Positions 1 to 64,000 of a stretch of 64,000 bases of DNA are shown here, piece after piece. Each line of letters opens with the position of its first letter. Positions within the stretch are counted from its first letter, which is position 1. Source of the stretch: Bacteroidaceae bacterium (lineage in GTDB: Bacteria; Bacteroidota; Bacteroidia; Bacteroidales; Bacteroidaceae); contig JAFUWG010000054.1 in the NCBI GenBank assembly GCA_017483605.1, positions 62,001 through 126,000 of the forward strand. Reading direction: 5' to 3'. A model generated the notes under the pieces. That model saw nothing but the letters and a program-made list of their open reading frames with translations, searched no databases and was not told where the DNA came from. The position numbers and the translations under genes were made by a program.

Positions 1-29
1 TATAGTTTACATTATTTACCCAAATAGTA

Positions 30-1394
30 ATGATAGAATTTGTCGTTATATCGCTTTTGGTAATATTACTTCTAGCATATTATACTATGGGACGAAACTT
101 ATCTCGCCCAACGATATTGTATGTTAGTGGGTTCTTCGCTTGTGCGGTTGTGGCATCTCTCTATAAAGTTGAATGGGGATTGTCTAAAATGTCTTCTAAT
201 ACTGTCTTAATTCTTGTAGGGGGCGCTTTCATGTTTTATTTGGTAGAACTATTGGATTTTAGAAGGCATTCTTCTAACATTGAAGATGTTGATATAACTT
301 CAGATGATTTTGCTTCAATTAAGCCTTCAAGATTGATGCTTTTTCTTATTTCCCAAATATTTGTTTTTGCTCTGATGGCTAAATCGCAGATGTCCTATGC
401 TATGACTGATGATTTGTCTGAAGCGATGGTTACTGTAAATGACGATGCTAAATTTCACCAGACATATGTGAAACATCCTTTCTATGTCCAACACCCTTTT
501 TATATATGTATGGCAGCACGCACCTTATGGTGCATTTTATTACCATTTTATCTTTTTAAGTCAAGTAGATATAATTGGCATAAAATATTGTTGACATTGA
601 ATTTTGTAGTTGGTGTTTCTGGAACGTTACTAACAGGGGGGCGTACAAATGTTTTATATGATATAATCTCTTTAGCAATTTGTGGTTACATATGCTATCA
701 ATATAAGGTGAAATGGAGAGGAGGACTTTTCCCCAAAAAAATCATGTTAGTATTAGTAATAATAGTAACCATTTTCACTTCGACATTTACAAGTTTGGGA
801 ACAGTGCTTGGTAGAGGAGAAAGTGATGACCCTGTATCAATTATGCTTTCTATTTATTGTGGTGCAGAAATAAAGAATCTGGATGATTATGTTCAACGGC
901 CATTTAAGCAGGGTAATGAATCAGGATTACCTCTTCAATACACACTATGTGGAATGCATGATGAGATTCAAACACGTTTTTTAGGAGGAAAGATTGAAAC
1001 CAGATTGAATCAACCGGATTTGCGATTTAATAGTTACAGGAATTATCCTTTAGGGAATGTCTATACTACATATTTAAATTTCATCCTTGATTTTGGATTT
1101 TGGGGAGCAATAATATTTGTAGGTGCGATGGCTTGGATTTGTTCTTTTCTGTATAGGAAGAGTGTTGCATCTTCTTTTTGGAAAACAGGGCGTGTTAATT
1201 TGTGGCTTTTATTCTTCGTGTTTAAAGTGCCAGGGGCATGTTTCTTAAGTTTTTTTGCAAATAAATTTTTTGAAGATATTTTAATAATAGGCACATTTAG
1301 AACTTTAATCTATTGGTGGCTGTTGATATTGTTTCTACAGCAGGGTGCAAGGAAATCTCTCCCGGACACTATTTCAAAAAACAAAAATTCTTAA
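30..1394 (+). CDS. Wzy-like oligosaccharide repeat-unit polymerase
   Basis: This is an integral membrane protein of 454 residues with about ten hydrophobic segments, the first at residues 2-19 and several at the C-terminal end. A long polar stretch between about residues 265 and 345 would be the large extracytoplasmic loop. The motif GGRTNVLYD after a hydrophobic segment resembles O-antigen and capsule polymerases of the EpsG/Wzy type, which join lipid-linked repeat units outside the inner membrane. Glycosyltransferase genes follow on the same strand, which fits polysaccharide assembly. Family assignment rests on topology and context, since Wzy proteins share little sequence. The cluster probably continues to the left of the window. 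Confidence 0.7.
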   Translation: MIEFVVISLLVILLLAYYTMGRNLSRPTILYVSGFFACAVVASLYKVEWGLSKMSSNTVLILVGGAFMFYLVELLDFRRHSSNIEDVDITSDDFASIKPSRLMLFLISQIFVFALMAKSQMSYAMTDDLSEAMVTVNDDAKFHQTYVKHPFYVQHPFYICMAARTLWCILLPFYLFKSSRYNWHKILLTLNFVVGVSGTLLTGGRTNVLYDIISLAICGYICYQYKVKWRGGLFPKKIMLVLVIIVTIFTSTFTSLGTVLGRGESDDPVSIMLSIYCGAEIKNLDDYVQRPFKQGNESGLPLQYTLCGMHDEIQTRFLGGKIETRLNQPDLRFNSYRNYPLGNVYTTYLNFILDFGFWGAIIFVGAMAWICSFLYRKSVASSFWKTGRVNLWLLFFVFKVPGACFLSFFANKFFEDILIIGTFRTLIYWWLLILFLQQGARKSLPDTISKNKNS

Positions 1395-1422
1395 AAAACT
1401 CTATCTGAATATAAAATAGAAG

Positions 1423-2364
1423 ATGAGATATTATCCAGTAGGAATACCTACATTATGCAGATATGAACATTTTTATCGTTGTGTGGAGTCTTTAAAACAT
1501 TGTACACATGCAGATAAGACAGAGTTGGTTATAGGAATAGACTATCCAACAAAAGAGGCTCATTGGGATGGGCACGACAAGATTGTTAACTATCTTGCTC
1601 ATTTGGAAGGTTTCGCTAAACTTACAGTGTTCAAACATAGCCGTAATTTGGGGGCAATTGGGAATTACAAGTTCATTGAGAATTATATGTATTCTCATTA
1701 TGATGCAGCAATCTTCTCCGAAGACGATAATGAATTCTCTCCTAATTTTCTCGATTATATGAATAAGGGATTAGAGTTGTATAAGGATAATCAGAAAGTT
1801 ATGGCTATTTGTGGTTATATGTATTTGTATCATATAAATCAGCCATTGCAAGAAGCTTTTCCCGCTTATGGATATTCTGCATGGGGAGTAGGACAATGGA
1901 AATGTAAAAAGTACATATATGAGCAGATGCACGAAAAAGATTATCTTGACTGTATATTGCTTTCTTGGGAAAAAACATTGAAATTGTTCAAATTACGGCC
2001 AACCAATGTTAATAGTCTTTTGACGATGAAGATTTACCATCAGAGTTATGGTGATTGTTTTAAGGTGTCTGAACATATCCTTGAACAGAAAGTTTCCATT
2101 TTCCCAAAATCTTCAAAAGTTAGGAACTGGGGACATGACGGTAGTGGAGAACACTGTACCGTAGAGAACGAGTTTTCAATGCAAGTTATAGATAAGAATT
2201 TGAGATTTGATTTTAGCAAAAATGTATTAGAACAAGAACCGATTAATTTCTCTTCCTATATGGATATTAGTAATATAAAGAGAATAATTATAATTTTTCG
2301 TTATACAATTTATCGTATTCTGGGCATAGATATTTTGTCGTTCTATTATAGAAAAAAGTTTTGA
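1423..2364 (+). CDS. GT-A fold glycosyltransferase
   Basis: A soluble protein of 313 residues starting with a family-2-like strand (YPVGIPTLCRYEHF). An acidic motif, SEDDN at residues 99-103, sits where the DXD-type metal and sugar-nucleotide binding site lies in GT-A enzymes. It probably adds one sugar to a lipid-linked repeat unit on the cytoplasmic face of the membrane. It begins 28 bases after the polymerase gene, and the AT-rich composition matches its neighbours. Donor and acceptor cannot be told from sequence. It is more divergent than the next gene, so the exact GT family is uncertain. Confidence 0.75.
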   Translation: MRYYPVGIPTLCRYEHFYRCVESLKHCTHADKTELVIGIDYPTKEAHWDGHDKIVNYLAHLEGFAKLTVFKHSRNLGAIGNYKFIENYMYSHYDAAIFSEDDNEFSPNFLDYMNKGLELYKDNQKVMAICGYMYLYHINQPLQEAFPAYGYSAWGVGQWKCKKYIYEQMHEKDYLDCILLSWEKTLKLFKLRPTNVNSLLTMKIYHQSYGDCFKVSEHILEQKVSIFPKSSKVRNWGHDGSGEHCTVENEFSMQVIDKNLRFDFSKNVLEQEPINFSSYMDISNIKRIIIIFRYTIYRILGIDILSFYYRKKF

Positions 2365-2441
2365 TGTGATTGGACAAATGATACATGTTGCGTTTTTCGG
2401 GAGTGTGTCAACATAAAGAAAGTATAGTAAATTGATAAGTT

Positions 2442-3503
2442 ATGAAGCGTGATAAAATATTATCAATTATAATTCCAACTTATAATATGGAGAAATATCT
2501 CCATAAATGTTTGAACTCTCTCATTGTTACAGATGAGAACATGAGGCAATTAGAGGTGTTAGTGATAAACGATGGCTCGAAAGATTTGTCTTCTCAAATA
2601 GCACATGAATATGAGATGAAATATCCCCAGACCATTAGAGTGATCGACAAACCAAATGGGAATTATGGTTCTTGCATTAATCGAGGGCTGAAAGAAGCAA
2701 CGGGTAAATATGTCAAGGTCTTGGATGCAGATGACTATTTCGACAAAGAAGTTTTTGATGTATTTATAAGTTTTCTTACTGAAGTTGATGCGGATTTGGT
2801 TATCTCCAATTATTGTATGGTAAATAATGAAGGTGCCGCTATCCAAATGTACACTTTCCCTGTTCCTGTAGACCGAGATTTCTCGATGAAAGATGTCCCT
2901 AAGGATGCTGTTAATAGATTATGGCATCATGGCGTGACGTATAAAATGGAGATTTTTCAGAAATTGGAATATAAGCAAACAGAAGGAATTTCGTATACAG
3001 ATGACGAGTGGATTTTTAAGCCGATGATTTATGTCGATAAGATACGTTATTTTTCTCATAATCTGTACTTTTATTTAAGAGGAAGGGAAGGGCAGACTTT
3101 TGATCCTCAAGTGAAGAAGAATGAGTATCGAAGTAGATTGGTCGTGGCTAAATCTTTATCAGATTTTGTTGAAGCATGGAAAGATAAAGGTAAAGATGAA
3201 AACATGTACTTTTTAAAGATTAAATTCATTAGCCGAATAAGGAATATATATTCGTACTATATATTGCAAACGCATTTGGAGGATGATTTAGCATATTTGA
3301 AAGATTTTGATATATATATACGAGAGAACTCTCCTTCCGTATATGAAATTACCGATAAAATTCAGAATAAATTCAAGGTCTATTATGTTCGAAAATGGAG
3401 GGAATCCCATTATAATGAGAAAAATTGGTTACTATCATCTCAACGGGTGCTTTATCGTGTGGCGAGGTTGCTGTTTAGTAGGGTTTTAGATGCCGGTATA
3501 TAA
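2442..3503 (+). CDS. Glycosyltransferase family 2
   Basis: A 353-residue protein with a canonical GT2 N-terminus: ILSIIIPTYNMEKYLHKCL, then VINDGSKD at residues 41-48, and DADD at 95-98 as the DXD motif. The C-terminal 130 residues have no motif I recognise. The protein probably transfers a sugar from a nucleotide donor to a lipid carrier during polysaccharide assembly. It lies 77 bases downstream of the previous glycosyltransferase gene and is followed by a 189-base gap in which I see no promoter box or hairpin. Substrate unknown. Confidence 0.85.
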   Translation: MKRDKILSIIIPTYNMEKYLHKCLNSLIVTDENMRQLEVLVINDGSKDLSSQIAHEYEMKYPQTIRVIDKPNGNYGSCINRGLKEATGKYVKVLDADDYFDKEVFDVFISFLTEVDADLVISNYCMVNNEGAAIQMYTFPVPVDRDFSMKDVPKDAVNRLWHHGVTYKMEIFQKLEYKQTEGISYTDDEWIFKPMIYVDKIRYFSHNLYFYLRGREGQTFDPQVKKNEYRSRLVVAKSLSDFVEAWKDKGKDENMYFLKIKFISRIRNIYSYYILQTHLEDDLAYLKDFDIYIRENSPSVYEITDKIQNKFKVYYVRKWRESHYNEKNWLLSSQRVLYRVARLLFSRVLDAGI

Positions 3504-3692
3504 CTTTTTGTGGAGATTGTATCTATTCAATAGAAAGTCTGATTTCACATTATCTCTGATTTGTTGTGTTTCCGTATGAAATCTGATATGGAAACCTTGA
3601 AAAAGAGGGCAAGATAATTTATACCAATAGTGAGTCAACAAAGACTTGTAAGGTGGCAATGAGATGTGAATATTAATGGAATTTTATAGATT

Positions 3693-4412
3693 ATGAATAT
3701 CGCATTACTAACAGCAGGAGGTACAGGCAATCGCATGGGGCAAGATATACCCAAACAGTTCATGACGATTGACAACAAGCCTGTTATCATTTACACAATG
3801 GAGTCTTTCCAGAGCCATCCTGAAATAGATGGAATTGCTGTCATTTGTTTGAAGGGTTGGGAAGTTGTTCTACAATCGTATGCGAATCAGTATAACATAA
3901 CAAAACTTAAGTGGATTTTTGAGGGTGGTTGCAGCAATCAGGATTCTATTCACAATGGCTTGGTCGGATTGAAAAAATCAGGGCGTAAAGACGAGGATAT
4001 CATTCTGGTACAGGATGGTGTCAGACCATTGGTTTCTGAAAGAATCATTAGTGAAAACATTGCAACGTGTAAAAAATACGGCTATGCGGTGACAGGGTTG
4101 ACCTGTAAAGAAGCAATCATGGAGCAAGTTGAAGATACCGTTCGTGAAATCGAAATACCACGTGAAAGACTGGTACGAACTCAAACACCTCACACTTATC
4201 GCTTGGGGACATTACTGGAGGGCCATCGGCTTGCACAGGAAAAGGGTGTAGAGAATACGGTTGCATCGTGTACACTGTTTTCTGCGATTGGCATTAAAGA
4301 ACAGCATCTGGTAAGAGGCTCTGAACAAAATGGCTTAAAACTGACCAGCCCCGAGGATATAGAACTCTTCAAGGCATTGCTACATTCATCTAAAGAGACA
4401 TGGCTGAAATAA
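3693..4412 (+). CDS. IspD-family cytidylyltransferase, probably CDP-polyol forming
   Basis: A protein of 239 residues with the IspD signature LTAGGTGNRMGQDIPKQF near the N-terminus (the nucleotide-binding loop ending in PKQ) and QTPHTYRLG near residue 165. The family couples CTP to methylerythritol 4-phosphate (IspD), ribitol 5-phosphate (TarI, human ISPD) or related polyol phosphates. Its place inside a polysaccharide cluster, directly before an SDR gene and a licD gene, favours synthesis of an activated polyol or sugar for transfer by LicD over the housekeeping isoprenoid step. The stop codon lies 13 bases inside the next gene, so the two are probably translationally coupled. The substrate is an inference from context. 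Confidence 0.8.
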   Translation: MNIALLTAGGTGNRMGQDIPKQFMTIDNKPVIIYTMESFQSHPEIDGIAVICLKGWEVVLQSYANQYNITKLKWIFEGGCSNQDSIHNGLVGLKKSGRKDEDIILVQDGVRPLVSERIISENIATCKKYGYAVTGLTCKEAIMEQVEDTVREIEIPRERLVRTQTPHTYRLGTLLEGHRLAQEKGVENTVASCTLFSAIGIKEQHLVRGSEQNGLKLTSPEDIELFKALLHSSKETWLK

Positions 4413-5422
4413 GTAAATATAAGGAAGATATTCTGCAAATCTTTAAGGCTGATTTGCCCTGGGAAAAATTGTCAGGGTGCAACATCCTTGTGACAGGGGC
4501 GACGGGACTGATTGGCGGTTGCTTGGTTGAGGTCCTGATGATGAATCCCGAAATAAGTTACAGTGTTTATGCTTCTGGACGTAATGAGGAGCGGTATAGA
4601 GAACGGTTTAAGGATTTTGTGAATGGAGAAAGCTTGCATTTTATTAAGTATGATGTGGAGACTCCATTGGAGTGTAATATTAAATTTGATTATATCATTC
4701 ATGCTGCCAGTAGCGCAAATCCGCAACTTTATGCTACCCGACCAGTTGAAGTGATGAAAGCGAACATCAATGGTGTAATGAACTTGATGGAATATGGGCT
4801 GGAACATGGGATGCGACGTTTTCTTTATGTCTCTTCTGGCGAAATATATGGAGAAGGTGATGGGAGAGTGTTCACAGAAGACTATAGTGGATACGTGGAT
4901 TGTACAACTCCGAGAGCCTGCTATCCTTCTTCAAAACGTGCGGCAGAGACATTGTGTGTGTCGTATGCTTCGGAATATGGTGCGGATGTGGTGATTGCAA
5001 GGCCTTGTCACATTTACGGTCCTCATTTCACAGAATCAGACAATCGGGTGTATGCTCAATTCATCAGGAATGTTGTTCGTGATGAGGACATTGTGATGAA
5101 AAGTACTGGCGAACAGTTTCGTTCGTGGTGCTACGTGGTGGATTGCGTGTCGGCTTTGTTGTATATTCTTCTGAAAGGTGAAAACGGGCAAGCGTATAAC
5201 ATTGCAGATACTAATTCAAACATCAGCATCAAGGAATTGGCTGAAATGATAGCCGAGATTGGAGGCAGGGAAGTGGTGATTGACGTGCCTGGCGTAGAAG
5301 AGAAGAAAGGCTTTAATGTGGTGACTAAATCAGTGTTTTCCACAGAAAAGATTGAACTGTTAGGATGGAGGTCACAATCGAACATTATAGACGGATTAAA
5401 ACATACAATAGAAGATGTATGA
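4400..5422 (+). CDS. NAD-dependent epimerase/dehydratase (extended SDR)
   Basis: A 340-residue extended short-chain dehydrogenase. The nucleotide-binding loop TGATGLIGG lies at about residues 31-39, SSGEIYG supplies the catalytic serine, and YPSSKRAAE gives the Tyr-xxx-Lys pair. ARPCHIYGPH is typical of sugar epimerases and dehydratases such as the UDP-glucuronate decarboxylase and dTDP-glucose dehydratase groups. It probably modifies a nucleotide-linked sugar or polyol used by this cluster. It overlaps the cytidylyltransferase gene by 13 bases, and its stop codon overlaps the licD start, so the three genes form a coupled unit. It is not of the TarJ alcohol-dehydrogenase type, so a simple ribulose-phosphate reductase role is not supported. 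Confidence 0.85.
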   Translation: MAEISKYKEDILQIFKADLPWEKLSGCNILVTGATGLIGGCLVEVLMMNPEISYSVYASGRNEERYRERFKDFVNGESLHFIKYDVETPLECNIKFDYIIHAASSANPQLYATRPVEVMKANINGVMNLMEYGLEHGMRRFLYVSSGEIYGEGDGRVFTEDYSGYVDCTTPRACYPSSKRAAETLCVSYASEYGADVVIARPCHIYGPHFTESDNRVYAQFIRNVVRDEDIVMKSTGEQFRSWCYVVDCVSALLYILLKGENGQAYNIADTNSNISIKELAEMIAEIGGREVVIDVPGVEEKKGFNVVTKSVFSTEKIELLGWRSQSNIIDGLKHTIEDV

Positions 5423-6264
5423 GGAAAATTGAAATAGAAGAACTTAAAAGATTGGAATTGGATCTCCTCGATTTTTTTGTCGGTGTCTGCAAGCATAATA
5501 ATTTGACTTATTTTTTGGCTGGCGGCACCTTATTGGGTGCCATTAGACATCAAGGGTTTATCCCTTGGGATGACGATATTGATGTGATGATGCCAAGACA
5601 AGATTATGAGAAAATGAAAAAGGTCTTTCCTGTACATGAATATTATAAATTTATGTGCCATGATAATACTCATAACTATCCTACGGCATTTGGCACTCTG
5701 AATGACATACGGACTTTCAAACCAGAAACGTCGAGAAGAGAGAAATGTCGTATGTTAAGCGTAAATATAGATATATTTCCTATAGATTCTTTGCCAGATG
5801 AGGAAGAATGTATACATAAGTATTTTCGGGATATTTCTAATATGGCTCGCAAACTCTTTTGTATTACTTATTCATATGGAATAGGGAAAACAATTTCTCT
5901 TACGGTTAAAAGAAATATAGGGATTTTTGTATATCGTTGTTTGGAATTATTCGGTGTAACATCAATTGATAGAATAACAGAGGAATACTCTGCCTTATCA
6001 CAAAAGTATGCAGGAAGAGATACTAAAAAGTGTGCAGTTACTTGCTCTTATATATATGGTGAAGGTGAGGTTAATTTAAAGGCTGATTATTATCCTGTTC
6101 AAGCAGGAATTTTTGAAAGAAAAGAATATAACATTCCAGCAAATTATGATGCGTATTTAAAGGGATTGTATGGCAATTACATGCAATTGCCTCCAATAGA
6201 AAAACAGGTGCCTCACCATGCAAACTGCTACTGGAAGGATTCGATTCTGAAACAAAACACTTGA
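5419..6264 (+). CDS. LicD-family phosphotransferase
   Basis: The conserved core LAGGTLLGAIRHQGFIPWDD followed by DIDVMMPR is diagnostic of LicD/fukutin-related nucleotidyltransferase-fold enzymes, which transfer phosphocholine or polyol phosphate from a CDP donor onto glycans; the Asp cluster binds metal. I take the start at 5419, giving 281 residues, because its ATG overlaps the upstream stop as ATGA. An in-frame ATG at 5365 would add 18 residues buried in the upstream gene. Together with the IspD-like protein it suggests a CDP-X donor made by the first and used by this one. Whether X is choline, ribitol or another alcohol is not visible. Confidence 0.9.
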   Translation: MRKIEIEELKRLELDLLDFFVGVCKHNNLTYFLAGGTLLGAIRHQGFIPWDDDIDVMMPRQDYEKMKKVFPVHEYYKFMCHDNTHNYPTAFGTLNDIRTFKPETSRREKCRMLSVNIDIFPIDSLPDEEECIHKYFRDISNMARKLFCITYSYGIGKTISLTVKRNIGIFVYRCLELFGVTSIDRITEEYSALSQKYAGRDTKKCAVTCSYIYGEGEVNLKADYYPVQAGIFERKEYNIPANYDAYLKGLYGNYMQLPPIEKQVPHHANCYWKDSILKQNT

Positions 6265-6267
6265 TTT

Positions 6268-7380
6268 ATGAGAATTGCTGTAGATTTATTGTGGGTTAAA
6301 CATAAGCAGGTTGGGGGAATAGAGTCTTATGTGAGGAATTTGTTGGATGGTTTTGTGAATCTATCCAGTGATTTTTTTTTCATTCTTTTAGTAAGCCGTG
6401 ACAATCGGGATGGTTTTATAGGGTATTCTAAGGATAAAAGAATAAAAGTTATAGAGTGCCCTGTAATATCAACGAATTTGTTCCCAACTGTTTTATGGGA
6501 GAATTTTAGATTGGACGGTTTGATAACAAGCCTTTCTGTCGATTTTTGTTTTATCCCATATTATAGGTGCCCAATACTTCCGATTAAAAACCGCTATCTT
6601 ATCGTACTTCATGATTTGAATGCTTTACACTTTCCAGAATACTTTTCAAAGGGGAAATATTATTGGTTGAAGTATTATTGGAAATATAGTTTAAATAGAG
6701 CATACAGGATTGTTGCAATTTCTGATTTTGTGAGAAATGACATTATTGATAAATATGGGATAGATTCCCAAAAGTTGAAAGTGATTTATAACCCAATTTC
6801 AAGGAATCTGCCACTTGTTGATTTCGAATTATTGGGGAATAAATTTGGAATAGGGAATGGCAACTACTTATATACGGTATCTTCTCTTCATCGGCATAAG
6901 AATTTGCTTACTCTCTTAAAAATGATGTTGGTGTTACGGGGTAAGATGAATAACCCTCCTAAATTGGTAATCTCAGGAATTAAGTCTGGAGGAACAGGGG
7001 AATTACCAGATTACATATGCCATAATGGGTTGGAACATTTGTGTGTTTTTACAGGCTTTGTTTCAGATGAAGAAAGAAATACCCTCATGAAGCATTGTCG
7101 GTTGTTCTTGTACCCCAGTGTCTTTGAGGGTTTTGGAATGCCTCCTATTGAGGCAAAAAGGTTGGGGGCAAAGGTCGTTACTACAAAGTGTGCGTCGATA
7201 CCAGAAGTGACGATGAACAAATTGACATATGTGGATAATCCTTATGATGCGGAGGAGTGGGCTCAACTTGTTATGAATTCGGATTCTGTTAAGCAAGAGA
7301 GGGAAAACTATCAATGTTATGATGTTGAGACAGTTGCGTTTAATTATTATTCACTATTTCAGGACATAATCGGTTTGTGA
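6268..7380 (+). CDS. Glycosyltransferase family 4
   Basis: A 370-residue GT-B enzyme. SSLHRHKN marks the start of the C-terminal nucleotide-binding domain, and FEGFGMPPIEAKRLGAKVV carries the E-x7-E donor-binding motif of GT4 retaining glycosyltransferases. The N-terminal half contains HDLNALHFPEYF, as in mannosyl- and rhamnosyl-transferases of O-antigen clusters. It starts three bases after the licD stop, so it is very likely cotranscribed. It would act at the cytoplasmic membrane face in building the repeat unit. Sugar specificity unknown. Confidence 0.88.
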   Translation: MRIAVDLLWVKHKQVGGIESYVRNLLDGFVNLSSDFFFILLVSRDNRDGFIGYSKDKRIKVIECPVISTNLFPTVLWENFRLDGLITSLSVDFCFIPYYRCPILPIKNRYLIVLHDLNALHFPEYFSKGKYYWLKYYWKYSLNRAYRIVAISDFVRNDIIDKYGIDSQKLKVIYNPISRNLPLVDFELLGNKFGIGNGNYLYTVSSLHRHKNLLTLLKMMLVLRGKMNNPPKLVISGIKSGGTGELPDYICHNGLEHLCVFTGFVSDEERNTLMKHCRLFLYPSVFEGFGMPPIEAKRLGAKVVTTKCASIPEVTMNKLTYVDNPYDAEEWAQLVMNSDSVKQERENYQCYDVETVAFNYYSLFQDIIGL

Positions 7381-7406
7381 ATCTTCATGGGGTGTAATTT
7401 ATGTGT

Positions 7407-7434
7407 CAAAAAGGTGTGATAAATCACATTTTTG
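7407..7434 (+). terminator. Possible terminator hairpin after the GT4 gene
   Basis: A hairpin with outer arms CAAAAA and TTTTTG and inner arms TGTGA and TCACA separated by a TAAA loop. A two-base GG bulge interrupts the left arm. It lies 27 bases after the GT4 stop and ends in a short T run. The bulge makes this a weak terminator call; it might instead be an operator-like dyad before the next gene. Confidence 0.35.
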
Positions 7435-7489
7435 ATATGAAAACGGTGCAAATTTACACATTTTCTTCCTAATCACCAAAAGAATAGGC

Positions 7490-8242
7490 ATGAAAGTTTC
7501 TATCATTACCTCTTGTTATAATCGTGTTTTGACCATCCGTGGGGCAATCGAAAGTGTATTGGCTCAGGATTTTGAGGATATTGAGTACATTATCGTGGAT
7601 GGGGCGAGCAAAGATGGCTCCGTGGATGTCATAGAGGAGTATCGAGATAGGGTGGCTGTTATTCTCTCAGAGCCCGACCATGGAATGTATGAAGCGATCA
7701 ACAAGGGGATTCGGATGGCTACAGGAGATGTGATAGGCTTGGTTCACTCGGATGATTTTCTGTACGACAGGCATGTCATTTCGGATGTGGTGAGGAACTT
7801 TGAACGGACAGGTGCGGATTTTGTCTATGGCGATGGAATCTTTGTGGATGCAGAGAATACTGATAAACCTGTCCGGAATTGGGTAGGAGGAAATTATCAC
7901 AAATGGAAAGTAAGGTGTGGCTGGCTGCCATTGCATCCTACATGTTACATTCGCAGGGAAGTGATGATGAGAGAGGGGTTGTATGATGAGTCGTATAAGA
8001 TTGCGGCAGATTCTGATTTCTTGGTGCGATATTTGTATGAGGCGGATTTGAACGTTCATTACATGAAACGTAAAATCATACGCATGAGGATGGGAGGTCT
8101 TTCAACGGATAGCAAGAAGCGGAAACAGATGTGGGATGAAGATGTGAGGATGTACAGAAGTCACGGGTTTAGTCCGATCCCGACAAAAATCATGAAGATG
8201 ATGTGGAAAGTGCCGCAGTTTGTGGAAGCAAAATTCATATAG
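7490..8242 (+). CDS. Glycosyltransferase family 2, WcaA-like
   Basis: A 250-residue single-domain GT2: MKVSIITSCYNRVLTIRGAI at the N-terminus, YIIVDGASKDGS as the second strand, EPDHGMYEAINKGI, and HSDD as the DXD motif near residue 86. The PDxGxYDAxNKG pattern is typical of capsule and colanic-acid transferases. It probably acts early in repeat-unit synthesis, but the substrate is not predictable. It is separated from the GT4 gene by 109 bases and is the last recognisable polysaccharide gene before composition shifts to higher GC near 8.4 kb. Confidence 0.87.
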   Translation: MKVSIITSCYNRVLTIRGAIESVLAQDFEDIEYIIVDGASKDGSVDVIEEYRDRVAVILSEPDHGMYEAINKGIRMATGDVIGLVHSDDFLYDRHVISDVVRNFERTGADFVYGDGIFVDAENTDKPVRNWVGGNYHKWKVRCGWLPLHPTCYIRREVMMREGLYDESYKIAADSDFLVRYLYEADLNVHYMKRKIIRMRMGGLSTDSKKRKQMWDEDVRMYRSHGFSPIPTKIMKMMWKVPQFVEAKFI

Positions 8243-8354
8243 TGGCCGCATTAAACTATCGCTCAGAGTTCCAATGGTTTGCGTGCATCTGAGTACTGCT
8301 TCCTTCTCCGAGTTTCTCGTCAAGAATCATCAAGAGTTTCTCTAAATAATATCG

Positions 8355-8362
8355 TATTTTTG
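8355..8362 (+). promoter_or_regulatory. Possible -7 box upstream of the NTP_transf_5 gene
   Basis: TATTTTTG matches the Bacteroidetes -7 consensus TAnnTTTG, 85 bases before the ATG at 8448. No clear TTTG lies at the expected -33 distance. The 205-base gap from 8243 holds this box, and CAAAGGTA at 8410-8417 is a -7 match on the opposite strand. I see no gene in the gap. Confidence 0.35.
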
Positions 8363-8447
8363 TAATAAGTTTTGGCTTTTTCATTTGTGCTCAATTGTAT
8401 TTGACGAGGCAAAGGTACAAAAAGTTGAAAACTTATTGTTGTTTTAA

Positions 8448-9548
8448 ATGGAAAAGATGAAGATGGAAGGGTATAAGAAGATACATTTTTACTTTGTCCG
8501 CTATTGTTTGTCTACAGATGGATATACCTTGGATGATTTTTGTGGTATTGATTGGAATACTCTTTTTTCATTCATGAAACAGCAAGCATTATTAGGTGTA
8601 GGTTTTTGTGGTGTAGAGAGAATGAAAAAAGAAGGAGTGGATGTTCCGAGGCAGACATTGTTGAAGTGGTATAGTTTGAGTGAGAAGATAAAGAAAAGAA
8701 ATGAGGTGATGAACCAGAGGTGTGTGGAACTTTGTCAATATCTACAGGGAAATGGTATTCAGTGTTGTATATTGAAAGGGCAAGGAAATGCAATGATGTA
8801 TCCAGAGCCGTTGTTGAGGGCATCTGGAGACATTGATGTGTGGGTGGAAGGGAGCCGAAAAGATATTATTGGCTTTGTTAGATCATCTTTCCCTCATACA
8901 GAGATTCGGTATCATCATGTGGATTTCCCTTATTTCAAGGATGCGACGGTGGAGGTACATTTTATGCCATCAAGCATGAACAATCCTGTTTACAATAGAC
9001 GGTTACAACAATGGTTTGAGGAGAAAAAAGAAAAACAATTTTGCCATTTTGTTGAGTTGCCTGATGGTGTAGGAACGATTCCTGTACCAACGGATGAATT
9101 CAACCTTGTTTATCAGATGTCACACATGATGCACCACTTCTTTGATGAGGGCATTGGGCTGAGGCAGATGATGGATTACTATTACCTGTTGCGAAAGGCA
9201 AACGATGAATTGGTCATGGATAAAGGACAATTGAGAATGACCTTAAGGTTTCTGAACCTTTATCAGTTTGCAGGTGCCGTGATGTATGTGATGCGGGAGG
9301 TGTTTGGGCTGGAAGAGGAGATGATGATTGTGCCTGTTGATGAGAGGCGGGGAAAGACGTTGATGGATGAGATATTGAAGGGCGGAAACTTCGGAAAGCA
9401 TTCAGGATTGACACAGCATAGCACAGGTGTGAAGTATTTTCTGAAGATACGGCGTAATATGCGGTTTGTGCGTGAATACCCTGCGGAGGCATTGTGTGAG
9501 CCGTGGTTCCGAACATGGCATTTCTTCTGGCGATTGTGGAATAAGTGA
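8448..9548 (+). CDS. Uncharacterised nucleotidyltransferase-fold protein (NTP_transf_5)
   Basis: A 366-residue protein with the NTP_transf_5 core: GIQCCILKGQGNAMMYPEP followed by RASGDIDVWVE, where Asp-x-Asp after a short helix matches the nucleotidyltransferase metal site. Such proteins often sit in polysaccharide and lasso-peptide type clusters, but their biochemical role is not established. It lies alone, 205 bases after the last glycosyltransferase gene, and is followed by a strong terminator, so it may be a single-gene unit. No membrane segment or signal peptide is seen. Confidence 0.75.
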   Translation: MEKMKMEGYKKIHFYFVRYCLSTDGYTLDDFCGIDWNTLFSFMKQQALLGVGFCGVERMKKEGVDVPRQTLLKWYSLSEKIKKRNEVMNQRCVELCQYLQGNGIQCCILKGQGNAMMYPEPLLRASGDIDVWVEGSRKDIIGFVRSSFPHTEIRYHHVDFPYFKDATVEVHFMPSSMNNPVYNRRLQQWFEEKKEKQFCHFVELPDGVGTIPVPTDEFNLVYQMSHMMHHFFDEGIGLRQMMDYYYLLRKANDELVMDKGQLRMTLRFLNLYQFAGAVMYVMREVFGLEEEMMIVPVDERRGKTLMDEILKGGNFGKHSGLTQHSTGVKYFLKIRRNMRFVREYPAEALCEPWFRTWHFFWRLWNK

Positions 9549-9564
9549 AATATTCAATTTGACT

Positions 9565-9608
9565 AAAAATAGCCTTTTGTATTTATGCGATACAAAAGGC
9601 TATTTTTG
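9565..9608 (+). terminator. Intrinsic terminator, 18-bp perfect stem
   Basis: The arms at 9565-9582 and 9590-9607 are perfect inverted repeats flanking a seven-base loop, with an A run on the left and a T run on the right. It sits 16 bases after the NTP_transf_5 stop and would work in both directions. Confidence 0.9.
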
Positions 9609-9724
9609 TTTATAATTGCCACCAAAATAGTCTCTATTATCATTTTATTGAGCCCAAGAAAGACGTTTTATCAGAAATTTGAAAGAAAGATCGCGGAATT
9701 TTCTAAAAAACACATTATTTTCCG

Positions 9725-9732
9725 TAAATTTG
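9725..9732 (+). promoter_or_regulatory. -7 box for the 39-residue peptide gene
   Basis: TAAATTTG matches TAnnTTTG and lies 45 bases before the ATG at 9778. The -33 region is only T-rich (TTTT at 9699-9702). Its presence between a terminator and a short reading frame supports that frame being expressed. Confidence 0.5.
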
Positions 9733-9777
9733 CAACCAATTTGCCAAATGAAACAACAATATTGATAACCATAAACA

Positions 9778-9897
9778 ATGGAAGAGAAAAAAACATATAT
9801 AACACCACTCATCGAAATCTTTGAAATGCCTTCATACCCCATCATTTGCCTCTCTTATACAAACCAAGAAGAAGCAGATGATTCTGACGTATTATGA
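9778..9897 (+). CDS. Small 39-residue protein, MEEKKTYITPLIEIFEM type
   Basis: This short frame encodes 39 residues beginning MEEKKTYITPLIEIFEMPS and ending EEADDSDVL. Bacteroidales genomes carry many small proteins of the form M-K-K-x-Y-x-x-P-x-x-E-V with an acidic tail, usually of unknown role, and this one fits. It has its own -7 box and follows a terminator. Its last six bases overlap the end of uvrB, which is transcribed toward it. There is no cysteine lipobox. Function unknown; being real is likely but not certain at this length. Confidence 0.55.
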   Translation: MEEKKTYITPLIEIFEMPSYPIICLSYTNQEEADDSDVL

Positions 9898-11916
9898 CAG
9901 CATTTCTTCCAACCTAATCACTTCTTTTCTGTATTCCTCCGCCTGGAGGAATTCGAGTTTTTTGGCGGCTTCCTTCATGAGTTTTCGGTTGCGGTCGATG
10001 GCACGTTGAATCTCTTCGGGTGTCATGGCATTGTAGATAGTATCTTCCTCGTTTTCAGCAGCAATAGAGGCATTTTCTTCAATGTATGCTACACCTTGAT
10101 AGTCAACAGGTTTATGCTGGTTGATAGCAATCTGAGCCTTCTGAATCTGAGTCGGCGTGATGCCATGTTCTTCGTTGTATGCCATTTGTTTTTTGCGGCG
10201 GCGATTTGTTTCGTCGATGGTGCGTTGCATGGTTTCCGTAATGGTCTCGGCATACATGATGGCAAGTCCGTGAACATTGCGTGCTGCACGTCCGATGATT
10301 TGGACGAGAGAGCGATGGTCGCGCAGAAATCCCTGATAGTCGGCATCAAGAATGGCGACGAGAGATACTTCGGGGAGGTCAAGACCTTCACGCAACAGGT
10401 TAATGCCGATGAGCACATCATAAACCCCTGCACGGAAGTCGTTGATGATGTCCACACGGTCGAAGGTATCCACGTCGGAGTGAATGTAATTGGCCTTGAT
10501 TCCCACGCCATTGAAGAAGTCCGCCACTTCTTCCGCCTGACGTTTGGTCGATGTGATGACCAAGGTACGCTCCCCTACTTCGATGCGACGATGGATTTCT
10601 TCCATCAGGTCATCCATGAAATTGAGTTTCGGACGCACCTCGATAGGAGGGTCGAGCAAGCCTGTAGGACGAATCAGTTGCTCCACGATGACGCCTTCTG
10701 CACGTTCCAGTTCATATTCGGCAGGAGTGGCAGACACAAAAATCGTCTGTGGCGTCAACTCCTCAAACTCCTCAAGCCTCAGCGGACGATTGTCCAATGC
10801 AGCAGGAAGACGAAACGCATAATCGACCAGATTCTCCTTACGCCGACGGTCACCACCCCACATCGCTTTCACCTGTGGAATCGACTGGTGACTTTCGTCC
10901 ACAATCAACAAATAGTCATCCGGAAAGAAATCCAGCAGGCAATAAGGGCGTTCACCTGCCGCACGGCCATCAAAATAACGCGAATAATTCTCGATGCCCG
11001 AACAATGCCCCGTCTCACGAATCCATTCCAAGTCGTTCGTCACCCGCAACTCTATCTGTTTTGCCTTCTCCACGTCCCCCTTTTCCAGATAGAACTCGAT
11101 GCGTTCGTGCAAGTCATCCTCTATCATGTGGATGGCACGCTGCGTCTGCTCCTTGCTGGTCATAAAGAGATTGGCAGGATAAATCTTGTACTCATCGTAT
11201 GACGTGATAGGATACAACGTGTTCACGTCCAGTTCCTGAATCTCATCGATGGTATCATCATAATAGCCAATCCTCAGAATCTTCTCGTCGTAAGCCAAAT
11301 AGATGTCCACCGTCTCGCCTTTCACCCGAAACTGTCCACGCTCCAATTCGTCCGCATTCGCCATGTCATTGTTCACGTAGAGCATATCCACCAGTTTGCG
11401 GCGGAGCGTCTCTTGCGGCAAATCCTGGTCTCTCCGTATCGTCAGAATGTTCTCCGCATAACTCGTCGGAGCACCCATGCCATAAATGCAGGAAACCGAA
11501 GAAACAATGATGACATCCTTACGTCCCGACAGCAGCGATGAAGTGGCAGCCAGACGACTACGGTCAAGGTCGGCGTTGATGGCAAGGTCCTTCTCTATAT
11601 AAGTACCCGTAGATGGAATATAAGCCTCCGGCTGGTAATAATCATAATAACTCACATAATACTCCACCGCATTGTGGGGGAAGAAAGCCTTCATCTCCGT
11701 GTACAACTGATGAGCCAGCGTCTTGTTGTGGCTGAAAATCAAGGTTGGCTTGCCCACATTCTGAATGACATTCGCCATCGTAAACGTCTTGCCCGACCCC
11801 GTCACACCCAACAGCACCTGAGCAGGCACCCCGTCAAGCACCCCCTGGGTCAACTGTTCTATCGCCTGAGGCTGGTCACCTGTTGGCTGATACTTCGATG
11901 TTAACTGAAATTCCAT
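9892..11916 (-). CDS. uvrB: Excinuclease ABC subunit B
   Basis: UvrB is the damage-verifying helicase of nucleotide excision repair; it receives DNA from UvrA and recruits UvrC. The 674 residues cover the whole family length. The Walker A is GVTGSGKTFTMANV near residue 38, the beta-hairpin region is YYVSYYDYYQPEAYIPSTG near residue 90, the Walker B is VDESHQ, and helicase motif VI is QIIGRAARN. A UvrC-binding helix pair (KKLEFLQAEEYRKEVIRLEE) closes the protein. It is a monocistronic gene divergent from bamD, with a -7 box 25 bases before the ATG. The 3' end overlaps the small peptide gene by six bases. Confidence 0.98.
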   Translation of the reverse strand: MEFQLTSKYQPTGDQPQAIEQLTQGVLDGVPAQVLLGVTGSGKTFTMANVIQNVGKPTLIFSHNKTLAHQLYTEMKAFFPHNAVEYYVSYYDYYQPEAYIPSTGTYIEKDLAINADLDRSRLAATSSLLSGRKDVIIVSSVSCIYGMGAPTSYAENILTIRRDQDLPQETLRRKLVDMLYVNNDMANADELERGQFRVKGETVDIYLAYDEKILRIGYYDDTIDEIQELDVNTLYPITSYDEYKIYPANLFMTSKEQTQRAIHMIEDDLHERIEFYLEKGDVEKAKQIELRVTNDLEWIRETGHCSGIENYSRYFDGRAAGERPYCLLDFFPDDYLLIVDESHQSIPQVKAMWGGDRRRKENLVDYAFRLPAALDNRPLRLEEFEELTPQTIFVSATPAEYELERAEGVIVEQLIRPTGLLDPPIEVRPKLNFMDDLMEEIHRRIEVGERTLVITSTKRQAEEVADFFNGVGIKANYIHSDVDTFDRVDIINDFRAGVYDVLIGINLLREGLDLPEVSLVAILDADYQGFLRDHRSLVQIIGRAARNVHGLAIMYAETITETMQRTIDETNRRRKKQMAYNEEHGITPTQIQKAQIAINQHKPVDYQGVAYIEENASIAAENEEDTIYNAMTPEEIQRAIDRNRKLMKEAAKKLEFLQAEEYRKEVIRLEEMLS

Positions 11917-11940
11917 GCGTCATTTTTCTGTTTCGAGATG

Positions 11941-11948
11941 CAAAATTA
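11941..11948 (-). promoter_or_regulatory. uvrB -7 box
   Basis: On the minus strand this reads TAATTTTG, a TAnnTTTG box 25 bases before the uvrB start. The surrounding bases AAAGTCGTAATTTTGCAT recur exactly before moxR at 59.4 kb. No good TTTG at -33. Confidence 0.6.
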
Positions 11949-12044
11949 CGACTTTCCACCCGTAAATCGTCACCAAAAGCAGACTTTTTTCTTAATGAAA
12001 GTGAAATATTCGTCACTTGTTATCCTTTCTTCAGCAAAAAAGCG

Positions 12045-12052
12045 TAACTTTG
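12045..12052 (+). promoter_or_regulatory. bamD -7 box
   Basis: TAACTTTG matches the Bacteroidetes -7 consensus 21 bases before the bamD ATG. The -33 element is weak. The promoter diverges from uvrB within a 157-base gap. Confidence 0.6.
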
Positions 12053-12073
12053 CAGCCGTAATAAAAAATATCG

Positions 12074-12910
12074 ATGAGAAAAATTCTGTCAATTGGGTTG
12101 ATTTCGGTACTGGTTTTATGCTCTTGCAACTCCTACAACCAAGTGCTGAAGTCTTCTGATTATGATTATAAATACGAGGCTGCGAAGGAATACTACACTT
12201 CGGGGCACTACACGAAAGCATATCAACTGCTGGAAGAGTTGATTATGGTCTTGAAGGGGTCAGACAGAGGCGAAGAGTCCCTGTTCATGTTGGGTATGTG
12301 CTACTACAACCTTCACGACTACGAGACCGCATCCATCTATCTCGACCGATACACAAAGACCTACTCCAAGGGCGAATACACCGAGTTGGCACGCTTCTAC
12401 AGCGGCAAAGCATCCTACATGCAAAGCCCTGACCCACGCCTCGACCAGTCACCCACCTACACAGCCATCAACCAGTTGCAAGACTTCCTCGATTTCCATC
12501 CCTATTCCGACAAACGCGAGGAGGTGAACGACCTGATTTACGAACTGCAAAACCGCCTTGTGCAGAAAGAATTTGACAGTGCCAAACTCTACTACAACCT
12601 CGGAGCCTACACCGGCAACTGCTCCAACGGAGGCAGCAACTACGAGGCTTGTATCATCACTGCCGAAAACGCTCTGAAGTCATACCCCTACACCCGCTTG
12701 CGCGAAGACCTCTATATGCTCATCCTCCGCAGTCGCTACCAGTTGGCACAGCGAAGCGTCGAAGAGAAGAGCGAAGAGCGATACCGTCAGACCATCGACG
12801 AGTACCACGGCTTCAAGAACGAGTTCCCCGACAGCAAGTATATTAAAGAAGTGGAAAGCATCTTCAAGCACTCCAACGCCAAAGTGAAAGCCGAGGCTGA
12901 GAAAGATTAA
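12074..12910 (+). CDS. bamD: Outer-membrane assembly lipoprotein BamD
   Basis: BamD is the essential TPR lipoprotein of the BAM complex, on the periplasmic side of the outer membrane. The 278-residue product starts with a lipoprotein signal (VLVLCSC, acylated Cys18) and then tetratricopeptide pairs: YKYEAAKEYYTSGHYTKAY, ESLFMLGMCYYNLHDYETAS, and RSRYQLAQRSVEEKSEERY near the end. Length matches the family. It is followed at 42 bases by rpoZ and then by DUF4293, the gene order usual in Bacteroidales, and probably heads that operon. Confidence 0.93.
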   Translation: MRKILSIGLISVLVLCSCNSYNQVLKSSDYDYKYEAAKEYYTSGHYTKAYQLLEELIMVLKGSDRGEESLFMLGMCYYNLHDYETASIYLDRYTKTYSKGEYTELARFYSGKASYMQSPDPRLDQSPTYTAINQLQDFLDFHPYSDKREEVNDLIYELQNRLVQKEFDSAKLYYNLGAYTGNCSNGGSNYEACIITAENALKSYPYTRLREDLYMLILRSRYQLAQRSVEEKSEERYRQTIDEYHGFKNEFPDSKYIKEVESIFKHSNAKVKAEAEKD

Positions 12911-12952
12911 AAACTCCAGAAAAAGAACAAAAAGAAAAACAAAATAAAGACT

Positions 12953-13288
12953 ATGGATTTCAAGAAAACCAACGCACCATCAACCACCGTGACACGCAAC
13001 CTGATGGATTTCAGCCGTGACACCAACAACGTTTACGAAAGCGTAGCCATCATCTCCAAGCGAGCCAACCAGATTGCTGCCGAGATGAAAGAAGAACTCA
13101 GCAAGAAACTCGTCGAGTTCGGTGCCAACAGCGACTCCCTCGAAGAGATTTTCGAGAACGAAGAGCAGATTCAGATTTCACGCTACTACGAGCGTCTGCC
13201 CAAGCCAACGCTCATCGCCACACAAGAGTTCCTCGAGGACAAGGTGTACTATCGCAACCCTGCAAAAGAGGCTGACCGAAAACTCTAA
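12953..13288 (+). CDS. rpoZ: RNA polymerase omega subunit, Bacteroidetes type
   Basis: A 111-residue protein with the Bacteroidetes omega pattern: TVTRNLMDFSRDTNNVYESV followed by AIISKRANQIAAEMKEEL, aligned with the region of omega that contacts the beta-prime C-terminus. It helps assemble and stabilise core RNA polymerase. The C-terminal part is longer than in E. coli omega and acidic. It sits between bamD and the DUF4293 gene, its usual neighbours. Confidence 0.85.
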   Translation: MDFKKTNAPSTTVTRNLMDFSRDTNNVYESVAIISKRANQIAAEMKEELSKKLVEFGANSDSLEEIFENEEQIQISRYYERLPKPTLIATQEFLEDKVYYRNPAKEADRKL

Positions 13289-13297
13289 AAGACATCC

Positions 13298-13813
13298 ATG
13301 ATTCAGCGAATACAGACAGTCTATCTGGCACTGGTGCTCATCCTGTCGTTCGTCGGGCTCATCTCCACCATCGGAGAGTGGACCGTCGCCGATGCGGTGG
13401 TCGCCCACTTCAGCAACTTCACCTTCGGAGCCGAAGGACAGTACAAGGCATTGGACACCCTCTGCGGTCCCTGGTGTCTGGGTGGATTGCTCATCCTTGT
13501 CATACTGCTTTCATTCATGAGCATCATGCTCTTCCGCAAGCGTATGCGACAACTGCGACTCACCATCTTCAGCACCATCCTGCTGGTGGGCTATGTGGCA
13601 GCCTATGCCGTTTTTGCCTACTACTACCAGTTGAATCTCGATGTTTATGCAACGGCAGCATACGAGACCGATGCGGAGGCTTTTATCTCACCCACCTTCC
13701 ACATCAAGTTCGTGGCAGTCTTCCCTGTGCTCAGCATCATTCTCAATTGTCTTGCCATCCAAGGCATCCGCAAGGACGAGGCACTGGTTCGTTCGCTCGA
13801 CAGAATCCGATAA
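13298..13813 (+). CDS. DUF4293 membrane protein
   Basis: A 171-residue protein with four predicted membrane helices, beginning MIQRIQTVYLALVLILSFVG, with further segments at about residues 62-80, 88-108 and 138-156. The start MIQRIQTVYL and the position after rpoZ identify the Bacteroidetes DUF4293 family, which has no known function. It begins nine bases after rpoZ, so it is cotranscribed. No catalytic motif is visible. Confidence 0.8.
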   Translation: MIQRIQTVYLALVLILSFVGLISTIGEWTVADAVVAHFSNFTFGAEGQYKALDTLCGPWCLGGLLILVILLSFMSIMLFRKRMRQLRLTIFSTILLVGYVAAYAVFAYYYQLNLDVYATAAYETDAEAFISPTFHIKFVAVFPVLSIILNCLAIQGIRKDEALVRSLDRIR

Positions 13814-13855
13814 GAGAAAAATCTTTTCCCGCAAGACATTTTTTCCCGAAAATGT

Positions 13856-13886
13856 TTTGTCAGTTCAAGAAAATGTACTACCTTTG
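13856..13886 (+). promoter_or_regulatory. Promoter of the tRNA-Gly/Leu cluster
   Basis: TTTG at 13856-13859, a 19-base spacer, and TACCTTTG at 13879-13886 make a textbook Bacteroidetes promoter. The sequence from the -7 box onward (ACTACCTTTGCACTCGCAA) is identical to that before tRNA-Cys at 38.6 kb. The first tRNA begins 78 bases downstream. Confidence 0.85.
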
Positions 13887-13964
13887 CACTCGCAATCGGG
13901 AAGCAAGCCCTCTTGCGGACTGAAAGTGGACATAGAAAGACCTGTAGATTTTAGGCGTAAAACT

Positions 13965-14040
13965 GCGGAAATAGCTCAGTTGGTAGAGCACAACCTTGCC
14001 AAGGTTGGGGTCGCGAGTTCGAGTCTCGTTTTCCGCTCCA
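13965..14040 (+). tRNA. tRNA-Gly (GCC), copy 1
   Basis: A full cloverleaf: acceptor GCGGAAA pairs with TTTCCGC, anticodon stem ACCTT has the loop TGCCAAG region reading GCC, and the T-arm carries GTTCGAGTC. CCA is encoded at 14038-14040. Its sequence is identical to the two further copies downstream. Members of the cluster probably come from one transcript driven by the promoter at 13856. Confidence 0.97.
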
Positions 14041-14064
14041 CACACAGGTCAACCTCTTTGTCAA

Positions 14065-14145
14065 GCCCACGTGGCGGAATGGTAGACGCGCTCGTTTCAG
14101 GTGCGAGTGTTGAGAGACGTGCAAGTTCGATTCTTGTCGTGGGCA
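14065..14145 (+). tRNA. tRNA-Leu (CAG)
   Basis: Acceptor GCCCACG pairs with CGTGGGC. The anticodon stem CTCGT/GCGAG encloses the loop TTCAGGT, giving anticodon CAG. A short variable arm (GTGTTGAGAGACGT region) is typical of class II tRNA-Leu. No CCA is encoded after the discriminator A. It lies 25 bases after the first tRNA-Gly. Confidence 0.93.
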
Positions 14146-14161
14146 CAAAAAGGGAAACCCT

Positions 14162-14237
14162 GCGGAAATAGCTCAGTTGGTAGAGCACAACCTTGCCAAG
14201 GTTGGGGTCGCGAGTTCGAGTCTCGTTTTCCGCTCCA
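14162..14237 (+). tRNA. tRNA-Gly (GCC), copy 2
   Basis: Identical over all 76 bases to copy 1, including the encoded CCA at 14235-14237. It begins 17 bases after tRNA-Leu. Confidence 0.97.
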
Positions 14238-14307
14238 GAAATAATGGTTCATAATAAATTAAGGGATTTTCAGTGATTCCCGTTTGCGAAAATAGGAATC
14301 ACGATTT

Positions 14308-14380
14308 GCGGAAATAGCTCAGTTGGTAGAGCACAACCTTGCCAAGGTTGGGGTCGCGAGTTCGAGTCTCGTTTTCCGCT
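14308..14380 (+). tRNA. tRNA-Gly (GCC), copy 3, no encoded CCA
   Basis: The 73-base body is identical to copies 1 and 2, but the bases after the discriminator are CAT, not CCA, so this copy needs CCA addition. The 70-base spacer from copy 2 contains an inverted repeat, GTGATTCC and GGAATCAC, that might help processing. Confidence 0.96.
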
Positions 14381-14414
14381 CATCATTTAGACATTCGTTT
14401 TTTCATAGCATTCG

Positions 14415-14451
14415 TGTATCAGAGGCCGTGAGGTTTCTGATACATATTTTT
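14415..14451 (+). terminator. Terminator of the tRNA cluster
   Basis: A 13-bp stem (two G-T pairs) at 14415-14427 and 14432-14444 with a GTGA tetraloop, followed by TATTTTTT. It lies 35 bases after the last tRNA. Confidence 0.85.
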
Positions 14452-14493
14452 TATATACCTCATTTAAGTTTCACAAGTTTTGTATATTGTGTA

Positions 14494-14619
14494 GATAGAG
14501 GGAGATAGAAGAAGATAGAGGGAGATAAAAGACGTTACTCCCCATCCAGACGACAGGCATCGTCCTCTATCTTCCGCCGCTGAAAAGCGGCTATCTTCCT
14601 TTATCTTCCTATATCTTCT
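14494..14619 (+). repeat. Mirrored purine/pyrimidine 10-bp repeats
   Basis: Four decamers of the form GATAGAGGGA follow one another at 14494, 14504, 14514 and 14524. About 40 bases later TATCTTCC occurs at 14568, 14592, 14602 and 14612, the last three spaced 10 bp apart. The halves are roughly inverted and flank a GCCGC-TGAAAA-GCGGC hairpin at 14576-14591. The gene-free stretch 14381-14924 holds this, the tRNA terminator, the array at 14648 and the promoter box at 14891. Confidence 0.7.
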
Positions 14620-14647
14620 TAACATACGAAAGTTGAGTACCTCAATC

Positions 14648-14708
14648 GTACCCGAGGGGTACACCTTGCCGTACCCCTCGGGTACGCCCAACCGTAGCCC
14701 TCGGGTGC
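14648..14708 (+). repeat. Three-unit 15-bp dyad array, 23-bp period
   Basis: GTACCCGAGGGGTAC at 14648, GTACCCCTCGGGTAC at 14671 and GTAGCCCTCGGGTGC at 14694 are 15-bp palindromes or near-palindromes starting exactly 23 bp apart. Unit 2 is the reverse complement of unit 1. The spacers are eight bases. The same geometry with another sequence occurs at 25306 and 34261. Confidence 0.85.
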
Positions 14709-14801
14709 GTTCATGAGAGATACATTTCCGTTCTTTCCGTGGCACGATTTTGGAACCATCATTGTCATTTACCACCCCATTTTTTTGTTTCAAGGGTCGA
14801 G

Positions 14802-14921
14802 TTCATCAAAAAAAAGGGGTAGTTCATCAAAAAAATCCTGCTTTTTTGAAAAATGATACAATAATGCAAGTGTTTATTATCAAAAAATTTTATATTTGCC
14901 GCAAAACTTCATCAAAAAAAA
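14802..14921 (+). repeat. TTCATCAAAAAAA repeated three times before the BspA-like gene
   Basis: TTCATCA followed by seven or eight A occurs at 14802, 14823 and 14908. The third copy ends three bases before the ATG at 14925, so it forms the translation-start leader. Confidence 0.6.
14891..14898 (+). promoter_or_regulatory. -7 box of the BspA-like gene pair
   Basis: TATATTTG matches TAnnTTTG 26 bases before the first ATG of the large secreted protein. No clear -33 box at the normal spacing. Confidence 0.5.
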
Positions 14922-14924
14922 TAA

Positions 14925-17900
14925 ATGAACATGAAAAAACTAAAACTTTTGCTAACCCTCTTGACCCTCTGCACCACAACCATCGTTTGGGCAGACGATG
15001 TCAAGATTCCGACCACCGACGGAAATCCCTTCGACTTGACGAAGGGTATCGTGACCAGCAGCAACTCCCGCGAGAAATTCACCGACAACGGTGTGGAGTA
15101 CATGTACAACAATGACCTGCTGGAATACACCTTGCAGAACGAGCAGGATGCCGACATCTACAACATCTACGTAGAAGCCGCCAACGGCAGCGGCACCGCC
15201 ACGCTCGACCTCAGCCTAAAGCGTGCAGATGGTACCACCGTGGCAGACACCACCTTCGCCATCGCCCAAAATGGCTGGAGCAACTATTCCATGTATTCCA
15301 TGCGGATACGGGCGATGAAGAAAGGCAAATATACCCTGACCTTCACCTTCCACCAACTCACAAACACCTCTTGGAATGCCGTCAACATCAAGAGCATCAG
15401 TTTCAAGAAGCCATTGAGCCTGAAACCTGGCGATGACGTGGAGATAGCGAACCCAGAGTTTGACGACGGATTGAACGGCTGGACACGTGAGAATGGTCTT
15501 GGCAACGGCACTTACAGCCTGTTCGACAACAACCTCTCGCTCATGCACTTCAACTACGGCAAGGGCTCGCTCTCACAAACCCTCTACAACCTGCCCGATG
15601 GTCTCTATCTGCTGCGTCTGAATGCCTACGACAGTTCACCTGGATGGAACGGCATCGACCCCAAAGAGACAGACTTCTACGTCTTTCTGAACGACCGCAT
15701 GGTGCCGATGAAGACAGCCTACGACGATGCCGTGAGTTACCGCAACATCTACCGTCTGCAAGACGGTGTGACCAACACAACAAATGGTGACTACCGTCGC
15801 CTTCCCGACGGACGCTGGGCACCCACCCATCAAGTGGAGTGGAACGAGGCACTTGCCATGAAGGAACGGCTCTACGAGAACTGTGTGGTGGTTGCCATCA
15901 CCAACGGACAAGCCACCTTCGGATGGAAGAAGACCATCGACCGAGGTGCTCGCATCCCATGCGACCATGCCCGTCTGACTTATCTCTCGGAGAGCACAGA
16001 CCTCAATGCTTATGCAAAGACCATTCAAGCCTCTGCTATGAAAAATGTGGACGTGGCAACGGCCATCGAACGCACCACAATGACAAACGACCTCAAGGAA
16101 CGGTTGATCACTCTTGGAGGGGCGATAAGCATAGAACTTGCCGCCAAGCGGACACACGCTCCTGCCGCCATCACCGAGGCAAATGCCTTCCTCAATGCAG
16201 ACTTGAGGAATCTGACCGATGGCGAACTTATCGATGCCATCCTTCATGCTGAACATATCATGCAACGTCTGCTGCTGCCATTCTACGACCTGACACTCTC
16301 CTCGTCAGCCACACTTGCCAGCCTCATCGAGTCGCAGGGCATCCAGACGGCCGACAGCATCAGTCTGAAACTGAGCGGCACACCCAGCAGCGACGACCTC
16401 GCCACCCTGAAAACCCTCACGAAACTCACCGAACTCGACCTGAGCGAAACCACCCTCACCACCCTGCCCGAGCGGCAGTTTGCCGACATGAAATTCCTGA
16501 CGTGGGTGACGCTGCCCTCGGGGCTCGAAGCCATCGCCAACCGAGCCTTCGATTCCTGCTGGCGGTTGCGCGACATGACACTGCCCCCCACCCTCCGCAG
16601 CATCGATTATAATGCCTTCTGGGCGTGCTACAACCTCGACCACGCCATCATCCCCGAAGGCGTGACCCTGGGCAATAGTGTTTACAGCCGCTCTGGAGTC
16701 AAGACCGTCGTGTTGCCCCATTCTCTGACCGAGGTACCCTACAATATCTTCTCCTATTGCTATGACCTTGCCGACATTCAGTTCTCAAAGCAGGAAATCA
16801 TTGGTCAAGATGCCTTCTCCAATTGCCGTTCCCTCACCCGCATTACCCTGCCCGAGGGCGTGAAGCGAATGCATTCTAATTGTTTCGGCTCCTGTCCAGG
16901 ACTGACTTCAGCCACCCTGCCCAGCACACTGACCCTGGTGGACAGTCCTTTCGGCAACTGCAAGAACCTGAAAGAACTCACCTGCCTCTCCATTGCACCT
17001 CCCTATTCATACGGTTCAGCCATCGCTGGTGACTACTACGGCAACGTAGCCGCCACCCTCTATGTGCCCCGACCGTCTGTGGCATCCTATCAAGAGGCAG
17101 ACCGGTGGAACGCGTTCGATGTGGTCGGCATCGACACGCTGCCATCCTTCCTCAACCTCATCTCGCCCCTCACCCTCGACACCTCCATCGGACTGCCCGC
17201 CGACTACAAGCCCGACCTCACCTTCTCAGGCCTCTATTCCTACTGGGGAGGCAATGTCACTTCCGTCGCCACCCGTGGCACACTCACCGTCGAAGGTTCC
17301 ACCATGCTCTCCACCAAACGGTTCACCCAATACTATACCCCCTTCGTCCAGCGGTCGATGGCAAACCGAGGCGACTGGGGACCCGGCTACACCTCGCTCA
17401 TCAACAACGGGCAACTTCGTGCCGACACCGTCACCATCGACTTGTGCCTCTACACGAATTGCTGGGAGTTCCTCTCCTTCCCCTTCGACGTGCGGGTGGG
17501 TGACATCCGCTACCGCTTCGCCGGTGTGCCCCTCATCATCTATGGCTACGATGCCCAGAAACGTGCCGAGGGCAAACACAGCGAGACCTGGGTGGAGATG
17601 ACCGCCGACAGCATCCTGCACGCCGGAAAGGGCTACATCTGGCAAACCACCATCCCTCAGAACCAAGTGGAATGGCGTTCAGCCACCTACGGCGGCGACT
17701 ACAACTATGAGTACAACAACTTCTACATCGATGCCATGCAGAATGCCAACAAGCCCCTATTCTTCCGAACAGGCGACGTGGAAGTGACGCTCGAAACACA
17801 CTACTCCGAGTATGCCCACGACCGCTCATGGAACCTGATCGGCAACCCCTATCCCTGCTACTTCGACATCCACTCCATCGAGACCACGGCACCCCTCATC

Positions 17901-18674
17901 GTGTGGACGTTCACCAATTCCTACAACAGCAGGTATCAAGCCTACTCGCCACTCGACGACGACCTCATCCTTTTCCCCGGTCAGGCATTCTTCATGCAGT
18001 GCCCACTTGAACAGGACAAGGTGGTCTTTCTGAAGGAAGGCAGGCAGCACAACCTCGAACTGCACTACGACACGCCCGAGAGTTCCACCCGTGCACGTGC
18101 CAAGGCGATGATGCCACAGCGTCAGGTGTTCAACCTGCTGCTCAGCGGAACGTCCGAAGGACAGGCAACCCCCGAAACGCTCGACCGCACCCGCTTCGTC
18201 ATCAATCCTCAGGCTACCCTCGACTACGAGCCCGGACGCGATGCCAGCAAGTTCTTCAGTCTCAACGCCGGCACCGCCCACCTCTACACGCACGAGAAGG
18301 GGGTACGTTACTCCATCGACGAGCGACCCCTTGCCGACGGCACCGTGCAACTCGGCATACAACTGCCCACCAGCGGCACCTACACGCTCCGCCTCGACAC
18401 CCAGGCAGACGAAACCGTCACCCTCATCGACCTCACCACCGGCACCAAGACCCGTCTGGAGGCAGGCTCTGAGGGCTACACCTTCCAAGCCAACGCAGGC
18501 ACCAGCGACAGTCGCTTCGTCCTCTATCTGGGCGATGCCGCCACAGGCATCAACGAGGCTACCACGCCGCTACAGCAAAGAGAACTGCAGTTCTACGACC
18601 TGCAAGGCCGCCCAGTCAGCCATCCACAGAAGGGTGTCTATATCCAGAACAACAAGAAAATCATCATCAAATAA
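14925..18674 (+). CDS. Large secreted BspA-like leucine-rich repeat protein
   Basis: A 1249-residue exported protein. A signal peptide (KKLKLLLTLLTLCTTTIVWA) is followed by two beta-rich, carbohydrate-binding-like regions to about residue 330. Between about residues 480 and 700 there are LRR_5 repeats of BspA type, with recurring LPxGLxxIxxxAFxxCxxL units such as LPSGLEAIANRAFDSC. The C-terminus, FYDLQGRPVSHPQKGVYI then KKIIIK, resembles the sorting tail common in Prevotella surface proteins. BspA-like proteins bind host matrix proteins or other cells; no enzyme motif is visible here. Start could be 14925 or 14931. Base composition is much richer in GC than the genes to the left. The next gene starts immediately after its stop. 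Confidence 0.75.
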   Translation: MNMKKLKLLLTLLTLCTTTIVWADDVKIPTTDGNPFDLTKGIVTSSNSREKFTDNGVEYMYNNDLLEYTLQNEQDADIYNIYVEAANGSGTATLDLSLKRADGTTVADTTFAIAQNGWSNYSMYSMRIRAMKKGKYTLTFTFHQLTNTSWNAVNIKSISFKKPLSLKPGDDVEIANPEFDDGLNGWTRENGLGNGTYSLFDNNLSLMHFNYGKGSLSQTLYNLPDGLYLLRLNAYDSSPGWNGIDPKETDFYVFLNDRMVPMKTAYDDAVSYRNIYRLQDGVTNTTNGDYRRLPDGRWAPTHQVEWNEALAMKERLYENCVVVAITNGQATFGWKKTIDRGARIPCDHARLTYLSESTDLNAYAKTIQASAMKNVDVATAIERTTMTNDLKERLITLGGAISIELAAKRTHAPAAITEANAFLNADLRNLTDGELIDAILHAEHIMQRLLLPFYDLTLSSSATLASLIESQGIQTADSISLKLSGTPSSDDLATLKTLTKLTELDLSETTLTTLPERQFADMKFLTWVTLPSGLEAIANRAFDSCWRLRDMTLPPTLRSIDYNAFWACYNLDHAIIPEGVTLGNSVYSRSGVKTVVLPHSLTEVPYNIFSYCYDLADIQFSKQEIIGQDAFSNCRSLTRITLPEGVKRMHSNCFGSCPGLTSATLPSTLTLVDSPFGNCKNLKELTCLSIAPPYSYGSAIAGDYYGNVAATLYVPRPSVASYQEADRWNAFDVVGIDTLPSFLNLISPLTLDTSIGLPADYKPDLTFSGLYSYWGGNVTSVATRGTLTVEGSTMLSTKRFTQYYTPFVQRSMANRGDWGPGYTSLINNGQLRADTVTIDLCLYTNCWEFLSFPFDVRVGDIRYRFAGVPLIIYGYDAQKRAEGKHSETWVEMTADSILHAGKGYIWQTTIPQNQVEWRSATYGGDYNYEYNNFYIDAMQNANKPLFFRTGDVEVTLETHYSEYAHDRSWNLIGNPYPCYFDIHSIETTAPLIVWTFTNSYNSRYQAYSPLDDDLILFPGQAFFMQCPLEQDKVVFLKEGRQHNLELHYDTPESSTRARAKAMMPQRQVFNLLLSGTSEGQATPETLDRTRFVINPQATLDYEPGRDASKFFSLNAGTAHLYTHEKGVRYSIDERPLADGTVQLGIQLPTSGTYTLRLDTQADETVTLIDLTTGTKTRLEAGSEGYTFQANAGTSDSRFVLYLGDAATGINEATTPLQQRELQFYDLQGRPVSHPQKGVYIQNNKKIIIK

Positions 18675-21600
18675 ATGAGAGCCATGAAAAAGTTATTCAG
18701 TATATGCCTCGTGCTACTCTGCCAGATGGCAGCCTTTGCCCAAGGCGGTAATACAAAACACACCGTCACCGCCATTGCCGACCCAGAAGGCAACACGAAA
18801 CACACCATCACCATCCTTGCCGACCCCGAAGGCTCGTCCTGGGTTTACTACGGTTGGCAATACGTTTCTTCCATTGAGATGGAGACAGGAAAGCCGGTAG
18901 ATCTTACGGTAAACCCCAGCACTGGTTACGTGCTGGACACACTTGTCTCAGCAGAGATAGGCACCAAGAACCTAAGTGATTACGACGATCGATGGACGGT
19001 TTCGTTCACCATGCCAGACAAAGACGTGACCATTACCGCCCACGCCCACTATGCCCCCGAACTGCCCGCCAACCCTAACGAAAGTGGATGGGACGAGCAG
19101 ACGGGAAGCATCATCGTCAATGCCTTCACCCCTGGCAAGTTGTATGATGCTATCTATAATTTCTTATATGACCCCAAAACTTACAATACCAACCTCTCGA
19201 AGGTGAAGGCCATCACAGCGGTGGGTACCGTCAATGAAGAAGACTGGCGAGCCATTCTCCTGTACAAGCGTTTCGAAAACCTTACCTACCTTGACCTGAG
19301 CCGAACCACAGGACTGACTGAATTTGGTACCCAATATATTTATCTTGGCTACGAGAACGAGACGCTGACCACGCTGCTGCTGCCCGCCACCATCGAGAGC
19401 ATAGGAAACTATGCCTACCTTGACAGGCTCAATGCACTCAAAAGCCTCACCATCTATGCCACCACACCGCCCCAATTAATCACAGACGATTTGAAGGAAT
19501 TACCTGCGGATGTCATTGTCTACGTCCCTGCCGAATCGCTGCCGCTCTACATGGAGGCAGACGGATGGAAAGACTTAGAGATACAGCCCATCACCCAAGG
19601 TGTCCACTCGCTCACCGTCAACCTGCCGACAGGAAGTTTCAAAGACCTCTTCCTCGAGCTGGTCAACACAGAGACAGCACGTGTGCAACGCTACGTGATG
19701 ACCAGCAGCACCAAGTACACCTTCCCCAACCTCATCAACGATACACATTATAATATCTATATAAGGAATGCACAAGGCGACATCCTTGCCCGCATGGAAG
19801 GAGTCGATGTGAAGGGACAGAACGTGAGCGTGACCCTCAGCAACGGGACCACCCCACAAGACATCACCCTGCAACTCATCACCCCCGAAGGCAAGGACGT
19901 GACTGACCAAGCCACCACCACGTGGACTGACCAGCGAGGCAACTACATCGCCACAGGCAACATCCTCAGCAGTCAGATGAACGGCACCCAGGTGCGATTC
20001 AGCGTGAAACTGCCCGAAGCAATGGGTATCCTGTATCAACTGCCTACCGACTCGCTCATCACCGTGGGAGGAAACGCCACACTCTCTATCCGCTTGCAAC
20101 CATTGCCCAAGGTGGAACTGAGCGGCACCGTGACAGTCGAAGCCACGGGTTCTCCCATCCGCAATGCCAACATCGCGGTGACCCAACTGCTCAACGGACG
20201 CTATTCGCAAACGCTGACCACCAACACCGATGCCAACGGCCAGTGGACACTCACCGTTCCCGAAGCCCCTGCCACCATCACGGCAGCCGCCGACGACTAC
20301 GTGACCTCCACCCTGGCAGTCGAGGCATCCTCTGCCCCGACATCCCCCGTGTCCTTCGCCCTGCGTGACCTCACAGGCACCCGGCTCTATCTGAACATCT
20401 ACTATCGCCCAGCCGTGCGAGAAGGCGAGATAATGGATGGCGACGACACCTACGCCGACTATCAGGGCATCACATACGCCGTCTATGACGAGACACACCA
20501 GCGGGCAATCACCAGCCTCAAAGTCCAGTACCCCTATCTGGTGCTGCAAGATGAGGAACTGGCTGATGGCACCCAACTGCGAGTGACCGCCACCAGTTCG
20601 GCAGGAGCCTTCATGCCCTTCACCAGCACCTGCTTGGTGAAGGCCGACGACTCCACCATCATCACGCTACCCATCACACAACTCGGTCAACTCAAGGCGA
20701 CCTTCAGCCAAACCGACAACCTTGCCGTGGTGGGAATGCTTTACGACGAGGGCGGCAACCTGAAAGGCACCTACAGTTACGACGAGGCACAACTGAGCCT
20801 CATCGACATTCCCGATGGCAACTACACCCTCGTCACCATGGGCGAAAGCCGCCTCTTCAACGGCATCAACACCCTCGACGGTCTCACGGAGATGGGGCTT
20901 GAAGCGGGCCACGACTATGTGAGCAACTCCGTGAGCATCGAGAGCGGACGCATCGACAGCCTGCACAACCAGCAGGTGCCTTCGTTCGACGAGACCATCT
21001 TCTCCTACACGACCGACGAAACCCTCTTCTCTGCCAACAAGACACAGGTCACCGTGGGCAACTACGTGACCCTGCGGACGCAGGTGGCATACAAGAGCAG
21101 CGTGACCCCTCGCAAGGTGAAGATGTTCTTCGACCTGCCCGACGGGTGCTCTCTGGTGGAGGGTTCCGTGATGGCTGGCAACAGCCTGGCGACCTACAGC
21201 ATGGACGGCAACCGCCTGACCGTGCCACTCACCAACGCCACCGACATTGTGCGGTTCTGTGTCGTGCCCACCCGTGAGGGCTATTACGAACCACAGGCGA
21301 GCGTCACCTTCACCAGTGCCGCCCGAGAGCGGATTCAGCCTCTCGGTTCGGTCGGCATCACCGCCGAGGCACTCAGCATCAGCGTACCCCAGCGGTCGGG
21401 CAGCGGCATCGTGCCCGTCAGCGGCACAGCCATCGGCGGCTCGCAGGTACAAATCTACGATGATGAAGTGCTCATCGGTCAGACCGAAGCAAGTCCTGCT
21501 GGCTATTGGAAGGTGCAGTGCGCCCTCAACAACCCCTACAACCTGAGCGAGCACACTATTTACGCCCTCATCACCACCCCCGAAGGGGTGCAGATGCAAA

Positions 21601-24600
21601 CAGCAGCCAGCACCGTGACCATCAGCTACGGCACGTTGAAACCTGTGGTGACAGGAAGGTTCTACAACAAGTATCATGGGGAAACGTGGAACATCAAGTG
21701 GGATTTACGCAATGCCACTGTCAATCCCACCAGTTACGGCTGGCCTACGGACGACGACAACGTACCTTTCACATTCTTGATTGATTTCATGGATGAAGAA
21801 GATGTCGTAGCAAACGATACGACAGTCATATCAAATGTCATACTTTATGTTCTGCTCAAGGACAACAGCGTCATCCAACTCAACAGCATATACAGCAAGA
21901 ACCGATGGGTTGCACAACATAGTTTCAACCACGACGCAACACCGATGAACGTGTATGTGGATTATGTGCAGAAGGAAGAAATGAAGGGCGACCGTGACGA
22001 ACAAGACCGTCAACTTAACGAAATTCTGGACGCGATAGCCGAAGGGCAGCAGATAGCACGCGAGGTGTATGCCTTTGCCGATGATGAAGATCCTGAATAC
22101 GAAGGCAAAGCCATCTATGAAGAACTGCAACAGTTGCTCGAAACAGAAAATTCCGACGAAGCCACGAAGGCACGCATCGACAGTCTCTTCACCCTTGTGC
22201 TGGGCAAGGATGCCATCGAAAGTGCCGTACTGGAAGAGCAGCCCCTCATCGACGAACTGGAGCAACTCTTGGCATTGCCCGTTGACCAGATAACCGCACA
22301 GACAGAAGCCCGTATCGAGAGCCTGCTCGACGGCATCATGGCTGTGAAGCAGCCTGACTCGTCAGAACTGATTGCCCTGCTCGACACCCTCGATGCCCGC
22401 AAGCAGGAATGGTGCGACGAGATACTCTCTATGCTGGCAATGGGAGTCGTTACCGACACCACGGCTTTGCAAGCACCCGCCGGCGATGCCACCTACGAGG
22501 TGGAAGGGCTCTTCAACAACAAATACTACACCAGCACCAAACTTGGCACTATCGATGTCGAAGCCCTGCTGGCAGAGGGCTACGAGGAGATGCCGATGAC
22601 CGATGGCACCAGCATCTACTACCTTGTCACAGGCACCACCGCCAAATATGTGGACACACGAAACGCAACGCTCTACACGTTGGAACTCAAAGAGCAAACG
22701 GCTACTGCCACACAGCGAAGAGCCATGAAGATTCTCAATGAGAACTTCATCTTCGACCAAGAATGTAGAGCCACCGTCTTAGACTTTGCTCTGAACTTGC
22801 AAAAACTGGCAGGACAACTGGCTCTCCAGTCGCCCACCCATGAAGCCGCCGTCATCAACTTGCAGACACAAGGCTGTACCTTGCTCAAACAGACACCTGC
22901 CACACTCAACTGCCTCTTCAAGTCGGGTATCGAAAATATCGAGAAAGGAGTCAAAGACGCGTATAACGGCTTCATAGCGAAACTTCAGCCCAGAGAGAAG
23001 GCGGCACAAGATGCCGTAGAACTGGCGGATAAGCAACTGAAAGAGGCTGTGAGACGACGCCAAAAGTGGGAGCATCTCAGAACCTCCTTCAAGGCAAAAG
23101 GCTTGGAACTGGAAGCCCAACGATTGGTGGCGATGCTCGAATCGCCAGAAAAGGTTGCCGATATAGATAAGTGGATAGCCAGAAACAAAGCCGCCCTGGG
23201 CACTATTGAAACGGGAGTGTCTGATGCCGTCAAATGGGTCGGCAAAGCCAACAAGAACATACGCACGGCTTCGAAAGCACTCAAGGACATTCAGAATGCT
23301 TTCAATGAAATCAAGGCTGCCAAAGATTTCGTTTTGGGCATTACAGATAAGTTCCCAAAAGATTTGCGTCAATGGTCGAAGGCAACCAAGTGGACTGGCT
23401 ATGCTGGCAAATTGGTTGGAACGGTTATCGGAGCCGTCCTGCAAATCTATCCACTCTATTGTCTAACGGAAGACATCACCAACGATATGCTGTCATGGTA
23501 TGGCACCTATCTGGCCATCAAGGCAAAAATCCCTTGCGAGGCAAAGCCTCTGGAAGCCAATATGCTGATGGTAGAGACTGTCGGAAACATTCTGAACTAC
23601 GGCAAGATGGCGATGGATCAGTGGTGTCTGGATGCAGGAGCACTTGCCCTCGACATCGTTTCCCTCACAGGCGTGACACCCACATGGTATGTGTCCATCA
23701 TCATGGACGTGGCATCCGTCGCGCTTGCCATCTTCCGACCAGGCTTGTCACAAGGTGCACGCAGAGGACTAGATGCACGTATCAGGGCACTTGACTGTAC
23801 ACCAAAGAAGAAACCACAAAAAGATGCCATGTTGGGTAGTTACTACAAGAACCTGATTACTACAGGAGATCCCTTCCCACCCAGCACAAACTCCACCTCT
23901 GTCTATGACCCGTCTGGCTTCGTCTATGAGGCTGTGAACTCGAACCGTCTGGAGGGTGTGACCGCCACTTGCTACTACAAGGAGACGGTGGAAGATATGT
24001 ATGGCGACCTGCACGAGAACATCGTGGTGTGGGATGCTGAGAACTACGCACAGGAGAACCCGCTCTTCACCGATGCTGAAGGCAAGTATGCTTGGGACGT
24101 GCCGCAGGGCTTGTGGCAGGTGAAGTTTGAAAAGGAAGGCTACGAGACCACCCGCTCGGAGTGGTTGCCTGTGCCACCGCCACAACTGGAGGTGAACGTG
24201 GGTATGACCCAACTGCGCCAGCCCGTGGTGAGCCGCGTGAAGGCATACCCCGAGGGCATCGACATCACGTTTGACAAGTACATGGATCCACAGACGCTGA
24301 CCAAGGAGAACATCTCAGTAACCGTAGGCAACAAGACTGCCGAGGGCACGCTCAGCCTGATAGACGCTGAAAGTGGCTACGAGAAGCCCGATGTGCAGTA
24401 CGCCTCGAAGGTGCGCTTCGTGCCCACCACACCGCTGACGGTGAACGACAAGGTGCAACTGACGGTACGGAAGACAGTGGAAAGCTATGCCGGCATCCCA
24501 ATGGAGAGCGACTACACCCAGCAGTTTGACGTGGAACTGCGTGTGCTCAGCATCGAAACGGATTCGCTGCTCTACATGGCAGACGAGGCAACGCAATCGC

Positions 24601-25259
24601 TCACCGTACAGGCACTGCCCGTCGAGGCTGCCAAGGGCAAGAGCCTGAGCGTCACCTCCATCAGTCCCGATGTGGTCGCCCTCAATACGGATGTGCTGAC
24701 TCTGGACGCCAATGGTTCCGCCCAAGTGACCCTCACCGCCACAGGGCTCGGCAACAGCACCGTCAAGTTCGCCTTGACGGACGATGACCTCGCCGCCACC
24801 ACCCTCGTCTTTGTGGTGGATGCCGAGAGCATGATGGTGGACGAACCGACCGCCTCCCGCATGAGCGGTACGGAAATCTACCGAGGCTCCGAAATCAAGT
24901 TGACCAGCCAGACGGCAGGTGCCACCATCCTCTACACCCTGGATGGTTCCTGCCCCTGCGATGCAAACTCGGCAAGCGTGCTCACCTATCAAGGCCCCAT
25001 CGTGGCAACAGGCGAAAGCATGGTCATCCGAGCCATGGCTGTGGCAAACGGCATGGGTGAGAGCGACGTGGTGGAATACCGCTACAAGGTGATTGACCCG
25101 CCAGTGGTCATCAAGACCGTGACCACCGACGATGGCATCCAAACCCGCACGACAGCCGCCTACTACCGTCTGGACGGTCGCCGCACCAGCCGACTCGAAC
25201 ACGGCATCAACATTGTACGTGATTCTAATGGCACAGTGAGCAAGGTGGTGGTGAAATGA
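18675..25259 (+). CDS. Giant multidomain secreted protein (2194 residues)
   Basis: After a signal peptide (KKLFSICLVLLCQMAAFAQ) the mature start holds a tandem repeat, GNTKHTVTAIADPE and GNTKHTITILADPE. A short LRR_5 segment follows near residues 190-290. Carboxypeptidase-regulatory-like beta domains (VELSGTVTVEATGSPIRNAN) lie near residue 480. A helical central part from about 1100 to 1600 is rich in Glu, Lys and Ala and has hydrophobic stretches near 1575-1600 and 1650-1700. A second regulatory-like domain, an SbsA-type Ig domain, a chitobiase C-terminal-like domain (GATILYTLDGSCPCDANSA) and a sorting-like tail (YYRLDGRRTSRLEHGI) complete it. It is probably a surface adhesin or scaffold. 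The stop of the previous gene touches this ATG; a second ATG is at 18684. Confidence 0.7.
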   Translation: MRAMKKLFSICLVLLCQMAAFAQGGNTKHTVTAIADPEGNTKHTITILADPEGSSWVYYGWQYVSSIEMETGKPVDLTVNPSTGYVLDTLVSAEIGTKNLSDYDDRWTVSFTMPDKDVTITAHAHYAPELPANPNESGWDEQTGSIIVNAFTPGKLYDAIYNFLYDPKTYNTNLSKVKAITAVGTVNEEDWRAILLYKRFENLTYLDLSRTTGLTEFGTQYIYLGYENETLTTLLLPATIESIGNYAYLDRLNALKSLTIYATTPPQLITDDLKELPADVIVYVPAESLPLYMEADGWKDLEIQPITQGVHSLTVNLPTGSFKDLFLELVNTETARVQRYVMTSSTKYTFPNLINDTHYNIYIRNAQGDILARMEGVDVKGQNVSVTLSNGTTPQDITLQLITPEGKDVTDQATTTWTDQRGNYIATGNILSSQMNGTQVRFSVKLPEAMGILYQLPTDSLITVGGNATLSIRLQPLPKVELSGTVTVEATGSPIRNANIAVTQLLNGRYSQTLTTNTDANGQWTLTVPEAPATITAAADDYVTSTLAVEASSAPTSPVSFALRDLTGTRLYLNIYYRPAVREGEIMDGDDTYADYQGITYAVYDETHQRAITSLKVQYPYLVLQDEELADGTQLRVTATSSAGAFMPFTSTCLVKADDSTIITLPITQLGQLKATFSQTDNLAVVGMLYDEGGNLKGTYSYDEAQLSLIDIPDGNYTLVTMGESRLFNGINTLDGLTEMGLEAGHDYVSNSVSIESGRIDSLHNQQVPSFDETIFSYTTDETLFSANKTQVTVGNYVTLRTQVAYKSSVTPRKVKMFFDLPDGCSLVEGSVMAGNSLATYSMDGNRLTVPLTNATDIVRFCVVPTREGYYEPQASVTFTSAARERIQPLGSVGITAEALSISVPQRSGSGIVPVSGTAIGGSQVQIYDDEVLIGQTEASPAGYWKVQCALNNPYNLSEHTIYALITTPEGVQMQTAASTVTISYGTLKPVVTGRFYNKYHGETWNIKWDLRNATVNPTSYGWPTDDDNVPFTFLIDFMDEEDVVANDTTVISNVILYVLLKDNSVIQLNSIYSKNRWVAQHSFNHDATPMNVYVDYVQKEEMKGDRDEQDRQLNEILDAIAEGQQIAREVYAFADDEDPEYEGKAIYEELQQLLETENSDEATKARIDSLFTLVLGKDAIESAVLEEQPLIDELEQLLALPVDQITAQTEARIESLLDGIMAVKQPDSSELIALLDTLDARKQEWCDEILSMLAMGVVTDTTALQAPAGDATYEVEGLFNNKYYTSTKLGTIDVEALLAEGYEEMPMTDGTSIYYLVTGTTAKYVDTRNATLYTLELKEQTATATQRRAMKILNENFIFDQECRATVLDFALNLQKLAGQLALQSPTHEAAVINLQTQGCTLLKQTPATLNCLFKSGIENIEKGVKDAYNGFIAKLQPREKAAQDAVELADKQLKEAVRRRQKWEHLRTSFKAKGLELEAQRLVAMLESPEKVADIDKWIARNKAALGTIETGVSDAVKWVGKANKNIRTASKALKDIQNAFNEIKAAKDFVLGITDKFPKDLRQWSKATKWTGYAGKLVGTVIGAVLQIYPLYCLTEDITNDMLSWYGTYLAIKAKIPCEAKPLEANMLMVETVGNILNYGKMAMDQWCLDAGALALDIVSLTGVTPTWYVSIIMDVASVALAIFRPGLSQGARRGLDARIRALDCTPKKKPQKDAMLGSYYKNLITTGDPFPPSTNSTSVYDPSGFVYEAVNSNRLEGVTATCYYKETVEDMYGDLHENIVVWDAENYAQENPLFTDAEGKYAWDVPQGLWQVKFEKEGYETTRSEWLPVPPPQLEVNVGMTQLRQPVVSRVKAYPEGIDITFDKYMDPQTLTKENISVTVGNKTAEGTLSLIDAESGYEKPDVQYASKVRFVPTTPLTVNDKVQLTVRKTVESYAGIPMESDYTQQFDVELRVLSIETDSLLYMADEATQSLTVQALPVEAAKGKSLSVTSISPDVVALNTDVLTLDANGSAQVTLTATGLGNSTVKFALTDDDLAATTLVFVVDAESMMVDEPTASRMSGTEIYRGSEIKLTSQTAGATILYTLDGSCPCDANSASVLTYQGPIVATGESMVIRAMAVANGMGESDVVEYRYKVIDPPVVIKTVTTDDGIQTRTTAAYYRLDGRRTSRLEHGINIVRDSNGTVSKVVVK

Positions 25260-25305
25260 CCTGAGCAGGATGTGTCAAAAACGGCACGCTCGACACTCCT
25301 AAAGT

Positions 25306-25366
25306 GGTCTGAGTCACACCGCCTCGGTGGTCTGAGTCACACCACTTGGGCGGTGTGACTCAGACC
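25306..25366 (+). repeat. Three-unit 15-bp dyad array, TGAGTCA type, copy 1
   Basis: GGTCTGAGTCACACC at 25306 and 25329 and GGTGTGACTCAGACC at 25352 are spaced exactly 23 bp, with eight-base spacers GCCTCGGT and ACTTGGGC. The outer units with flanks form a perfect 22-bp inverted repeat (25302-25323 and 25349-25370). A second copy lies at 34261. It sits between two converging genes, upstream of their shared terminator. Confidence 0.9.
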
Positions 25367-25418
25367 ACTTTTGAGGTATCGAGCATCGGTTTCGGGGGAA
25401 GACGGAATCATCCCTTTA

Positions 25419-25472
25419 GAGACAAAGAAAAGCCCCTGTCCAATGCGTTGGACAGGGGCTTTTCTTTGTCTC
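25419..25472. terminator. Bidirectional terminator, 25-bp perfect stem
   Basis: Arms at 25419-25443 and 25448-25472 are perfect inverted repeats around the loop TGCG, with A-rich and T-rich outer portions. It lies between the giant secreted-protein gene (+) and hisB (-), two bases past the hisB stop, and would stop both transcripts. Confidence 0.93.
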
Positions 25473-25473
25473 C

Positions 25474-26574
25474 TTACAGGACTCCTTTGCTGCTGGGGAG
25501 TTGGAACTTGTAGATGTCTCGCTTGACAGCCATCTTGATGCTGCGGGCGAGAGCCTTGAAGATACCTTCGATTTTGTGGTGCTCGTTGTCGCCTTCTGCC
25601 TTGATGTTGAGGTTGATGCGGGCGGCATCGCTGAAGGACTTGAAGAAGTGGAGGAACATCTCGGTGGGCATGTCCCCTACTCTTTCCCGCTTAAAGTCGG
25701 CATTCCACACGAGCCAAGGGCGACCGCCGAAGTCGAGTGCCACTTGGCAGAGGCAATCGTCCATGGGGAGGGTGTAGCCGTAAGTGTCTGCGGTGCCGTT
25801 GAGGTCGTAGCCGTAGCGTTCGATGCCTCGCTTGTCGCCAAGAGCCTTGGCAATGCACTCGCCGAGGGCAATGCCGGTATCTTCGATGGTGTGATGCTCA
25901 TCTACATGCAGGTCACCCTCCACATGGATGCGGAGGTCGATAGAGCCATGCTTGCCAATCTGCTCCAGCATGTGGTCGAAGAAGCCCAGCCCTGTGTGGA
26001 TGTCGCACTTGCCGGTACCGTCCAGATTGAGGCTGATGTCGATGTCCGTTTCTCGGGTGGTGCGGCGAACTGAAGCGGTACGCTCTCCTGCAAAGAGAAT
26101 CTCTGCGATTTCATCCCACGACTGCACATTGTCGCCCAAGATGAGGGCTTTGCAACCGAGGTTGACGGCAAGTTGCTTGTCGGTGGGTCGGTCGCCAATG
26201 ACGTAACTGTTGGCAAGGTCGTAGTCGCCCGTCATGTATTTGGTGAGCATGGCGGTGCCGGGCTTGCGAGTGGGCAGATTATCGTGAGGGAAGGAGCGGT
26301 CGATGAGAATGTCGTCGAAGGTGACGCCCTCCCCTTTCAGCGTGTTGAGCATGAGGTTGTGGGTTGGCCAGAAGTCTTCCTCTGGATAGGAGGCTGTGCC
26401 AAGCCCATCCTGATTGCTCACCATGACGAACTCGAAGTCGAGTTTGGTGCGGATGAAGTGAAGGTTGCGGATGACGCCTGGAAGGAACTGAAACTTGTCG
26501 AAGGAGTCAATCTGCTCGTCGGCTGGCTCGACAAGAATGGTGCCATCGCGGTCGATAAAAAGTGCTTGCTTCAT
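25474..26574 (-). CDS. hisB: Bifunctional histidinol-phosphatase / imidazoleglycerol-phosphate dehydratase
   Basis: HisB carries out steps six and eight of histidine synthesis. The N-terminal HAD phosphatase domain (to about residue 165) begins [17 protein letters not shown] with the DxD nucleophile motif. The C-terminal dehydratase domain has [17 protein letters not shown] and [14 protein letters not shown] with the metal-binding histidines, and a second HHK near the end. The 366-residue length matches the fused gammaproteobacterial and Bacteroidetes form. It is the last gene of hisG-hisD-hisC-hisB, 39 bases after hisC, and is followed by a strong terminator. Confidence 0.97.
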
Positions 26575-26613
26575 AAATGAAGGATGAAGAGTGAAGAATC
26601 TTGAAGATTGGAA

Positions 26614-27651
26614 CTACACGTACTGGCGGAGTGCTGCCAAGAGTTTTGTGTTTTCGTCTTTGGTTCCGATGGTGATGCGGAGGCAATCGCCACAGAGGTT
26701 GACGCGGCTGCGGTTGCGGACGATGATGCCTCGCTGAACGAGATACTTGTAGATGCCGTTGGCATCGGTGACTCTCGCCAAGAAGAAGTTCGCGTCGGTG
26801 GCAAAGACTTTCTTGCAAATGGGCAGGAAGGCCATCGCTTTGAGCAGGGCATCTCGCTCCTCGAGTATCATGGAGATGTGACGCTGCAAAAGGGTGGCAT
26901 TGCCCAGAATTTCCATCGCCTTGGCTTGTGTGAGGACATTGACGTTGTAGGGGTACTTGACTTTGTTGTAAAGCCCAATGATGTCTTCGCTGGCGAATGC
27001 CATGCCGAGACGGATGCCTGCGGCTGCCCACGCCTTGGAGAAGGTGGCGAGGACGATGAGATTGGGATACTGAGCAATGTCCATGCGGAAGGGGCGCTGG
27101 GTGGAGAAGTCGCTGTATGCCTCATCGACAATGACGATGCCTTGGAACGTCTTGATGACCTGTTCGATTTTCTCCCGCTGAAAGGCGTTGCCAGTGGGGT
27201 TGTTGGGCGAACAGATGAAGATGATTTTGGTGTTGTCGTCGCAGGCGGCAAGCAAAGCATCGGGGTCCATGTCGAAGTCGGCTGTGAGGGGCACCTTGCG
27301 GTACTCCACATCGTTGACATCGGCACAGACTTCGTACATGCCATAGGTGGGGTCTATCGCCACGACGTTGTCCTTGCCCGGACGGCAGAAGATGCGGAAC
27401 GGGAGGTCAATTGCCTCGTCGCTGCCATTGCCCAAGAAGATGTTGCCAACGGGCACGCCCTTCATGGGTGAGATGAGTTGCTTCAACTGTTCCTGCAAGG
27501 GGTCGGGATAACGGTTGACACCATTGGGATAGGGGTTCTCGTTGGCATCGAGAAAGACATCAGCCTTCATGCCCTTGAACTCGTCGCGAGCACAACTGTA
27601 TGGTTTGAGTGCCCAGATGTTGGGACGCACTAATTCTTGAAGAGGTTTCAT
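26614..27651 (-). CDS. hisC: Histidinol-phosphate aminotransferase
   Basis: A PLP enzyme converting imidazole-acetol phosphate to histidinol phosphate. I start it at 27651 ([20 protein letters not shown]), which matches HisC N-termini; an upstream ATG at 27702 would add 17 residues from AT-rich repeat sequence. The product is 345 residues. [12 protein letters not shown] binds cofactor phosphate, SPNNPTGN and VDEAYSDF are conserved, and the PLP lysine lies in [14 protein letters not shown]. It lies between hisD and hisB. Confidence 0.96.
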
Positions 27652-27654
27652 GTT

Positions 27655-27736
27655 AATGTATAATTGAGAATGTATAATGCATAATTGCCTTTCGGGATGC
27701 ATGACACCGCGGTAGCCTTATTACATATTATACATT
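27655..27736 (-). repeat. AT-rich spacer with decamer repeats between hisD and hisC
   Basis: AATGTATAAT occurs at 27655 and 27669 and its reverse complement ATTATACATT at 27727. This 90-base spacer is the only sizeable gap in the his operon and could pair as a 10-bp stem. No -7 box or T-run terminator is evident. Confidence 0.45.
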
Positions 27737-27741
27737 GTACA

Positions 27742-29022
27742 TTATATATTATTAAGTCTTACGGTCATTGCATTTTTGTGGGCATCGAGTTGCTCCGCCT
27801 CTGCCATCAGTTCGACGGCTCGACCGATGGAACGGATGCCTTGGGCTGTGAGTTCCTGGAAGGTAATCTTGCGACAGAAAGAATCGAGGTTCACGCCGCT
27901 GTACGCCTTGGCATAGCCAGAGGTGGGAAGGGTGTGATTGGTGCCTGAAGCATAGTCGCCAGCCGACTCGCAGGAGTAGTTGCCAAGGAAGACGCTGCCA
28001 GCATTCACCACCCGCTCGGCAAAATCCAGATAGTTCTCGACGGCGAGGATGAGGTGTTCGGGGGCATAGTCGTTGGTCATCTCAAGAGCCTCGTCAATGT
28101 CCCTGACAAGAATCAGTTTGGAATACTGCAAGGACTGCTCGGCTATCTCCTTGCGAGGTAACAAGGAGAGTTGACGGTCAACCTCTGCATTCACCTTGTC
28201 AGCCATCGCCTCGGAGGTGGTGATGAGGATGACCTGCGAGTCGATGCCGTGTTCTGCCTGAGAGAGCAGGTCGGCTGCCACAAAGACGGGATTGGCGGTA
28301 TCATCTGCCACCACAGCCACCTCGGATGGGCCTGCCGGCATGTCAATTGCCACCTCGTGCAAACTGACCTGCTGCTTGGCTGCCATGACGAACTGATTGC
28401 CCGGGCCAAAAATCTTGCTGACCTTGGGCACAGATTCTGTTCCGTATGCCATGGCGCCGATGGCTTGAACGCCACCTGCCTTGAAAATTCGGCTGACTCC
28501 CGCTACCTTGGCGGCAACCAGAATGGCTGGATTCACCTTGCCTTCGCGGTTGGGAGGGGTGCAGAGAACTATCTCCTGACATCCGGCAATCTTGGCTGGT
28601 GTAGCAAGCATGAGAACGGTGGAGAAAAGCGGTGCGGTGCCTCCTGGGATGTAAAGTCCGACCCGCTCGATGGGCACAGACTTCTGCCAACAGACAACGC
28701 CTGGGGCTGTCTCGACCTTTTCGCCTTGGAACTTCTGCGAGGCATGAAACTTCTGGATGTTGGAGTGAGCGAGCACGAGGGCGTCTTTCAGTTCGTTGGA
28801 CACCAGAGCATCCGCCTCTGCCATTTCCGCCTCGGAAACAGCGAGGGAGTCAAGGGCCACATGGTCGAACTTCTGCTCAAACGCTTTCACCGCGGCATCC
28901 CCTTCCTGCTGAATCTTGTCGAGCACCGTCTTCACAGTGTCACGCAGTTCGGAGGCATCGCGATGAGGACGCTGGAGCAGCGCCGTCCATTCTGCCCTGT
29001 TGGGATATCTTACAATCTTCAT
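27742..29022 (-). CDS. hisD: Histidinol dehydrogenase
   Basis: HisD oxidises histidinol to histidine in two NAD-dependent steps. The 426-residue form begins MKIVRYPNRAEWTALLQRP at 29022. Its ATG overlaps the hisG stop by one base (TGATG), so the two are translationally coupled; a longer reading upstream would run inside hisG. Conserved stretches include FGPGNQFVMAAKQQV, DMPAGPSEVAVVADD and GSVFLGNYSCESAGDYASG, and the zinc-binding HGID region in LLSQAEHGIDS. Length matches the family. Confidence 0.96.
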   Translation of the reverse strand: MKIVRYPNRAEWTALLQRPHRDASELRDTVKTVLDKIQQEGDAAVKAFEQKFDHVALDSLAVSEAEMAEADALVSNELKDALVLAHSNIQKFHASQKFQGEKVETAPGVVCWQKSVPIERVGLYIPGGTAPLFSTVLMLATPAKIAGCQEIVLCTPPNREGKVNPAILVAAKVAGVSRIFKAGGVQAIGAMAYGTESVPKVSKIFGPGNQFVMAAKQQVSLHEVAIDMPAGPSEVAVVADDTANPVFVAADLLSQAEHGIDSQVILITTSEAMADKVNAEVDRQLSLLPRKEIAEQSLQYSKLILVRDIDEALEMTNDYAPEHLILAVENYLDFAERVVNAGSVFLGNYSCESAGDYASGTNHTLPTSGYAKAYSGVNLDSFCRKITFQELTAQGIRSIGRAVELMAEAEQLDAHKNAMTVRLNNI

Positions 29023-29873
29023 CAGAGTATCATCTTTTCGATAGGTGTAACAAGGATTCCTTCTGCTCCGAGCGACTTGAGTTGACCCACAATCTCCCAG
29101 AAGTGTTTCTCGTCGAGCACGGCATGAACGGAACACCAGTCTTCATCCGCCAGCGGAATGATGGTGGGACTCTTCAAGCCCGGCAGCACCTTGACGATTT
29201 CGGCCAAACGTGCCTTGGGAGCATTCATGCGTACATATTTCTTATCTTCGGCAATCAGCACAGACTCGATGCGGAAAAGGAGGTCGTCGAGGATGGCTTT
29301 CTTCTCGTCGGAAAGATGGGGGTTGCCAATAAGCAATGCCTCGCTCTTCATCACCACTTCCACTTCCTTCAGGTTGTTGCTGACGAGCGTTGAGCCCGAA
29401 CTTACGATGTCGAAGATGCCATCTGCCAAGCCGATGCCCGGAGCAATCTCGACAGAGCCTTGAATGACATGGATTTCGGTCTTTACGCCCTTCTCCTGCA
29501 AGAACTTCTTGAGAATGACGGGGTATGACGTGGCGATTTTCTTGCCGTTGAACCACTCTACACCTGGGTAATCGACTGCCTTGGGGATGGCAAGGGAGAT
29601 GCGGCACTTGCTGAAGCCTAAACGCTTCACCACATCGGCACTCTCGCCCCGCTCGACAAACTCGTTCTCGCCCACGATGCCGACATCTGCCACGCCGTCT
29701 GCCACGGTTTGAGGAATGTCATCATCACGAAGGAAGAGCACTTCCAAGGGGAAGTTGGAGGACTGAACCAGCAACGTGCGTTTGCTGGAACTCACTTTGA
29801 TGCCTGTCTCTTTGAGAAGATTCATGGTGTCTTCGAAGAGACGACCTTTTGATTGTACTGCTATGCGTAACAT
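29022..29873 (-). CDS. hisG: ATP phosphoribosyltransferase, long form
   Basis: HisG joins ATP and PRPP in the first step of histidine synthesis. At 283 residues it is the long form, with a C-terminal regulatory ACT-like domain (about residues 205-283, ending EGILVTPIEKMIL) that binds histidine, so no HisZ partner is needed. The catalytic part has MLRIAVQSKGRLFEDTMNLL and the SSGSTLVSNNLKEVE phosphate-binding loop. It is the first gene of the his operon. I see no leader peptide, attenuator or riboswitch in the 44 bases upstream. Confidence 0.96.
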   Translation of the reverse strand: MLRIAVQSKGRLFEDTMNLLKETGIKVSSSKRTLLVQSSNFPLEVLFLRDDDIPQTVADGVADVGIVGENEFVERGESADVVKRLGFSKCRISLAIPKAVDYPGVEWFNGKKIATSYPVILKKFLQEKGVKTEIHVIQGSVEIAPGIGLADGIFDIVSSGSTLVSNNLKEVEVVMKSEALLIGNPHLSDEKKAILDDLLFRIESVLIAEDKKYVRMNAPKARLAEIVKVLPGLKSPTIIPLADEDWCSVHAVLDEKHFWEIVGQLKSLGAEGILVTPIEKMIL

Positions 29874-29917
29874 ATCTATAATAGGTGATTTTCAATGATG
29901 AATAAATGGAATGATTG

Positions 29918-31087
29918 TTAATTGAGTGCTCCCTGAAAAGTCATGATGGACTTGCTGGAAGGGATATAAGTGGCTATGTATGGATGTCGACGATGGGGGT
30001 CGTCGTGTCGGAAAAACTCCAAGATGGAACTGTAGGGATAGCGACTCGTGTCGAACACAATGTAGTCATAATCTCTGTACAGCACATCCGTACTGGGCTT
30101 ATCTCCCAAACGGGAATGGAACACATCGTACTTGAAATGATGCTTCTCGGCAATTTGCTTCATCTCGTCGAGATTCTGCCCGTCACTCACAATCAGGAAC
30201 TTATACTGCTCTATCTCCTGCGAACGACGTGAGAGGGCTCGTGTCTTCTGCATGATGTAGGACACAACTCCTTTCAGCACAATCGTCAACGTGATGGGCA
30301 TGGAGTAGATGAAACTATAGTGGGCATAATGCTTCTTGAAGAAGATAATCATCGCCTTGTGGAAGGCATTGACATATCGCAGAGAGTCCTTCTTGGTGCT
30401 CTCGCCCTTATAGTGCAGGATGTAGGTGGGCAAGTAATAGTTCTGATAGCCTGCTTGCAGCACCCGATAACTCAAATCGATGTCTTCGCCATACATGAAG
30501 AAGGTCTCGTCGAACAATCCGACCTTGTCAATCGCCTCTTTGCGGACAAACATAAAGGCTCCGCTCACAATCTCGATGGGATTGATGGATTGCTTGTTCA
30601 GATACTGCATGTAGTACCTGCCAAAGAGTCGGCTCTTCGGGAACAACGTCCCTAAGCCCGACATCTTGCAGAATGCCACAAAGGGCGTAGGGATGCCACG
30701 GCGTGACTCTGGAGCAAAAGAGCCATCCACCTTCAACATGCCCACACCGCACATACCCGCCTGGGGATTCTTGTCCATGAAGTCGATGCACTCTCGCAGG
30801 GTACTCTCGCCGAGGAAGGTGTCGGGATTCAGCAGCAGCACATATTCTCCACGTGCCTCGCGAAGAGCCTGATTGTTGGCTCTGGAGAAGCCCACGTTCT
30901 CCTGATTCTCAATGTAGCGCACCCACGGGAACTTCCCTTTCAGATAAGGCATAGAGTCGTCCGTGCTGTTGTTGTCAACCACAAACACCTCGCCACACAC
31001 ACCACACAGAGCCTTCTCTACCGAGAGCAAGCATTGCTCAAGGTAGTAGCGGACATTATAATTTACTATGACAATGGAGAGTTTCAC
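29918..31087 (-). CDS. Glycosyltransferase family 2 with C-terminal membrane segment
   Basis: A 389-residue protein starting with GTG: MKLSIVIVNYNVRYYLEQCL, VDNNSTDDS, and NPDTFLG with the DXD. This is the pattern of rhamnosyltransferase-like GT2 enzymes. A hydrophobic segment near residues 255-280 (IYSMPITLTIVLKGVVSYI) may hold it at the inner membrane, followed by a 115-residue tail of unknown role often seen in Bacteroidetes members. Only 44 bases separate it from hisG downstream, so his transcription could read through from here. Acceptor and sugar unknown. Confidence 0.85.
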   Translation of the reverse strand: MKLSIVIVNYNVRYYLEQCLLSVEKALCGVCGEVFVVDNNSTDDSMPYLKGKFPWVRYIENQENVGFSRANNQALREARGEYVLLLNPDTFLGESTLRECIDFMDKNPQAGMCGVGMLKVDGSFAPESRRGIPTPFVAFCKMSGLGTLFPKSRLFGRYYMQYLNKQSINPIEIVSGAFMFVRKEAIDKVGLFDETFFMYGEDIDLSYRVLQAGYQNYYLPTYILHYKGESTKKDSLRYVNAFHKAMIIFFKKHYAHYSFIYSMPITLTIVLKGVVSYIMQKTRALSRRSQEIEQYKFLIVSDGQNLDEMKQIAEKHHFKYDVFHSRLGDKPSTDVLYRDYDYIVFDTSRYPYSSILEFFRHDDPHRRHPYIATYIPSSKSIMTFQGALN

Positions 31088-31109
31088 CTTAAAAAATCAG
31101 AGAACTATT

Positions 31110-31562
31110 TTAATCGTTATTTACCGTTTCGAGAAAAGCATCTATCTTGCTTTTTGAAGGCCAGCAATACAGCGTGGCAGCAAGTGTTATCAAAGCACAG
31201 AATGCGGCACTGACACTGGTGGCAAGATAATACACCACGATGCAGAACACCACCACCAGACACAAAATGAGCATTCTCAGCCCACTCCACACATGATATG
31301 CCGTCAGAGCCTCGTCGTTGTTCATGCGGCGTAGGCCTCTCGTTGTATTCAGCGTGAACAACTTGACGGCAAGCGGAATGCCGATAACGGTCAGCACGAT
31401 AGCAATTGCATTGAGAACAAACTCCTCGTTCGTAGCGGGCTGCACCCATCCATTCGGAATCACGTCCAACTCGCCCAGCACCACAGCCACCGCTGCAATC
31501 ACCCACACTGCCACCACCTCAATCTTCAATAAACGGAGCAGTTTCTCTACATATTTTTCCAT
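31110..31562 (-). CDS. Four-helix membrane protein of unknown function
   Basis: A 150-residue protein with four hydrophobic segments: about residues 14-32 (EVVAVWVIAAVAVVLGEL), 49-68, 95-112 and 114-130. The short polar ends are lysine and acid rich. I recognise no family. It lies 22 bases before the GT2 gene and 35 bases after recR on the same strand, so it is probably cotranscribed with both. No charged residues within helices suggest a transporter mechanism. Confidence 0.65.
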   Translation of the reverse strand: MEKYVEKLLRLLKIEVVAVWVIAAVAVVLGELDVIPNGWVQPATNEEFVLNAIAIVLTVIGIPLAVKLFTLNTTRGLRRMNNDEALTAYHVWSGLRMLILCLVVVFCIVVYYLATSVSAAFCALITLAATLYCWPSKSKIDAFLETVNND

Positions 31563-31597
31563 ACTATATTTTCGTTATTCTTGATTTTATTCAGTCC

Positions 31598-32215
31598 TTA
31601 TTTCCCGGTGAAAGGAACTCGGTTAATCAGCGAACGTCCAAGCGTCACCTCGTCCGTGTACTGCAACTCGTCATTGATGCTCATGCCACGTGCCAACACG
31701 GTCAACTTCACCTCTGGATACTTCATCAACTTCCGGAAGATGTAAAAGTTGGTCGCATCACCCTCCATCGTCGAACTCAAAGCCAGAATCACCTCTTCCA
31801 CCCCACCTTTATCGACACGCTCCACCAGACTTTCAATCTCCAGTTGGCTCGGCCCCACACCATCCATCGGCGAAATCACGCCACCCAGCACATGGTACAA
31901 GCCCCGATACTGCTGTGTCTGCTCAATCGCCATCACGTCCTGCACATTCTCCACCACACAGATGGTTGCCGCATCACGACTGGGATTGGAACAAATCTGG
32001 CACACATCCTCATCGCTGATGTTGTGGCAGACGTGGCAATAATGCACGTCGTGACACAACGTAGAAATGGCATCGCTGAACGCATCCACCTTGTCCACGT
32101 CCAGACGCAACATGTGCAGCACAAGTCGCATCGCCGTCTTACGTCCGATACCGGGCAACTTGGCAAACTCATCCACGGCACGTTCGAGCAACGCTGACGA
32201 ATACTGCTGATTCAT
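31598..32215 (-). CDS. recR: Recombination protein RecR
   Basis: RecR works with RecO and RecF to load RecA at gaps. The start is set at 32215 ([20 protein letters not shown]), because a TAnnTTTG box at 32247-32254 would put transcription start near 32240, leaving no leader for the upstream ATG at 32245. The product is 205 residues. It has the HhH segment [18 protein letters not shown], a four-cysteine zinc finger ([16 protein letters not shown]), and a Toprim domain with [13 protein letters not shown]. Length matches the family. Confidence 0.96.
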
Positions 32216-32246
32216 TTCCTTTGTTGTATCTTCTGAAAAATTCATG

Positions 32247-32254
32247 CAAAGGTA
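32247..32254 (-). promoter_or_regulatory. recR -7 box
   Basis: On the minus strand it reads TACCTTTG. The resulting start of transcription decides in favour of the 32215 start codon of recR. Confidence 0.6.
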
Positions 32255-32344
32255 CGAAAAAATCGGCTAAGTATGTGTAGAGAGAACTTGTTTTCTTTGC
32301 CGAACACTTGTTTTTTATGGAATAAGCCCGCTTTTTTCGGTGGG

Positions 32345-32389
32345 GCAGCAAAGAAAAATGCACCCGTAAATGGTCTTTTACGGATGCAT
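32345..32389 (-). terminator. Terminator of the YtxH/holin-like operon
   Basis: Arms ATGCA plus CCGTAAA (32358-32370) and TTTACGG plus TGCAT (32377-32389) pair with one C-A mismatch; reading the minus strand, the stem is followed by TTTTTCTTT. It lies 24 bases past the stop at 32413. Confidence 0.75.
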
Positions 32390-32412
32390 CAAGTCAAAAC
32401 GTCACATGCAGG

Positions 32413-32652
32413 TTACAAAAACTTCGACAGGAACTTAAAGGCCCCCCTGAATGTCTTGAAGACCTTATATCCCGTCATGACATAACCCACATAATTCATG
32501 TACTTATTGGACGAATTGTAGAAAAGACTGTTGCTCGGCATGAAGTCTTCCGTCACGTCATACTTCAGCCTGTCCATTCCATTGACAATCTGCCGCTTCG
32601 TCTTCTGCTTCTCGGCTCGAATCTCGGCGAGCGAGGAATATGGCTTCTTCAT
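32413..32652 (-). CDS. Small conserved-type hypothetical protein (79 residues)
   Basis: The product begins MKKPYSSLAEIRAEKQKTKR and ends in a helical, lysine and phenylalanine rich tail (VFKTFRGAFKFLSKFL). It has no signal peptide, and a single weak hydrophobic stretch near residues 52-65. Its ATG overlaps the stop of the holin-like gene as ATGA, so the two are translationally coupled. I do not recognise the family; in Bacteroidales such a gene commonly follows YtxH and holin-like genes and may act with them at the membrane. Confidence 0.65.
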   Translation of the reverse strand: MKKPYSSLAEIRAEKQKTKRQIVNGMDRLKYDVTEDFMPSNSLFYNSSNKYMNYVGYVMTGYKVFKTFRGAFKFLSKFL

Positions 32653-33104
32653 CGTTCACCTCCTTCCTCGTCATAGTCGCCCAACTCGTCGGCAAGACTT
32701 TTTGCCAACTCGTGCAACTCGGCAGAATGGTCGTTCTTCGCCATAAACTGCTCCGTCAGGCTTGGCCCCTCCAGCAACTGCTGGCTGAAGAGCCTCACCA
32801 TCTGAGACTCAATGAGAGGTTTCCGCAGCAAGAACGCCAACACAATGATAAGCACCAGAACACCGCCCACAATATAGTAACTGACCCTCTCATTGCCCGT
32901 CAGCAGTGTGAGTGATTTCACCACGCCCGTGCTGAGGAAAAAGATAGCGCTCGTAGCCAAGGCGAACGTGACTGCTGCCAAGATGACACAGGTCGTCACC
33001 ACTGTCAACTTGTCCGTCGCCTCCAGACGCAGATAGCGTTCAAGCCGATAGATGACTCCTCTCAGGTCGTCAGCGACCCTACTCGATGTTCCTTGACTTT
33101 GCAT
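32649..33104 (-). CDS. Phage-holin-like (holin superfamily III type) membrane protein
   Basis: A 151-residue protein. An N-terminal amphipathic part (VADDLRGVIYRLERYLRLEA) is followed by two close membrane helices at about residues 33-60 and 72-95, then an acidic C-terminus ending DEEGGER. This layout fits the widespread housekeeping holin-superfamily proteins found next to YtxH genes, which are thought to act in envelope stress, not lysis. It overlaps the next gene by four bases and follows the YtxH gene by 38 bases. Confidence 0.7.
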   Translation of the reverse strand: MQSQGTSSRVADDLRGVIYRLERYLRLEATDKLTVVTTCVILAAVTFALATSAIFFLSTGVVKSLTLLTGNERVSYYIVGGVLVLIIVLAFLLRKPLIESQMVRLFSQQLLEGPSLTEQFMAKNDHSAELHELAKSLADELGDYDEEGGER

Positions 33105-33142
33105 ACTATCGTATAGTATTGTACACGCGAACGTTCACGCCG

Positions 33143-33385
33143 CTACTCTGCATCGAAATCCTCTGCAGGCACAGCCTCTTTCTTCTTGCCGATGTTCTTG
33201 ATTTCTTCCACCAGTTTGTCGAAACTTGCCTTGTCCAGTTTCACACCGCGCTTCTCAAGAGCCTCCTTGATTTTTGCACGCTGGTCTTCACCTTTTTCTG
33301 GAGCAAAAAGAAGTCCTACTGCTGCTCCTGCCACTGCACCACCAATGAAAGCGGCTGCCAGTGCGATACCATCACCTTTAGTCAT
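33143..33385 (-). CDS. YtxH domain protein
   Basis: An 80-residue protein with one glycine and alanine rich membrane helix (AAAFIGGAVAGAAVGLLFAP) followed by EKGEDQRAKIKEALEKRG, the YtxH signature of a short helix then a charged amphipathic segment. YtxH proteins are general-stress related in Firmicutes; the role in Bacteroidetes is unknown. It is the first gene of a three-gene operon with the holin-like and 79-residue proteins. A -7 box lies 67 bases upstream. Confidence 0.85.
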   Translation of the reverse strand: MTKGDGIALAAAFIGGAVAGAAVGLLFAPEKGEDQRAKIKEALEKRGVKLDKASFDKLVEEIKNIGKKKEAVPAEDFDAE

Positions 33386-33451
33386 AAGTCAGAAAGTTTT
33401 TTAAGGTTTATAATGTTGTTAATACAAATTCATTTTTATCAAATCATGTGC

Positions 33452-33459
33452 CAAAGATA
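33452..33459 (-). promoter_or_regulatory. -7 box of the YtxH operon
   Basis: The minus strand reads TATCTTTG, a TAnnTTTG match, giving a leader of about 60 bases. No good -33 box. Confidence 0.5.
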
Positions 33460-33521
33460 CAACTTTCCACGTTAAAAACATCACAATTTAGGATGTTTAA
33501 CTTTTTTTTGCACACATCTCT

Positions 33522-33552
33522 TTTGAAGTCTGACAAATAAGACCTAACTTTG
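33522..33552 (+). promoter_or_regulatory. Promoter of the SPOR lipoprotein gene
   Basis: TTTG at 33522-33525, a 19-base spacer and TAACTTTG at 33545-33552 match both elements of the Bacteroidetes consensus. The ATG is 64 bases downstream. Confidence 0.85.
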
Positions 33553-33616
33553 TAGTGCCTCTAAGTAGAAAAAAATAAAAATCATTCAATCTTAAATACA
33601 CAAAAAACTTACGATT

Positions 33617-34105
33617 ATGAAAAAATCTCTCATGATGGGTGTAGCACTCGTTGCAGCCCTTGCATTCGTATCATGCAAATCTTCCGAAAGCAGTTACAAG
33701 AAGGCTTATGAAAAAGCCAAGGCTCAGGAAATGGCTCAAACCGTGACCACCACAACAGATCAGGTGGAGACAGCCCCTGTGACAGTCACTCCCGTTGTCA
33801 CCACACCAACCACCACCGTTGCCAACACGGCCAACGACCGTCAGGAGCGTCTCAACGTCATGAACGGCGGCACCCTCAAGGCATTCAACGTGGTTTGCGG
33901 CTCCTTCAGCAATGTTGACAACGCCAACAACCTCCGCAACACCCTCGTTGCCAAAGGCTATTCCGCACAGGTAGCACAGAATCCCGAAACTGGCATGTAT
34001 CGAGTTGTTGCCACTTCTTTCGACGACCGTGCAGCCGCCATCAGTTCACGCGACCAACTCCGCGGCACCTATCCCGATGCCTGGATTCTCTATCGCACCT
34101 ACTAA
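33617..34105 (+). CDS. SPOR-domain lipoprotein
   Basis: A 162-residue lipoprotein: signal peptide MKKSLMMGVALVAALAFVSC with the lipobox Cys20, a Thr/Val/Pro-rich linker at about residues 40-70, and a C-terminal SPOR domain (FNVVCGSFSNVDNANNLRNT through YRVVATSFDDRAAAI). SPOR domains bind glycan strands lacking stem peptides at division sites. The protein would therefore sit in an envelope membrane and touch septal peptidoglycan. It is monocistronic, with its own promoter and terminator. Confidence 0.9.
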   Translation: MKKSLMMGVALVAALAFVSCKSSESSYKKAYEKAKAQEMAQTVTTTTDQVETAPVTVTPVVTTPTTTVANTANDRQERLNVMNGGTLKAFNVVCGSFSNVDNANNLRNTLVAKGYSAQVAQNPETGMYRVVATSFDDRAAAISSRDQLRGTYPDAWILYRTY

Positions 34106-34143
34106 TCCACACTTTTGAGCATTAACACACTTTTCTACATAGC

Positions 34144-34178
34144 AAAAGGCAGCCGAGTGCATTCGGCTGCCTTTTTTT
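34144..34178 (+). terminator. Terminator of the SPOR gene
   Basis: A 13-bp perfect stem (34144-34156 with 34163-34175), six-base loop, T run through 34178. Confidence 0.93.
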
Positions 34179-34260
34179 GTTGCCCATCAGCCCAACCCTC
34201 GTCGCTGCCGCCATGTCAATTTTGTCTCCGCTAAAACGGCGTGCAGGAAGCGTCGAAAGT

Positions 34261-34321
34261 GGTCTGAGTCAGACCGCCTCGGTGGTGTGACTCAGACCAC
34301 CCGGGCGGTGTGAGTCACACC
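34261..34321 (+). repeat. Three-unit 15-bp dyad array, TGAGTCA type, copy 2
   Basis: GGTCTGAGTCAGACC at 34261, GGTGTGACTCAGACC at 34284 and GGTGTGAGTCACACC at 34307 start exactly 23 bp apart. The first spacer, GCCTCGGT, is identical to that in the 25.3 kb copy and the second, ACCCGGGC, is close. All six units of both copies differ only by C/G at positions 4, 8 and 12. The gene-free stretch 34106-34674 also holds a terminator and a promoter; 34330-34560 is G-rich with nothing I recognise. Confidence 0.9.
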
Positions 34322-34580
34322 ACTTCAGAGGTGACGAGCGTGTCATTTTGTCCTATTGCGGGAGAGGGGTGAAGGGGATGCCGGGGGACGTTCTTGAGGG
34401 GGATGTGGATTCGATGCCCGTGCATGAGCCTTTCGTTCGGTGCAGCCGATTGGTATGCGTCGGGGCATCATGAGGGGGTGGTTTTGGGAGGAGAAAATGA
34501 CAGAGGAAGGGGGTGATTTTGGGGTTTATCTGCCGCAGAAGGGTCGATTTTGGGCGAGAGAGGCAGAAAGCAGGGTGTGT

Positions 34581-34614
34581 TTTGGTGTGCTTCGACAAAA
34601 AATTTGTAACTTTG
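34581..34614 (+). promoter_or_regulatory. Promoter of the AGCS symporter
   Basis: TTTG at 34581-34584 and TAACTTTG at 34607-34614 with a 22-base spacer. This places the transcript start near 34621 and rules out start codons upstream of it. Confidence 0.65.
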
Positions 34615-34674
34615 TGGTCGATTTGTTCCCGCATGGGGAACGAGCAGGTATCACTAAACGAGCACAAAAGGCAA

Positions 34675-36045
34675 ATGGAAAAATTGCTGGAGATAACGGA
34701 ACTGATCAGCAGCATCGTGTGGGGATGGCCCATGATTATTCTGCTGTTGGGCACACACCTTTTTCTCACTTTCAGATTGAAGTTTCCGCAACGGAAAATC
34801 TTCACCGCCATCAAGATGTCGGTGAAGAAGGATAAGGAATCGGCAGGCGATGTGAGCCAGTTTGCGGCGTTGGCAACTTCGCTGGCGGCAACGATTGGCA
34901 CAGGCAACATCATCGGCGTGGCAACGGCTGTCAGCCTCGGCGGTCCCGGGGCGGTGCTGTGGTGCTGGCTGACGGGCGTGTTTGGCATCGCAACAAAATA
35001 CAGCGAAGGGCTGCTTGCCATCAAGTATCGTGTGAAGACGTCGAACGGAAGGATGCTGGGAGGTCCGATGTATGCCCTGGAGAAAGGTCTGGGAATGAAA
35101 TGGTTAGGGCTTCTCTTCTGCATCTTTACTGCCATTGCGGCTTTCGGCATTGGCAACACGGTGCAGGCAAACGCCATCAGCGAAAATCTGGCGCTGGTGA
35201 TGGAGGGGATGATGTCGCCCGAGCGGACGAAGATGGTGGTCGGCTTTGTGCTGGCGGCACTGGTCGGCTTCGTCGTGATAGGCGGTGTGAAAAGCATCGC
35301 CAAGTGGTGTACGGCTCTGGTGCCGTTCATGGCGCTGATGTATGTGCTGGGATGCACCTACATCCTCATCGTCAACCACAGTTACATCGTCGAGGCATTG
35401 CTGCTCATCTGTCAAGAAGCGTTCTCGCTGAAGGCGGTCGGCGGCGGCACGGCAGGAACGGTGCTGATGGTGGCGGCACGATACGGTATCGCCAGAGGTT
35501 TGTTCTCCAACGAGTCGGGCATGGGTTCGGCTCCGATTGTGGCGGCGGCCGCCCAGACGAAGAACCCTGTGCGACAGGCGTTGGTGTCGAGCACGGGCAC
35601 ATTCTGGGACACGGTGGTCATCTGTGCCATCACGGGGTTGGTGATTGTGACGAGCATCATCGCTTATCCGGAAATCAGCCAAGAGGACGGCGGCATGTTG
35701 ACGAAGAAGGCCTTTGGTATGATACCCTACGTGGGCACACCCATTCTCACCTTTGGCATCATCACGTTTGCCTTCTCCACCATCCTCGGCTGGAGTTACT
35801 ACGGCGAGCGGGCGATGGAGTATCTGGCAGGGAAACGGAGCATCATCTTCTACCGCATCGTTTACATCCTGCTGGTGTTTGCCGGCTCGACCATGAGCCT
35901 TGCACTGGTGTGGAACTTGGCAGACATCATGAACGCCCTGATGGCGGTGCCTAACCTGGTTTCGCTGCTGCTCCTGTCGGGGGTGATTGCGAAGGAGACG
36001 CAGCACTATCTGTGGGAGAAGAATCTGGACGAAGAAACGGAATAA
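34675..36045 (+). CDS. Alanine/glycine:cation symporter (AGCS family)
   Basis: A Na+- or H+-coupled amino-acid symporter of the inner membrane. The family signature is intact: SLAATIGTGNIIGVATAVSL with GGPGAVLW, and NESGMGSAPIVAAAAQTKNP in the middle. About ten to eleven hydrophobic helices are visible. I start at 34675 (MEKLLEITELISSIVWGWP), giving 456 residues, the usual length; an ATG at 34633 is possible, and any earlier start lies upstream of the promoter. It begins a run with the antiporter gene 21 bases downstream. Confidence 0.93.
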   Translation: MEKLLEITELISSIVWGWPMIILLLGTHLFLTFRLKFPQRKIFTAIKMSVKKDKESAGDVSQFAALATSLAATIGTGNIIGVATAVSLGGPGAVLWCWLTGVFGIATKYSEGLLAIKYRVKTSNGRMLGGPMYALEKGLGMKWLGLLFCIFTAIAAFGIGNTVQANAISENLALVMEGMMSPERTKMVVGFVLAALVGFVVIGGVKSIAKWCTALVPFMALMYVLGCTYILIVNHSYIVEALLLICQEAFSLKAVGGGTAGTVLMVAARYGIARGLFSNESGMGSAPIVAAAAQTKNPVRQALVSSTGTFWDTVVICAITGLVIVTSIIAYPEISQEDGGMLTKKAFGMIPYVGTPILTFGIITFAFSTILGWSYYGERAMEYLAGKRSIIFYRIVYILLVFAGSTMSLALVWNLADIMNALMAVPNLVSLLLLSGVIAKETQHYLWEKNLDEETE

Positions 36046-36066
36046 TAACAAATAGTACATAACAAG

Positions 36067-37959
36067 ATGATTCAAGACCTTTGTATTATCATGCTGACGG
36101 CAGGCATCACAAGCCTGTTGTTCAAACTGTTCAAGCAGCCCGTGGTGCTGGGGTACATCGTGGCAGGTATGCTGGTGGGACCTCACGTGTTGGGCGAATC
36201 GTGGATTGACAACGAAGAGAACGCCGAGACGTGGGGCGAAATTGGTGTGCTTTTCCTCCTGTTCAGCCTCGGGTTGGAGTTCTCGTTCAAGAAACTGCTG
36301 AAGGTGGGCAGCACGGCTCTGATTGGCGCAGGCGTCATCGTGGTGGGCATGATGATTGCCGGTATGGTGACGGCTCATCTGCTCGGGCTGGACAGCATGA
36401 ACGCCCTGTTCTTGGGCGGTATGCTCTGTATGTCCTCGACCACCATCGTGTTCAAGGCGATAGAAGAGGCGGGATTGCGTAGCCACCGCTTTGCAGGTGT
36501 GTGCTTCGGCATTCTGATTGTGGAAGACCTCTTTGCCGTGGTGCTGATGGTGTTGTTGACGTCCATCGCCGTGAAGAACGAATTTGAAGGACAGGAACTG
36601 CTGTGGCAGGTGGGCAAACTGGTCATGTACATCGCCCTGTGGTTTGTGCTGGGCATCACGCTCATCCCGACCTTCCTGAAGAAGTTCAAGAAGCACCTCA
36701 ACGACGAGACGCTGACCATTTTCTCCATCGGACTCTGCCTCGGCATGGTGCTGCTGGCTGTTCAGGCAGGTTTCAGCAGCGCCCTGGGAGCCTTTGTGAT
36801 GGGTTCGGTGCTGGCAGAAACGGTGGATGCCGAACGCATTGAGCATCTGGTGCAACCCATCAAGAACATCTTCGGAGCCATCTTCTTCGTCTCTGTCGGC
36901 ATGATGATAGACCCTGCCCTACTCCTTCAGTACTGGCTGCCTATCACCATCATCACGCTGGTCGTGATTATCGGACAAATCTTTTTCGGCACCACGGGTA
37001 CCCTCCTCTCGGGTCAGCCGCTCCGGGTGGCACTACAGACAGGTTTTTCACTCGTACAGATTGGCGAGTTCGCCTTCATCATCGCAAGTTTGGGTCAGAG
37101 CCTCAAGGTGACCGACACCAGCCTCTACCCCATCGTGGTGGCTGTCAGCGTCATCACCACATTCCTGACGCCCTACATCATGAAACTCGCCTACCCCACG
37201 CTTACGTTCCTCGAGAACCACATGAGCGAGGGTACGAAAAAGATGCTGGACAGTTACACGGAAAAGCGGCAGGCGGGAGCAACCAACAAAAAGACTTCGA
37301 CATGGATGGCTCCGCCCATGCGTATCATCAAGTTCTTGCTGCTGAAACTGGCAATGGCTCCTGGCATCAACCAGTTCCTGCGTCTCTTCAACGAGAATCT
37401 CTACGCCCGCGAACGACTGGCTGAATCGCAGCGAGGACTGGAGAAGGAAGTGGCGGACACACTCTTGACACTGGAAATGAACATCGCCGAAGTGCAAGTG
37501 CCCAACAACTCGGCCTTTGCGGGTAAAGCCCTGAAAGACCTGAACATCCGCAACATCACGGGAGCCAACATCGTGAGAATCATCCGCGGAGGCGTAAACA
37601 TCAACATCCCTGGCGGCAATCACCGACTCTATCCAGGCGACCGCATCATCATCGCCGGCTCCGATGCCGACATCGCATCGTTCCAAAAACTGCTGGAGAC
37701 GAGCCTTTCCGACGATATGCAGGCAGACAAGAACACCAACATCGTGCTCGACAACTTCACCATCTCGTCCGATTCGCCCCTGCTGGGCAAGAGCATTATC
37801 AAATCGGGCATCCGCGAGAAAGGCAGTTGCATCGTCATGGGACTTCTACGCCCATCCGAAGACTTCTATACCAACCCCGACCCCAACATTGTCATCTGCG
37901 AGGGGGACATCATCATCGTGGCTGGCGAAAAACAAAAGATGCAGGAGTTTTTTGGATAA
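36067..37959 (+). CDS. CPA2 cation:proton antiporter with two C-terminal TrkA-C domains
   Basis: A 630-residue monovalent cation/proton antiporter. Residues 1-380 form a KefB-like membrane domain of about twelve helices with GYIVAGMLVGPHVLGE, FLLFSLGLEFS and GFSSALGAFVMGSVLAET. The cytoplasmic C-terminus has two TrkA-C (RCK-C) domains: about 480-555 (GDRIIIAGSDADIASF) and 565-630 (GDIIIVAGEKQKMQEF). There is no Rossmann TrkA-N domain between, unlike KefB or KefC, so gating is more likely by a small ligand at RCK-C than by glutathione or NADH. It probably exports K+ or Na+. Confidence 0.9.
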   Translation: MIQDLCIIMLTAGITSLLFKLFKQPVVLGYIVAGMLVGPHVLGESWIDNEENAETWGEIGVLFLLFSLGLEFSFKKLLKVGSTALIGAGVIVVGMMIAGMVTAHLLGLDSMNALFLGGMLCMSSTTIVFKAIEEAGLRSHRFAGVCFGILIVEDLFAVVLMVLLTSIAVKNEFEGQELLWQVGKLVMYIALWFVLGITLIPTFLKKFKKHLNDETLTIFSIGLCLGMVLLAVQAGFSSALGAFVMGSVLAETVDAERIEHLVQPIKNIFGAIFFVSVGMMIDPALLLQYWLPITIITLVVIIGQIFFGTTGTLLSGQPLRVALQTGFSLVQIGEFAFIIASLGQSLKVTDTSLYPIVVAVSVITTFLTPYIMKLAYPTLTFLENHMSEGTKKMLDSYTEKRQAGATNKKTSTWMAPPMRIIKFLLLKLAMAPGINQFLRLFNENLYARERLAESQRGLEKEVADTLLTLEMNIAEVQVPNNSAFAGKALKDLNIRNITGANIVRIIRGGVNINIPGGNHRLYPGDRIIIAGSDADIASFQKLLETSLSDDMQADKNTNIVLDNFTISSDSPLLGKSIIKSGIREKGSCIVMGLLRPSEDFYTNPDPNIVICEGDIIIVAGEKQKMQEFFG

Positions 37960-37968
37960 CTCCATACA

Positions 37969-37998
37969 AAAAAGGCACAACCGAAGTTGTGCCTTTTT
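37969..37998. terminator. Bidirectional terminator between antiporter and tmRNA
   Basis: A 13-bp stem (37969-37981 with 37986-37998), loop CGAA, A run to the left and T run to the right. It ends the antiporter transcript (+) and the tmRNA transcript (-). Confidence 0.92.
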
Positions 37999-38000
37999 CG

Positions 38001-38397
38001 TGAAGATGGAGGGGATTGAACCCTCGTCCAAACAAGGAAGCCATACGCTTTCTACATGCTTATTCTTGCCTTTGGTTTTCGTGATGCAGCAAGACCAAGA
38101 CCACCAACTGCACCCTTATCCTCTAAAGTTTCATCAACAGGGCGAGGCACCTATTGACTATTCCCGATTTTATAGCACCGCTGATCAGAACGCCTCAGGA
38201 CAGATGGCTTTCTGCGCGATGTCTCGTTCCCCTGCCTGGCAAGGGAATTAGGCCATATCTACTATGCTTCGATTAGGCAGCGAGAGCGTAACGAGTTTCG
38301 CCAATTAATTGTTCGATGTCTGATATTAAAGAGAGGGGCATCAACTCTCTGCATGCTTACGTACCACCTCATCTTGCTGTCAAATCCAGTCATCCCC
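38001..38397 (-). ncRNA. ssrA: Transfer-messenger RNA
   Basis: tmRNA rescues stalled ribosomes and tags the product. The 5' end GGGGATG pairs with CATCTTC at the 3' end (two G-T pairs), followed by discriminator A; CCA is not encoded. The 5' D-like region reads GACTGGATTTGACAGC, and the 3' T-arm GAGGG-TTCAATC-CCCTC is perfect. The tag frame is at 38276-38302 with stop TAA at 38273-38275 and encodes GETRYALAA, close to Bacteroidales tags. Length is about 397 bases. No -7 box lies just upstream, so it may share the tRNA-Cys promoter. Confidence 0.95.
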
Positions 38398-38525
38398 GAC
38401 TTTCTTTGCCGCCTTGAAGCCCCTTCAGAAAGTGTCCGAAGGCTTCTCTGTGCTCTCGATGCACAGGCGAGAAGTGATAAGTATGGCTCAACCAGCCACT
38501 GCCAATTGAGCCTCTTCTTGTTTAG

Positions 38526-38597
38526 AGGTGCGTACCCGATTCGAACGGGTGTACACGGTTTTGCAGACCGTTGACTAAGCCACTCATCCAACGCACC
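38526..38597 (-). tRNA. tRNA-Cys (GCA)
   Basis: On the minus strand, acceptor GGTGCGT pairs with ACGCACC, anticodon stem ACGGT/ACCGT encloses loop CTGCAAA with anticodon GCA, and the T-arm has GTTCGAATC. No CCA is encoded. It lies 128 bases upstream of ssrA and downstream of a perfect promoter. The 128-base spacer has a GGCTCAA/TTGAGCC hairpin and otherwise nothing I recognise. Confidence 0.96.
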
Positions 38598-38624
38598 AGA
38601 TGTTCGCTTGCTGTTTTGCGAGTG

Positions 38625-38655
38625 CAAAGGTAGTGTTTTTTCAGTAGATGGCAAA
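38625..38655 (-). promoter_or_regulatory. Promoter of tRNA-Cys (and probably ssrA)
   Basis: Reading the minus strand: TTTG (38655-38652), a 19-base spacer, TACCTTTG (38632-38625). From the -7 box on, 19 bases are identical to the tRNA-Gly cluster promoter. Confidence 0.88.
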
Positions 38656-38716
38656 TTTTTCGGCAACTTTTTTCGAGGAAAAGAATGTTTTTCTCCGATA
38701 TGTCAGGGAAAAAGAG

Positions 38717-38724
38717 TAATTTTG
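38717..38724 (+). promoter_or_regulatory. tilS -7 box
   Basis: TAATTTTG ends only ten bases before the tilS ATG, so the mRNA would have a leader of a few bases at most. The -33 region is T-rich without a clean TTTG. Confidence 0.6.
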
Positions 38725-38734
38725 CAGATAGAAA

Positions 38735-40018
38735 ATGGGAAAAGCAGTAGGCAAAGTCAAAGATTTCATCCGTCAGAACAACCTTTTGGAAGACAAGGCA
38801 CGGGTGGTGGTCGGCTTGAGCGGCGGACCAGATTCGGTGTGCCTCGCCCATATCCTGCACCAACTGGGATATGAGGTAGTGGCGACACACTGCAACTTCC
38901 ACCTGCGTGGAACAGAAAGCATGCGGGACGAGCAATTTGTGGAAGAGTTGTGTAGGCAACAGGGGTGGACACTCCACAAGACAGATTTCAGCACGGAGCA
39001 GTATGCCCAAGAACACAAGGTGAGCATTGAGATGGCGGCACGTGAACAGCGGTACGATTGGTTCCAGAATATGATGAGGGAAACGAATGCTGAAGCCATT
39101 GCCGTAGGGCATCACAAGGATGACAACGCCGAAACAATGCTGCTCAATCTGGTCAGAGGCACGGGCATCAAAGGCCTGTGTGGGATGCAACCCAAAAATG
39201 GAGATGTGGTGCGTCCCCTGCTGTGTCTCACCCGACAAGAGATTCTCGATTATCTGCAAGAAAAAGGGAACGATTATGTGACCGACCACACCAATTTGGA
39301 AGACAACTATGCCCGCAATAAGTTAAGACTCAACGTCATGCCACTCTTGGAGAGCATCAATCAGGGTGCTTTATCTAACATCACCTCATCCATCGAGAAT
39401 CTGAATGAAGTGCAGAAAGTGTATCGGCAAGCGATGGATGCCGCTATCAATGCGTGCAGCCACCATACCGAGAACGGCGAACTGCACATAATAATCTGTA
39501 AACTTCTGCAGCATCCCTCCCCTATCTCCGTCTTGCACGAACTGCTTTCCCCCTTCGGCTTCAACAAACAACAACTGAAAGAGATGCTTTCGTCCCTTCA
39601 AGAAAGTGGCAAACTTTTCTCTGCCAACGGACGCCGACTGCTGATTGACAGAGAGGACATCATCGTTGAAAGCCTCAACTACCCTGCCGTGCAGATTCAT
39701 CAAGAAGTCCTTCCCGTTGAGCAAGTCCACATCCAGAAAGGCCCTCGCTTCGCCTACCTCGATGCCAGCAAACTGCATGGAGAACTGACCCTCCGCACAC
39801 CCCAAACGGGCGACACTTTTGCGCCCTTTGGCATGAAAGGCAAACGCCGCCTCCTCAGCGACTTCCTCACCGACCTCAAACTCAACCTCTTCGAGAAAGA
39901 ACGTCAACCTCTCCTCATGGATGGCGAAGAGATTGCATGGGTGGTCGGCCGCCGCAGTTCCGACCTCTATCGCATAGATGAACACACAAAAAAAGTGGTC
40001 GTGCTAAAATTAGCATGA
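38735..40018 (+). CDS. tilS: tRNA(Ile)-lysidine synthetase
   Basis: TilS modifies C34 of tRNA-Ile(CAU) to lysidine, an essential step for AUA decoding. The 427 residues show the PP-loop SGGPDSVCLAHIL at about 29-41, CNFHLRG, the HHKDDNAETMLLNLVRGTG block, and a C-terminal TilS domain (TLRTPQTGDTFAPFGMKGKR). Length is normal. It starts almost leaderless from its own promoter. Its last bases form part of a terminator for the opposing defence operon. Confidence 0.96.
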   Translation: MGKAVGKVKDFIRQNNLLEDKARVVVGLSGGPDSVCLAHILHQLGYEVVATHCNFHLRGTESMRDEQFVEELCRQQGWTLHKTDFSTEQYAQEHKVSIEMAAREQRYDWFQNMMRETNAEAIAVGHHKDDNAETMLLNLVRGTGIKGLCGMQPKNGDVVRPLLCLTRQEILDYLQEKGNDYVTDHTNLEDNYARNKLRLNVMPLLESINQGALSNITSSIENLNEVQKVYRQAMDAAINACSHHTENGELHIIICKLLQHPSPISVLHELLSPFGFNKQQLKEMLSSLQESGKLFSANGRRLLIDREDIIVESLNYPAVQIHQEVLPVEQVHIQKGPRFAYLDASKLHGELTLRTPQTGDTFAPFGMKGKRRLLSDFLTDLKLNLFEKERQPLLMDGEEIAWVVGRRSSDLYRIDEHTKKVVVLKLA

Positions 40019-40022
40019 CCAC
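39985..40022 (-). terminator. Terminator of the defence operon
   Basis: Arms 39995-40007 and 40010-40022 pair over 13 bp with one G-T pair; on the minus strand the stem is followed by CTTTTTTTTG. It lies 38 bases beyond the res stop and overlaps the 3' end of tilS. Confidence 0.75.
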
Positions 40023-40060
40023 CACCCCAATTAAAGGCAATTCCTTTTACATGAAATCAC

Positions 40061-42754
40061 TTATGTAAGAGACAAAGCCAAAACATATTGAAGTTTAAGC
40101 GTTCGCCCCACTACACTATGTGGAATCAAGGCATATTGCCATTCCTTTCCGCCATTCTTCTTCGTATAATCGGAAACAATGGAACAATACTCCATAGCCG
40201 CCTTCTTTTTCTCCTGCACCTCGTCATTGTTCATATCTTTCTCCGCCTTCGTTTCAATCATGTATATTTTGTCGGCCGTATCTGCAATAAAATCAGGCTC
40301 GTATTGATGTGCACCATTCGACCAATAGATTTTGAATTGATTGGGGACAGGACGTAGCCAACGTAATACGTCCGCATCGTTTTCGAGCAAACAAGCAAAG
40401 TCCAACTCGGTTGTACTGTCAAACTTGTAGGTCTGATAATAAGATTTCAGAAAGCCTGTATAGATATATTTCTTCACAAAAGACTTCTGATTAGCACCAA
40501 AAGGAAGACGATAATCCCGATACCCAAATGCCGTTTCTTCTGTCAAATGCTGAGGCAACAGTTCCACAAAAGGCAAGACCCGCGAACTGGCATATCCTTG
40601 TTTCTCCAAGGTGAAATGCTCTTTCATTTGATGATAGATGCGATTGGCGATTGCCATCTTAAATTGATGCACTTTTTGGGAAATGTCTTTGCCTTCTTCC
40701 GTTTGCTGTTGAATCGCCTCTACTGCCTGATTCGCCAAGTGAAAAAGCAACTCCGCATTTTCGTCGTAATCAATTTCCTCAAAGTTCATCAATTGAGCGA
40801 CAATCTCTTTCACGGGTTCATCAAAGTAACCACTGGATATTGCCTTCAGCACTTCCACCTCATTATCTTTCAGCCCCATGCGGATAATCTCATTGCTCAA
40901 TTCTGGAAATGAAAAACCTTCTGACGTGTCTAAGTCAAATGGATGGAAAATCGCCGTGGCTTGTGGCTGTTCAATCACCACACGAGGAATTTCTATGACA
41001 TTGTCAAGGTAGTCTTTCACCACCATATTGATGACAGGCGTCATCTCCTCTATCTGTTTGGCAGACTCTTCTTCAGCAAAAAGAGGATTGGCAATGGCTG
41101 CCTTTTCTTTGATGATGGTTTCTGTCAGTTTTTTCAGTTTCGCGATATTCTCTGGCTTGGCAAGGTCTTCTTGCTTTTTCACTTGTGTATTCATCAGCGG
41201 AATGGCCTCCCATATTGCCATCTTCGCATCATAGATAGCCTTGGCTTTTACCGCATCATGCTGTTGCTCCGCTTTTGCCTTTTCTTGCTCAATCTTCTCT
41301 TCAAACGAGGTCTTTCCTTTGACAATCTGCCCTGCAACAGGTTTCAGTTCCTCGTCATCCAACTCCACGTAACTCAACTTGTTCAGCAGGGAATTTGGGT
41401 CTTGTGCTCTGCTGATGACTTCGTCAAAATTTTCATGGGCAATCACCGTCAACTTGTCCACCTCAGCATTGCCCGTTCTTTTCCCTCCGTAGGGCAAACG
41501 CAACCCACGTCCAATCGTTTGCTCCACCAGAGTAATGGCATCGGCAGCACGAAGTGGCACAATCGTGTAAAGGTTTGTCACATCCCAACCCTCTTTCAGC
41601 ATATTCACATGCACCACAACTTCAATCTTGTTGTTGGGGTCTTCAAGTGAAACAAACTGCTGGTCTATCTCATCATTCTTCTTCGTTGAACTGTCTATTT
41701 GCAACACCTTCCCTTGGTACTTCCCTTCATAGATTTTGTTTTCGATTAAATCAACCGTCTCTTTAGCGTGTTGAATGTTACGGCAAACCACCAAGATAAA
41801 AGGTTTCACTAATAGCACATTGTTTTCTTTCGAATACAACTCCAGATGCAGTTTGGTGTGTTCATGCACACTAATTGCATCCTCCAGTTTCAACACGTCC
41901 AACTCTTCTGGCGTTTGGTCTTTTTTCTCAAAGTTACGGCGTTTCGCGATGGTTGGATTCTTCACATACTTCCCTTCCGCCAATGCTTCTGCCAAATTGT
42001 ACTCATAGACAATATTTTTGAACGCTTTCCCCTTCTCGTCGTATGGCGTTGCCGTCATCTCCAATCCCAACACAGGACGTAACTCATTGATTGCCTTTCG
42101 AGACGCATCTGCATGATAACGGTGGGCCTCGTCCATCAGTATCACCAAATCATCAAGACTTGCAAGGTAATTGAAATACGATTGCCCCAGATATTCCGAG
42201 AGTCGCTTCATTTTTGGAGCACCCTTCTTGCTGTCCTTGCTATCGGTATTGAACTTGGATATATTAAAGACATTGATTTGAATTTCTGTAGCAGAAAAAA
42301 GATTTCTTGCCTGTTCATAATTATCACCTGTAATCACAACAGGCTGGTTGTGCACAAATTCAGAAATTCCCTTGAACACATACTTCTCGTATGATGGGTC
42401 ACCAAAGTCCCGAATCAACTTCTCATACAACGTCAGGTTGGGGGCAAGAATGAAGAAGTGACGGATATTCTTCTTCAAAAACAGATAAGCAATACAAGCA
42501 CCCATCAGCCTTGTCTTCCCGATGCCTGTGGCAATTGAGAAAGCAAACGATGGAAAATCCCTTTCAAAATCCCTGCACAACGGACACACCTCTTGTGCTT
42601 TTGCCAACTCTTCTTTGACAAAAGCCTCTTCCCCTCCCTCCGCAGGTTTCTTCAAAGAGAGATTATCCGTCAACCTCACCACCACATCCAATGCCTTGCA
42701 AAGTGGCTCTCGCAAAGACTGGCGCTGCTTGATATTGTTTGCTGTTGTATTCAT
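40061..42754 (-). CDS. res: Type III restriction subunit (helicase-nuclease)
   Basis: An 897-residue superfamily 2 ATPase with a C-terminal nuclease. The Walker A variant is SIATGIGKTRLM (about 74-85), the DEAH box is ILMDEAHRYH (208-211), then EMTATPYD. Motif VI is EQTIGRGLRLPYGGKRTG. Near the end, YEPDFIAD and MIETKAEKD (PD at 820-821, ETK at 834-836) give the PD-(D/E)XK site of type III Res. It would translocate or switch on DNA and cut between two sites unmethylated by Mod. Its ATG overlaps the previous stop (ATGA). It is the last gene of the six-gene operon. Confidence 0.92.
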   Translation of the reverse strand: MNTTANNIKQRQSLREPLCKALDVVVRLTDNLSLKKPAEGGEEAFVKEELAKAQEVCPLCRDFERDFPSFAFSIATGIGKTRLMGACIAYLFLKKNIRHFFILAPNLTLYEKLIRDFGDPSYEKYVFKGISEFVHNQPVVITGDNYEQARNLFSATEIQINVFNISKFNTDSKDSKKGAPKMKRLSEYLGQSYFNYLASLDDLVILMDEAHRYHADASRKAINELRPVLGLEMTATPYDEKGKAFKNIVYEYNLAEALAEGKYVKNPTIAKRRNFEKKDQTPEELDVLKLEDAISVHEHTKLHLELYSKENNVLLVKPFILVVCRNIQHAKETVDLIENKIYEGKYQGKVLQIDSSTKKNDEIDQQFVSLEDPNNKIEVVVHVNMLKEGWDVTNLYTIVPLRAADAITLVEQTIGRGLRLPYGGKRTGNAEVDKLTVIAHENFDEVISRAQDPNSLLNKLSYVELDDEELKPVAGQIVKGKTSFEEKIEQEKAKAEQQHDAVKAKAIYDAKMAIWEAIPLMNTQVKKQEDLAKPENIAKLKKLTETIIKEKAAIANPLFAEEESAKQIEEMTPVINMVVKDYLDNVIEIPRVVIEQPQATAIFHPFDLDTSEGFSFPELSNEIIRMGLKDNEVEVLKAISSGYFDEPVKEIVAQLMNFEEIDYDENAELLFHLANQAVEAIQQQTEEGKDISQKVHQFKMAIANRIYHQMKEHFTLEKQGYASSRVLPFVELLPQHLTEETAFGYRDYRLPFGANQKSFVKKYIYTGFLKSYYQTYKFDSTTELDFACLLENDADVLRWLRPVPNQFKIYWSNGAHQYEPDFIADTADKIYMIETKAEKDMNNDEVQEKKKAAMEYCSIVSDYTKKNGGKEWQYALIPHSVVGRTLKLQYVLALSLT

Positions 42755-43353
42755 TGCTTATAAAACTCTATGATTTTGTCATCTTTTATAGAGACCTCAT
42801 TTACAGGTACTAAATGTATGCCATGTTCTTTATAAAAGGTCTTATATTCCGTATAATCACTAACAATCATTTCGTTAAAAGCCGTCTTTTTCCTTGGGAA
42901 AGCCACAATGCCATATACATTATTTTTGAGGATGACACCATGTTTACGAAACTCACCAACATTTAATATCAACTTCTCTTTTACATTTTGTTTGTATCTA
43001 GAAATTCGGCTTCCTTTGCAATCTTTTATTTCTATAAAAAGAATCCAACTCTTATCATCATTTATGGTTGGGAACATGCAACATTCACCATGTTTCAAAT
43101 CATCATCTTCTTCATCTTTGAACTGATTGTCTTTAAACACATTATAATCAATGGACAAAACATTTGTGTTTAAAACAATACAACAATCCATATCGGCTGT
43201 ACTATCATTAGGGTCTCTGGGTAAAACGTCACTAATCTCAACGCCTCTTTCGTTACTGGTACGTTTCGTGAAATCCGCCACATATATTTTCTCCGCTTTA
43301 GTCGTCCCAAACGTAGACTCTGGATATGCTTTCAGTATTCTACTCTTCATCAT
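42751..43353 (-). CDS. Unknown protein, possible PD-(D/E)XK nuclease partner of the ATPase
   Basis: A 200-residue AT-rich gene whose family I do not recognise. KSWILFIEIKDCKGSRISRY (101-120) is a hydrophobic strand ending in Glu108-x-Lys110, and STADMDCCIV (51-60) gives candidate upstream aspartates, the order seen in PD-(D/E)XK nucleases. The fold is an inference. It overlaps the ATPase gene by 14 bases (or 11 from the ATG at 43350) and the res gene by four, so its output is tied to both. The tight pairing with an OLD-like ATPase resembles other ATPase-effector defence pairs. A Toprim effector is not supported. Confidence 0.55.
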   Translation of the reverse strand: MMKSRILKAYPESTFGTTKAEKIYVADFTKRTSNERGVEISDVLPRDPNDSTADMDCCIVLNTNVLSIDYNVFKDNQFKDEEDDDLKHGECCMFPTINDDKSWILFIEIKDCKGSRISRYKQNVKEKLILNVGEFRKHGVILKNNVYGIVAFPRKKTAFNEMIVSDYTEYKTFYKEHGIHLVPVNEVSIKDDKIIEFYKQ

Positions 43354-44593
43354 CGTAATAGTTAAGAAGTGAAAGATATTCAGAAGAATTCTCTTTATAT
43401 GCCTGATTCAAATAGTTATCTTCAATGATGCCATCTTCATCTTGAATACACTTCAAAGTCCCATCATGTATCTCGTAAATCGAGACTTTCTTTGGGTCAA
43501 TCCAAGCAGGATAAGAGTCAAAGTCTTTTTGCCTATCTGTAGGAATTCTATTTTTAACAAGCCCTCCCATCATACAGTTATTCAAAGAGAACAGAATGTA
43601 TGGACTATGAGTTGTCAATACTAATTGATGGTTTCTATCAGACGCATTTATTTGTTCCAACATATAATATACTAATTTCTGTTGGGTCTCTGGGAACAAA
43701 TTCAATTCGGGCTCTTCGATAATTACTTTGGAATAATTGTAATCAGAATCGAAGCCTATTGCAATATTTAAATCCCTCTGGATATCATAATATTCTTTTA
43801 CGGTTCGTTTATTATCGGCAACATCTATATTATTAAGTTTATTTTGAAGAATCTCAATCTGTTCTGTATTAAGATTCGCAAGTTTCGCTTTCAAATTAAC
43901 AATCTCAAATGGTGACTTCTGCCTCTCTTTCAAATATATAGTATTAACTATATGATTAAAAACGAGAATTAAAGGAGCAACAGACATCAATCCACTCGAA
44001 GCATGTCTCAGTTTGATAGGGGTTCCATCCTCTAATACAACATTATCACTATCACTTTCTTTATCATAGAAAAAGGACACATCACCAAGTGACCCTAAAG
44101 GTAATGGAAATTTTCTCGTACTATCCCAATCCTGCTTCGCATCAAACCAATCATACAAAAAGGACATCACATTGTCACGGGTTTCATTATATTTGCCAAT
44201 ACCTTTGATAGTCACGAAATTTCTTTCGGCTGGTATATACTCAATTTTCTCATTTCGGAATATGTTCTTGCTACTCACGTTAGTATTAACGACAAGGTCT
44301 TCCACCTTTTTACCAGGAAAGATAATATGACAATTTTCACTCTTATATTCAATGTGTGAATTGTCATTGAAATAACCATCTTCCAGATTATGAAATTCTA
44401 TGAGTTCCTTGTAGAAATCCTTTTGCAACTTTGTCGATAATATCACATTTTTCTCAAACCAAGAACAATAACTAATAATCTTGGCAATGGTACTTTTACC
44501 ACTGCTTTGAGGTCCCATGAATACATTTATCTTATTCAAATCAAGTTCAACTTCTTTGATTGGACCTATATTTTTAATAATAATATGTGCCAT
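43340..44593 (-). CDS. ABC-type AAA ATPase (AAA_15/OLD-like, no Toprim domain)
   Basis: A 417-residue SMC/ABC-like ATPase. Walker A is GPQSSGKST at 27-35, a signature-like helix HASSGLMS at 197-204, Walker B IIEEPE at 291-296, and the switch histidine TTHSP at 327-331. The protein ends soon after the ATPase core with no Toprim nuclease domain, unlike OLD nucleases. It is similar in layout to the ATPase halves of two-gene defence systems such as PARIS and Septu. The gene is markedly AT-rich compared with the helicase upstream. It follows mod by 27 bases and overlaps the putative nuclease gene. Confidence 0.85.
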   Translation of the reverse strand: MAHIIIKNIGPIKEVELDLNKINVFMGPQSSGKSTIAKIISYCSWFEKNVILSTKLQKDFYKELIEFHNLEDGYFNDNSHIEYKSENCHIIFPGKKVEDLVVNTNVSSKNIFRNEKIEYIPAERNFVTIKGIGKYNETRDNVMSFLYDWFDAKQDWDSTRKFPLPLGSLGDVSFFYDKESDSDNVVLEDGTPIKLRHASSGLMSVAPLILVFNHIVNTIYLKERQKSPFEIVNLKAKLANLNTEQIEILQNKLNNIDVADNKRTVKEYYDIQRDLNIAIGFDSDYNYSKVIIEEPELNLFPETQQKLVYYMLEQINASDRNHQLVLTTHSPYILFSLNNCMMGGLVKNRIPTDRQKDFDSYPAWIDPKKVSIYEIHDGTLKCIQDEDGIIEDNYLNQAYKENSSEYLSLLNYYDDEE

Positions 44594-44620
44594 ATTGTTT
44601 ATTTAGGTTTTAGTTTCTAT

Positions 44621-46288
44621 TTAAAATAACGTGCCTTGCACGGGTTTATTGTCTTCGGTTGTGGGTTCGTCGTCGGTGAAGTCGGCATCGGGGTCTTCTT
44701 CGAGGTCGAGTGGGGGCATGTCGATGATGTTGAGGGAGTAGTCGTCCTTGTTGAACTCGCAACGACCGAGGAGCATCTGGGGAATTTTCTTCACGGTGAT
44801 GCGGGTGGCGTGGTTGGTGCATTCCTTTTGGAAAGCGGTGCAGCAGATGAGGAGGCTTTCATCCTCCTGCATGGTTTCGCTGATGGCATCGAGACTTTCC
44901 ACGGTGAGGAACTGGGTGGTGGTGTAGATGTAGTCGTGCTCCGAACTTTGACCTTGTTTCCAGTAGAGGGTGCTGTCTGGCTGATAGGTGTAGCCTTCCT
45001 GTTTCGCCATCGCTGCGGCAAGCATGTCGGCATTATATTCTTTGTTGATGACGAGGTTGCCGAACTTGTCTTCCTTCAGCAGACTTGGAGCCAGTTCGTA
45101 GAACTTAAAGCCGCTGCCGCCTTTCCAGTTCTGCGCCTTGCTGATACCGCCTTGGTCGGTGCCATCAGTCACTTTCATCAGGCGGGGAACACACAATGAG
45201 TATGCTTGGTCTCCAAGTTCAACTCCAATATATTTTCTTCCCATTTTCTGGGCAACAGCGGCAGTTGTACCAGAGCCGAGGAAACTATCAAGAACTATGT
45301 CGCCAGGCGTTGTACATAATTTTAGAATACGTTCTACTAGACGTTCTGGTTTCGGAGTTTCAAAAGGATTATTTTCTTTGGGAAATAATTGTTTAATTTC
45401 CTTTTTGGCTTCTTGGTTATCTCCAACTTCATCCCTAAACCATATTGTTTTGCATGCAACACCCTGTTTAACTTCTGACAGAAACTTCTTCACTGCTGGC
45501 ACATTAGTCCCAGAATCTCCGAACCAGATGCGATTATCTTTTATTTTTTCTTGCATAACAGATTCTGTGTACAACCAACATCTTCCTGCTGGTAGTGAAT
45601 AATCTAATCCATTCGGGGCATGTAAAACATAAAATTGACTTTTTGTACCATGTCCAGCTTGTGCTGTGGAGTCAGAAGCTTTCCAAGGGCCTCTTGGATC
45701 ATTATCTCTGTTTGTATAGCGAGCATTCATTTCTTTTGTACGTGGTAAAAGGAAGGGATGCCATAATTCTTTATTTTTTGCATATACTAAGATAAAGTCA
45801 TGGCTGTCAGATAACCATTTTGCAGCATTTTGTGGTGAATACTTTTTCTCCCATATCGCATTAGCCACAAAATTATTTCTGCCAAAGATTTCGTCACAGA
45901 TAACTTTGCAATATGCTTGTTCATTGTCATCTAATGAAATCCAAAGAGTTCCTTCTTTCTTATCTAACAAGTTATATAAAATTTGTATGCGTTCTCTCAT
46001 CAACGACAGCCAAATAGAATGTTCGATTCCATCATCATAATGCTCAAAGGCACTACCCGTATTATATGGTGGGTCTATATAAATGCACTTTACCCTACCC
46101 GAATACTCCTGTTCCAATGCTTTCAACGCCAAAAGATTGTCACCGTGAATGAGCATATTGCCACTCTCGGTGTCACCATAACTATATTGAGGGTCTTCAA
46201 TGAGAATCCGAGGTTCGATTGCCTCCCGCTTCTCATCCTTCCCAATCCAAGTCAATTCTAACTTTTGTAGTTTATCTTGTGCCATCAT
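44621..46288 (-). CDS. mod: Type III DNA adenine methyltransferase (Mod)
   Basis: A 555-residue beta-class N6-adenine methylase. The catalytic motif DPPYNTGSA is at 72-80 and comes before the AdoMet-binding motif LDSFLGSGTTAA at 333-344, the order of the beta class; the target-recognition region lies between (about 130-320). Mod sets the specificity of the type III system and is needed for Res to cut. The first about 365 codons are AT-rich, and the last 190 codons much richer in GC and in Glu/Asp, so the gene looks mosaic. It begins three bases after the DUF1016 stop. Confidence 0.94.
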   Translation of the reverse strand: MMAQDKLQKLELTWIGKDEKREAIEPRILIEDPQYSYGDTESGNMLIHGDNLLALKALEQEYSGRVKCIYIDPPYNTGSAFEHYDDGIEHSIWLSLMRERIQILYNLLDKKEGTLWISLDDNEQAYCKVICDEIFGRNNFVANAIWEKKYSPQNAAKWLSDSHDFILVYAKNKELWHPFLLPRTKEMNARYTNRDNDPRGPWKASDSTAQAGHGTKSQFYVLHAPNGLDYSLPAGRCWLYTESVMQEKIKDNRIWFGDSGTNVPAVKKFLSEVKQGVACKTIWFRDEVGDNQEAKKEIKQLFPKENNPFETPKPERLVERILKLCTTPGDIVLDSFLGSGTTAAVAQKMGRKYIGVELGDQAYSLCVPRLMKVTDGTDQGGISKAQNWKGGSGFKFYELAPSLLKEDKFGNLVINKEYNADMLAAAMAKQEGYTYQPDSTLYWKQGQSSEHDYIYTTTQFLTVESLDAISETMQEDESLLICCTAFQKECTNHATRITVKKIPQMLLGRCEFNKDDYSLNIIDMPPLDLEEDPDADFTDDEPTTEDNKPVQGTLF

Positions 46289-46291
46289 TCT

Positions 46292-46933
46292 TCAATTTCT
46301 GAGTTCTCGTTCAATATCTTCAATGCTCGGTAATGTGCTTTTGAAATCTTTCGGATATAGTTTGGAAAGTTCATATTCAGAAATACCCAGCGGATTGTTA
46401 TAACCTTCGAGGGCATATTGGGCTATGACATCATCTTTGCTTTTGCAAATTAGTAAGCCAACTGTAGGGCTGTCGCCATCACGCTTCAAAACATGATTGG
46501 CACATGAAACGTATCCACTTAATTGTCCTAAGAAGGCTGGTTCAAGCATCCCATTTTGTTTCACTTCACCCACAACTTGTGGGTGTTCCACTGTACTATT
46601 TCTCTTTTCTTGTACACCCACAAGTTGTGGGTGTCCTGAAATAAAGGGTTTGTAGAGTATATAAAAACGCCTTGTATACTGAAGATTTGTGATGGAAAGT
46701 CCTTGTAAATTTGGAATGGCGGTTTGCAAATCTTCATGAAGATTTTTCCAGAAATTTTCCGTCCATCGTTCATCTGCCTTCATTTCAACAATGTCTCTAC
46801 CCAGTTCCCAATAGAACTGGATTAACTCACCATTCACTCTCACCGCAGCCTTTATCTGGCTTTTCCGAAAACGAAGGCTTAGGTCTTTTATCCAATTGGC
46901 ATACTCGCCATCTATTTTTACTAATTTACTCAT
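46292..46933 (-). CDS. DUF1016 (YhcG-type) protein with internal deletion
   Basis: A 213-residue protein against about 340 for the family. The DUF1016 N-terminal domain is present (ANWIKDLSLRFRKSQIKAAV through LSITNLQYTRRFYILY). The C-terminal end of the PD-(D/E)XK domain is present too (LGQLSGYVSCANHVLK, VGLLICKSKDDVIAQYALEG). The roughly 120 residues normally between them, with the active-site aspartate strand, are replaced by a short segment with two palindrome-encoded repeats (GHPQLVGV and EHPQVVGE). EVK just before the rejoining point may mimic the ExK motif. Catalysis is doubtful. The start at 46933 overlaps the helicase stop as ATGA; another ATG lies at 46945. Confidence 0.8.
   Translation of the reverse strand: MSKLVKIDGEYANWIKDLSLRFRKSQIKAAVRVNGELIQFYWELGRDIVEMKADERWTENFWKNLHEDLQTAIPNLQGLSITNLQYTRRFYILYKPFISGHPQLVGVQEKRNSTVEHPQVVGEVKQNGMLEPAFLGQLSGYVSCANHVLKRDGDSPTVGLLICKSKDDVIAQYALEGYNNPLGISEYELSKLYPKDFKSTLPSIEDIERELRN
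46567..46634 (-). repeat. Two in-frame palindromes inside the DUF1016 gene
   Basis: CACCCACAACTTGTGGGTG at 46567-46585 and the same core extended to 21 bases at 46614-46634 have 9- and 10-bp arms around one central base. They are 47 bp apart and both are read in the same frame as HPQ(L/V)VG. Confidence 0.9.
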
Positions 46934-49824
46934 ACAATCCTCCATCTTATATTAAACAAAGTTTCTTCACTCTCTTTCTTCTGCCGAAGGGCTTGTTCCA
47001 CCTCGTCGAAGAGTCGGTCTTTCTTGGCATCCACCTCGTCTTGGGCTTCGAAGAGACTGCGACGCTTTTCACTACGCCGCTTTTCGAGGTCTTTCACTTG
47101 GCGTTGTGCCTCGATTTTTTCTTCCAGCCGAGTCAGTTTTCGTGCTTCTGCCTTGCGAAGTTTGATTTCTGCGTCGAGGTCGCTGATTTCTCGTTCCAAG
47201 CCAATCTTGATGTCATCTGCCCACAAGTTGAGTTTGTCGATTTCGGTCTCAAAAAACGCTTGGTTCCGCTGGTAGTTCTCCTCCTTAGCCGTTCCTTTCT
47301 GCTGCTGAATGTCTTGCAGAAGCCACTCAGCCATCTCTGCATTCATCTGGGCGTGCCTCCCCTCTTGGGCATTGAGGGAAAAGAGACGTTCCGCCACATC
47401 AGAAGGGAGCATCTGCCCATCGTCCGTGTAGCAAGCCATCAGCAAATGGTCTTCAGGTTCTGATGCTTCGATGGTGTATTTGTCCACTCTGAGCCATCCA
47501 GTTTTCCCGATGTAGTTTTCTAACATGCCCACTTTGACGGGCGTGTTGCTGTAGTCAAAGATGACTTCATGCGATGGCAGGTCAAGGGCTTGATACCCCT
47601 TCAAGATGCTTTGTGCCAACGGATGCCCCACACGATACACCTGTGCATGGTCGGGAATGCGTACATCGCTCTTGCGTTCCCCCTCTTTGGGCACCACCAT
47701 GCAATAGGCAACCCCGTTCTCTCCCACAAACGAGTGGGCTTCTTCATCAAAGGTGGCATGACCCTCCAACGCATACTTTGTCAGTTCCCAAAGCCGCTTC
47801 TCGAAGAGATTGAGGTTGGTGAGACTTGCTGCCAAATGAAGCCTCAGTTTCTCACCAACTGACTCATCGAAGTTCTCCAACAAGGTGGAACGTGCTTTCA
47901 GCATCTTGTCTGAAATCTCCGAACGCAACTCCTCTTGCAACTGGTCGAAAGCCTGTTCGATTTCCTCCGTGGTGCGGCATTCATTATAAATCTGTGTGAT
48001 GCGTTTCTCAAAGTCCACCCCGTTGCCAATGCTTCCCAACACTTCGTCGCTGGCACCAAACACACCGCTGAACAGTTGGAATTTCTCGTTCAGCAACTCA
48101 TAGACACGCACATCGGCAGCGTTACGTTTGTTAAGGAAGTTGATGACCACCACATCATGCTCCTGACCATAACGATGACAGCGACCTATCCGCTGTTCAA
48201 TGCGTTGTGGATTCCACGGCATATCGTAGTTGACCACCAGCGAACAAAACTGCAAGTTGATACCTTCAGCCGCCGCCTCTGTGGCAATCATGATGGTGGC
48301 TTGGTCGCGAAAAAACTCCACAATGGCAGCACGCTTATCGGCAGTAGCCGAACCGGTCACCTTGCTGCTTCCTTTATACTTTTCCAACCATGCTTTGTAG
48401 ATGGCAGTTGACTGCTTGTCGCTGTTTGAGCCGTTGAACAAGACGACTTTCCCCTTGTAGCCGTTTCTCTCAAACAACTCAAAGAGAAAATCCTGTGTGC
48501 GTCTTGACTCGGTGAAGAGTAAGGCTTTCTTGTTAGCCCCCAACTTCTCCAGTTCCTCGAATCCCTTGTTCAGTGCAATGAACAGGTGCTCAGCCTTGCT
48601 GTTCTTGCGAATCTTTGCTGCCAAAGTCTGAAACTCTCGCAGGTCAGCCAACTCTTTTTTGACTCCTTCGATTTCGTAAGGATGCAGTATGTTCTCCTCT
48701 GCCACCATCATTCTCGTCTCTTCTTCCTCTTCGTCATTCAACCAATAGTCGAGGTTGTCATCCAGACCGTCAAAGTCAAGTGTGGTCGTGTCCAACTCCA
48801 CTTTCACGTCTTGATGGCGAAGCATCTCTTCCAATCGTTCGATGAGTCGGGTCAATGTGCCATAGATGGCGTATGTGGACGAAGCCAAGAGCTTACGCAG
48901 AATCATCGTCATCAGTTGTCGCTGACTGTTGGGCAGAGCGTAAAGACGTGGGCGTTGCAGGTAGGCAGAGACTAACTCGTAGAGTTTCTGTTCGTTGTCC
49001 GTAGGATAATACTCCTCACAGATGGCGATACGCTTGGTGTACTTAATGTATTCCAGCACCTGTCGCCGAAGGGTTCGCTTGCACACCGGTTGAAGGCGAT
49101 TCCGCAACAGGCAATAATCATTGTCCGTCAGAATCTTGCCAAACTGACTCTTGAAACTCTTCAGGTCGCCAAAGACAAACTCGTCGATGATGGAGACCAA
49201 TCCATATAGTTCAAGGATGGAGTTCTGCAAAGGAGTAGCGGTCAGCAAAACCTTTTTTCTTTTGGCAAGAGCCTCCTTAATGGTGTTGGCAATTCGGTTG
49301 TTTGGCTTATAGACATTGCGAAGTCGGTGTGCCTCATCAATCACGGCTAAATCCCAAGGCGTCTGGCGGAGATATGCCGCTTTCGCCCTTGCAAACTGAT
49401 AGGAGCAGATAATGATGCCATCCTTTTTGAAGGGGTTAAGGTTGCCCAATTCTATCTCCTGATTGAAACTCTTCGCCTCCAATATGTAAGAAGGTAAAAA
49501 GAATTTCTCCATCAATTCTGCCGACCACTGCTTGCGCAAGTTGGCTGGGCAGATAATCAACAAACGGCGTTTGTGCTCTGCCCAATGTTGCGAGAGAATG
49601 ATACCCGCTTCAATCGTCTTTCCCAACCCCACCTCGTCTGCCAAGATAGCACCATGCGACATGGGAGACTTGAAGGCAAAGAGGGCTGCATCAATCTGGT
49701 GGGGAGTCAAATCGACTTGGGCATCGTGGAGCGACGCCGTCAATTTGTCCAGATTATTGGCAGGGAGCCTCCTTGTCAAGAAATGGGCAAAATACTTTGC
49801 GTGGTATGGGGTTATACAAGCCAT
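46930..49824 (-). CDS. SNF2/HepA-like helicase
   Basis: A 964-residue SF2 ATPase of the Swi2/Snf2-RapA group. Walker A is ILADEVGLGKTIEAG (motif I about 64-71), DEAH in AVIDEAHRLRN (about 163-166), LLTATPLQNS as motif III, and EQRIGRCHRYGQ as motif VI. The last 130 residues form a charged coiled coil (EREISDLDAEIKLRKAEARK). Related helicases occur in DISARM and other defence loci as DNA translocases. I choose the start at 49824 because TAACTTTG at 49858-49851 would start the transcript downstream of the ATG at 49863. It is the first gene of the defence operon. Confidence 0.88.
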   Translation of the reverse strand: MACITPYHAKYFAHFLTRRLPANNLDKLTASLHDAQVDLTPHQIDAALFAFKSPMSHGAILADEVGLGKTIEAGIILSQHWAEHKRRLLIICPANLRKQWSAELMEKFFLPSYILEAKSFNQEIELGNLNPFKKDGIIICSYQFARAKAAYLRQTPWDLAVIDEAHRLRNVYKPNNRIANTIKEALAKRKKVLLTATPLQNSILELYGLVSIIDEFVFGDLKSFKSQFGKILTDNDYCLLRNRLQPVCKRTLRRQVLEYIKYTKRIAICEEYYPTDNEQKLYELVSAYLQRPRLYALPNSQRQLMTMILRKLLASSTYAIYGTLTRLIERLEEMLRHQDVKVELDTTTLDFDGLDDNLDYWLNDEEEEETRMMVAEENILHPYEIEGVKKELADLREFQTLAAKIRKNSKAEHLFIALNKGFEELEKLGANKKALLFTESRRTQDFLFELFERNGYKGKVVLFNGSNSDKQSTAIYKAWLEKYKGSSKVTGSATADKRAAIVEFFRDQATIMIATEAAAEGINLQFCSLVVNYDMPWNPQRIEQRIGRCHRYGQEHDVVVINFLNKRNAADVRVYELLNEKFQLFSGVFGASDEVLGSIGNGVDFEKRITQIYNECRTTEEIEQAFDQLQEELRSEISDKMLKARSTLLENFDESVGEKLRLHLAASLTNLNLFEKRLWELTKYALEGHATFDEEAHSFVGENGVAYCMVVPKEGERKSDVRIPDHAQVYRVGHPLAQSILKGYQALDLPSHEVIFDYSNTPVKVGMLENYIGKTGWLRVDKYTIEASEPEDHLLMACYTDDGQMLPSDVAERLFSLNAQEGRHAQMNAEMAEWLLQDIQQQKGTAKEENYQRNQAFFETEIDKLNLWADDIKIGLEREISDLDAEIKLRKAEARKLTRLEEKIEAQRQVKDLEKRRSEKRRSLFEAQDEVDAKKDRLFDEVEQALRQKKESEETLFNIRWRIV

Positions 49825-49850
49825 TAAACGGTAATGTGGAATTTCGCCTA

Positions 49851-49858
49851 CAAAGTTA
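49851..49858 (-). promoter_or_regulatory. -7 box of the defence operon
   Basis: The minus strand reads TAACTTTG, 26 bases before the ATG at 49824. The -33 element is weak. No other box is evident between here and the res gene. Confidence 0.6.
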
Positions 49859-50052
49859 GTCATTTTATTTCAAATATTCGTCTGCAGGTAGAAATTTGTT
49901 TGTTTTTTGAAGGAAAAAGCATGGATGCTTCGGAGGGGTGTATTCGCTTGTTGGATAAAACTTTATTGTGAGTTCATGATTTGCTGTGACGAATGTCCCA
50001 TTTTATTTATGTGTCGTGGTTTTTGTTTTCTCTTGCCGCAGAAGTGTGAAAT

Positions 50053-50182
50053 ATTTGGCTTGAATACAACTTCCAATTTGGCTTGATTACAAAAAGTGAT
50101 TTGGCTTGAATACAGAATATTGTCATCAAGCCAAATTGATTGTTATATTCAAGCCAAATTAGAATGTGTAATCAGGCTAAAT
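50053..50182. repeat. Six-unit mirrored array, 23-bp period
   Basis: Three direct 16-bp units start at 50053, 50076 and 50099 (ATTTGGCTTGAATACA, one A-to-T change in unit 2). Three inverted units end at 50136, 50159 and 50182 (for example TGTCATCAAGCCAAAT). Each step is exactly 23 bp with seven-base spacers and a six-base centre. It lies in a 498-base gap between the helicase start and the PAP2 gene. Apart from this array, a promoter box and a terminator I see nothing in that gap. Confidence 0.93.
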
Positions 50183-50260
50183 ATCTGAGAGGAATAAGGT
50201 AATAGATGATGAAGGTGAAAGGCAGGAGATAATGGAGGGGAGCGGCAGAAGATGTTTGTG

Positions 50261-50290
50261 CAAAAAGAAAGCCCCTGTTGGAACAGGGGC
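50261..50290 (-). terminator. Terminator of the bat operon
   Basis: GCCCCTGTT and AACAGGGGC (50271-50290) form a nine-bp stem; the minus strand continues TTTCTTTTTG. It lies 32 bases past the PAP2 stop. Confidence 0.85.
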
Positions 50291-50322
50291 AATGGATGGT
50301 TTTGTAGGGATGGGGGGAGGAT

Positions 50323-51015
50323 TTAGCCGATGCCTAAGGTCATGGCGAAGATGACAACTCCGATGTAGTTGAAGAAGATGATGGTCATGAAGGTGTCCAT
50401 GTCGCTCTTGAGATAGCCTGTGGGGGTGAACTGCTCGGAGATGAAGCGTTTCAAGCCAATTCTTGGATGCACAAAACGTTCCATGAGCCAATAGAAGAGC
50501 GTGCCAAGGATGGCACCCACGATGAAGCCAACTGTCACGTCGCCAAGGTAGTGAACACCGAGATAGAGGCGAGTGAAGGTGGTGGTGAATGACCAAAAGA
50601 AAAGAGTCACTGTCACTTTGGGACTACGAAAAAGCCACGAAAGGAAGGTCGCCATGCACATGGTGTTGCAGGCATGGCCTGAGAAGAAGCCGAAGCGTCC
50701 ACCTCGGTAGTTGCGAACCACATCAATGAAATACATCAACTGAGGGTCTTGGGTGGGTCGCCATCGTTCTACGGTCGGTTTGACGATGCCCGAACAGATG
50801 CGATCTGCCACAAAGATGAGCAGGGCGATTGTGACATATACCATCACCGCCTCTTTCCACGTGTTGTTCTTGAAGATAATGATGAGTAAGAAAAGGATGA
50901 CCAACGACCACGAAAAGGTATCGGTGACGGTGTACATGACATTGTCCCAGAAGAGGCTGTCGCTGCCATTGATGGCAAGTGTCAGTTGATGGTCTAACTC
51001 ATTGATGTCGTTCAT
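50323..51015 (-). CDS. PAP2-family phosphatase
   Basis: A membrane phosphatase of 230 residues with about six hydrophobic helices. The three PAP2 motifs are present: KPTVERWRP, SGH in FFSGHACNT, and RLYLGVHYLGD. Family members dephosphorylate phosphatidic acid, undecaprenyl pyrophosphate or lipid A. I start at 51015 (MNDINELDHQL), whose ATG overlaps the batE stop as ATGA; this coupling makes it the last gene of the bat operon. The lipid substrate is not known. Confidence 0.9.
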   Translation of the reverse strand: MNDINELDHQLTLAINGSDSLFWDNVMYTVTDTFSWSLVILFLLIIIFKNNTWKEAVMVYVTIALLIFVADRICSGIVKPTVERWRPTQDPQLMYFIDVVRNYRGGRFGFFSGHACNTMCMATFLSWLFRSPKVTVTLFFWSFTTTFTRLYLGVHYLGDVTVGFIVGAILGTLFYWLMERFVHPRIGLKRFISEQFTPTGYLKSDMDTFMTIIFFNYIGVVIFAMTLGIG

Positions 51016-51764
51016 ATTACTTCTGCGGTAGTTACAGGTATCCAACCTTGCTTTCCTTCTTCAAATTTCACTTCCATCCAACCCTTCATCGAGCCGTCAA
51101 GAATCTCAACTTTAGAGCCCTCGTGAATGAGGAACAAGTCGGTGCTCTTCTCGCTGGGCGAACTCTTTACCGTCACCACAGGCGAGAGGATGATGGCGGT
51201 GGTACGGTTCGTCTGTCCCACGTGTTGTGAAACGGCAGCCAAGTTGGCTATCACGGCAATAACAAGCAGCACCATCGCACCATAAACTCCCAACTTTCTT
51301 GTCCAAATCGGAGAGACAAACATATACACCAACACGCCCAAGAGCATCAGCACAAAGGCTGAAATGCCAAGGGTTGCCCATGCGTTGACGCTCATACAGT
51401 TGGTGAGATTTCGCCACCAAGTGACAAAAAACATCTCGGAGGGAGGAACCACCTTGTCGATCGTCTTTCCACGAGCCAAAGCAAGATTGGCACGAATGTC
51501 GCCATCGCCAGGGTCGAGCAAGAAGGCACGCTCATAGTTGAGCACAGCCAAAGGTATCTCGTCCAACTTATAGTAACAGTTTCCGAGGTTGTAGTACAGT
51601 TCCGCCGCAACACCATCATTCTTCAAGACCGCTTCGTAGGCAGCAGCAGCCTCGGTGTATTTTTCTTGTTCATAAAGAGCATCCGCCTCTACCTTTGAGG
51701 CTGCAAGCGTTACGCTACATGATAACTGAAAAATGATAATTGATAATGATAATATCTTTCTCAT
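51012..51764 (-). CDS. batE: BatE: TPR and SH3-like domain membrane protein
   Basis: A 250-residue protein. A signal peptide, TPR repeats (EADALYEQEKYTEAAAAYEA, ELYYNLGNCYYKLDEIPLAV), two membrane helices at about 128-150 and 160-180, and a C-terminal bacterial SH3-like domain (TVKSSPSEKSTDLFLIHEGS) define BatE. The Bat proteins form a periplasmic complex that helps Bacteroides withstand oxygen. It overlaps batD by four bases upstream and the PAP2 gene by four downstream. Confidence 0.88.
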   Translation of the reverse strand: MRKILSLSIIIFQLSCSVTLAASKVEADALYEQEKYTEAAAAYEAVLKNDGVAAELYYNLGNCYYKLDEIPLAVLNYERAFLLDPGDGDIRANLALARGKTIDKVVPPSEMFFVTWWRNLTNCMSVNAWATLGISAFVLMLLGVLVYMFVSPIWTRKLGVYGAMVLLVIAVIANLAAVSQHVGQTNRTTAIILSPVVTVKSSPSEKSTDLFLIHEGSKVEILDGSMKGWMEVKFEEGKQGWIPVTTAEVI

Positions 51765-53611
51765 AGGTTGTCCTCCATTTTACTGATGGCATCGATGGCA
51801 CTGTTATAAACATTTTCCATATTCTCGTTGACATCGCCAGGAGCATAACGAGCAAACTCGCAGTCGTTAAGCACCTTCATGAACTGTTGAATCAGGTCTT
51901 CGGGCACATTGCGAGAGAGGAGTGACTGTTCGATGTTCTCCTTGTTAAGCGACTCTTGCGACATATTGAACTTGTCGCCCACATATCCCCAAAGGGCACG
52001 AAGCACTTCATCGTAAAACTGTCCTTGTTCATGATTGTCAAGAAGCTTCTTGGCGGTCTTCAGCCGTCTCAATGCCACCTTGTTTGCTTTCTTGCCACGA
52101 GAGAGGGCGACGTTGGCATTCGCCTTCATCCGCTTGCGACCCAATACAATAATCTGGGCAAAAAGGATGAGCGGCAAGAGATAGGCAAGCCCGTATTTCC
52201 ATGTGCCGAAGAAGGTGTCGCCCTGCTGATGCAAGTCCACATCTCCCTTCTTGATGAAACGTATGTCTTGATTGAGTTGCTGCACGTCTTGCTGCTGACC
52301 GCTATAGTTGGAAACATTGTTACCTGCCCCACCCTTGCCTTTGTTAACTTTGAGCGTGTACGCCTCTGTGGTAAGGGTCTTGTAAGAACGTGAATCCGTG
52401 TCGAAATAGATAAACTTGGCAGCAGGAATCTCGTAGGTGCCAGCATGACGAGGTACAATCAGATATTCAAACTCTTTCGTGCCTGCCAAACCTGTACGGG
52501 TCAAGTCGAACTTATCGTTCACCTTGGCATCATAGGTCTCAAAGTCTTTCGGGAAGTCCACTTCGGGCGTGGAAATGAGTTTCATGTTACCACTACCTTT
52601 CACGCTGATTTTCAGTGTGACTGCATCGTTGGCATCCACCTCTTTGGTACTGATGCTGGAAGAGACAGAGAACTTGCCCACCGCTCCAGAGAAACCTACA
52701 GGTTTGTTAGGCAGCGGAGACACGTGGATGGTGAGGGCAGGTGTGGTAATCTTCCGTTTCTGCTCCACATAGCCGCCCGTTCCGTTGAAGAAGGCTTCGA
52801 TGGGGTCGATATTGCGATTGCGTGTCACCACAACACCCTCGTAGGTAATGGAAGGGATGGTCAGGTTGCCTGACTTTTGTGGGAAGAGCAGATACTGACT
52901 CCACACGACAGTACGATAGTTGCGACCGTTGTATTGCTCAATCGTAAACTCCTTGTTGCGAGGCAATGGGATTTCCTGAATCTGGAAACCATCAAGCGTG
53001 GGGAGTTTACCATCCATCTGCGTGAGGTCAACCAATGTGTATATCTTGTATGTCACCAGAATGGCTTCTTGCTCATGCACATTGGTACGTGAAGCCGTTG
53101 CCGTCATGAAAAGTTCATTGGCTGAGATGTTCTGCCCCGATGCGGCAGGAGCAGACGACTGACGAGGGTTGTTGGCACCTTGCTGATTGCCACCTCCTGC
53201 CCCTGCGGAAGATGAGGCACCCGCACCCGAAGGAAGCACCCTCACCTGCACAGGCTTCGACTTGACGGTCTTGCCTTCTGCCTGAATGCTGGCACTACCA
53301 ATCGTATAAGTGCCTGGAGCATCGCTCATCAAGACATAAGTGTAAATAATACTGCTACTCTGTGAAGTGCGTCCGTTTATCATCTGGAAACTGCTCTGCG
53401 ACGAAGTGGCAGGACCATAAATCACTTCAAAGCCCTTAAAATCAGGCGAAGCGAAGTTGGACACATTCTGAGTGTTGACCGTAAACTGCACCCTGAACTT
53501 GCCACCCGCCTCGACGGTAGAAGGGGCTGATACCCTAAACGTCACTTCGCCATCGGCAAAAGCACCGACGGTGAAGCACCATAATATAAATATGTGTAAT
53601 AGTCGTTTCAT
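51761..53611 (-). CDS. batD: BatD (oxygen-tolerance protein)
   Basis: A 616-residue protein of the BatD family: signal peptide MKRLLHIFILWCFTVGAFAD, several Ig-like beta domains starting EVTFRVSAPSTVEAGGKFRV, a Gly/Ala/Ser-rich linker near residues 130-155 (SSAGAGGGNQQGANN), one membrane helix near residue 475 (YGLAYLLPLILFAQIIVLG) and a cytoplasmic C-terminal helical part. It scaffolds the BatA/BatB VWA proteins. It starts 22 bases after batC and overlaps batE. Confidence 0.92.
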   Translation of the reverse strand: MKRLLHIFILWCFTVGAFADGEVTFRVSAPSTVEAGGKFRVQFTVNTQNVSNFASPDFKGFEVIYGPATSSQSSFQMINGRTSQSSSIIYTYVLMSDAPGTYTIGSASIQAEGKTVKSKPVQVRVLPSGAGASSSAGAGGGNQQGANNPRQSSAPAASGQNISANELFMTATASRTNVHEQEAILVTYKIYTLVDLTQMDGKLPTLDGFQIQEIPLPRNKEFTIEQYNGRNYRTVVWSQYLLFPQKSGNLTIPSITYEGVVVTRNRNIDPIEAFFNGTGGYVEQKRKITTPALTIHVSPLPNKPVGFSGAVGKFSVSSSISTKEVDANDAVTLKISVKGSGNMKLISTPEVDFPKDFETYDAKVNDKFDLTRTGLAGTKEFEYLIVPRHAGTYEIPAAKFIYFDTDSRSYKTLTTEAYTLKVNKGKGGAGNNVSNYSGQQQDVQQLNQDIRFIKKGDVDLHQQGDTFFGTWKYGLAYLLPLILFAQIIVLGRKRMKANANVALSRGKKANKVALRRLKTAKKLLDNHEQGQFYDEVLRALWGYVGDKFNMSQESLNKENIEQSLLSRNVPEDLIQQFMKVLNDCEFARYAPGDVNENMENVYNSAIDAISKMEDNL

Positions 53612-53633
53612 TTACTATCTTACCATTTTCGAT

Positions 53634-54389
53634 TTACCAATCCTTCTCTAAGTTACGACGTCTATTGTTCTGATTCTTATTGACCTTACGCTGCACACCC
53701 TTTTCATCTTGCTGTGCAGAGTTCAACAGTTGCTCTGCCGCCTGGTCGCTCATCTCATCCTTCTTCTGCTCAGGTTGCTGCTGTTGTTGGTCTTGCTTCT
53801 GTTCTTCTTTCTTTTGGTCTTGCTTCTGCTGGTCTTGGTTGTCCTGCTTTTGCTTGTCCTTGTCTTGCTGCTGGTCTTGGTTCTTGTCGTTGTTGCCACC
53901 GCCACCGTTCTGATCCTGATTCTTCTTCAACTGATATTGTGCCATCGCCAAGTTGTAGCGAGTCTCATTGTCTTCAGGATTACAACGCAAGGAACTCTTG
54001 TAGAAGTTCACCGCATTCTGGAAGGCTCCAGCCGCATTACCTCCTTCCTGATGCATACCTGCAAGTCCCTGAGCATACCAGATGTTGCCCATGTTGTGGA
54101 AGTTGCGAGCCTTTCGCATCGGGTCGTTCGTGCCAATGGAGTCTGCTTTCTTGTAGTTCTCAAATGCCGTGGAGTCCTTCTGTTGCATCACGTAGGTATT
54201 GCCTAAGTTATAGTAACCTTCGAAAGAAGGACTCTTCTCGACCGACTTCAGATACAACGTCTCTGCCTTGTCATACTGCCCATTGCGATATGCCACATTG
54301 CCCAGTCGAATCAGGTCGCGGGCACTTTGAGCCATCACGGGCACGACAAGTGTCATCATCCATAATATACTAAAGTAAATTCTTCTCAT
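53634..54389 (-). CDS. batC: BatC: TPR protein with Gln/Lys-rich tail
   Basis: A 251-residue secreted protein. After the signal peptide (YFSILWMMTLVVPVMAQ) there are about three TPR units (YLKSVEKSPSFEGYYNLGN, ARNFHNMGNIWYAQGL). From residue 165 a low-complexity Gln/Asp/Lys tail runs to the basic end NRRRNLEKDW. The tail resembles that of Bacteroides BatC. It begins directly after the batB stop, with no gap. Confidence 0.9.
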   Translation of the reverse strand: MRRIYFSILWMMTLVVPVMAQSARDLIRLGNVAYRNGQYDKAETLYLKSVEKSPSFEGYYNLGNTYVMQQKDSTAFENYKKADSIGTNDPMRKARNFHNMGNIWYAQGLAGMHQEGGNAAGAFQNAVNFYKSSLRCNPEDNETRYNLAMAQYQLKKNQDQNGGGGNNDKNQDQQQDKDKQKQDNQDQQKQDQKKEEQKQDQQQQQPEQKKDEMSDQAAEQLLNSAQQDEKGVQRKVNKNQNNRRRNLEKDW

Positions 54390-55406
54390 CTACTTGAAAA
54401 GTTTGAAGTTCTTGAACAAATGATTCTTTCTCTCCATGATGCACAACTCGGCAACCAACACGATGAAGAGCAACAAAGCCACTGCCACAAACTGCTCGTC
54501 ATATTCCGAATACATCGACTGTGAGATATCCTCTTTCTGCATCTTCTCAATCTCTTTTTCCAAGAGCGACTGAGCCATATCTGTCTGGTCAACATGTACA
54601 TAGAGTCCACCACCTGCCTGTGCAATGCCCTTTCCTATCTGTTCGTTGAGTTTGGTCGTGACCACATTGCCAGAGAGGTCTTTCTTGAATGTGCCATCAC
54701 CCATCGGGATAGGACCACCCTGCTCTGTTCCGACAGAAAGGACGAATATCTGAATGCCCTCCTTGCGAGCCTGTTTGGCTGCATCAATAGCACCCTGTTC
54801 GTTGTCCTCGGCATCGGTGATGAGGATGAGAGCACGACCCACGTTGGTTTTCTTGGAGAAACCTGCCGTAGCACGTGTAATTGCTTCTGCCACATTGGTA
54901 CCTTGAATGGATACGGTTGAAGGATTCAGTTGGTCGAGGAACATCTTGGCAGAGACATAGTCGCTCGTCATAGGCAGAAGCGTAATGGCACTACCAGCAA
55001 AGGCAACCAATTCCACCTTATCTTCGTCAAACTGCTCCACCAACTTACTGACAATCATCTTCGACTTCTCCAGTCGGCTGGGACTCACATCTTGACACAG
55101 CATCGAGTTAGAGACATCGACAGCAATTGCCACTTCGATGCCCGAACGTTTCACCTCTTCGTTGCGTGTGCCGTATTGTGGACGTGCCAGCACGACAGCC
55201 ATCAATCCTACGGCAACCATCAGCAAGATAAATTTCGCATGGCGACGCATCGGAGAGACATCGGGCATGAGGGGACGAAGCAGTTCGGGGTCTCCAAATT
55301 CCTTCAACTGTTTTTTCATCCGATACTGCACCAGCACATACACTGCCGTCAGCACAGGAATGAGCAGCAACAAATATAAGTATATTGGACTTGCAAATCT
55401 AAACAT
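54390..55406 (-). CDS. batB: BatB: VWA-domain membrane protein
   Basis: A 338-residue protein. Two N-terminal membrane helices, a VWA domain with the metal site DVSNSMLCQD (DxSxS) and TDAEDNEQGA, and a C-terminal membrane helix (FVAVALLLFIVLVAELCIME). I start at 55406 (MFRFASPIYLYLLLLIPVL); a TTG two codons earlier is unlikely. It pairs with BatA, 11 bases upstream. Confidence 0.93.
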   Translation of the reverse strand: MFRFASPIYLYLLLLIPVLTAVYVLVQYRMKKQLKEFGDPELLRPLMPDVSPMRRHAKFILLMVAVGLMAVVLARPQYGTRNEEVKRSGIEVAIAVDVSNSMLCQDVSPSRLEKSKMIVSKLVEQFDEDKVELVAFAGSAITLLPMTSDYVSAKMFLDQLNPSTVSIQGTNVAEAITRATAGFSKKTNVGRALILITDAEDNEQGAIDAAKQARKEGIQIFVLSVGTEQGGPIPMGDGTFKKDLSGNVVTTKLNEQIGKGIAQAGGGLYVHVDQTDMAQSLLEKEIEKMQKEDISQSMYSEYDEQFVAVALLLFIVLVAELCIMERKNHLFKNFKLFK

Positions 55407-55417
55407 AATCAATCAAT

Positions 55418-56407
55418 TTAAGGAAGTCTCTTCAACACCACGATTCTCAACAGTATCTCCAACAACAACACTGCCATTGCCGCCCAGGCAAAGGGCTGGT
55501 AGAGTTCGCTACGACGACTGAACTGCTTGACATTGAACTTGGTACGTTCCATTTTGTCGATGTCCTGATAGATGGCATCCAGTTCGGCATTCTTCTGTGC
55601 ACGGAAATACTGGCCACCCGTCTCGTTGGAAATCTTCGTCATCGTTTGTTCGTCAATCTCCACGGGAAGCATTGCTGTGCCACCTGTTGGCAGCGGATAG
55701 GGAGCCATGCCGTTACGGCCAATGCCAATCGTATAGATGCGGATACCGTATTTCTTGGCAATCTCGGCTGCCGTGAGCGGAGAAATGTTTCCGCTGTTGT
55801 TCACACCGTCGGTCAACAGGATAATCACCTTCGACTTTGCCTCACTATCTTTGAGTCGGAGAATGGCATTCATGATACCATCACCAATGGCTGTACCATC
55901 GTCGATGATGCCACGGGCAGCCATGTTGCAATCGACACTATTGTAGAGGTTCATCAACACCACATGGTCGGTGGTGAGTGGACACTGCGTATAGGCTTCG
56001 CCTGCAAACATCGTCAAACCCATGTTGTCATTAGGGCGTTTCTCGATGAATCGCTGTGCTATCTCCTTCAGTGCCTCCACACGGTTGGGCTTAAAATCCT
56101 GTGCCAACATAGAGGTGGACACATCGACTGCCAGCATGATATCTATACCTTCTACATCGGTGTTGCTCCATGAGTGTTTGCTCTGTGGACGAGCCAAGAT
56201 GCACACGACCAACGTCATCAGCACAAGCCTCAACAAGAAAAGCAGGTGCATCATGTAGAGTCGGAAGGTCTTTGGCACCTTGACGTACTTCGTCGTGTCA
56301 GGCACCTTCAGCGAGGGAAGGCTCTGCTTGAAGCGAAGCACGTACCACACGATGTATGGCACCAACACCAGCAGCAACAGGAAGAATAAAGGATTCTTAA
56401 ATTCCAT
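55418..56407 (-). CDS. batA: BatA: VWA-domain membrane protein
   Basis: A 329-residue protein homologous to BatB. It starts MEFKNPLFFLLLLVLVPYIV, has a second membrane helix near residues 55-75, the VWA metal motif DVSTSMLAQD with LTDGVNNSGN, and a final membrane helix. BatA and BatB are thought to form the core of the Bat complex in the inner membrane. It follows the 361-residue gene after one base. Confidence 0.94.
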   Translation of the reverse strand: MEFKNPLFFLLLLVLVPYIVWYVLRFKQSLPSLKVPDTTKYVKVPKTFRLYMMHLLFLLRLVLMTLVVCILARPQSKHSWSNTDVEGIDIMLAVDVSTSMLAQDFKPNRVEALKEIAQRFIEKRPNDNMGLTMFAGEAYTQCPLTTDHVVLMNLYNSVDCNMAARGIIDDGTAIGDGIMNAILRLKDSEAKSKVIILLTDGVNNSGNISPLTAAEIAKKYGIRIYTIGIGRNGMAPYPLPTGGTAMLPVEIDEQTMTKISNETGGQYFRAQKNAELDAIYQDIDKMERTKFNVKQFSRRSELYQPFAWAAMAVLLLEILLRIVVLKRLP

Positions 56408-56408
56408 T

Positions 56409-57494
56409 TTATAATGTCAACATATAAATTCTGTAAACCACAAATCCGAGCACATAAAGCAGCACGATGCTTGCCACAATGACGCTGCCGATGAGCACCC
56501 ACTTGGCAACCTTCGACCGCTTTTCTTCCACCACAATCACCTCGGGCTGCGGCTTCTGTTCAGGCTCTTCGAGTTTCGTCTGATTGATGTATTCGATGGC
56601 ACTCACGAGGTTACGGTCGTTCTCGTTAATGAGCGTGCTGTACTTCGCAAACTTCACGAGGTCTGCCGTCTGGAACAACTCACGCAATTCGCTGATAGCC
56701 TCTTCGTCGTTCACTTCCTGCAACTTCTGAATAATCTCGAAAGAGGTCATTTCCAGAGCGTTGAAGCCATAGCGTTCCTTGATGTAATTACGCAGCGTAT
56801 CAGTCAACTGGGTGTAATACTCTTTCGAGTCCTCGCTCTGCCAAATCTTTTCCTCCTTGATTTGTTCAATCTTCTGCATCGCCACTTTGTGAGGAGCCAA
56901 ACGCTGCTTGTTGCGAATGCGGCGGATAATCGGCTTGTTGGTCTTCAAGCGATAAATCACATACACCAACAGGGCGGCAATCAGCAACGCCATCAAACCC
57001 AACCAGATGACTTGTCGCCATTCTGCCCAGTCGAAAGGAGGTGCCAACTCTGCCTTGTTGCCAAAGATGCTGTCGGCATGAAGGGTATCAATCTCAAAGG
57101 TCAGCACCTTCAGCGCCAATTTCTTCGACTGAAAGAGTTTGCCATCGACTTTCACGTCCAGTTCTGGAATCAGATAGAGTGCCGAATCAAACGACGTGAA
57201 ATAATAGCGACGGGACAGGAGCATCCGTTTGTTCTCGTTCAGGAAACTCGTGTCCGTCTTCTCCGCCCTGACAAATTCCAGTCCTGGCACAATCTGCTGC
57301 AAGGAGTCCCACTCCGGCAGTTCTACGTTCTTGCCAGCATCGGCACTCACCTCCAATGTCATGCCGATACGCTGACCAATGAAGATGCCTGCCGAGTCTA
57401 ATTTGGCATCAACCGTCACTTGCTGAGCATTCGCTTGAGCAAATCCAAGCAAGCAGCAGATTGACAACAATATATGATACTTCATTTTATTCAT
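56409..57494 (-). CDS. Membrane protein between DUF58 and batA
   Basis: A 361-residue protein with a signal peptide (HILLSICCLLGFAQANAQ), an Ig-like extracytoplasmic part to about 145 similar in layout to BatD N-termini (VDAKLDSAGIFIGQRIGMTL), a membrane helix near 160-180, a cytoplasmic helical part rich in Lys and Glu, and a second membrane helix near 335-355. A gene of this kind is regularly found here in Bacteroides bat operons without a settled name. It probably contacts the VWA proteins. The start could be 57485 instead. Confidence 0.75.
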   Translation of the reverse strand: MNKMKYHILLSICCLLGFAQANAQQVTVDAKLDSAGIFIGQRIGMTLEVSADAGKNVELPEWDSLQQIVPGLEFVRAEKTDTSFLNENKRMLLSRRYYFTSFDSALYLIPELDVKVDGKLFQSKKLALKVLTFEIDTLHADSIFGNKAELAPPFDWAEWRQVIWLGLMALLIAALLVYVIYRLKTNKPIIRRIRNKQRLAPHKVAMQKIEQIKEEKIWQSEDSKEYYTQLTDTLRNYIKERYGFNALEMTSFEIIQKLQEVNDEEAISELRELFQTADLVKFAKYSTLINENDRNLVSAIEYINQTKLEEPEQKPQPEVIVVEEKRSKVAKWVLIGSVIVASIVLLYVLGFVVYRIYMLTL

Positions 57495-57500
57495 CTTTCC

Positions 57501-58370
57501 TCAACTTCTACGTCTAAAAAGATTCATCAATGCCTTCACATAATCTTCGTCTGTTCGTACCGACACATTGTCTATGTTCGACTTCGTAAAGGCATTCTTT
57601 AGCCACGATTGATGCCCCACCCACCACTCGTGGTGAGCACGACGAACAGCACGAGAGGAAGTGTCGATGAAGGTTTCCCGACCCGTCTCCGCATCCAGCA
57701 TCTTCACAATGCCCACATCAGGCAATTCCACCATGCGGCGGTCGTAAATCTGCAATGCCACCACATCGTGACGACGGTTGGCAATGGTCAACTCGCTGGT
57801 GTAGTCGTTGGCATCGAAAAAGTCGCTGAGCAGGAAGACCGTGCAACGCTTCTTGATGGCGTTGGTCATGAACTCCACCGCCTGCCCCACATCGGTCTTG
57901 TTGCTTTCCGGCTGGAAAGTCAAGAGTTCGCGGATAATGAACAGGATATGTTTGCGACCCTTCTTCGGAGGGATGAACTTCTCCACCTTGTCGGAAAAGA
58001 AAATCACGCCAATCTTGTCGTTGTTTTGGATGGCAGAGAAAGCCAACGTTGCGGCTATCTCGGTGAGGAGTTGACGTTTCGACTGCGTCTGTGTACCGAA
58101 ATCAAGCGACCCCGACACATCGACCAGCAACATCACCGTCAATTCTCGTTCCTCCTCAAAGACTTTCACGAATGGCTTGCCGAACCTTGCAGTCACGTTC
58201 CAGTCGATGTCGCGAACATCATCACCATACTGATATTCACGCACTTCGCTGAACGCCATACCCCTACCCTTAAAGGCAGAATGGTACTCGCCCGCAAAGA
58301 TATTGTTCGAGAGTCCTTTCGTCTTTATCTCGATTTTCCTGACCTTCTGTAAAAGTTCTTCCGTTTCCAT
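57501..58370 (-). CDS. DUF58 protein
   Basis: A 289-residue protein with the DUF58 core GMAFSEVREYQYGDDVRDID followed by WNVTARFGKPFVKVF, then a VWA-like fold with DVSGSLDFG as the metal site and LLSDFFDANDYTSEL. DUF58 proteins act with MoxR ATPases, probably as substrates or adaptors. The ATG at 58370 overlaps the moxR stop by one base (TGATG). The gene is six bases upstream of the membrane-protein gene. Confidence 0.92.
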   Translation of the reverse strand: METEELLQKVRKIEIKTKGLSNNIFAGEYHSAFKGRGMAFSEVREYQYGDDVRDIDWNVTARFGKPFVKVFEEERELTVMLLVDVSGSLDFGTQTQSKRQLLTEIAATLAFSAIQNNDKIGVIFFSDKVEKFIPPKKGRKHILFIIRELLTFQPESNKTDVGQAVEFMTNAIKKRCTVFLLSDFFDANDYTSELTIANRRHDVVALQIYDRRMVELPDVGIVKMLDAETGRETFIDTSSRAVRRAHHEWWVGHQSWLKNAFTKSNIDNVSVRTDEDYVKALMNLFRRRS

Positions 58371-59365
58371 CAAGGTACTTCAACTTTGTTCAAAATCTTG
58401 CTGATGATTTCTTCTGAAGTGACATTGCTTGCCTCTGCCTCGTATGTGAGACCGATGCGATGACGGAGCACATCTTGAGCCACGGCACGCACATCCTCTG
58501 GAATGACATAGCCACGGTGCTTGATGAATGCGTAAGAACGTGCAGCCAAAGCCAGATTGATGGAGGCACGAGGAGAGCCGCCAAAGCCAATCAAGCCCTT
58601 GAGTTCCTTCAAGTTATACTTATCTGGATAACGGGTGGCAAACACAATGTCTGCGATGTATTGCTCAATCTTCTCGTCGAGATAGACTTCACGCACGACC
58701 TTGCGAGCCTCTTCAATCTCTGCCGTACCCATCACAGGACGAATCTCCTGCTTTTCCTGAGCAATGTTCTGACGGATAATCCGCTTCTCTTCCTCCAGTT
58801 TTGGGTAGTCAATCACCACTTTCAGCATGAAACGGTCCACCTGAGCCTCGGGCAGCGGATAAGTTCCTTCCTGTTCAATGGGGTTCTGCGTTGCCAGCAC
58901 GAGGAAAGGCTTAGGCAACTCAAATGTTGTGGTCGAGATGGTCACCTGACGCTCCTGCATGGCTTCGAGCAAAGCCGACTGCACCTTGGCTGGTGCACGG
59001 TTAATCTCATCCGCCAAGATGAAGTTGGCAAAGATAGGACCTTTCTTCGACTTAAATTCGCCGTCTTTCTGGCTATAAATCATCGTACCAATCACGTCGG
59101 CAGGAAGGAGGTCGGGAGTGAACTGAATACGACTGAACTGTGCATCAATCAGCGATGCCAATGTTTTGATTGCTTTGGTCTTAGCCAAACCAGGCACACC
59201 TTCGAGCAGCACGTGCCCATCGGAAAGAAGACCCAGCAAAAGAGATTCGACAAGATGTTTCTGGCCAATAATCGCTTGGTCCATGCCTGTCATAATGTTG
59301 GTAACGAACGCACTATGTTTTTCGATGCGTTCGTTCAATTCTCGAATGTCAATTGCTTCTGCCAT
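58370..59365 (-). CDS. MoxR-family AAA+ ATPase
   Basis: A 331-residue AAA+ ATPase. Walker A GVPGLAKTKAIKTL (about 57-70), Walker B LADEINRAPAKVQSALLEAM, sensor ATQNPIEQEGTYPLPEAQ, and a C-terminal lid domain. MoxR ATPases act as chaperones that mature VWA proteins, here the Bat set. It is the first gene of a nine-gene operon running to the PAP2 gene; the -7 box lies 41 bases upstream. Confidence 0.95.
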   Translation of the reverse strand: MAEAIDIRELNERIEKHSAFVTNIMTGMDQAIIGQKHLVESLLLGLLSDGHVLLEGVPGLAKTKAIKTLASLIDAQFSRIQFTPDLLPADVIGTMIYSQKDGEFKSKKGPIFANFILADEINRAPAKVQSALLEAMQERQVTISTTTFELPKPFLVLATQNPIEQEGTYPLPEAQVDRFMLKVVIDYPKLEEEKRIIRQNIAQEKQEIRPVMGTAEIEEARKVVREVYLDEKIEQYIADIVFATRYPDKYNLKELKGLIGFGGSPRASINLALAARSYAFIKHRGYVIPEDVRAVAQDVLRHRIGLTYEAEASNVTSEEIISKILNKVEVP

Positions 59366-59405
59366 ATTTTATGTTTTGATTTTTATGTTCGCCTATTTTA
59401 TCATG

Positions 59406-59413
59406 CAAAATTA
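59406..59413 (-). promoter_or_regulatory. -7 box of the bat operon
   Basis: The minus strand reads TAATTTTG within AAAGTCGTAATTTTGCAT, identical to the uvrB promoter. No clear -33. Confidence 0.6.
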
Positions 59414-59591
59414 CGACTTTCTGCCCACTTACGCACCTTAAAGAATGTGAAAAAACCTTGCATCCCTCTCTGTTTAAGAATAATTAAAAGTTTCACCAAA
59501 GAAAACACTCATTCCAACATCACTTTTCAGGGATTCTCGTCCTTGGGGAACGGTCTTTAAGGACATTTTTGCAAGAAGACAGGCAACACTC

Positions 59592-59666
59592 CCTCGACTC
59601 GTATCAATTCATGTCGAGGTATTATATCAATACAAAACCCGCACACGAATTGATACGTATGCGGGT
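59592..59666. repeat. Two hairpins with complementary loops; degenerate 23-bp periodicity
   Basis: Hairpin 1 has arms CCTCGAC and GTCGAGG (59592-59619). Hairpin 2 has arms ACCCGCA and TGCGGGT (59637-59666). Their loops contain CGTATCAATTC and GAATTGATACG, exact 11-base complements. Related TATCAAT cores occur at 59603 and 59626, 23 bp apart, and inverted (ATTGATA) at 59649. The gene-free stretch 59366-59748 holds this, the moxR promoter and a GC-rich structured segment at 59680-59740. Confidence 0.75.
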
Positions 59667-59748
59667 ACCGTTTATAGGGGAAGCCGCGTCGGTCAGCGAG
59701 CCATCGCGAAAAAGGCTCACGAGGTATGCGGCTCATGCTCACGAGTGA

Positions 59749-61143
59749 TTACGGCAACTTAATGACTGCCCCAACAGGCACATTGTTCGGGTCGGCAAGG
59801 GTGTTGGCACGAATGATGGCGGCAACAGAATCTTTAGTGCCGTAGAAGCGTTGGGAAATGCGGGTCAAGGATTCGCCTTTCTGAATCTTGTAGGTGGCAG
59901 GACGCACTGGTTTTGATTCTTCAGCCTGCTGATTTTCAACCTTAACGGAGTCTTTCTTCGTTTCGGCATTCGCCGTGCTATCTTTGGGATGAGCCGTCTT
60001 GATTGAATCCTTTGGTGCGACTTTCTTCGGAGCCTCCGGCTGTGTCGGCACAGGCACTTTCTCCACCGATTCTATAGACTTTGAAGTCTTGTAGAGGAAG
60101 AAAATGACAACGAGCAGCAATACTGCCACCAAAGCGATAATCCACCCCCAAGGAGACTTCTTGCTCTTCTGCGGCTTCGATTCCGCGGCGGCATTCTCCT
60201 CGTCGCTTCCTTTGATGAAACGTTCGAGGGCTTCCTTCCGCTTGTCCTCTGGCGATGGTTGTTCCTCTGTTGGCTGCGGAATTTCCGAAACGAGTGGCGT
60301 TGCTGACGAATCCTCCTCTTCATCCTTCTTTAATACCTCTTTTTCAACAGGTTGCATGGCTTCTTCCTGCTTAGATTCCACACTCTCTGGCTGCATATTC
60401 GCCTCCAATCGTTCCAACAGTTTTTCCAGACGAAGTTTCTCGGCGTTGGCTTTTCGAGCCTCTTCCACAGCGGTTTCCATCTTGGCTTTTGCCGCCTCGT
60501 ATTGCTGACGGATTTCATCCACACTTTCGGGGGTAGATATCAGCAAGTCGATGCCTGCAAATTCATCTTGCGGCTGCTCCACATGGGCAGGTTCTGGCAC
60601 TTGTATGAGGGTGTCGATGGAAGGTGCAAGTTCGATAGCCGAAGGCACCTCTTCCACCACCATCTCCTCTTCTTCCTCTGCTGGCACATCTTCGGTAGCA
60701 GGAGCACTTTCCTCTTCGACAACAGGCGTTTCTTCAGCCTCTTCAACTGGCTCATTGACAACCTCTTCCTTGACTTCCTCCGCAGATGAGTCCTCCTCTT
60801 CCACAACGGGTTCAGACGCCACGACAGCAGGAACCTCTTCCTCCGTCTCGGCATCCTTGTTCAGCAGTTCCACCACCGAATCCTCGGGGGCGAAAGAGAC
60901 CTTCTTGTAGCCAGGAATGACAATGCGTTCGCCATTGGTCACATTCACACTCTCGCGGCTTTCCACCTCCACAAGTTTGAACGTGCCTAAGCCCTTGATT
61001 TTGATAGAGTCTTCGCCCATGTAAAGTGCCTCGACAATGGTGTCGAAGAACGCTTTGGAAAACGTCTCAGCCACTTTCTTCGACACTCCAGCCTTCTGCG
61101 AGAGTGCGTCGGCGATGTTCTGAAATGACAATTTCTCGTTCAT
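59749..61143 (-). CDS. HU-domain, membrane-spanning LysM protein
   Basis: A 464-residue protein. Residues 1-95 are an HU/IHF-like DNA-binding domain (KLSFQNIADALSQKAGVSKK, IKIKGLGTFKLVEV). Residues 97-200 are very acidic; 205-250 look coiled coil. A hydrophobic helix at about 332-351 (PWGWIIALVAVLLLVVIFFL) precedes a Pro/Lys/Asp-rich linker and a C-terminal LysM domain at 417-463 (KIQKGESLTRISQRFYG). LysM binds peptidoglycan and HU binds DNA, so the protein could connect the nucleoid with the wall across the inner membrane. The gene starts four bases after the HU gene. Its function is not known to me. Confidence 0.85.
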   Translation of the reverse strand: MNEKLSFQNIADALSQKAGVSKKVAETFSKAFFDTIVEALYMGEDSIKIKGLGTFKLVEVESRESVNVTNGERIVIPGYKKVSFAPEDSVVELLNKDAETEEEVPAVVASEPVVEEEDSSAEEVKEEVVNEPVEEAEETPVVEEESAPATEDVPAEEEEEMVVEEVPSAIELAPSIDTLIQVPEPAHVEQPQDEFAGIDLLISTPESVDEIRQQYEAAKAKMETAVEEARKANAEKLRLEKLLERLEANMQPESVESKQEEAMQPVEKEVLKKDEEEDSSATPLVSEIPQPTEEQPSPEDKRKEALERFIKGSDEENAAAESKPQKSKKSPWGWIIALVAVLLLVVIFFLYKTSKSIESVEKVPVPTQPEAPKKVAPKDSIKTAHPKDSTANAETKKDSVKVENQQAEESKPVRPATYKIQKGESLTRISQRFYGTKDSVAAIIRANTLADPNNVPVGAVIKLP

Positions 61144-61147
61144 AGGC

Positions 61148-61426
61148 TTACTCCATATTTAGACGGTCCTTCAAAGCCGCACTCATCTTGTAGCCGAGCG
61201 TGGTCTTGGGAGGCACCACAATAAATGTCTTGCTGGTGGGATTGTACACCTTGCGACGTGCCTTTTCACGAGGTTCGAACGCACCGAAACCCTGAATGGT
61301 GATGCTGTTGCCCTCGCCTATTTCGTCGAGTACAACCCCGATGAGTGCGGCAGACAGTTCTTTCACGTCTTCCGTCTCGTAGTTGGTCTTCAGCGAGACC
61401 CTTTCTATAAATTCCTTGTTGTTCAT
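61148..61426 (-). CDS. HU-family DNA-binding protein
   Basis: A 92-residue HU/IHF homologue: NNKEFIERVSLKTNYETEDV, IQGFGAFEPREKARRKVYNP as the beta-arm region, and the closing helix YKMSAALKDRL. It lacks some of the usual DNA-intercalating proline context but keeps the GFGxF core. I use the ATG at 61426. It lies directly upstream of the HU-LysM gene, so a heterodimer between the two HU domains is conceivable. Confidence 0.88.
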   Translation of the reverse strand: MNNKEFIERVSLKTNYETEDVKELSAALIGVVLDEIGEGNSITIQGFGAFEPREKARRKVYNPTSKTFIVVPPKTTLGYKMSAALKDRLNME

Positions 61427-61457
61427 CAAAATATGTTTTGATTGGACGATTTACATT

Positions 61458-62759
61458 TCAAGACTGAACGGTTCCGTAGAGGTCAAAGTCGTCAGAATCA
61501 ACGATTTTCACCTGATAGAAAGCACCCCGTCGCAACATTCTCTCCTTGATGGGGATGAGCACTTCGGGGTCAACCTCGGGCGAATCGAACTCGGTTCGAC
61601 CCACGTAATACTCGCCTTCCTTTCGGTCGATGATGACTTGCAGCGTCTGCCCCACTTTTCGTGCCTGCACTTCTGCCGAAATGCTCTGCTGAATGTCCAT
61701 CAACTCGCTGAGCCGCTGCTGCTTCACCTCGTCAGGCACTTCGTCTGTGTAGTTCTTCTGGGCAGGAGTTCCTTCTTCTTCCGAATAGGCGAAAGCACCC
61801 ATTCGGTCGAACTTCGCCCAGCGAACAAACTCCTTCAACTCCTCAAATTCCGCCTCGCCCTCACCAGGGAAACCGACCATGAGCGTGGTGCGAAGACAGA
61901 TGCCTGGCACCTCCTTGCGGATACGCTCAATCAGGGCGTATGTCTCTTCTTTATCCACGTGGCGTTGCATCTGGGTGAGCACCTTTGTACTGATGTGCTG
62001 AAGGGCTATGTCGAGGTACTTGCAAACGTTTTTCCGTTCACGAATCACCCGCAACAAATCCCAAGGGAAATTCATCGGGTAGGCATAGTGGAGGCGAATC
62101 CACTTCACTCCCTTCACGTCGCTGATTCGTTCTATGAGTTCCGCAATCTTCTGCTCACCATAAATATCTAAGCCATAGTAGGTTAACTCTTGGGCAATCA
62201 CCTGAAACTCTTTCACGCCCTCGCTGACCAGATGCTCCACTTCTGCCACGATGTCCTCCATCGGACGGCTCTGGTGTCGCCCAGTGATGATGGGGATGGC
62301 ACAGTAGGCACAATGGCGATCACACCCCTCTGAAATCTTCAAATAGGCGTAATGCTTCGGGGTGGTCAAACGGCGTTCATACTGACGCTCTTTCTGATAG
62401 ACCTTACCCAAGTCGTTGAGCAGTTCCGTCCAGTTGAACTTGCCATAGAACTTGTCCACCTGCGGAATCTCATGCCCCAGTTCCTTCATGAACCGCTGCG
62501 ACAGACACCCCATCACATACACCTGCTTCACACGCCCTTCTTCCTTCGCCTGACAGAGTTCGAGAATCATGTTCACACTCTCCTCCTGTGCGTCGGCAAT
62601 GAAGCCACACGTGTTCACCACCACAATCTCGCCCTGGGGATGCTCGCTGTCGTGCGTCACACGATAGCCGTTCAGTTCCAACTGACGAATCAGCCGCTCC
62701 GAATCCACCAGATTCTTCGAGCACCCCAGCGTGATAATATCTATCGTATTTTTTCTCAT
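61458..62759 (-). CDS. rimO: Ribosomal protein S12 methylthiotransferase
   Basis: RimO adds a methylthio group to Asp88 (E. coli numbering) of S12. The 433 residues start MRKNTIDIITLGCSKNLVDS at 62759. There are three N-terminal cluster cysteines (GCSKN, NTCGF and a third near CLSQRF), the radical-SAM motif CDRHCAYC, and a C-terminal TRAM domain (KVGQTLQVIIDRKEGEYYVG). An upstream ATG at 62819 would add 20 residues overlapping ftsY and is unlikely. It lies 56 bases after ftsY. Confidence 0.96.
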   Translation of the reverse strand: MRKNTIDIITLGCSKNLVDSERLIRQLELNGYRVTHDSEHPQGEIVVVNTCGFIADAQEESVNMILELCQAKEEGRVKQVYVMGCLSQRFMKELGHEIPQVDKFYGKFNWTELLNDLGKVYQKERQYERRLTTPKHYAYLKISEGCDRHCAYCAIPIITGRHQSRPMEDIVAEVEHLVSEGVKEFQVIAQELTYYGLDIYGEQKIAELIERISDVKGVKWIRLHYAYPMNFPWDLLRVIRERKNVCKYLDIALQHISTKVLTQMQRHVDKEETYALIERIRKEVPGICLRTTLMVGFPGEGEAEFEELKEFVRWAKFDRMGAFAYSEEEGTPAQKNYTDEVPDEVKQQRLSELMDIQQSISAEVQARKVGQTLQVIIDRKEGEYYVGRTEFDSPEVDPEVLIPIKERMLRRGAFYQVKIVDSDDFDLYGTVQS

Positions 62760-62815
62760 AACCTTAATGTCATCCTTACCTCTCGCCCCTAAACAGAGGA
62801 GCCGGAGGGGTCTTC

Positions 62816-63772
62816 TCACTCTCCAAACAGGCTATCGACAAAAGCCCTCCGATTGAACGCTTGCAAATCCTCCATTCCTTCGCCCAATCCAATATACCGC
62901 ACAGGTATCTTGAACTGGTCGCTGATGCCGATGACCACACCACCCTTTGCCGTTCCATCCAGTTTCGTAATCGCCATCGAAGTGACCTCGGTCGCCTTCG
63001 TAAACTGCTTTGCCTGCTCGAACGCGTTCTGACCCGTCGAGCCATCCAACACCAGCATCACATCATCCACCTCATAGCCAGCCGCCTTATTCACGGCATT
63101 CTTTATCTTGGTCAACTCGTTCATCAAGCCCACCTTATTGTGCAGACGACCAGCCGTATCGATAATCACCACATCCGCTCCATTGGCTTTGGCTGAACTG
63201 ACCGAATCGAAAGCCACGGCCGCGGGGTCGCTGCCCATCTGCTGCTTCACCACAGGCACGCCGACTCGCTCGCCCCAAATACAAATTTGCTCGACAGCGG
63301 CAGCACGGAACGTATCGGCAGCACCCAGATAAACCTTCAAGCCAGCCTGCTTGAACTGATAAGCCAACTTCCCGATGGTCGTAGTCTTCCCCACTCCGTT
63401 CACACCCACCACCAAGATGATGTAAGGCTTGTGGGCACCTTCAGGTATCTGGAATCCTTCCGTATCATCGCTGTTATTCTCCGTCAACAAGGCGGCAATC
63501 TCTTCACGAAGAATGTTGTTCAACTCATCCGTGCCAACATACTTGTCGCGAGCCACACGCTCCTCGATGCGACGAATAATCTCCAACGTGGTATCCACAC
63601 CCACATCGCTGGTGATAAGCACCTCCTCCAAATTATCCAACACGTCCTCGTCAACCTTCGATTTGCCAGCCACAGCACGAGCCAACTTACCAAACACACT
63701 CTCCTTCGTCTTGGCAAGTCCATTGTCGAGCGTTTCCTTCTTCTTTTTCGTGAATAAATCAAAGAATCCCAT
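62816..63772 (-). CDS. ftsY: Signal recognition particle receptor FtsY
   Basis: FtsY docks SRP-bound ribosomes at the inner membrane. The 318-residue GTPase has the NG domain: [19 protein letters not shown] (G1), [10 protein letters not shown] (G2), DTAGRLHNK (G3), [10 protein letters not shown] (G4) and GLGEGMEDL near the end. The short N-terminus ([20 protein letters not shown]) lacks the long acidic A domain of E. coli FtsY, normal for Bacteroidetes. A perfect promoter lies 57 bases upstream. Confidence 0.97.
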
Positions 63773-63828
63773 ACTTTTACCTCAATTTTAATTAGTCACT
63801 TCAGTTTACTGGTCCCATATTAAAAGTA

Positions 63829-63859
63829 CAAAGGTACAGATTTTCAGCGAAATCACAAA
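63829..63859 (-). promoter_or_regulatory. ftsY promoter
   Basis: On the minus strand: TTTG (63859-63856), 19 bases, TACCTTTG (63836-63829). The -33 box lies in the T run of the upstream terminator. Confidence 0.88.
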
Positions 63860-63886
63860 AAAAACCCCTCCAAAAGTGGAGAGGTT
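63857..63886 (-). terminator. Terminator downstream of the DUF4295 gene
   Basis: Arms 63863-63872 and 63877-63886 form a ten-bp stem with one G-T pair and loop CTTT on the minus strand, followed by eight T. Confidence 0.9.
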
Positions 63887-63958
63887 CATCGTTTTTTGAC
63901 GTTTGGTATCTGGCTATGCCATACCGTCACGCCTTTCTTATCCTGTCAGACGAGGAAA

Positions 63959-64000
63959 TTACTTCTTCAGATAATCCTTCACCTGCTCGGCTGGAATCAT
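63959..64000 (-). CDS. DUF4295 family protein, C-terminal end (cut by window edge)
   Basis: Only the last 13 codons and the stop TAA are inside the window; they read MIPAEQVKDYLKK. This matches the C-terminal end of Bacteroidetes DUF4295, a roughly 50-residue protein encoded between rpmG and ftsY, usually after rpmB and rpmG. Placement directly upstream of ftsY supports the call. The first in-window ATG is probably internal. Confidence 0.65.
   Translation of the reverse strand: MIPAEQVKDYLKK

Follow-up and report, generated by a model that had tools for sequence, protein, structure and literature searches.

Six genes carried on a single strand of the window (the whole stretch of 64,000 nucleotides analysed here, from a Bacteroidaceae bacterium) probably constitute a helicase-associated type III restriction-modification (R-M) operon, of core order SNF2-Mod-Res, which acts as a platform on which anti-phage cassettes are interchangeable. 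The earlier note on this DNA had proposed a composite six-gene system. Such a single fixed machine is unlikely because interchangeable anti-phage genes fill two gaps of the core and this cargo varies among loci. The pattern of the two gaps, hereafter slots, suggests how the specificity and effectors of a restriction operon may be replaced while its frame is kept, and it designates two places to look for uncharacterised anti-phage genes.

Type III enzymes methylate one strand of an asymmetric site, and cleavage needs two sites and ATP. From what is known of these families, Mod would here methylate host DNA on a single strand of a short asymmetric site, Mod-Res would cut DNA bearing unmodified sites after ATP-driven sliding, and SNF2, a RapA-like motor, would act on DNA or on stalled complexes to aid restriction. 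The AAA ATPase and its small partner may work as a two-gene effector of their own, expressed thanks to the operon, that would cover phages evading restriction; the truncated DUF1016 protein could be a leftover or an adaptor devoid of nuclease activity. Recombination within the conserved genes on either side probably accounts for cassette exchange.

Layout and acquisition of the operon

The ORF listing of the window places all six genes on the minus strand (Table 1), and their coordinates bear out the spacings given in the earlier note. The SNF2 stop and the DUF1016 start overlap by 4 bases, provided that DUF1016 begins at the internal ATG 46933; its ORF opens at 46945, and the relative in locus L074 begins at the equivalent of the internal ATG. 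Three bases (46289-46291) separate DUF1016 from mod and 27 bases (44594-44620) separate mod from the ATPase gene, which overlaps the partner gene by 14 bases (43340-43353); the latter overlaps res by 4 bases (42751-42754). For SNF2, relatives share the motif at which start 49824 lies, and this start is therefore preferred over the first ATG of the ORF, 49863.

A -7 box and a terminal hairpin had also been claimed. The box, TAACTTTG, presumably of the Bacteroidetes type, is present with a poor -33 element, since the nearest TTTG lies just 12 bases upstream (counted by eye); the promoter scan covered the sigma-70 consensus only and is uninformative for Bacteroidetes. The hairpin is visible, its arms at about 40022-39995 being followed by a T run, but it shares sequence with the 3' end of tilS, a convergent gene, and is absent from the list of the mechanical scan.

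As a single unit, the operon is flanked by tilS and PAP2. In six of 29 congener loci the 3' ends of these two genes abut, leaving an empty site outside the whole unit, and the operon therefore corresponds to a 10.3-kb acquisition. In one further congener (G403), tilS and PAP2 are found at contig ends, on two contigs that also bear other genes, which is neither an empty nor a filled site.

Table 1. Features of the operon and its borders, in window coordinates
Feature	Position	Strand	Basis
Hairpin and T run	39987..40022	-	visible in sequence; overlaps tilS end
Acquired segment, ~10.3 kb, approximate limits	39995..50318	.	absent in 6/29 congener loci
Type III Res, SF2 ATPase and C-terminal endonuclease domain, 897 aa, core	40061..42754	-	PADLOC, Pfam
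Small partner, putative PD-(D/E)XK-like nuclease, slot 2 cargo	42751..43353	-	conserved residues
AAA ATPase (AAA_15/AAA_21, OLD/AriA-like), PADLOC PDC-M29A, slot 2 cargo	43340..44593	-	profile match
Type III Mod, beta-class-like DNA methyltransferase, 555 aa, core	44621..46288	-	PADLOC, Pfam, motifs
Presumed target-recognition region of Mod, approximate limits	45298..45866	-	no DNA alignment with L071
DUF1016/YhcG (PDC-S02), slot 1 cargo, 217 aa	46292..46933	-	PADLOC, Pfam, alignments
SNF2-family helicase-like ATPase, 964 aa, core	46930..49824	-	Pfam and NCTC86 homology
TAnnTTTG box, presumably a Bacteroidetes-type -7 box	49851..49858	-	sequence read

A helicase beside type III Mod and Res

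Both components expected of a type III system, a Mod with DPPY and AdoMet motifs and a Res combining an SF2 ATPase with a PD-(D/E)XK endonuclease, are recognised by profile scores. Mod matches PADLOC MTase_III at 3e-187 and Pfam N6_N4_Mtase at 169 bits, and reading its sequence reveals DPPY and FLGSG (AdoMet) motifs. Res matches PADLOC REase_III at 8.8e-155, ResIII at 80.9 bits and RE_endonuc at 28.1 bits (cut-off 23.4), both Pfam scores exceeding their cut-offs. The SNF2 protein scores 121.8 bits for SNF2-rel_dom and 73.7 bits for Helicase_C, Pfam finding no nuclease domain in it, and aligns end to end with the helicase encoded beside mod/res in Escherichia coli NCTC86 (450 of 974 aligned columns identical, 46%).

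Relatives of SNF2 support its status as a regular third component beside type III Mod/Res, and the earlier suggestion that the locus is more than a plain Mod and Res pair is thus upheld. The 80 nearest relatives were kept from among 527 matches, which makes the sample a biased one; SNF2 is followed by Mod and Res of type III in all 56 of these loci with at least 9 kb of downstream sequence. The order SNF2-Mod-Res holds in 55/55 loci where the Mod and Res queries from the window found both genes. In the order survey, Mod/Res lie downstream of SNF2 in 11 of 12 assessable loci (the SNF2 of L157 being the one without them), four more being cut by contig ends. Among the 25 strongest of 67 SNF2 loci in IMG/VR, 18 carry Mod/Res downstream, five are cut short and two (L193 and L194) have neither. 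Because the order recurs in dozens of genomes, it exceeds what chance would produce. Four of the 11 genomes of the order survey with a close Res gave no SNF2 match, and Mod-Res therefore does not require SNF2.

In each of the 73 loci that have both, the best Mod and the best Res are of a single lineage, and the SNF2 tree needs seven changes of Mod/Res lineage, the least possible being two. Persistence of the helicase with three divergent Mod/Res lineages, together with the existence of bare cores, makes its role testable.

Variable cargo in two slots

Slot 1 is defined as the interval between SNF2 and Mod and slot 2 as that between Mod and Res. Slot 1 is occupied in 55 of 70 loci and slot 2 in 25 of 62, as seen by a crude gene caller that missed some genes; eleven of the 80 near relatives consist of the bare three-gene core. 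A bare core is that of Mucilaginibacter arboris (L080), for example. Cargo families comprise AAA/OLD, AIPR, GmrSD, Schlafen, DUF3800, SIR2, DUF1016, RhuM, DUF4276 and Fic, and many of these proteins are matched by models for defence genes, known or candidate. Four close loci were compared, and in each of their six pairings DNA homology breaks at the slot edges; in these loci SNF2, the mod ends and Res are alike while slot 1, slot 2 and the central mod region differ. When the window is compared with L071 by blastn, mod aligns only at 45867-46285 and 44715-45297, and the central break recurs among L072, L073, L074 and L183. A cargo homologue is common to one of 23 locus pairs at 80% SNF2 identity or more and to 16 of 106 pairs at 70-80%, more than at 80-100%, so that sharing does not run lowest-to-highest along SNF2 identity. 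DUF1016 was also met after Res in two loci, and cargo is therefore not limited to the two slots.

The DUF1016 protein of the window is shorter than its relative in L074 (217 versus 362 aa). Alignments indicate that about 145 internal aa have been deleted in frame, the D and the E of the PD-(D/E)XK site among them, and no intact YhcG domain of this type was found in it. The PADLOC PDC-S02 match is accordingly split in two, its second stretch covering profile positions 260-351 of 355, and Pfam matches YhcG_C at 74-157 of 157 only.

In slot 2, the ATPase matches PDC-M29A over its full length (216 bits, profile positions 1-405 of 410), and its Walker A and EEPE motifs are invariant across nine sequences. 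We take PDC-M29 to have a second gene. Residues E90 ... E108-x-K110 of the small partner are likewise invariant in nine sequences, and no family was found for this protein in PADLOC, Pfam or NCBIfam at E 0.001; a search of solved-structure profiles returned no convincing match (best E 0.018, HisF). A relative of the partner in L072 has a 16.7-bit REase_II match only; the partner of the window matches no PADLOC model. The fifth gene's product is named a putative nuclease from its E...E-x-K pattern only. On viral contigs the ATPase occurs in two loci, in one of which the partner gene was detected.

A bolder reading, which is rather improbable, makes SNF2 a general type III partner that moved among at least three divergent Mod/Res lineages, the operon being a cassette-exchange platform in which SNF2 might link the sensing of unmodified DNA with the firing of slot effectors. 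If true, slot 1, the central mod region and slot 2 would be the three exchangeable parts: specificity and back-up effectors would be swapped, and the motor, methylase scaffold and nuclease would stay. Also unlikely, by analogy with PrrC/EcoPrrI, is a cargo that stays silent until a phage inhibitor knocks out Mod-Res or SNF2 and thereby sets it free. The many matches to defence-gene models agree with such a guard or back-up role, for which a type I operon offers a published precedent in PrrC (PMC12707154), but the ATPase-partner pair also occurs where neither Mod nor Res was detected and probably works without a guard of this kind.

An integrated system along the lines of the earlier note, in which the DNA mark of Mod would license or restrain SNF2, DUF1016, the ATPase-nuclease and Res together, appears very unlikely. 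It would explain the overlapping same-strand genes acquired as a single unit, as well as the presence of the pair in slot 2 of L032, L072 and L115 too. Against it, no other scanned locus has the same six genes, other genes occupy the same slots elsewhere, the eleven bare cores dispense with cargo altogether, and the window DUF1016 lacks its nuclease core. The check proposed at the time, comparing accessory genes with mod/res and elsewhere, was run. Many places harbour relatives of the accessory genes, so that the refuting case of genes confined to this locus did not arise, but no tie of these genes to mod/res emerged, the pair lying without Mod or Res on the fetched DNA in six of eight places. 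A chance neighbourhood of independent systems in a defence island, with which fast cargo turnover and the two DUF1016 genes after Res would agree, is the least credible option, being largely contradicted by the conserved core order, the homology breaks at slot edges and the empty site outside the whole unit. Among these readings, the SNF2-Mod-Res platform with interchangeable cassettes is preferred.

Comparison with known systems

The closest relatives belong to a subgroup of type III R-M systems in which a helicase-like ATPase is additionally encoded 5' of mod, such as Eco86II and BspHIV (Murray et al. 2021, PMC8259958). The article describes the extra helicase of Eco86II, from E. coli NCTC86, without a function, and reports it as not needed for methylation and not found in a partially purified Eco86II preparation (PMC8259958); no later answer on the function of this helicase was found in the literature searched. 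A further trait of the Eco86II-like subgroup is m4C methylation. The window shares with Eco86II an SF2 helicase gene that precedes mod and res on the 5' side, and strain and gene order suggest that the NCTC86 locus to which its SNF2 aligns encodes Eco86II. Unlike that locus, which has no cargo, the window carries cargo in both slots, and its Mod and Res are of another type III lineage. E. coli TB06051 (L167: HTH - SNF2 - Abi - AIPR - Mod - Res), whose Res is 41% identical to that of the window, and Salmonella plasmid pJHZ21-111K (L165: HTH - SNF2 - IS256 transposase - Abi - hypothetical - Mod - Res) resemble the window in core order and slot 1 cargo but contain other cargo, and their SNF2 proteins stand beside that of NCTC86 in the tree.

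Two other assignments were rejected. The best match of SNF2 is DrmD_b of class 1 DISARM, at 654 bits against a 950-bit cut-off; among the PADLOC matches listed, DrmA, DrmB or DrmC is the best match of none of the six proteins, and DrmA occurs only as a lower-ranking helicase match for SNF2. HmaA ranks fifth for SNF2 among the matches listed, which include no HmaB or HmaC, and Mod is a type III amino-methyltransferase, arguing against Hma.

An effector gene inside an R-M operon is also the arrangement of PrrC, an anticodon nuclease reported to be coupled to the type I system EcoPrrI and released when the latter is inhibited (PMC12707154); the window differs in being type III, and any coupling there is hypothetical. 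That defence genes are embedded in defence operons is a published idea, and embedded phage-defence candidates (PDC, HEC) are attributed to the Payne et al. 2024 preprint in two citing articles (PMC12988326, PMC12255303). The literature searched, on helicases, type III systems, DUF1016 and embedding, yielded no account of variable cargo at SNF2-type III loci, but the preprint may contain one. By PADLOC, the window DUF1016 is PDC-S02 and its ATPase PDC-M29A, both defence genes inside another defence operon. The window departs from these candidates by a truncated DUF1016 and a partner outside the PADLOC models, and the slots of SNF2-type III loci are measured in the present analysis.

Gene content of the operon

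The operon consists of six minus-strand genes joined, as the earlier note had read it from the sequence, by an overlap of 4 bases, gaps of 3 and 27 bases and overlaps of 14 and 4 bases; inspection of the sequence confirmed this arrangement, with a TAnnTTTG box at one end and a hairpin with a T run at the other. The source assembly is incomplete (3.06 Mb, 56 contigs, 81.5% complete). The nearest model of the SNF2-type helicase is DrmD_b, at a score under the cut-off of that model, and RapA is the top solved-structure match of its profile. The ATPase profile matches an OLD-family nuclease and AriA weakly.

Positions and identities of the features discussed (window coordinates unless another locus is named)
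Feature	Position	Strand	Description
Low-G+C region	1-10000		G+C 34-40% versus 47-58% at 10-40 kb; strong GC skew; possibly another foreign region
tmRNA and tRNA-Cys genes	38000-38597		right before tilS, close to the acquired operon
Hairpin with T run	~40022-39987		partly inside the end of tilS
Operon	40061-49824	minus	six genes
First gene	start 49824	minus	SNF2-type helicase; start fits the conserved N-terminus among relatives
Second gene		minus	DUF1016/YhcG; PADLOC PDC-S02
Third gene		minus	type III Mod
Fourth gene		minus	AAA ATPase; PADLOC PDC-M29A
Fifth gene		minus	200-aa protein without any family match
Sixth gene		minus	type III Res
TAnnTTTG box	49858-49851	minus	
19-bp palindrome	46567-46585, 46615-46633		two copies within the DUF1016 gene, beside its deletion junction
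16-base motif cluster	50053-50160		23-base spacing; three copies in one direction, two opposite
L157 (locus of the order survey)	6086-13904		SNF2 relative that immediately follows a TmtA-like protein of 1655 aa
L189 (IMG/VR contig)	5022-12838		order Mod-Res-SNF2
L249 (congener)	3733-4307		tandem repeats: ORFs close to the tmRNA region encode recurring peptide units

A conserved SNF2-Mod-Res core with two exchangeable slots

Searches of one-per-species genomes matched at least 591 stretches, from which 527 SNF2 relatives were confirmed and the best 80, at least 50% identical, analyzed. Their record titles include Bacteroidota, Chlorobi, Ignavibacteria, Nitrospirota, Chloroflexi, Proteobacteria, Planctomycetes, Verrucomicrobia, Patescibacteria and others. 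At least 9 kb of downstream sequence is available at 56 of these 80 loci. The window Mod and Res used as queries found both genes in 55 of the 56, in the order SNF2-Mod-Res every time, and two extra Mod/Res lineages completed the set (56/56), the last locus (L138) encoding large MTase_III and REase_III proteins with a Ppl-like gene in between. Contig ends interrupt most of the remaining 24; L084, L092 and L114 have no Mod downstream despite at least 2.5 kb there, and L114 has its SNF2 flanked by an upstream Mod and a downstream Res. Surveying 393 genomes of the order (the source genome counted) at an SNF2 threshold of E 1e-80 located SNF2 at 16 loci in 15 genomes: 11 carry Mod and Res, four stop at contig ends and one, L157 (43% identity), lacks both. 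A close Res (E 1e-40) is found in 11 of the 393 genomes, with SNF2 in the same operon in six, on a different contig in one (G188) and without an SNF2 match in four, one of them with a broken Res. Because of these two sets of counts, SNF2 can be said to be accompanied nearly always by Mod-Res, and the reverse is not required, Mod-Res also occurring without SNF2. Among the strongest 25 of 67 SNF2 loci on IMG/VR contigs, 18 have both genes on the same strand (L189 among them), five end early (L174, L176, L177, L186, L190) and two have neither gene (L193, L194). Plasmids carry an SNF2 relative in 44 of 72,556 records (E 1e-100), 27 of the 44 being predicted conjugative.

Additional genes, or cargo, occupy slot 1 (SNF2 to Mod) and slot 2 (Mod to Res), a slot being counted as filled above 200 bp. 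Among the best 80 of 527 relatives, slot 1 is filled at 55 of the 70 loci having a Mod and slot 2 at 25 of the 62 having both Mod and Res; the core is bare at 11 loci (L079, L080, L081, L083, L089, L097, L102, L104, L105, L124, L127). The protein tally covers genes inside the slots, some of which, such as that of L106, were overlooked by the gene caller. The 84 slot-1 proteins comprise, among the best 25 of 45 Pfam families, AAA_15 and AAA_21 (12 each), AIPR (7), GmrSD_N, OLD-like TOPRIM, DUF3800 and SLFN_AlbA_2 (3 each) and SIR2_2 (2). For the 35 slot-2 proteins, the best 25 of 46 families include AAA_21 (6), DUF1016/YhcG (5) and, as singletons, RhuM, DUF4276, Fic, DUF3800 and others. PADLOC assigns slot proteins to known and candidate defence models, mainly of AAA types (best 25 of 351 and of 323).

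Four close relatives (L072, L073, L074, L183) delimit the exchanged cassettes. In all six pairs, SNF2 DNA is 83-90% and Res DNA 78-84% identical; the alignment breaks at the SNF2 end, restarts at the mod start, breaks again ~330-440 bases into mod, restarts near its 3' part, and breaks before the mod end to restart at the res start. The gap in mod presumably corresponds to the target-recognition domain, expected at this site in a type III Mod. Neither slot aligns at the DNA level in any of the six pairs. On the outer sides of SNF2 and Res, five pairs have no DNA alignment, the exception being L073/L183, where the alignment also takes in ~175 bases ahead of SNF2 and two short stretches beyond Res. 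When loci with identified cargo are compared pairwise, homologous cargo (blastp E 1e-5 over half of the shorter protein) is shared by 1/23 pairs at 80-100% SNF2 identity, 16/106 at 70-80%, 18/163 at 60-70%, 5/281 at 55-60%, 26/864 at 50-55% and 3/48 at 40-50%.

The ATPase and its 200-aa partner occur together in 8 of the 30 regions retrieved around the top ATPase matches of the order survey, as detected with a partner profile built from those same sequences. Two of the eight, the window and L032 of genome G243, carry both genes in the slot-2 position of an SNF2-Mod-Res locus, as do L072 and L115, which were chosen via SNF2. At the other six (L031, L033-L037) neither Mod nor Res from any of the three lineages was found on the 4.6-17.7 kb retrieved, the upstream side being short or cut in L031, L035 and L036. 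The gene after the pair is not Res in five of them; the L037 contig stops at this point, with no Mod ahead of the pair and, close by on the opposite strand, an SNF2-like gene (72 bits). Because of both the places without Mod/Res and the slot-2 occurrences, the pair looks like an autonomous module recurring in slot 2. Residues D27, E90, E108 and K110 of the partner are invariant across nine sequences, a tenth, more distant one having D in place of E90; such an arrangement would fit a PD-(D/E)XK nuclease, and comparison with solved structures returned no convincing match.

DUF1016 proteins are found in slot 1 (window, L106, L128), in slot 2 (L074, L117, L129, L132, L150) or downstream of Res (L075, L095). 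The window protein has 217 aa against 362 aa for its L074 relative, to which its first part is 46% and its last part 62% identical; the middle is absent, and the active-site D and E with it. As read from this alignment, it is a degraded or reduced copy whose frame remains open; the shortening may also be an assembly error. The neighbouring 19-bp palindrome (up to one mismatch) has no further copy in this genome or 40 relatives.

Acquisition between tilS and PAP2

PAP2 was matched in 40 of 45 genus genomes, and the best 30, own included, yielded 29 congener loci. Six of these (L262, L269, L276, L279, L286, L288) represent the empty site, with convergent tilS and PAP2 whose 3' ends overlap or lie at most ~30 bases apart. 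In L289 and L290 the tilS match stops at residue 287, PAP2 following within 250 bases; 1.3 kb separates the genes in L281, tilS is reversed in L283, and 19 loci, some at contig ends, have no tilS within 1.5 kb of PAP2. The neighbourhood is variable, since arrangements differ over the 29 loci. In the window, 10.3 kb comprising the operon, its terminator and a repeat cluster separate the two genes, and the terminator doubles as a new tail of tilS. A same-family SNF2 (E 1e-60) is present in 1 of 44 other genus genomes, with lineage C partners. The six operon genes include no recombinase. With at most one mismatch, the 16-base motif of the cluster is matched 31 times across the genome, grouped in 8 clusters, the reversed control giving 0; judged by these matches, it is a dispersed palindromic repeat family.

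Mod/Res lineages and relation to known systems

Three Mod/Res lineages accompany the SNF2 family: A (window), B (L101) and C (L138 and Escherichia coli NCTC86). Labelled by best Mod and best Res, 89 loci (L107 and L151 being one genome counted twice) comprise 53 A/A, 15 B/B, 5 C/C, 7 with Mod only and 9 with neither gene; none of the 73 with both genes is a mixed-lineage pair. In the FastTree phylogeny, which has 112 SNF2 rows (12 unlabelled) and in which long branches meet and starred branches call for caution, the label changes 7 times (minimum possible 2), a value as low being reached in 0 of 200 shuffles. Two E. coli/Salmonella A rows nest among C rows, and L101 among A rows, both on starred branches to be read with that caution.

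These comparisons establish the gene order, the co-occurrence, the cassette exchange and the acquisition. Functionally, Mod would mark DNA and Mod-Res cut it, with SNF2 assisting as a DNA motor; DUF1016 would be a remnant or nuclease-dead, and the ATPase-partner pair an independent effector driven by the operon promoter. It is possible that cargo instead acts as a guard, silent until a phage inhibitor disables Mod-Res or SNF2, for which PrrC provides a precedent (PMC12707154). The composite system proposed in the earlier note, in which the Mod mark may license several effectors, found no support.

Murray et al. (2021, PMC8259958) describe type III systems in which mod has, on its 5' side, an additional gene for an SF2 helicase-like ATPase, with more than 500 genomes having such a gene near mod/res; this helicase is dispensable for methylation and was not detected in partially purified Eco86II, and its function was open in 2021. 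The NCTC86 locus encodes SNF2 (963 aa), Mod (1040 aa) and Res (1126 aa) and, we infer from strain and gene order, Eco86II. Full-length identity between the window SNF2 and its NCTC86 counterpart is 46%, whereas the window Mod scores only 88.6 bits and Res 29.3 bits against the NCTC86 proteins. Another E. coli locus, L167, reads SNF2-Abi-AIPR-Mod-Res, its Res being 41% identical to that of the window. Defence-gene embedding was already described in a preprint by Payne et al. (2024), as cited in PMC12988326 and PMC12255303. Helicase-type III loci (2021) and embedded defence genes (2024) are both already known; what this analysis adds is their coincidence as a two-slot platform with exchange breakpoints, the presence of SNF2 with three Mod/Res lineages, the unannotated partner of PDC-M29A and the truncated DUF1016.
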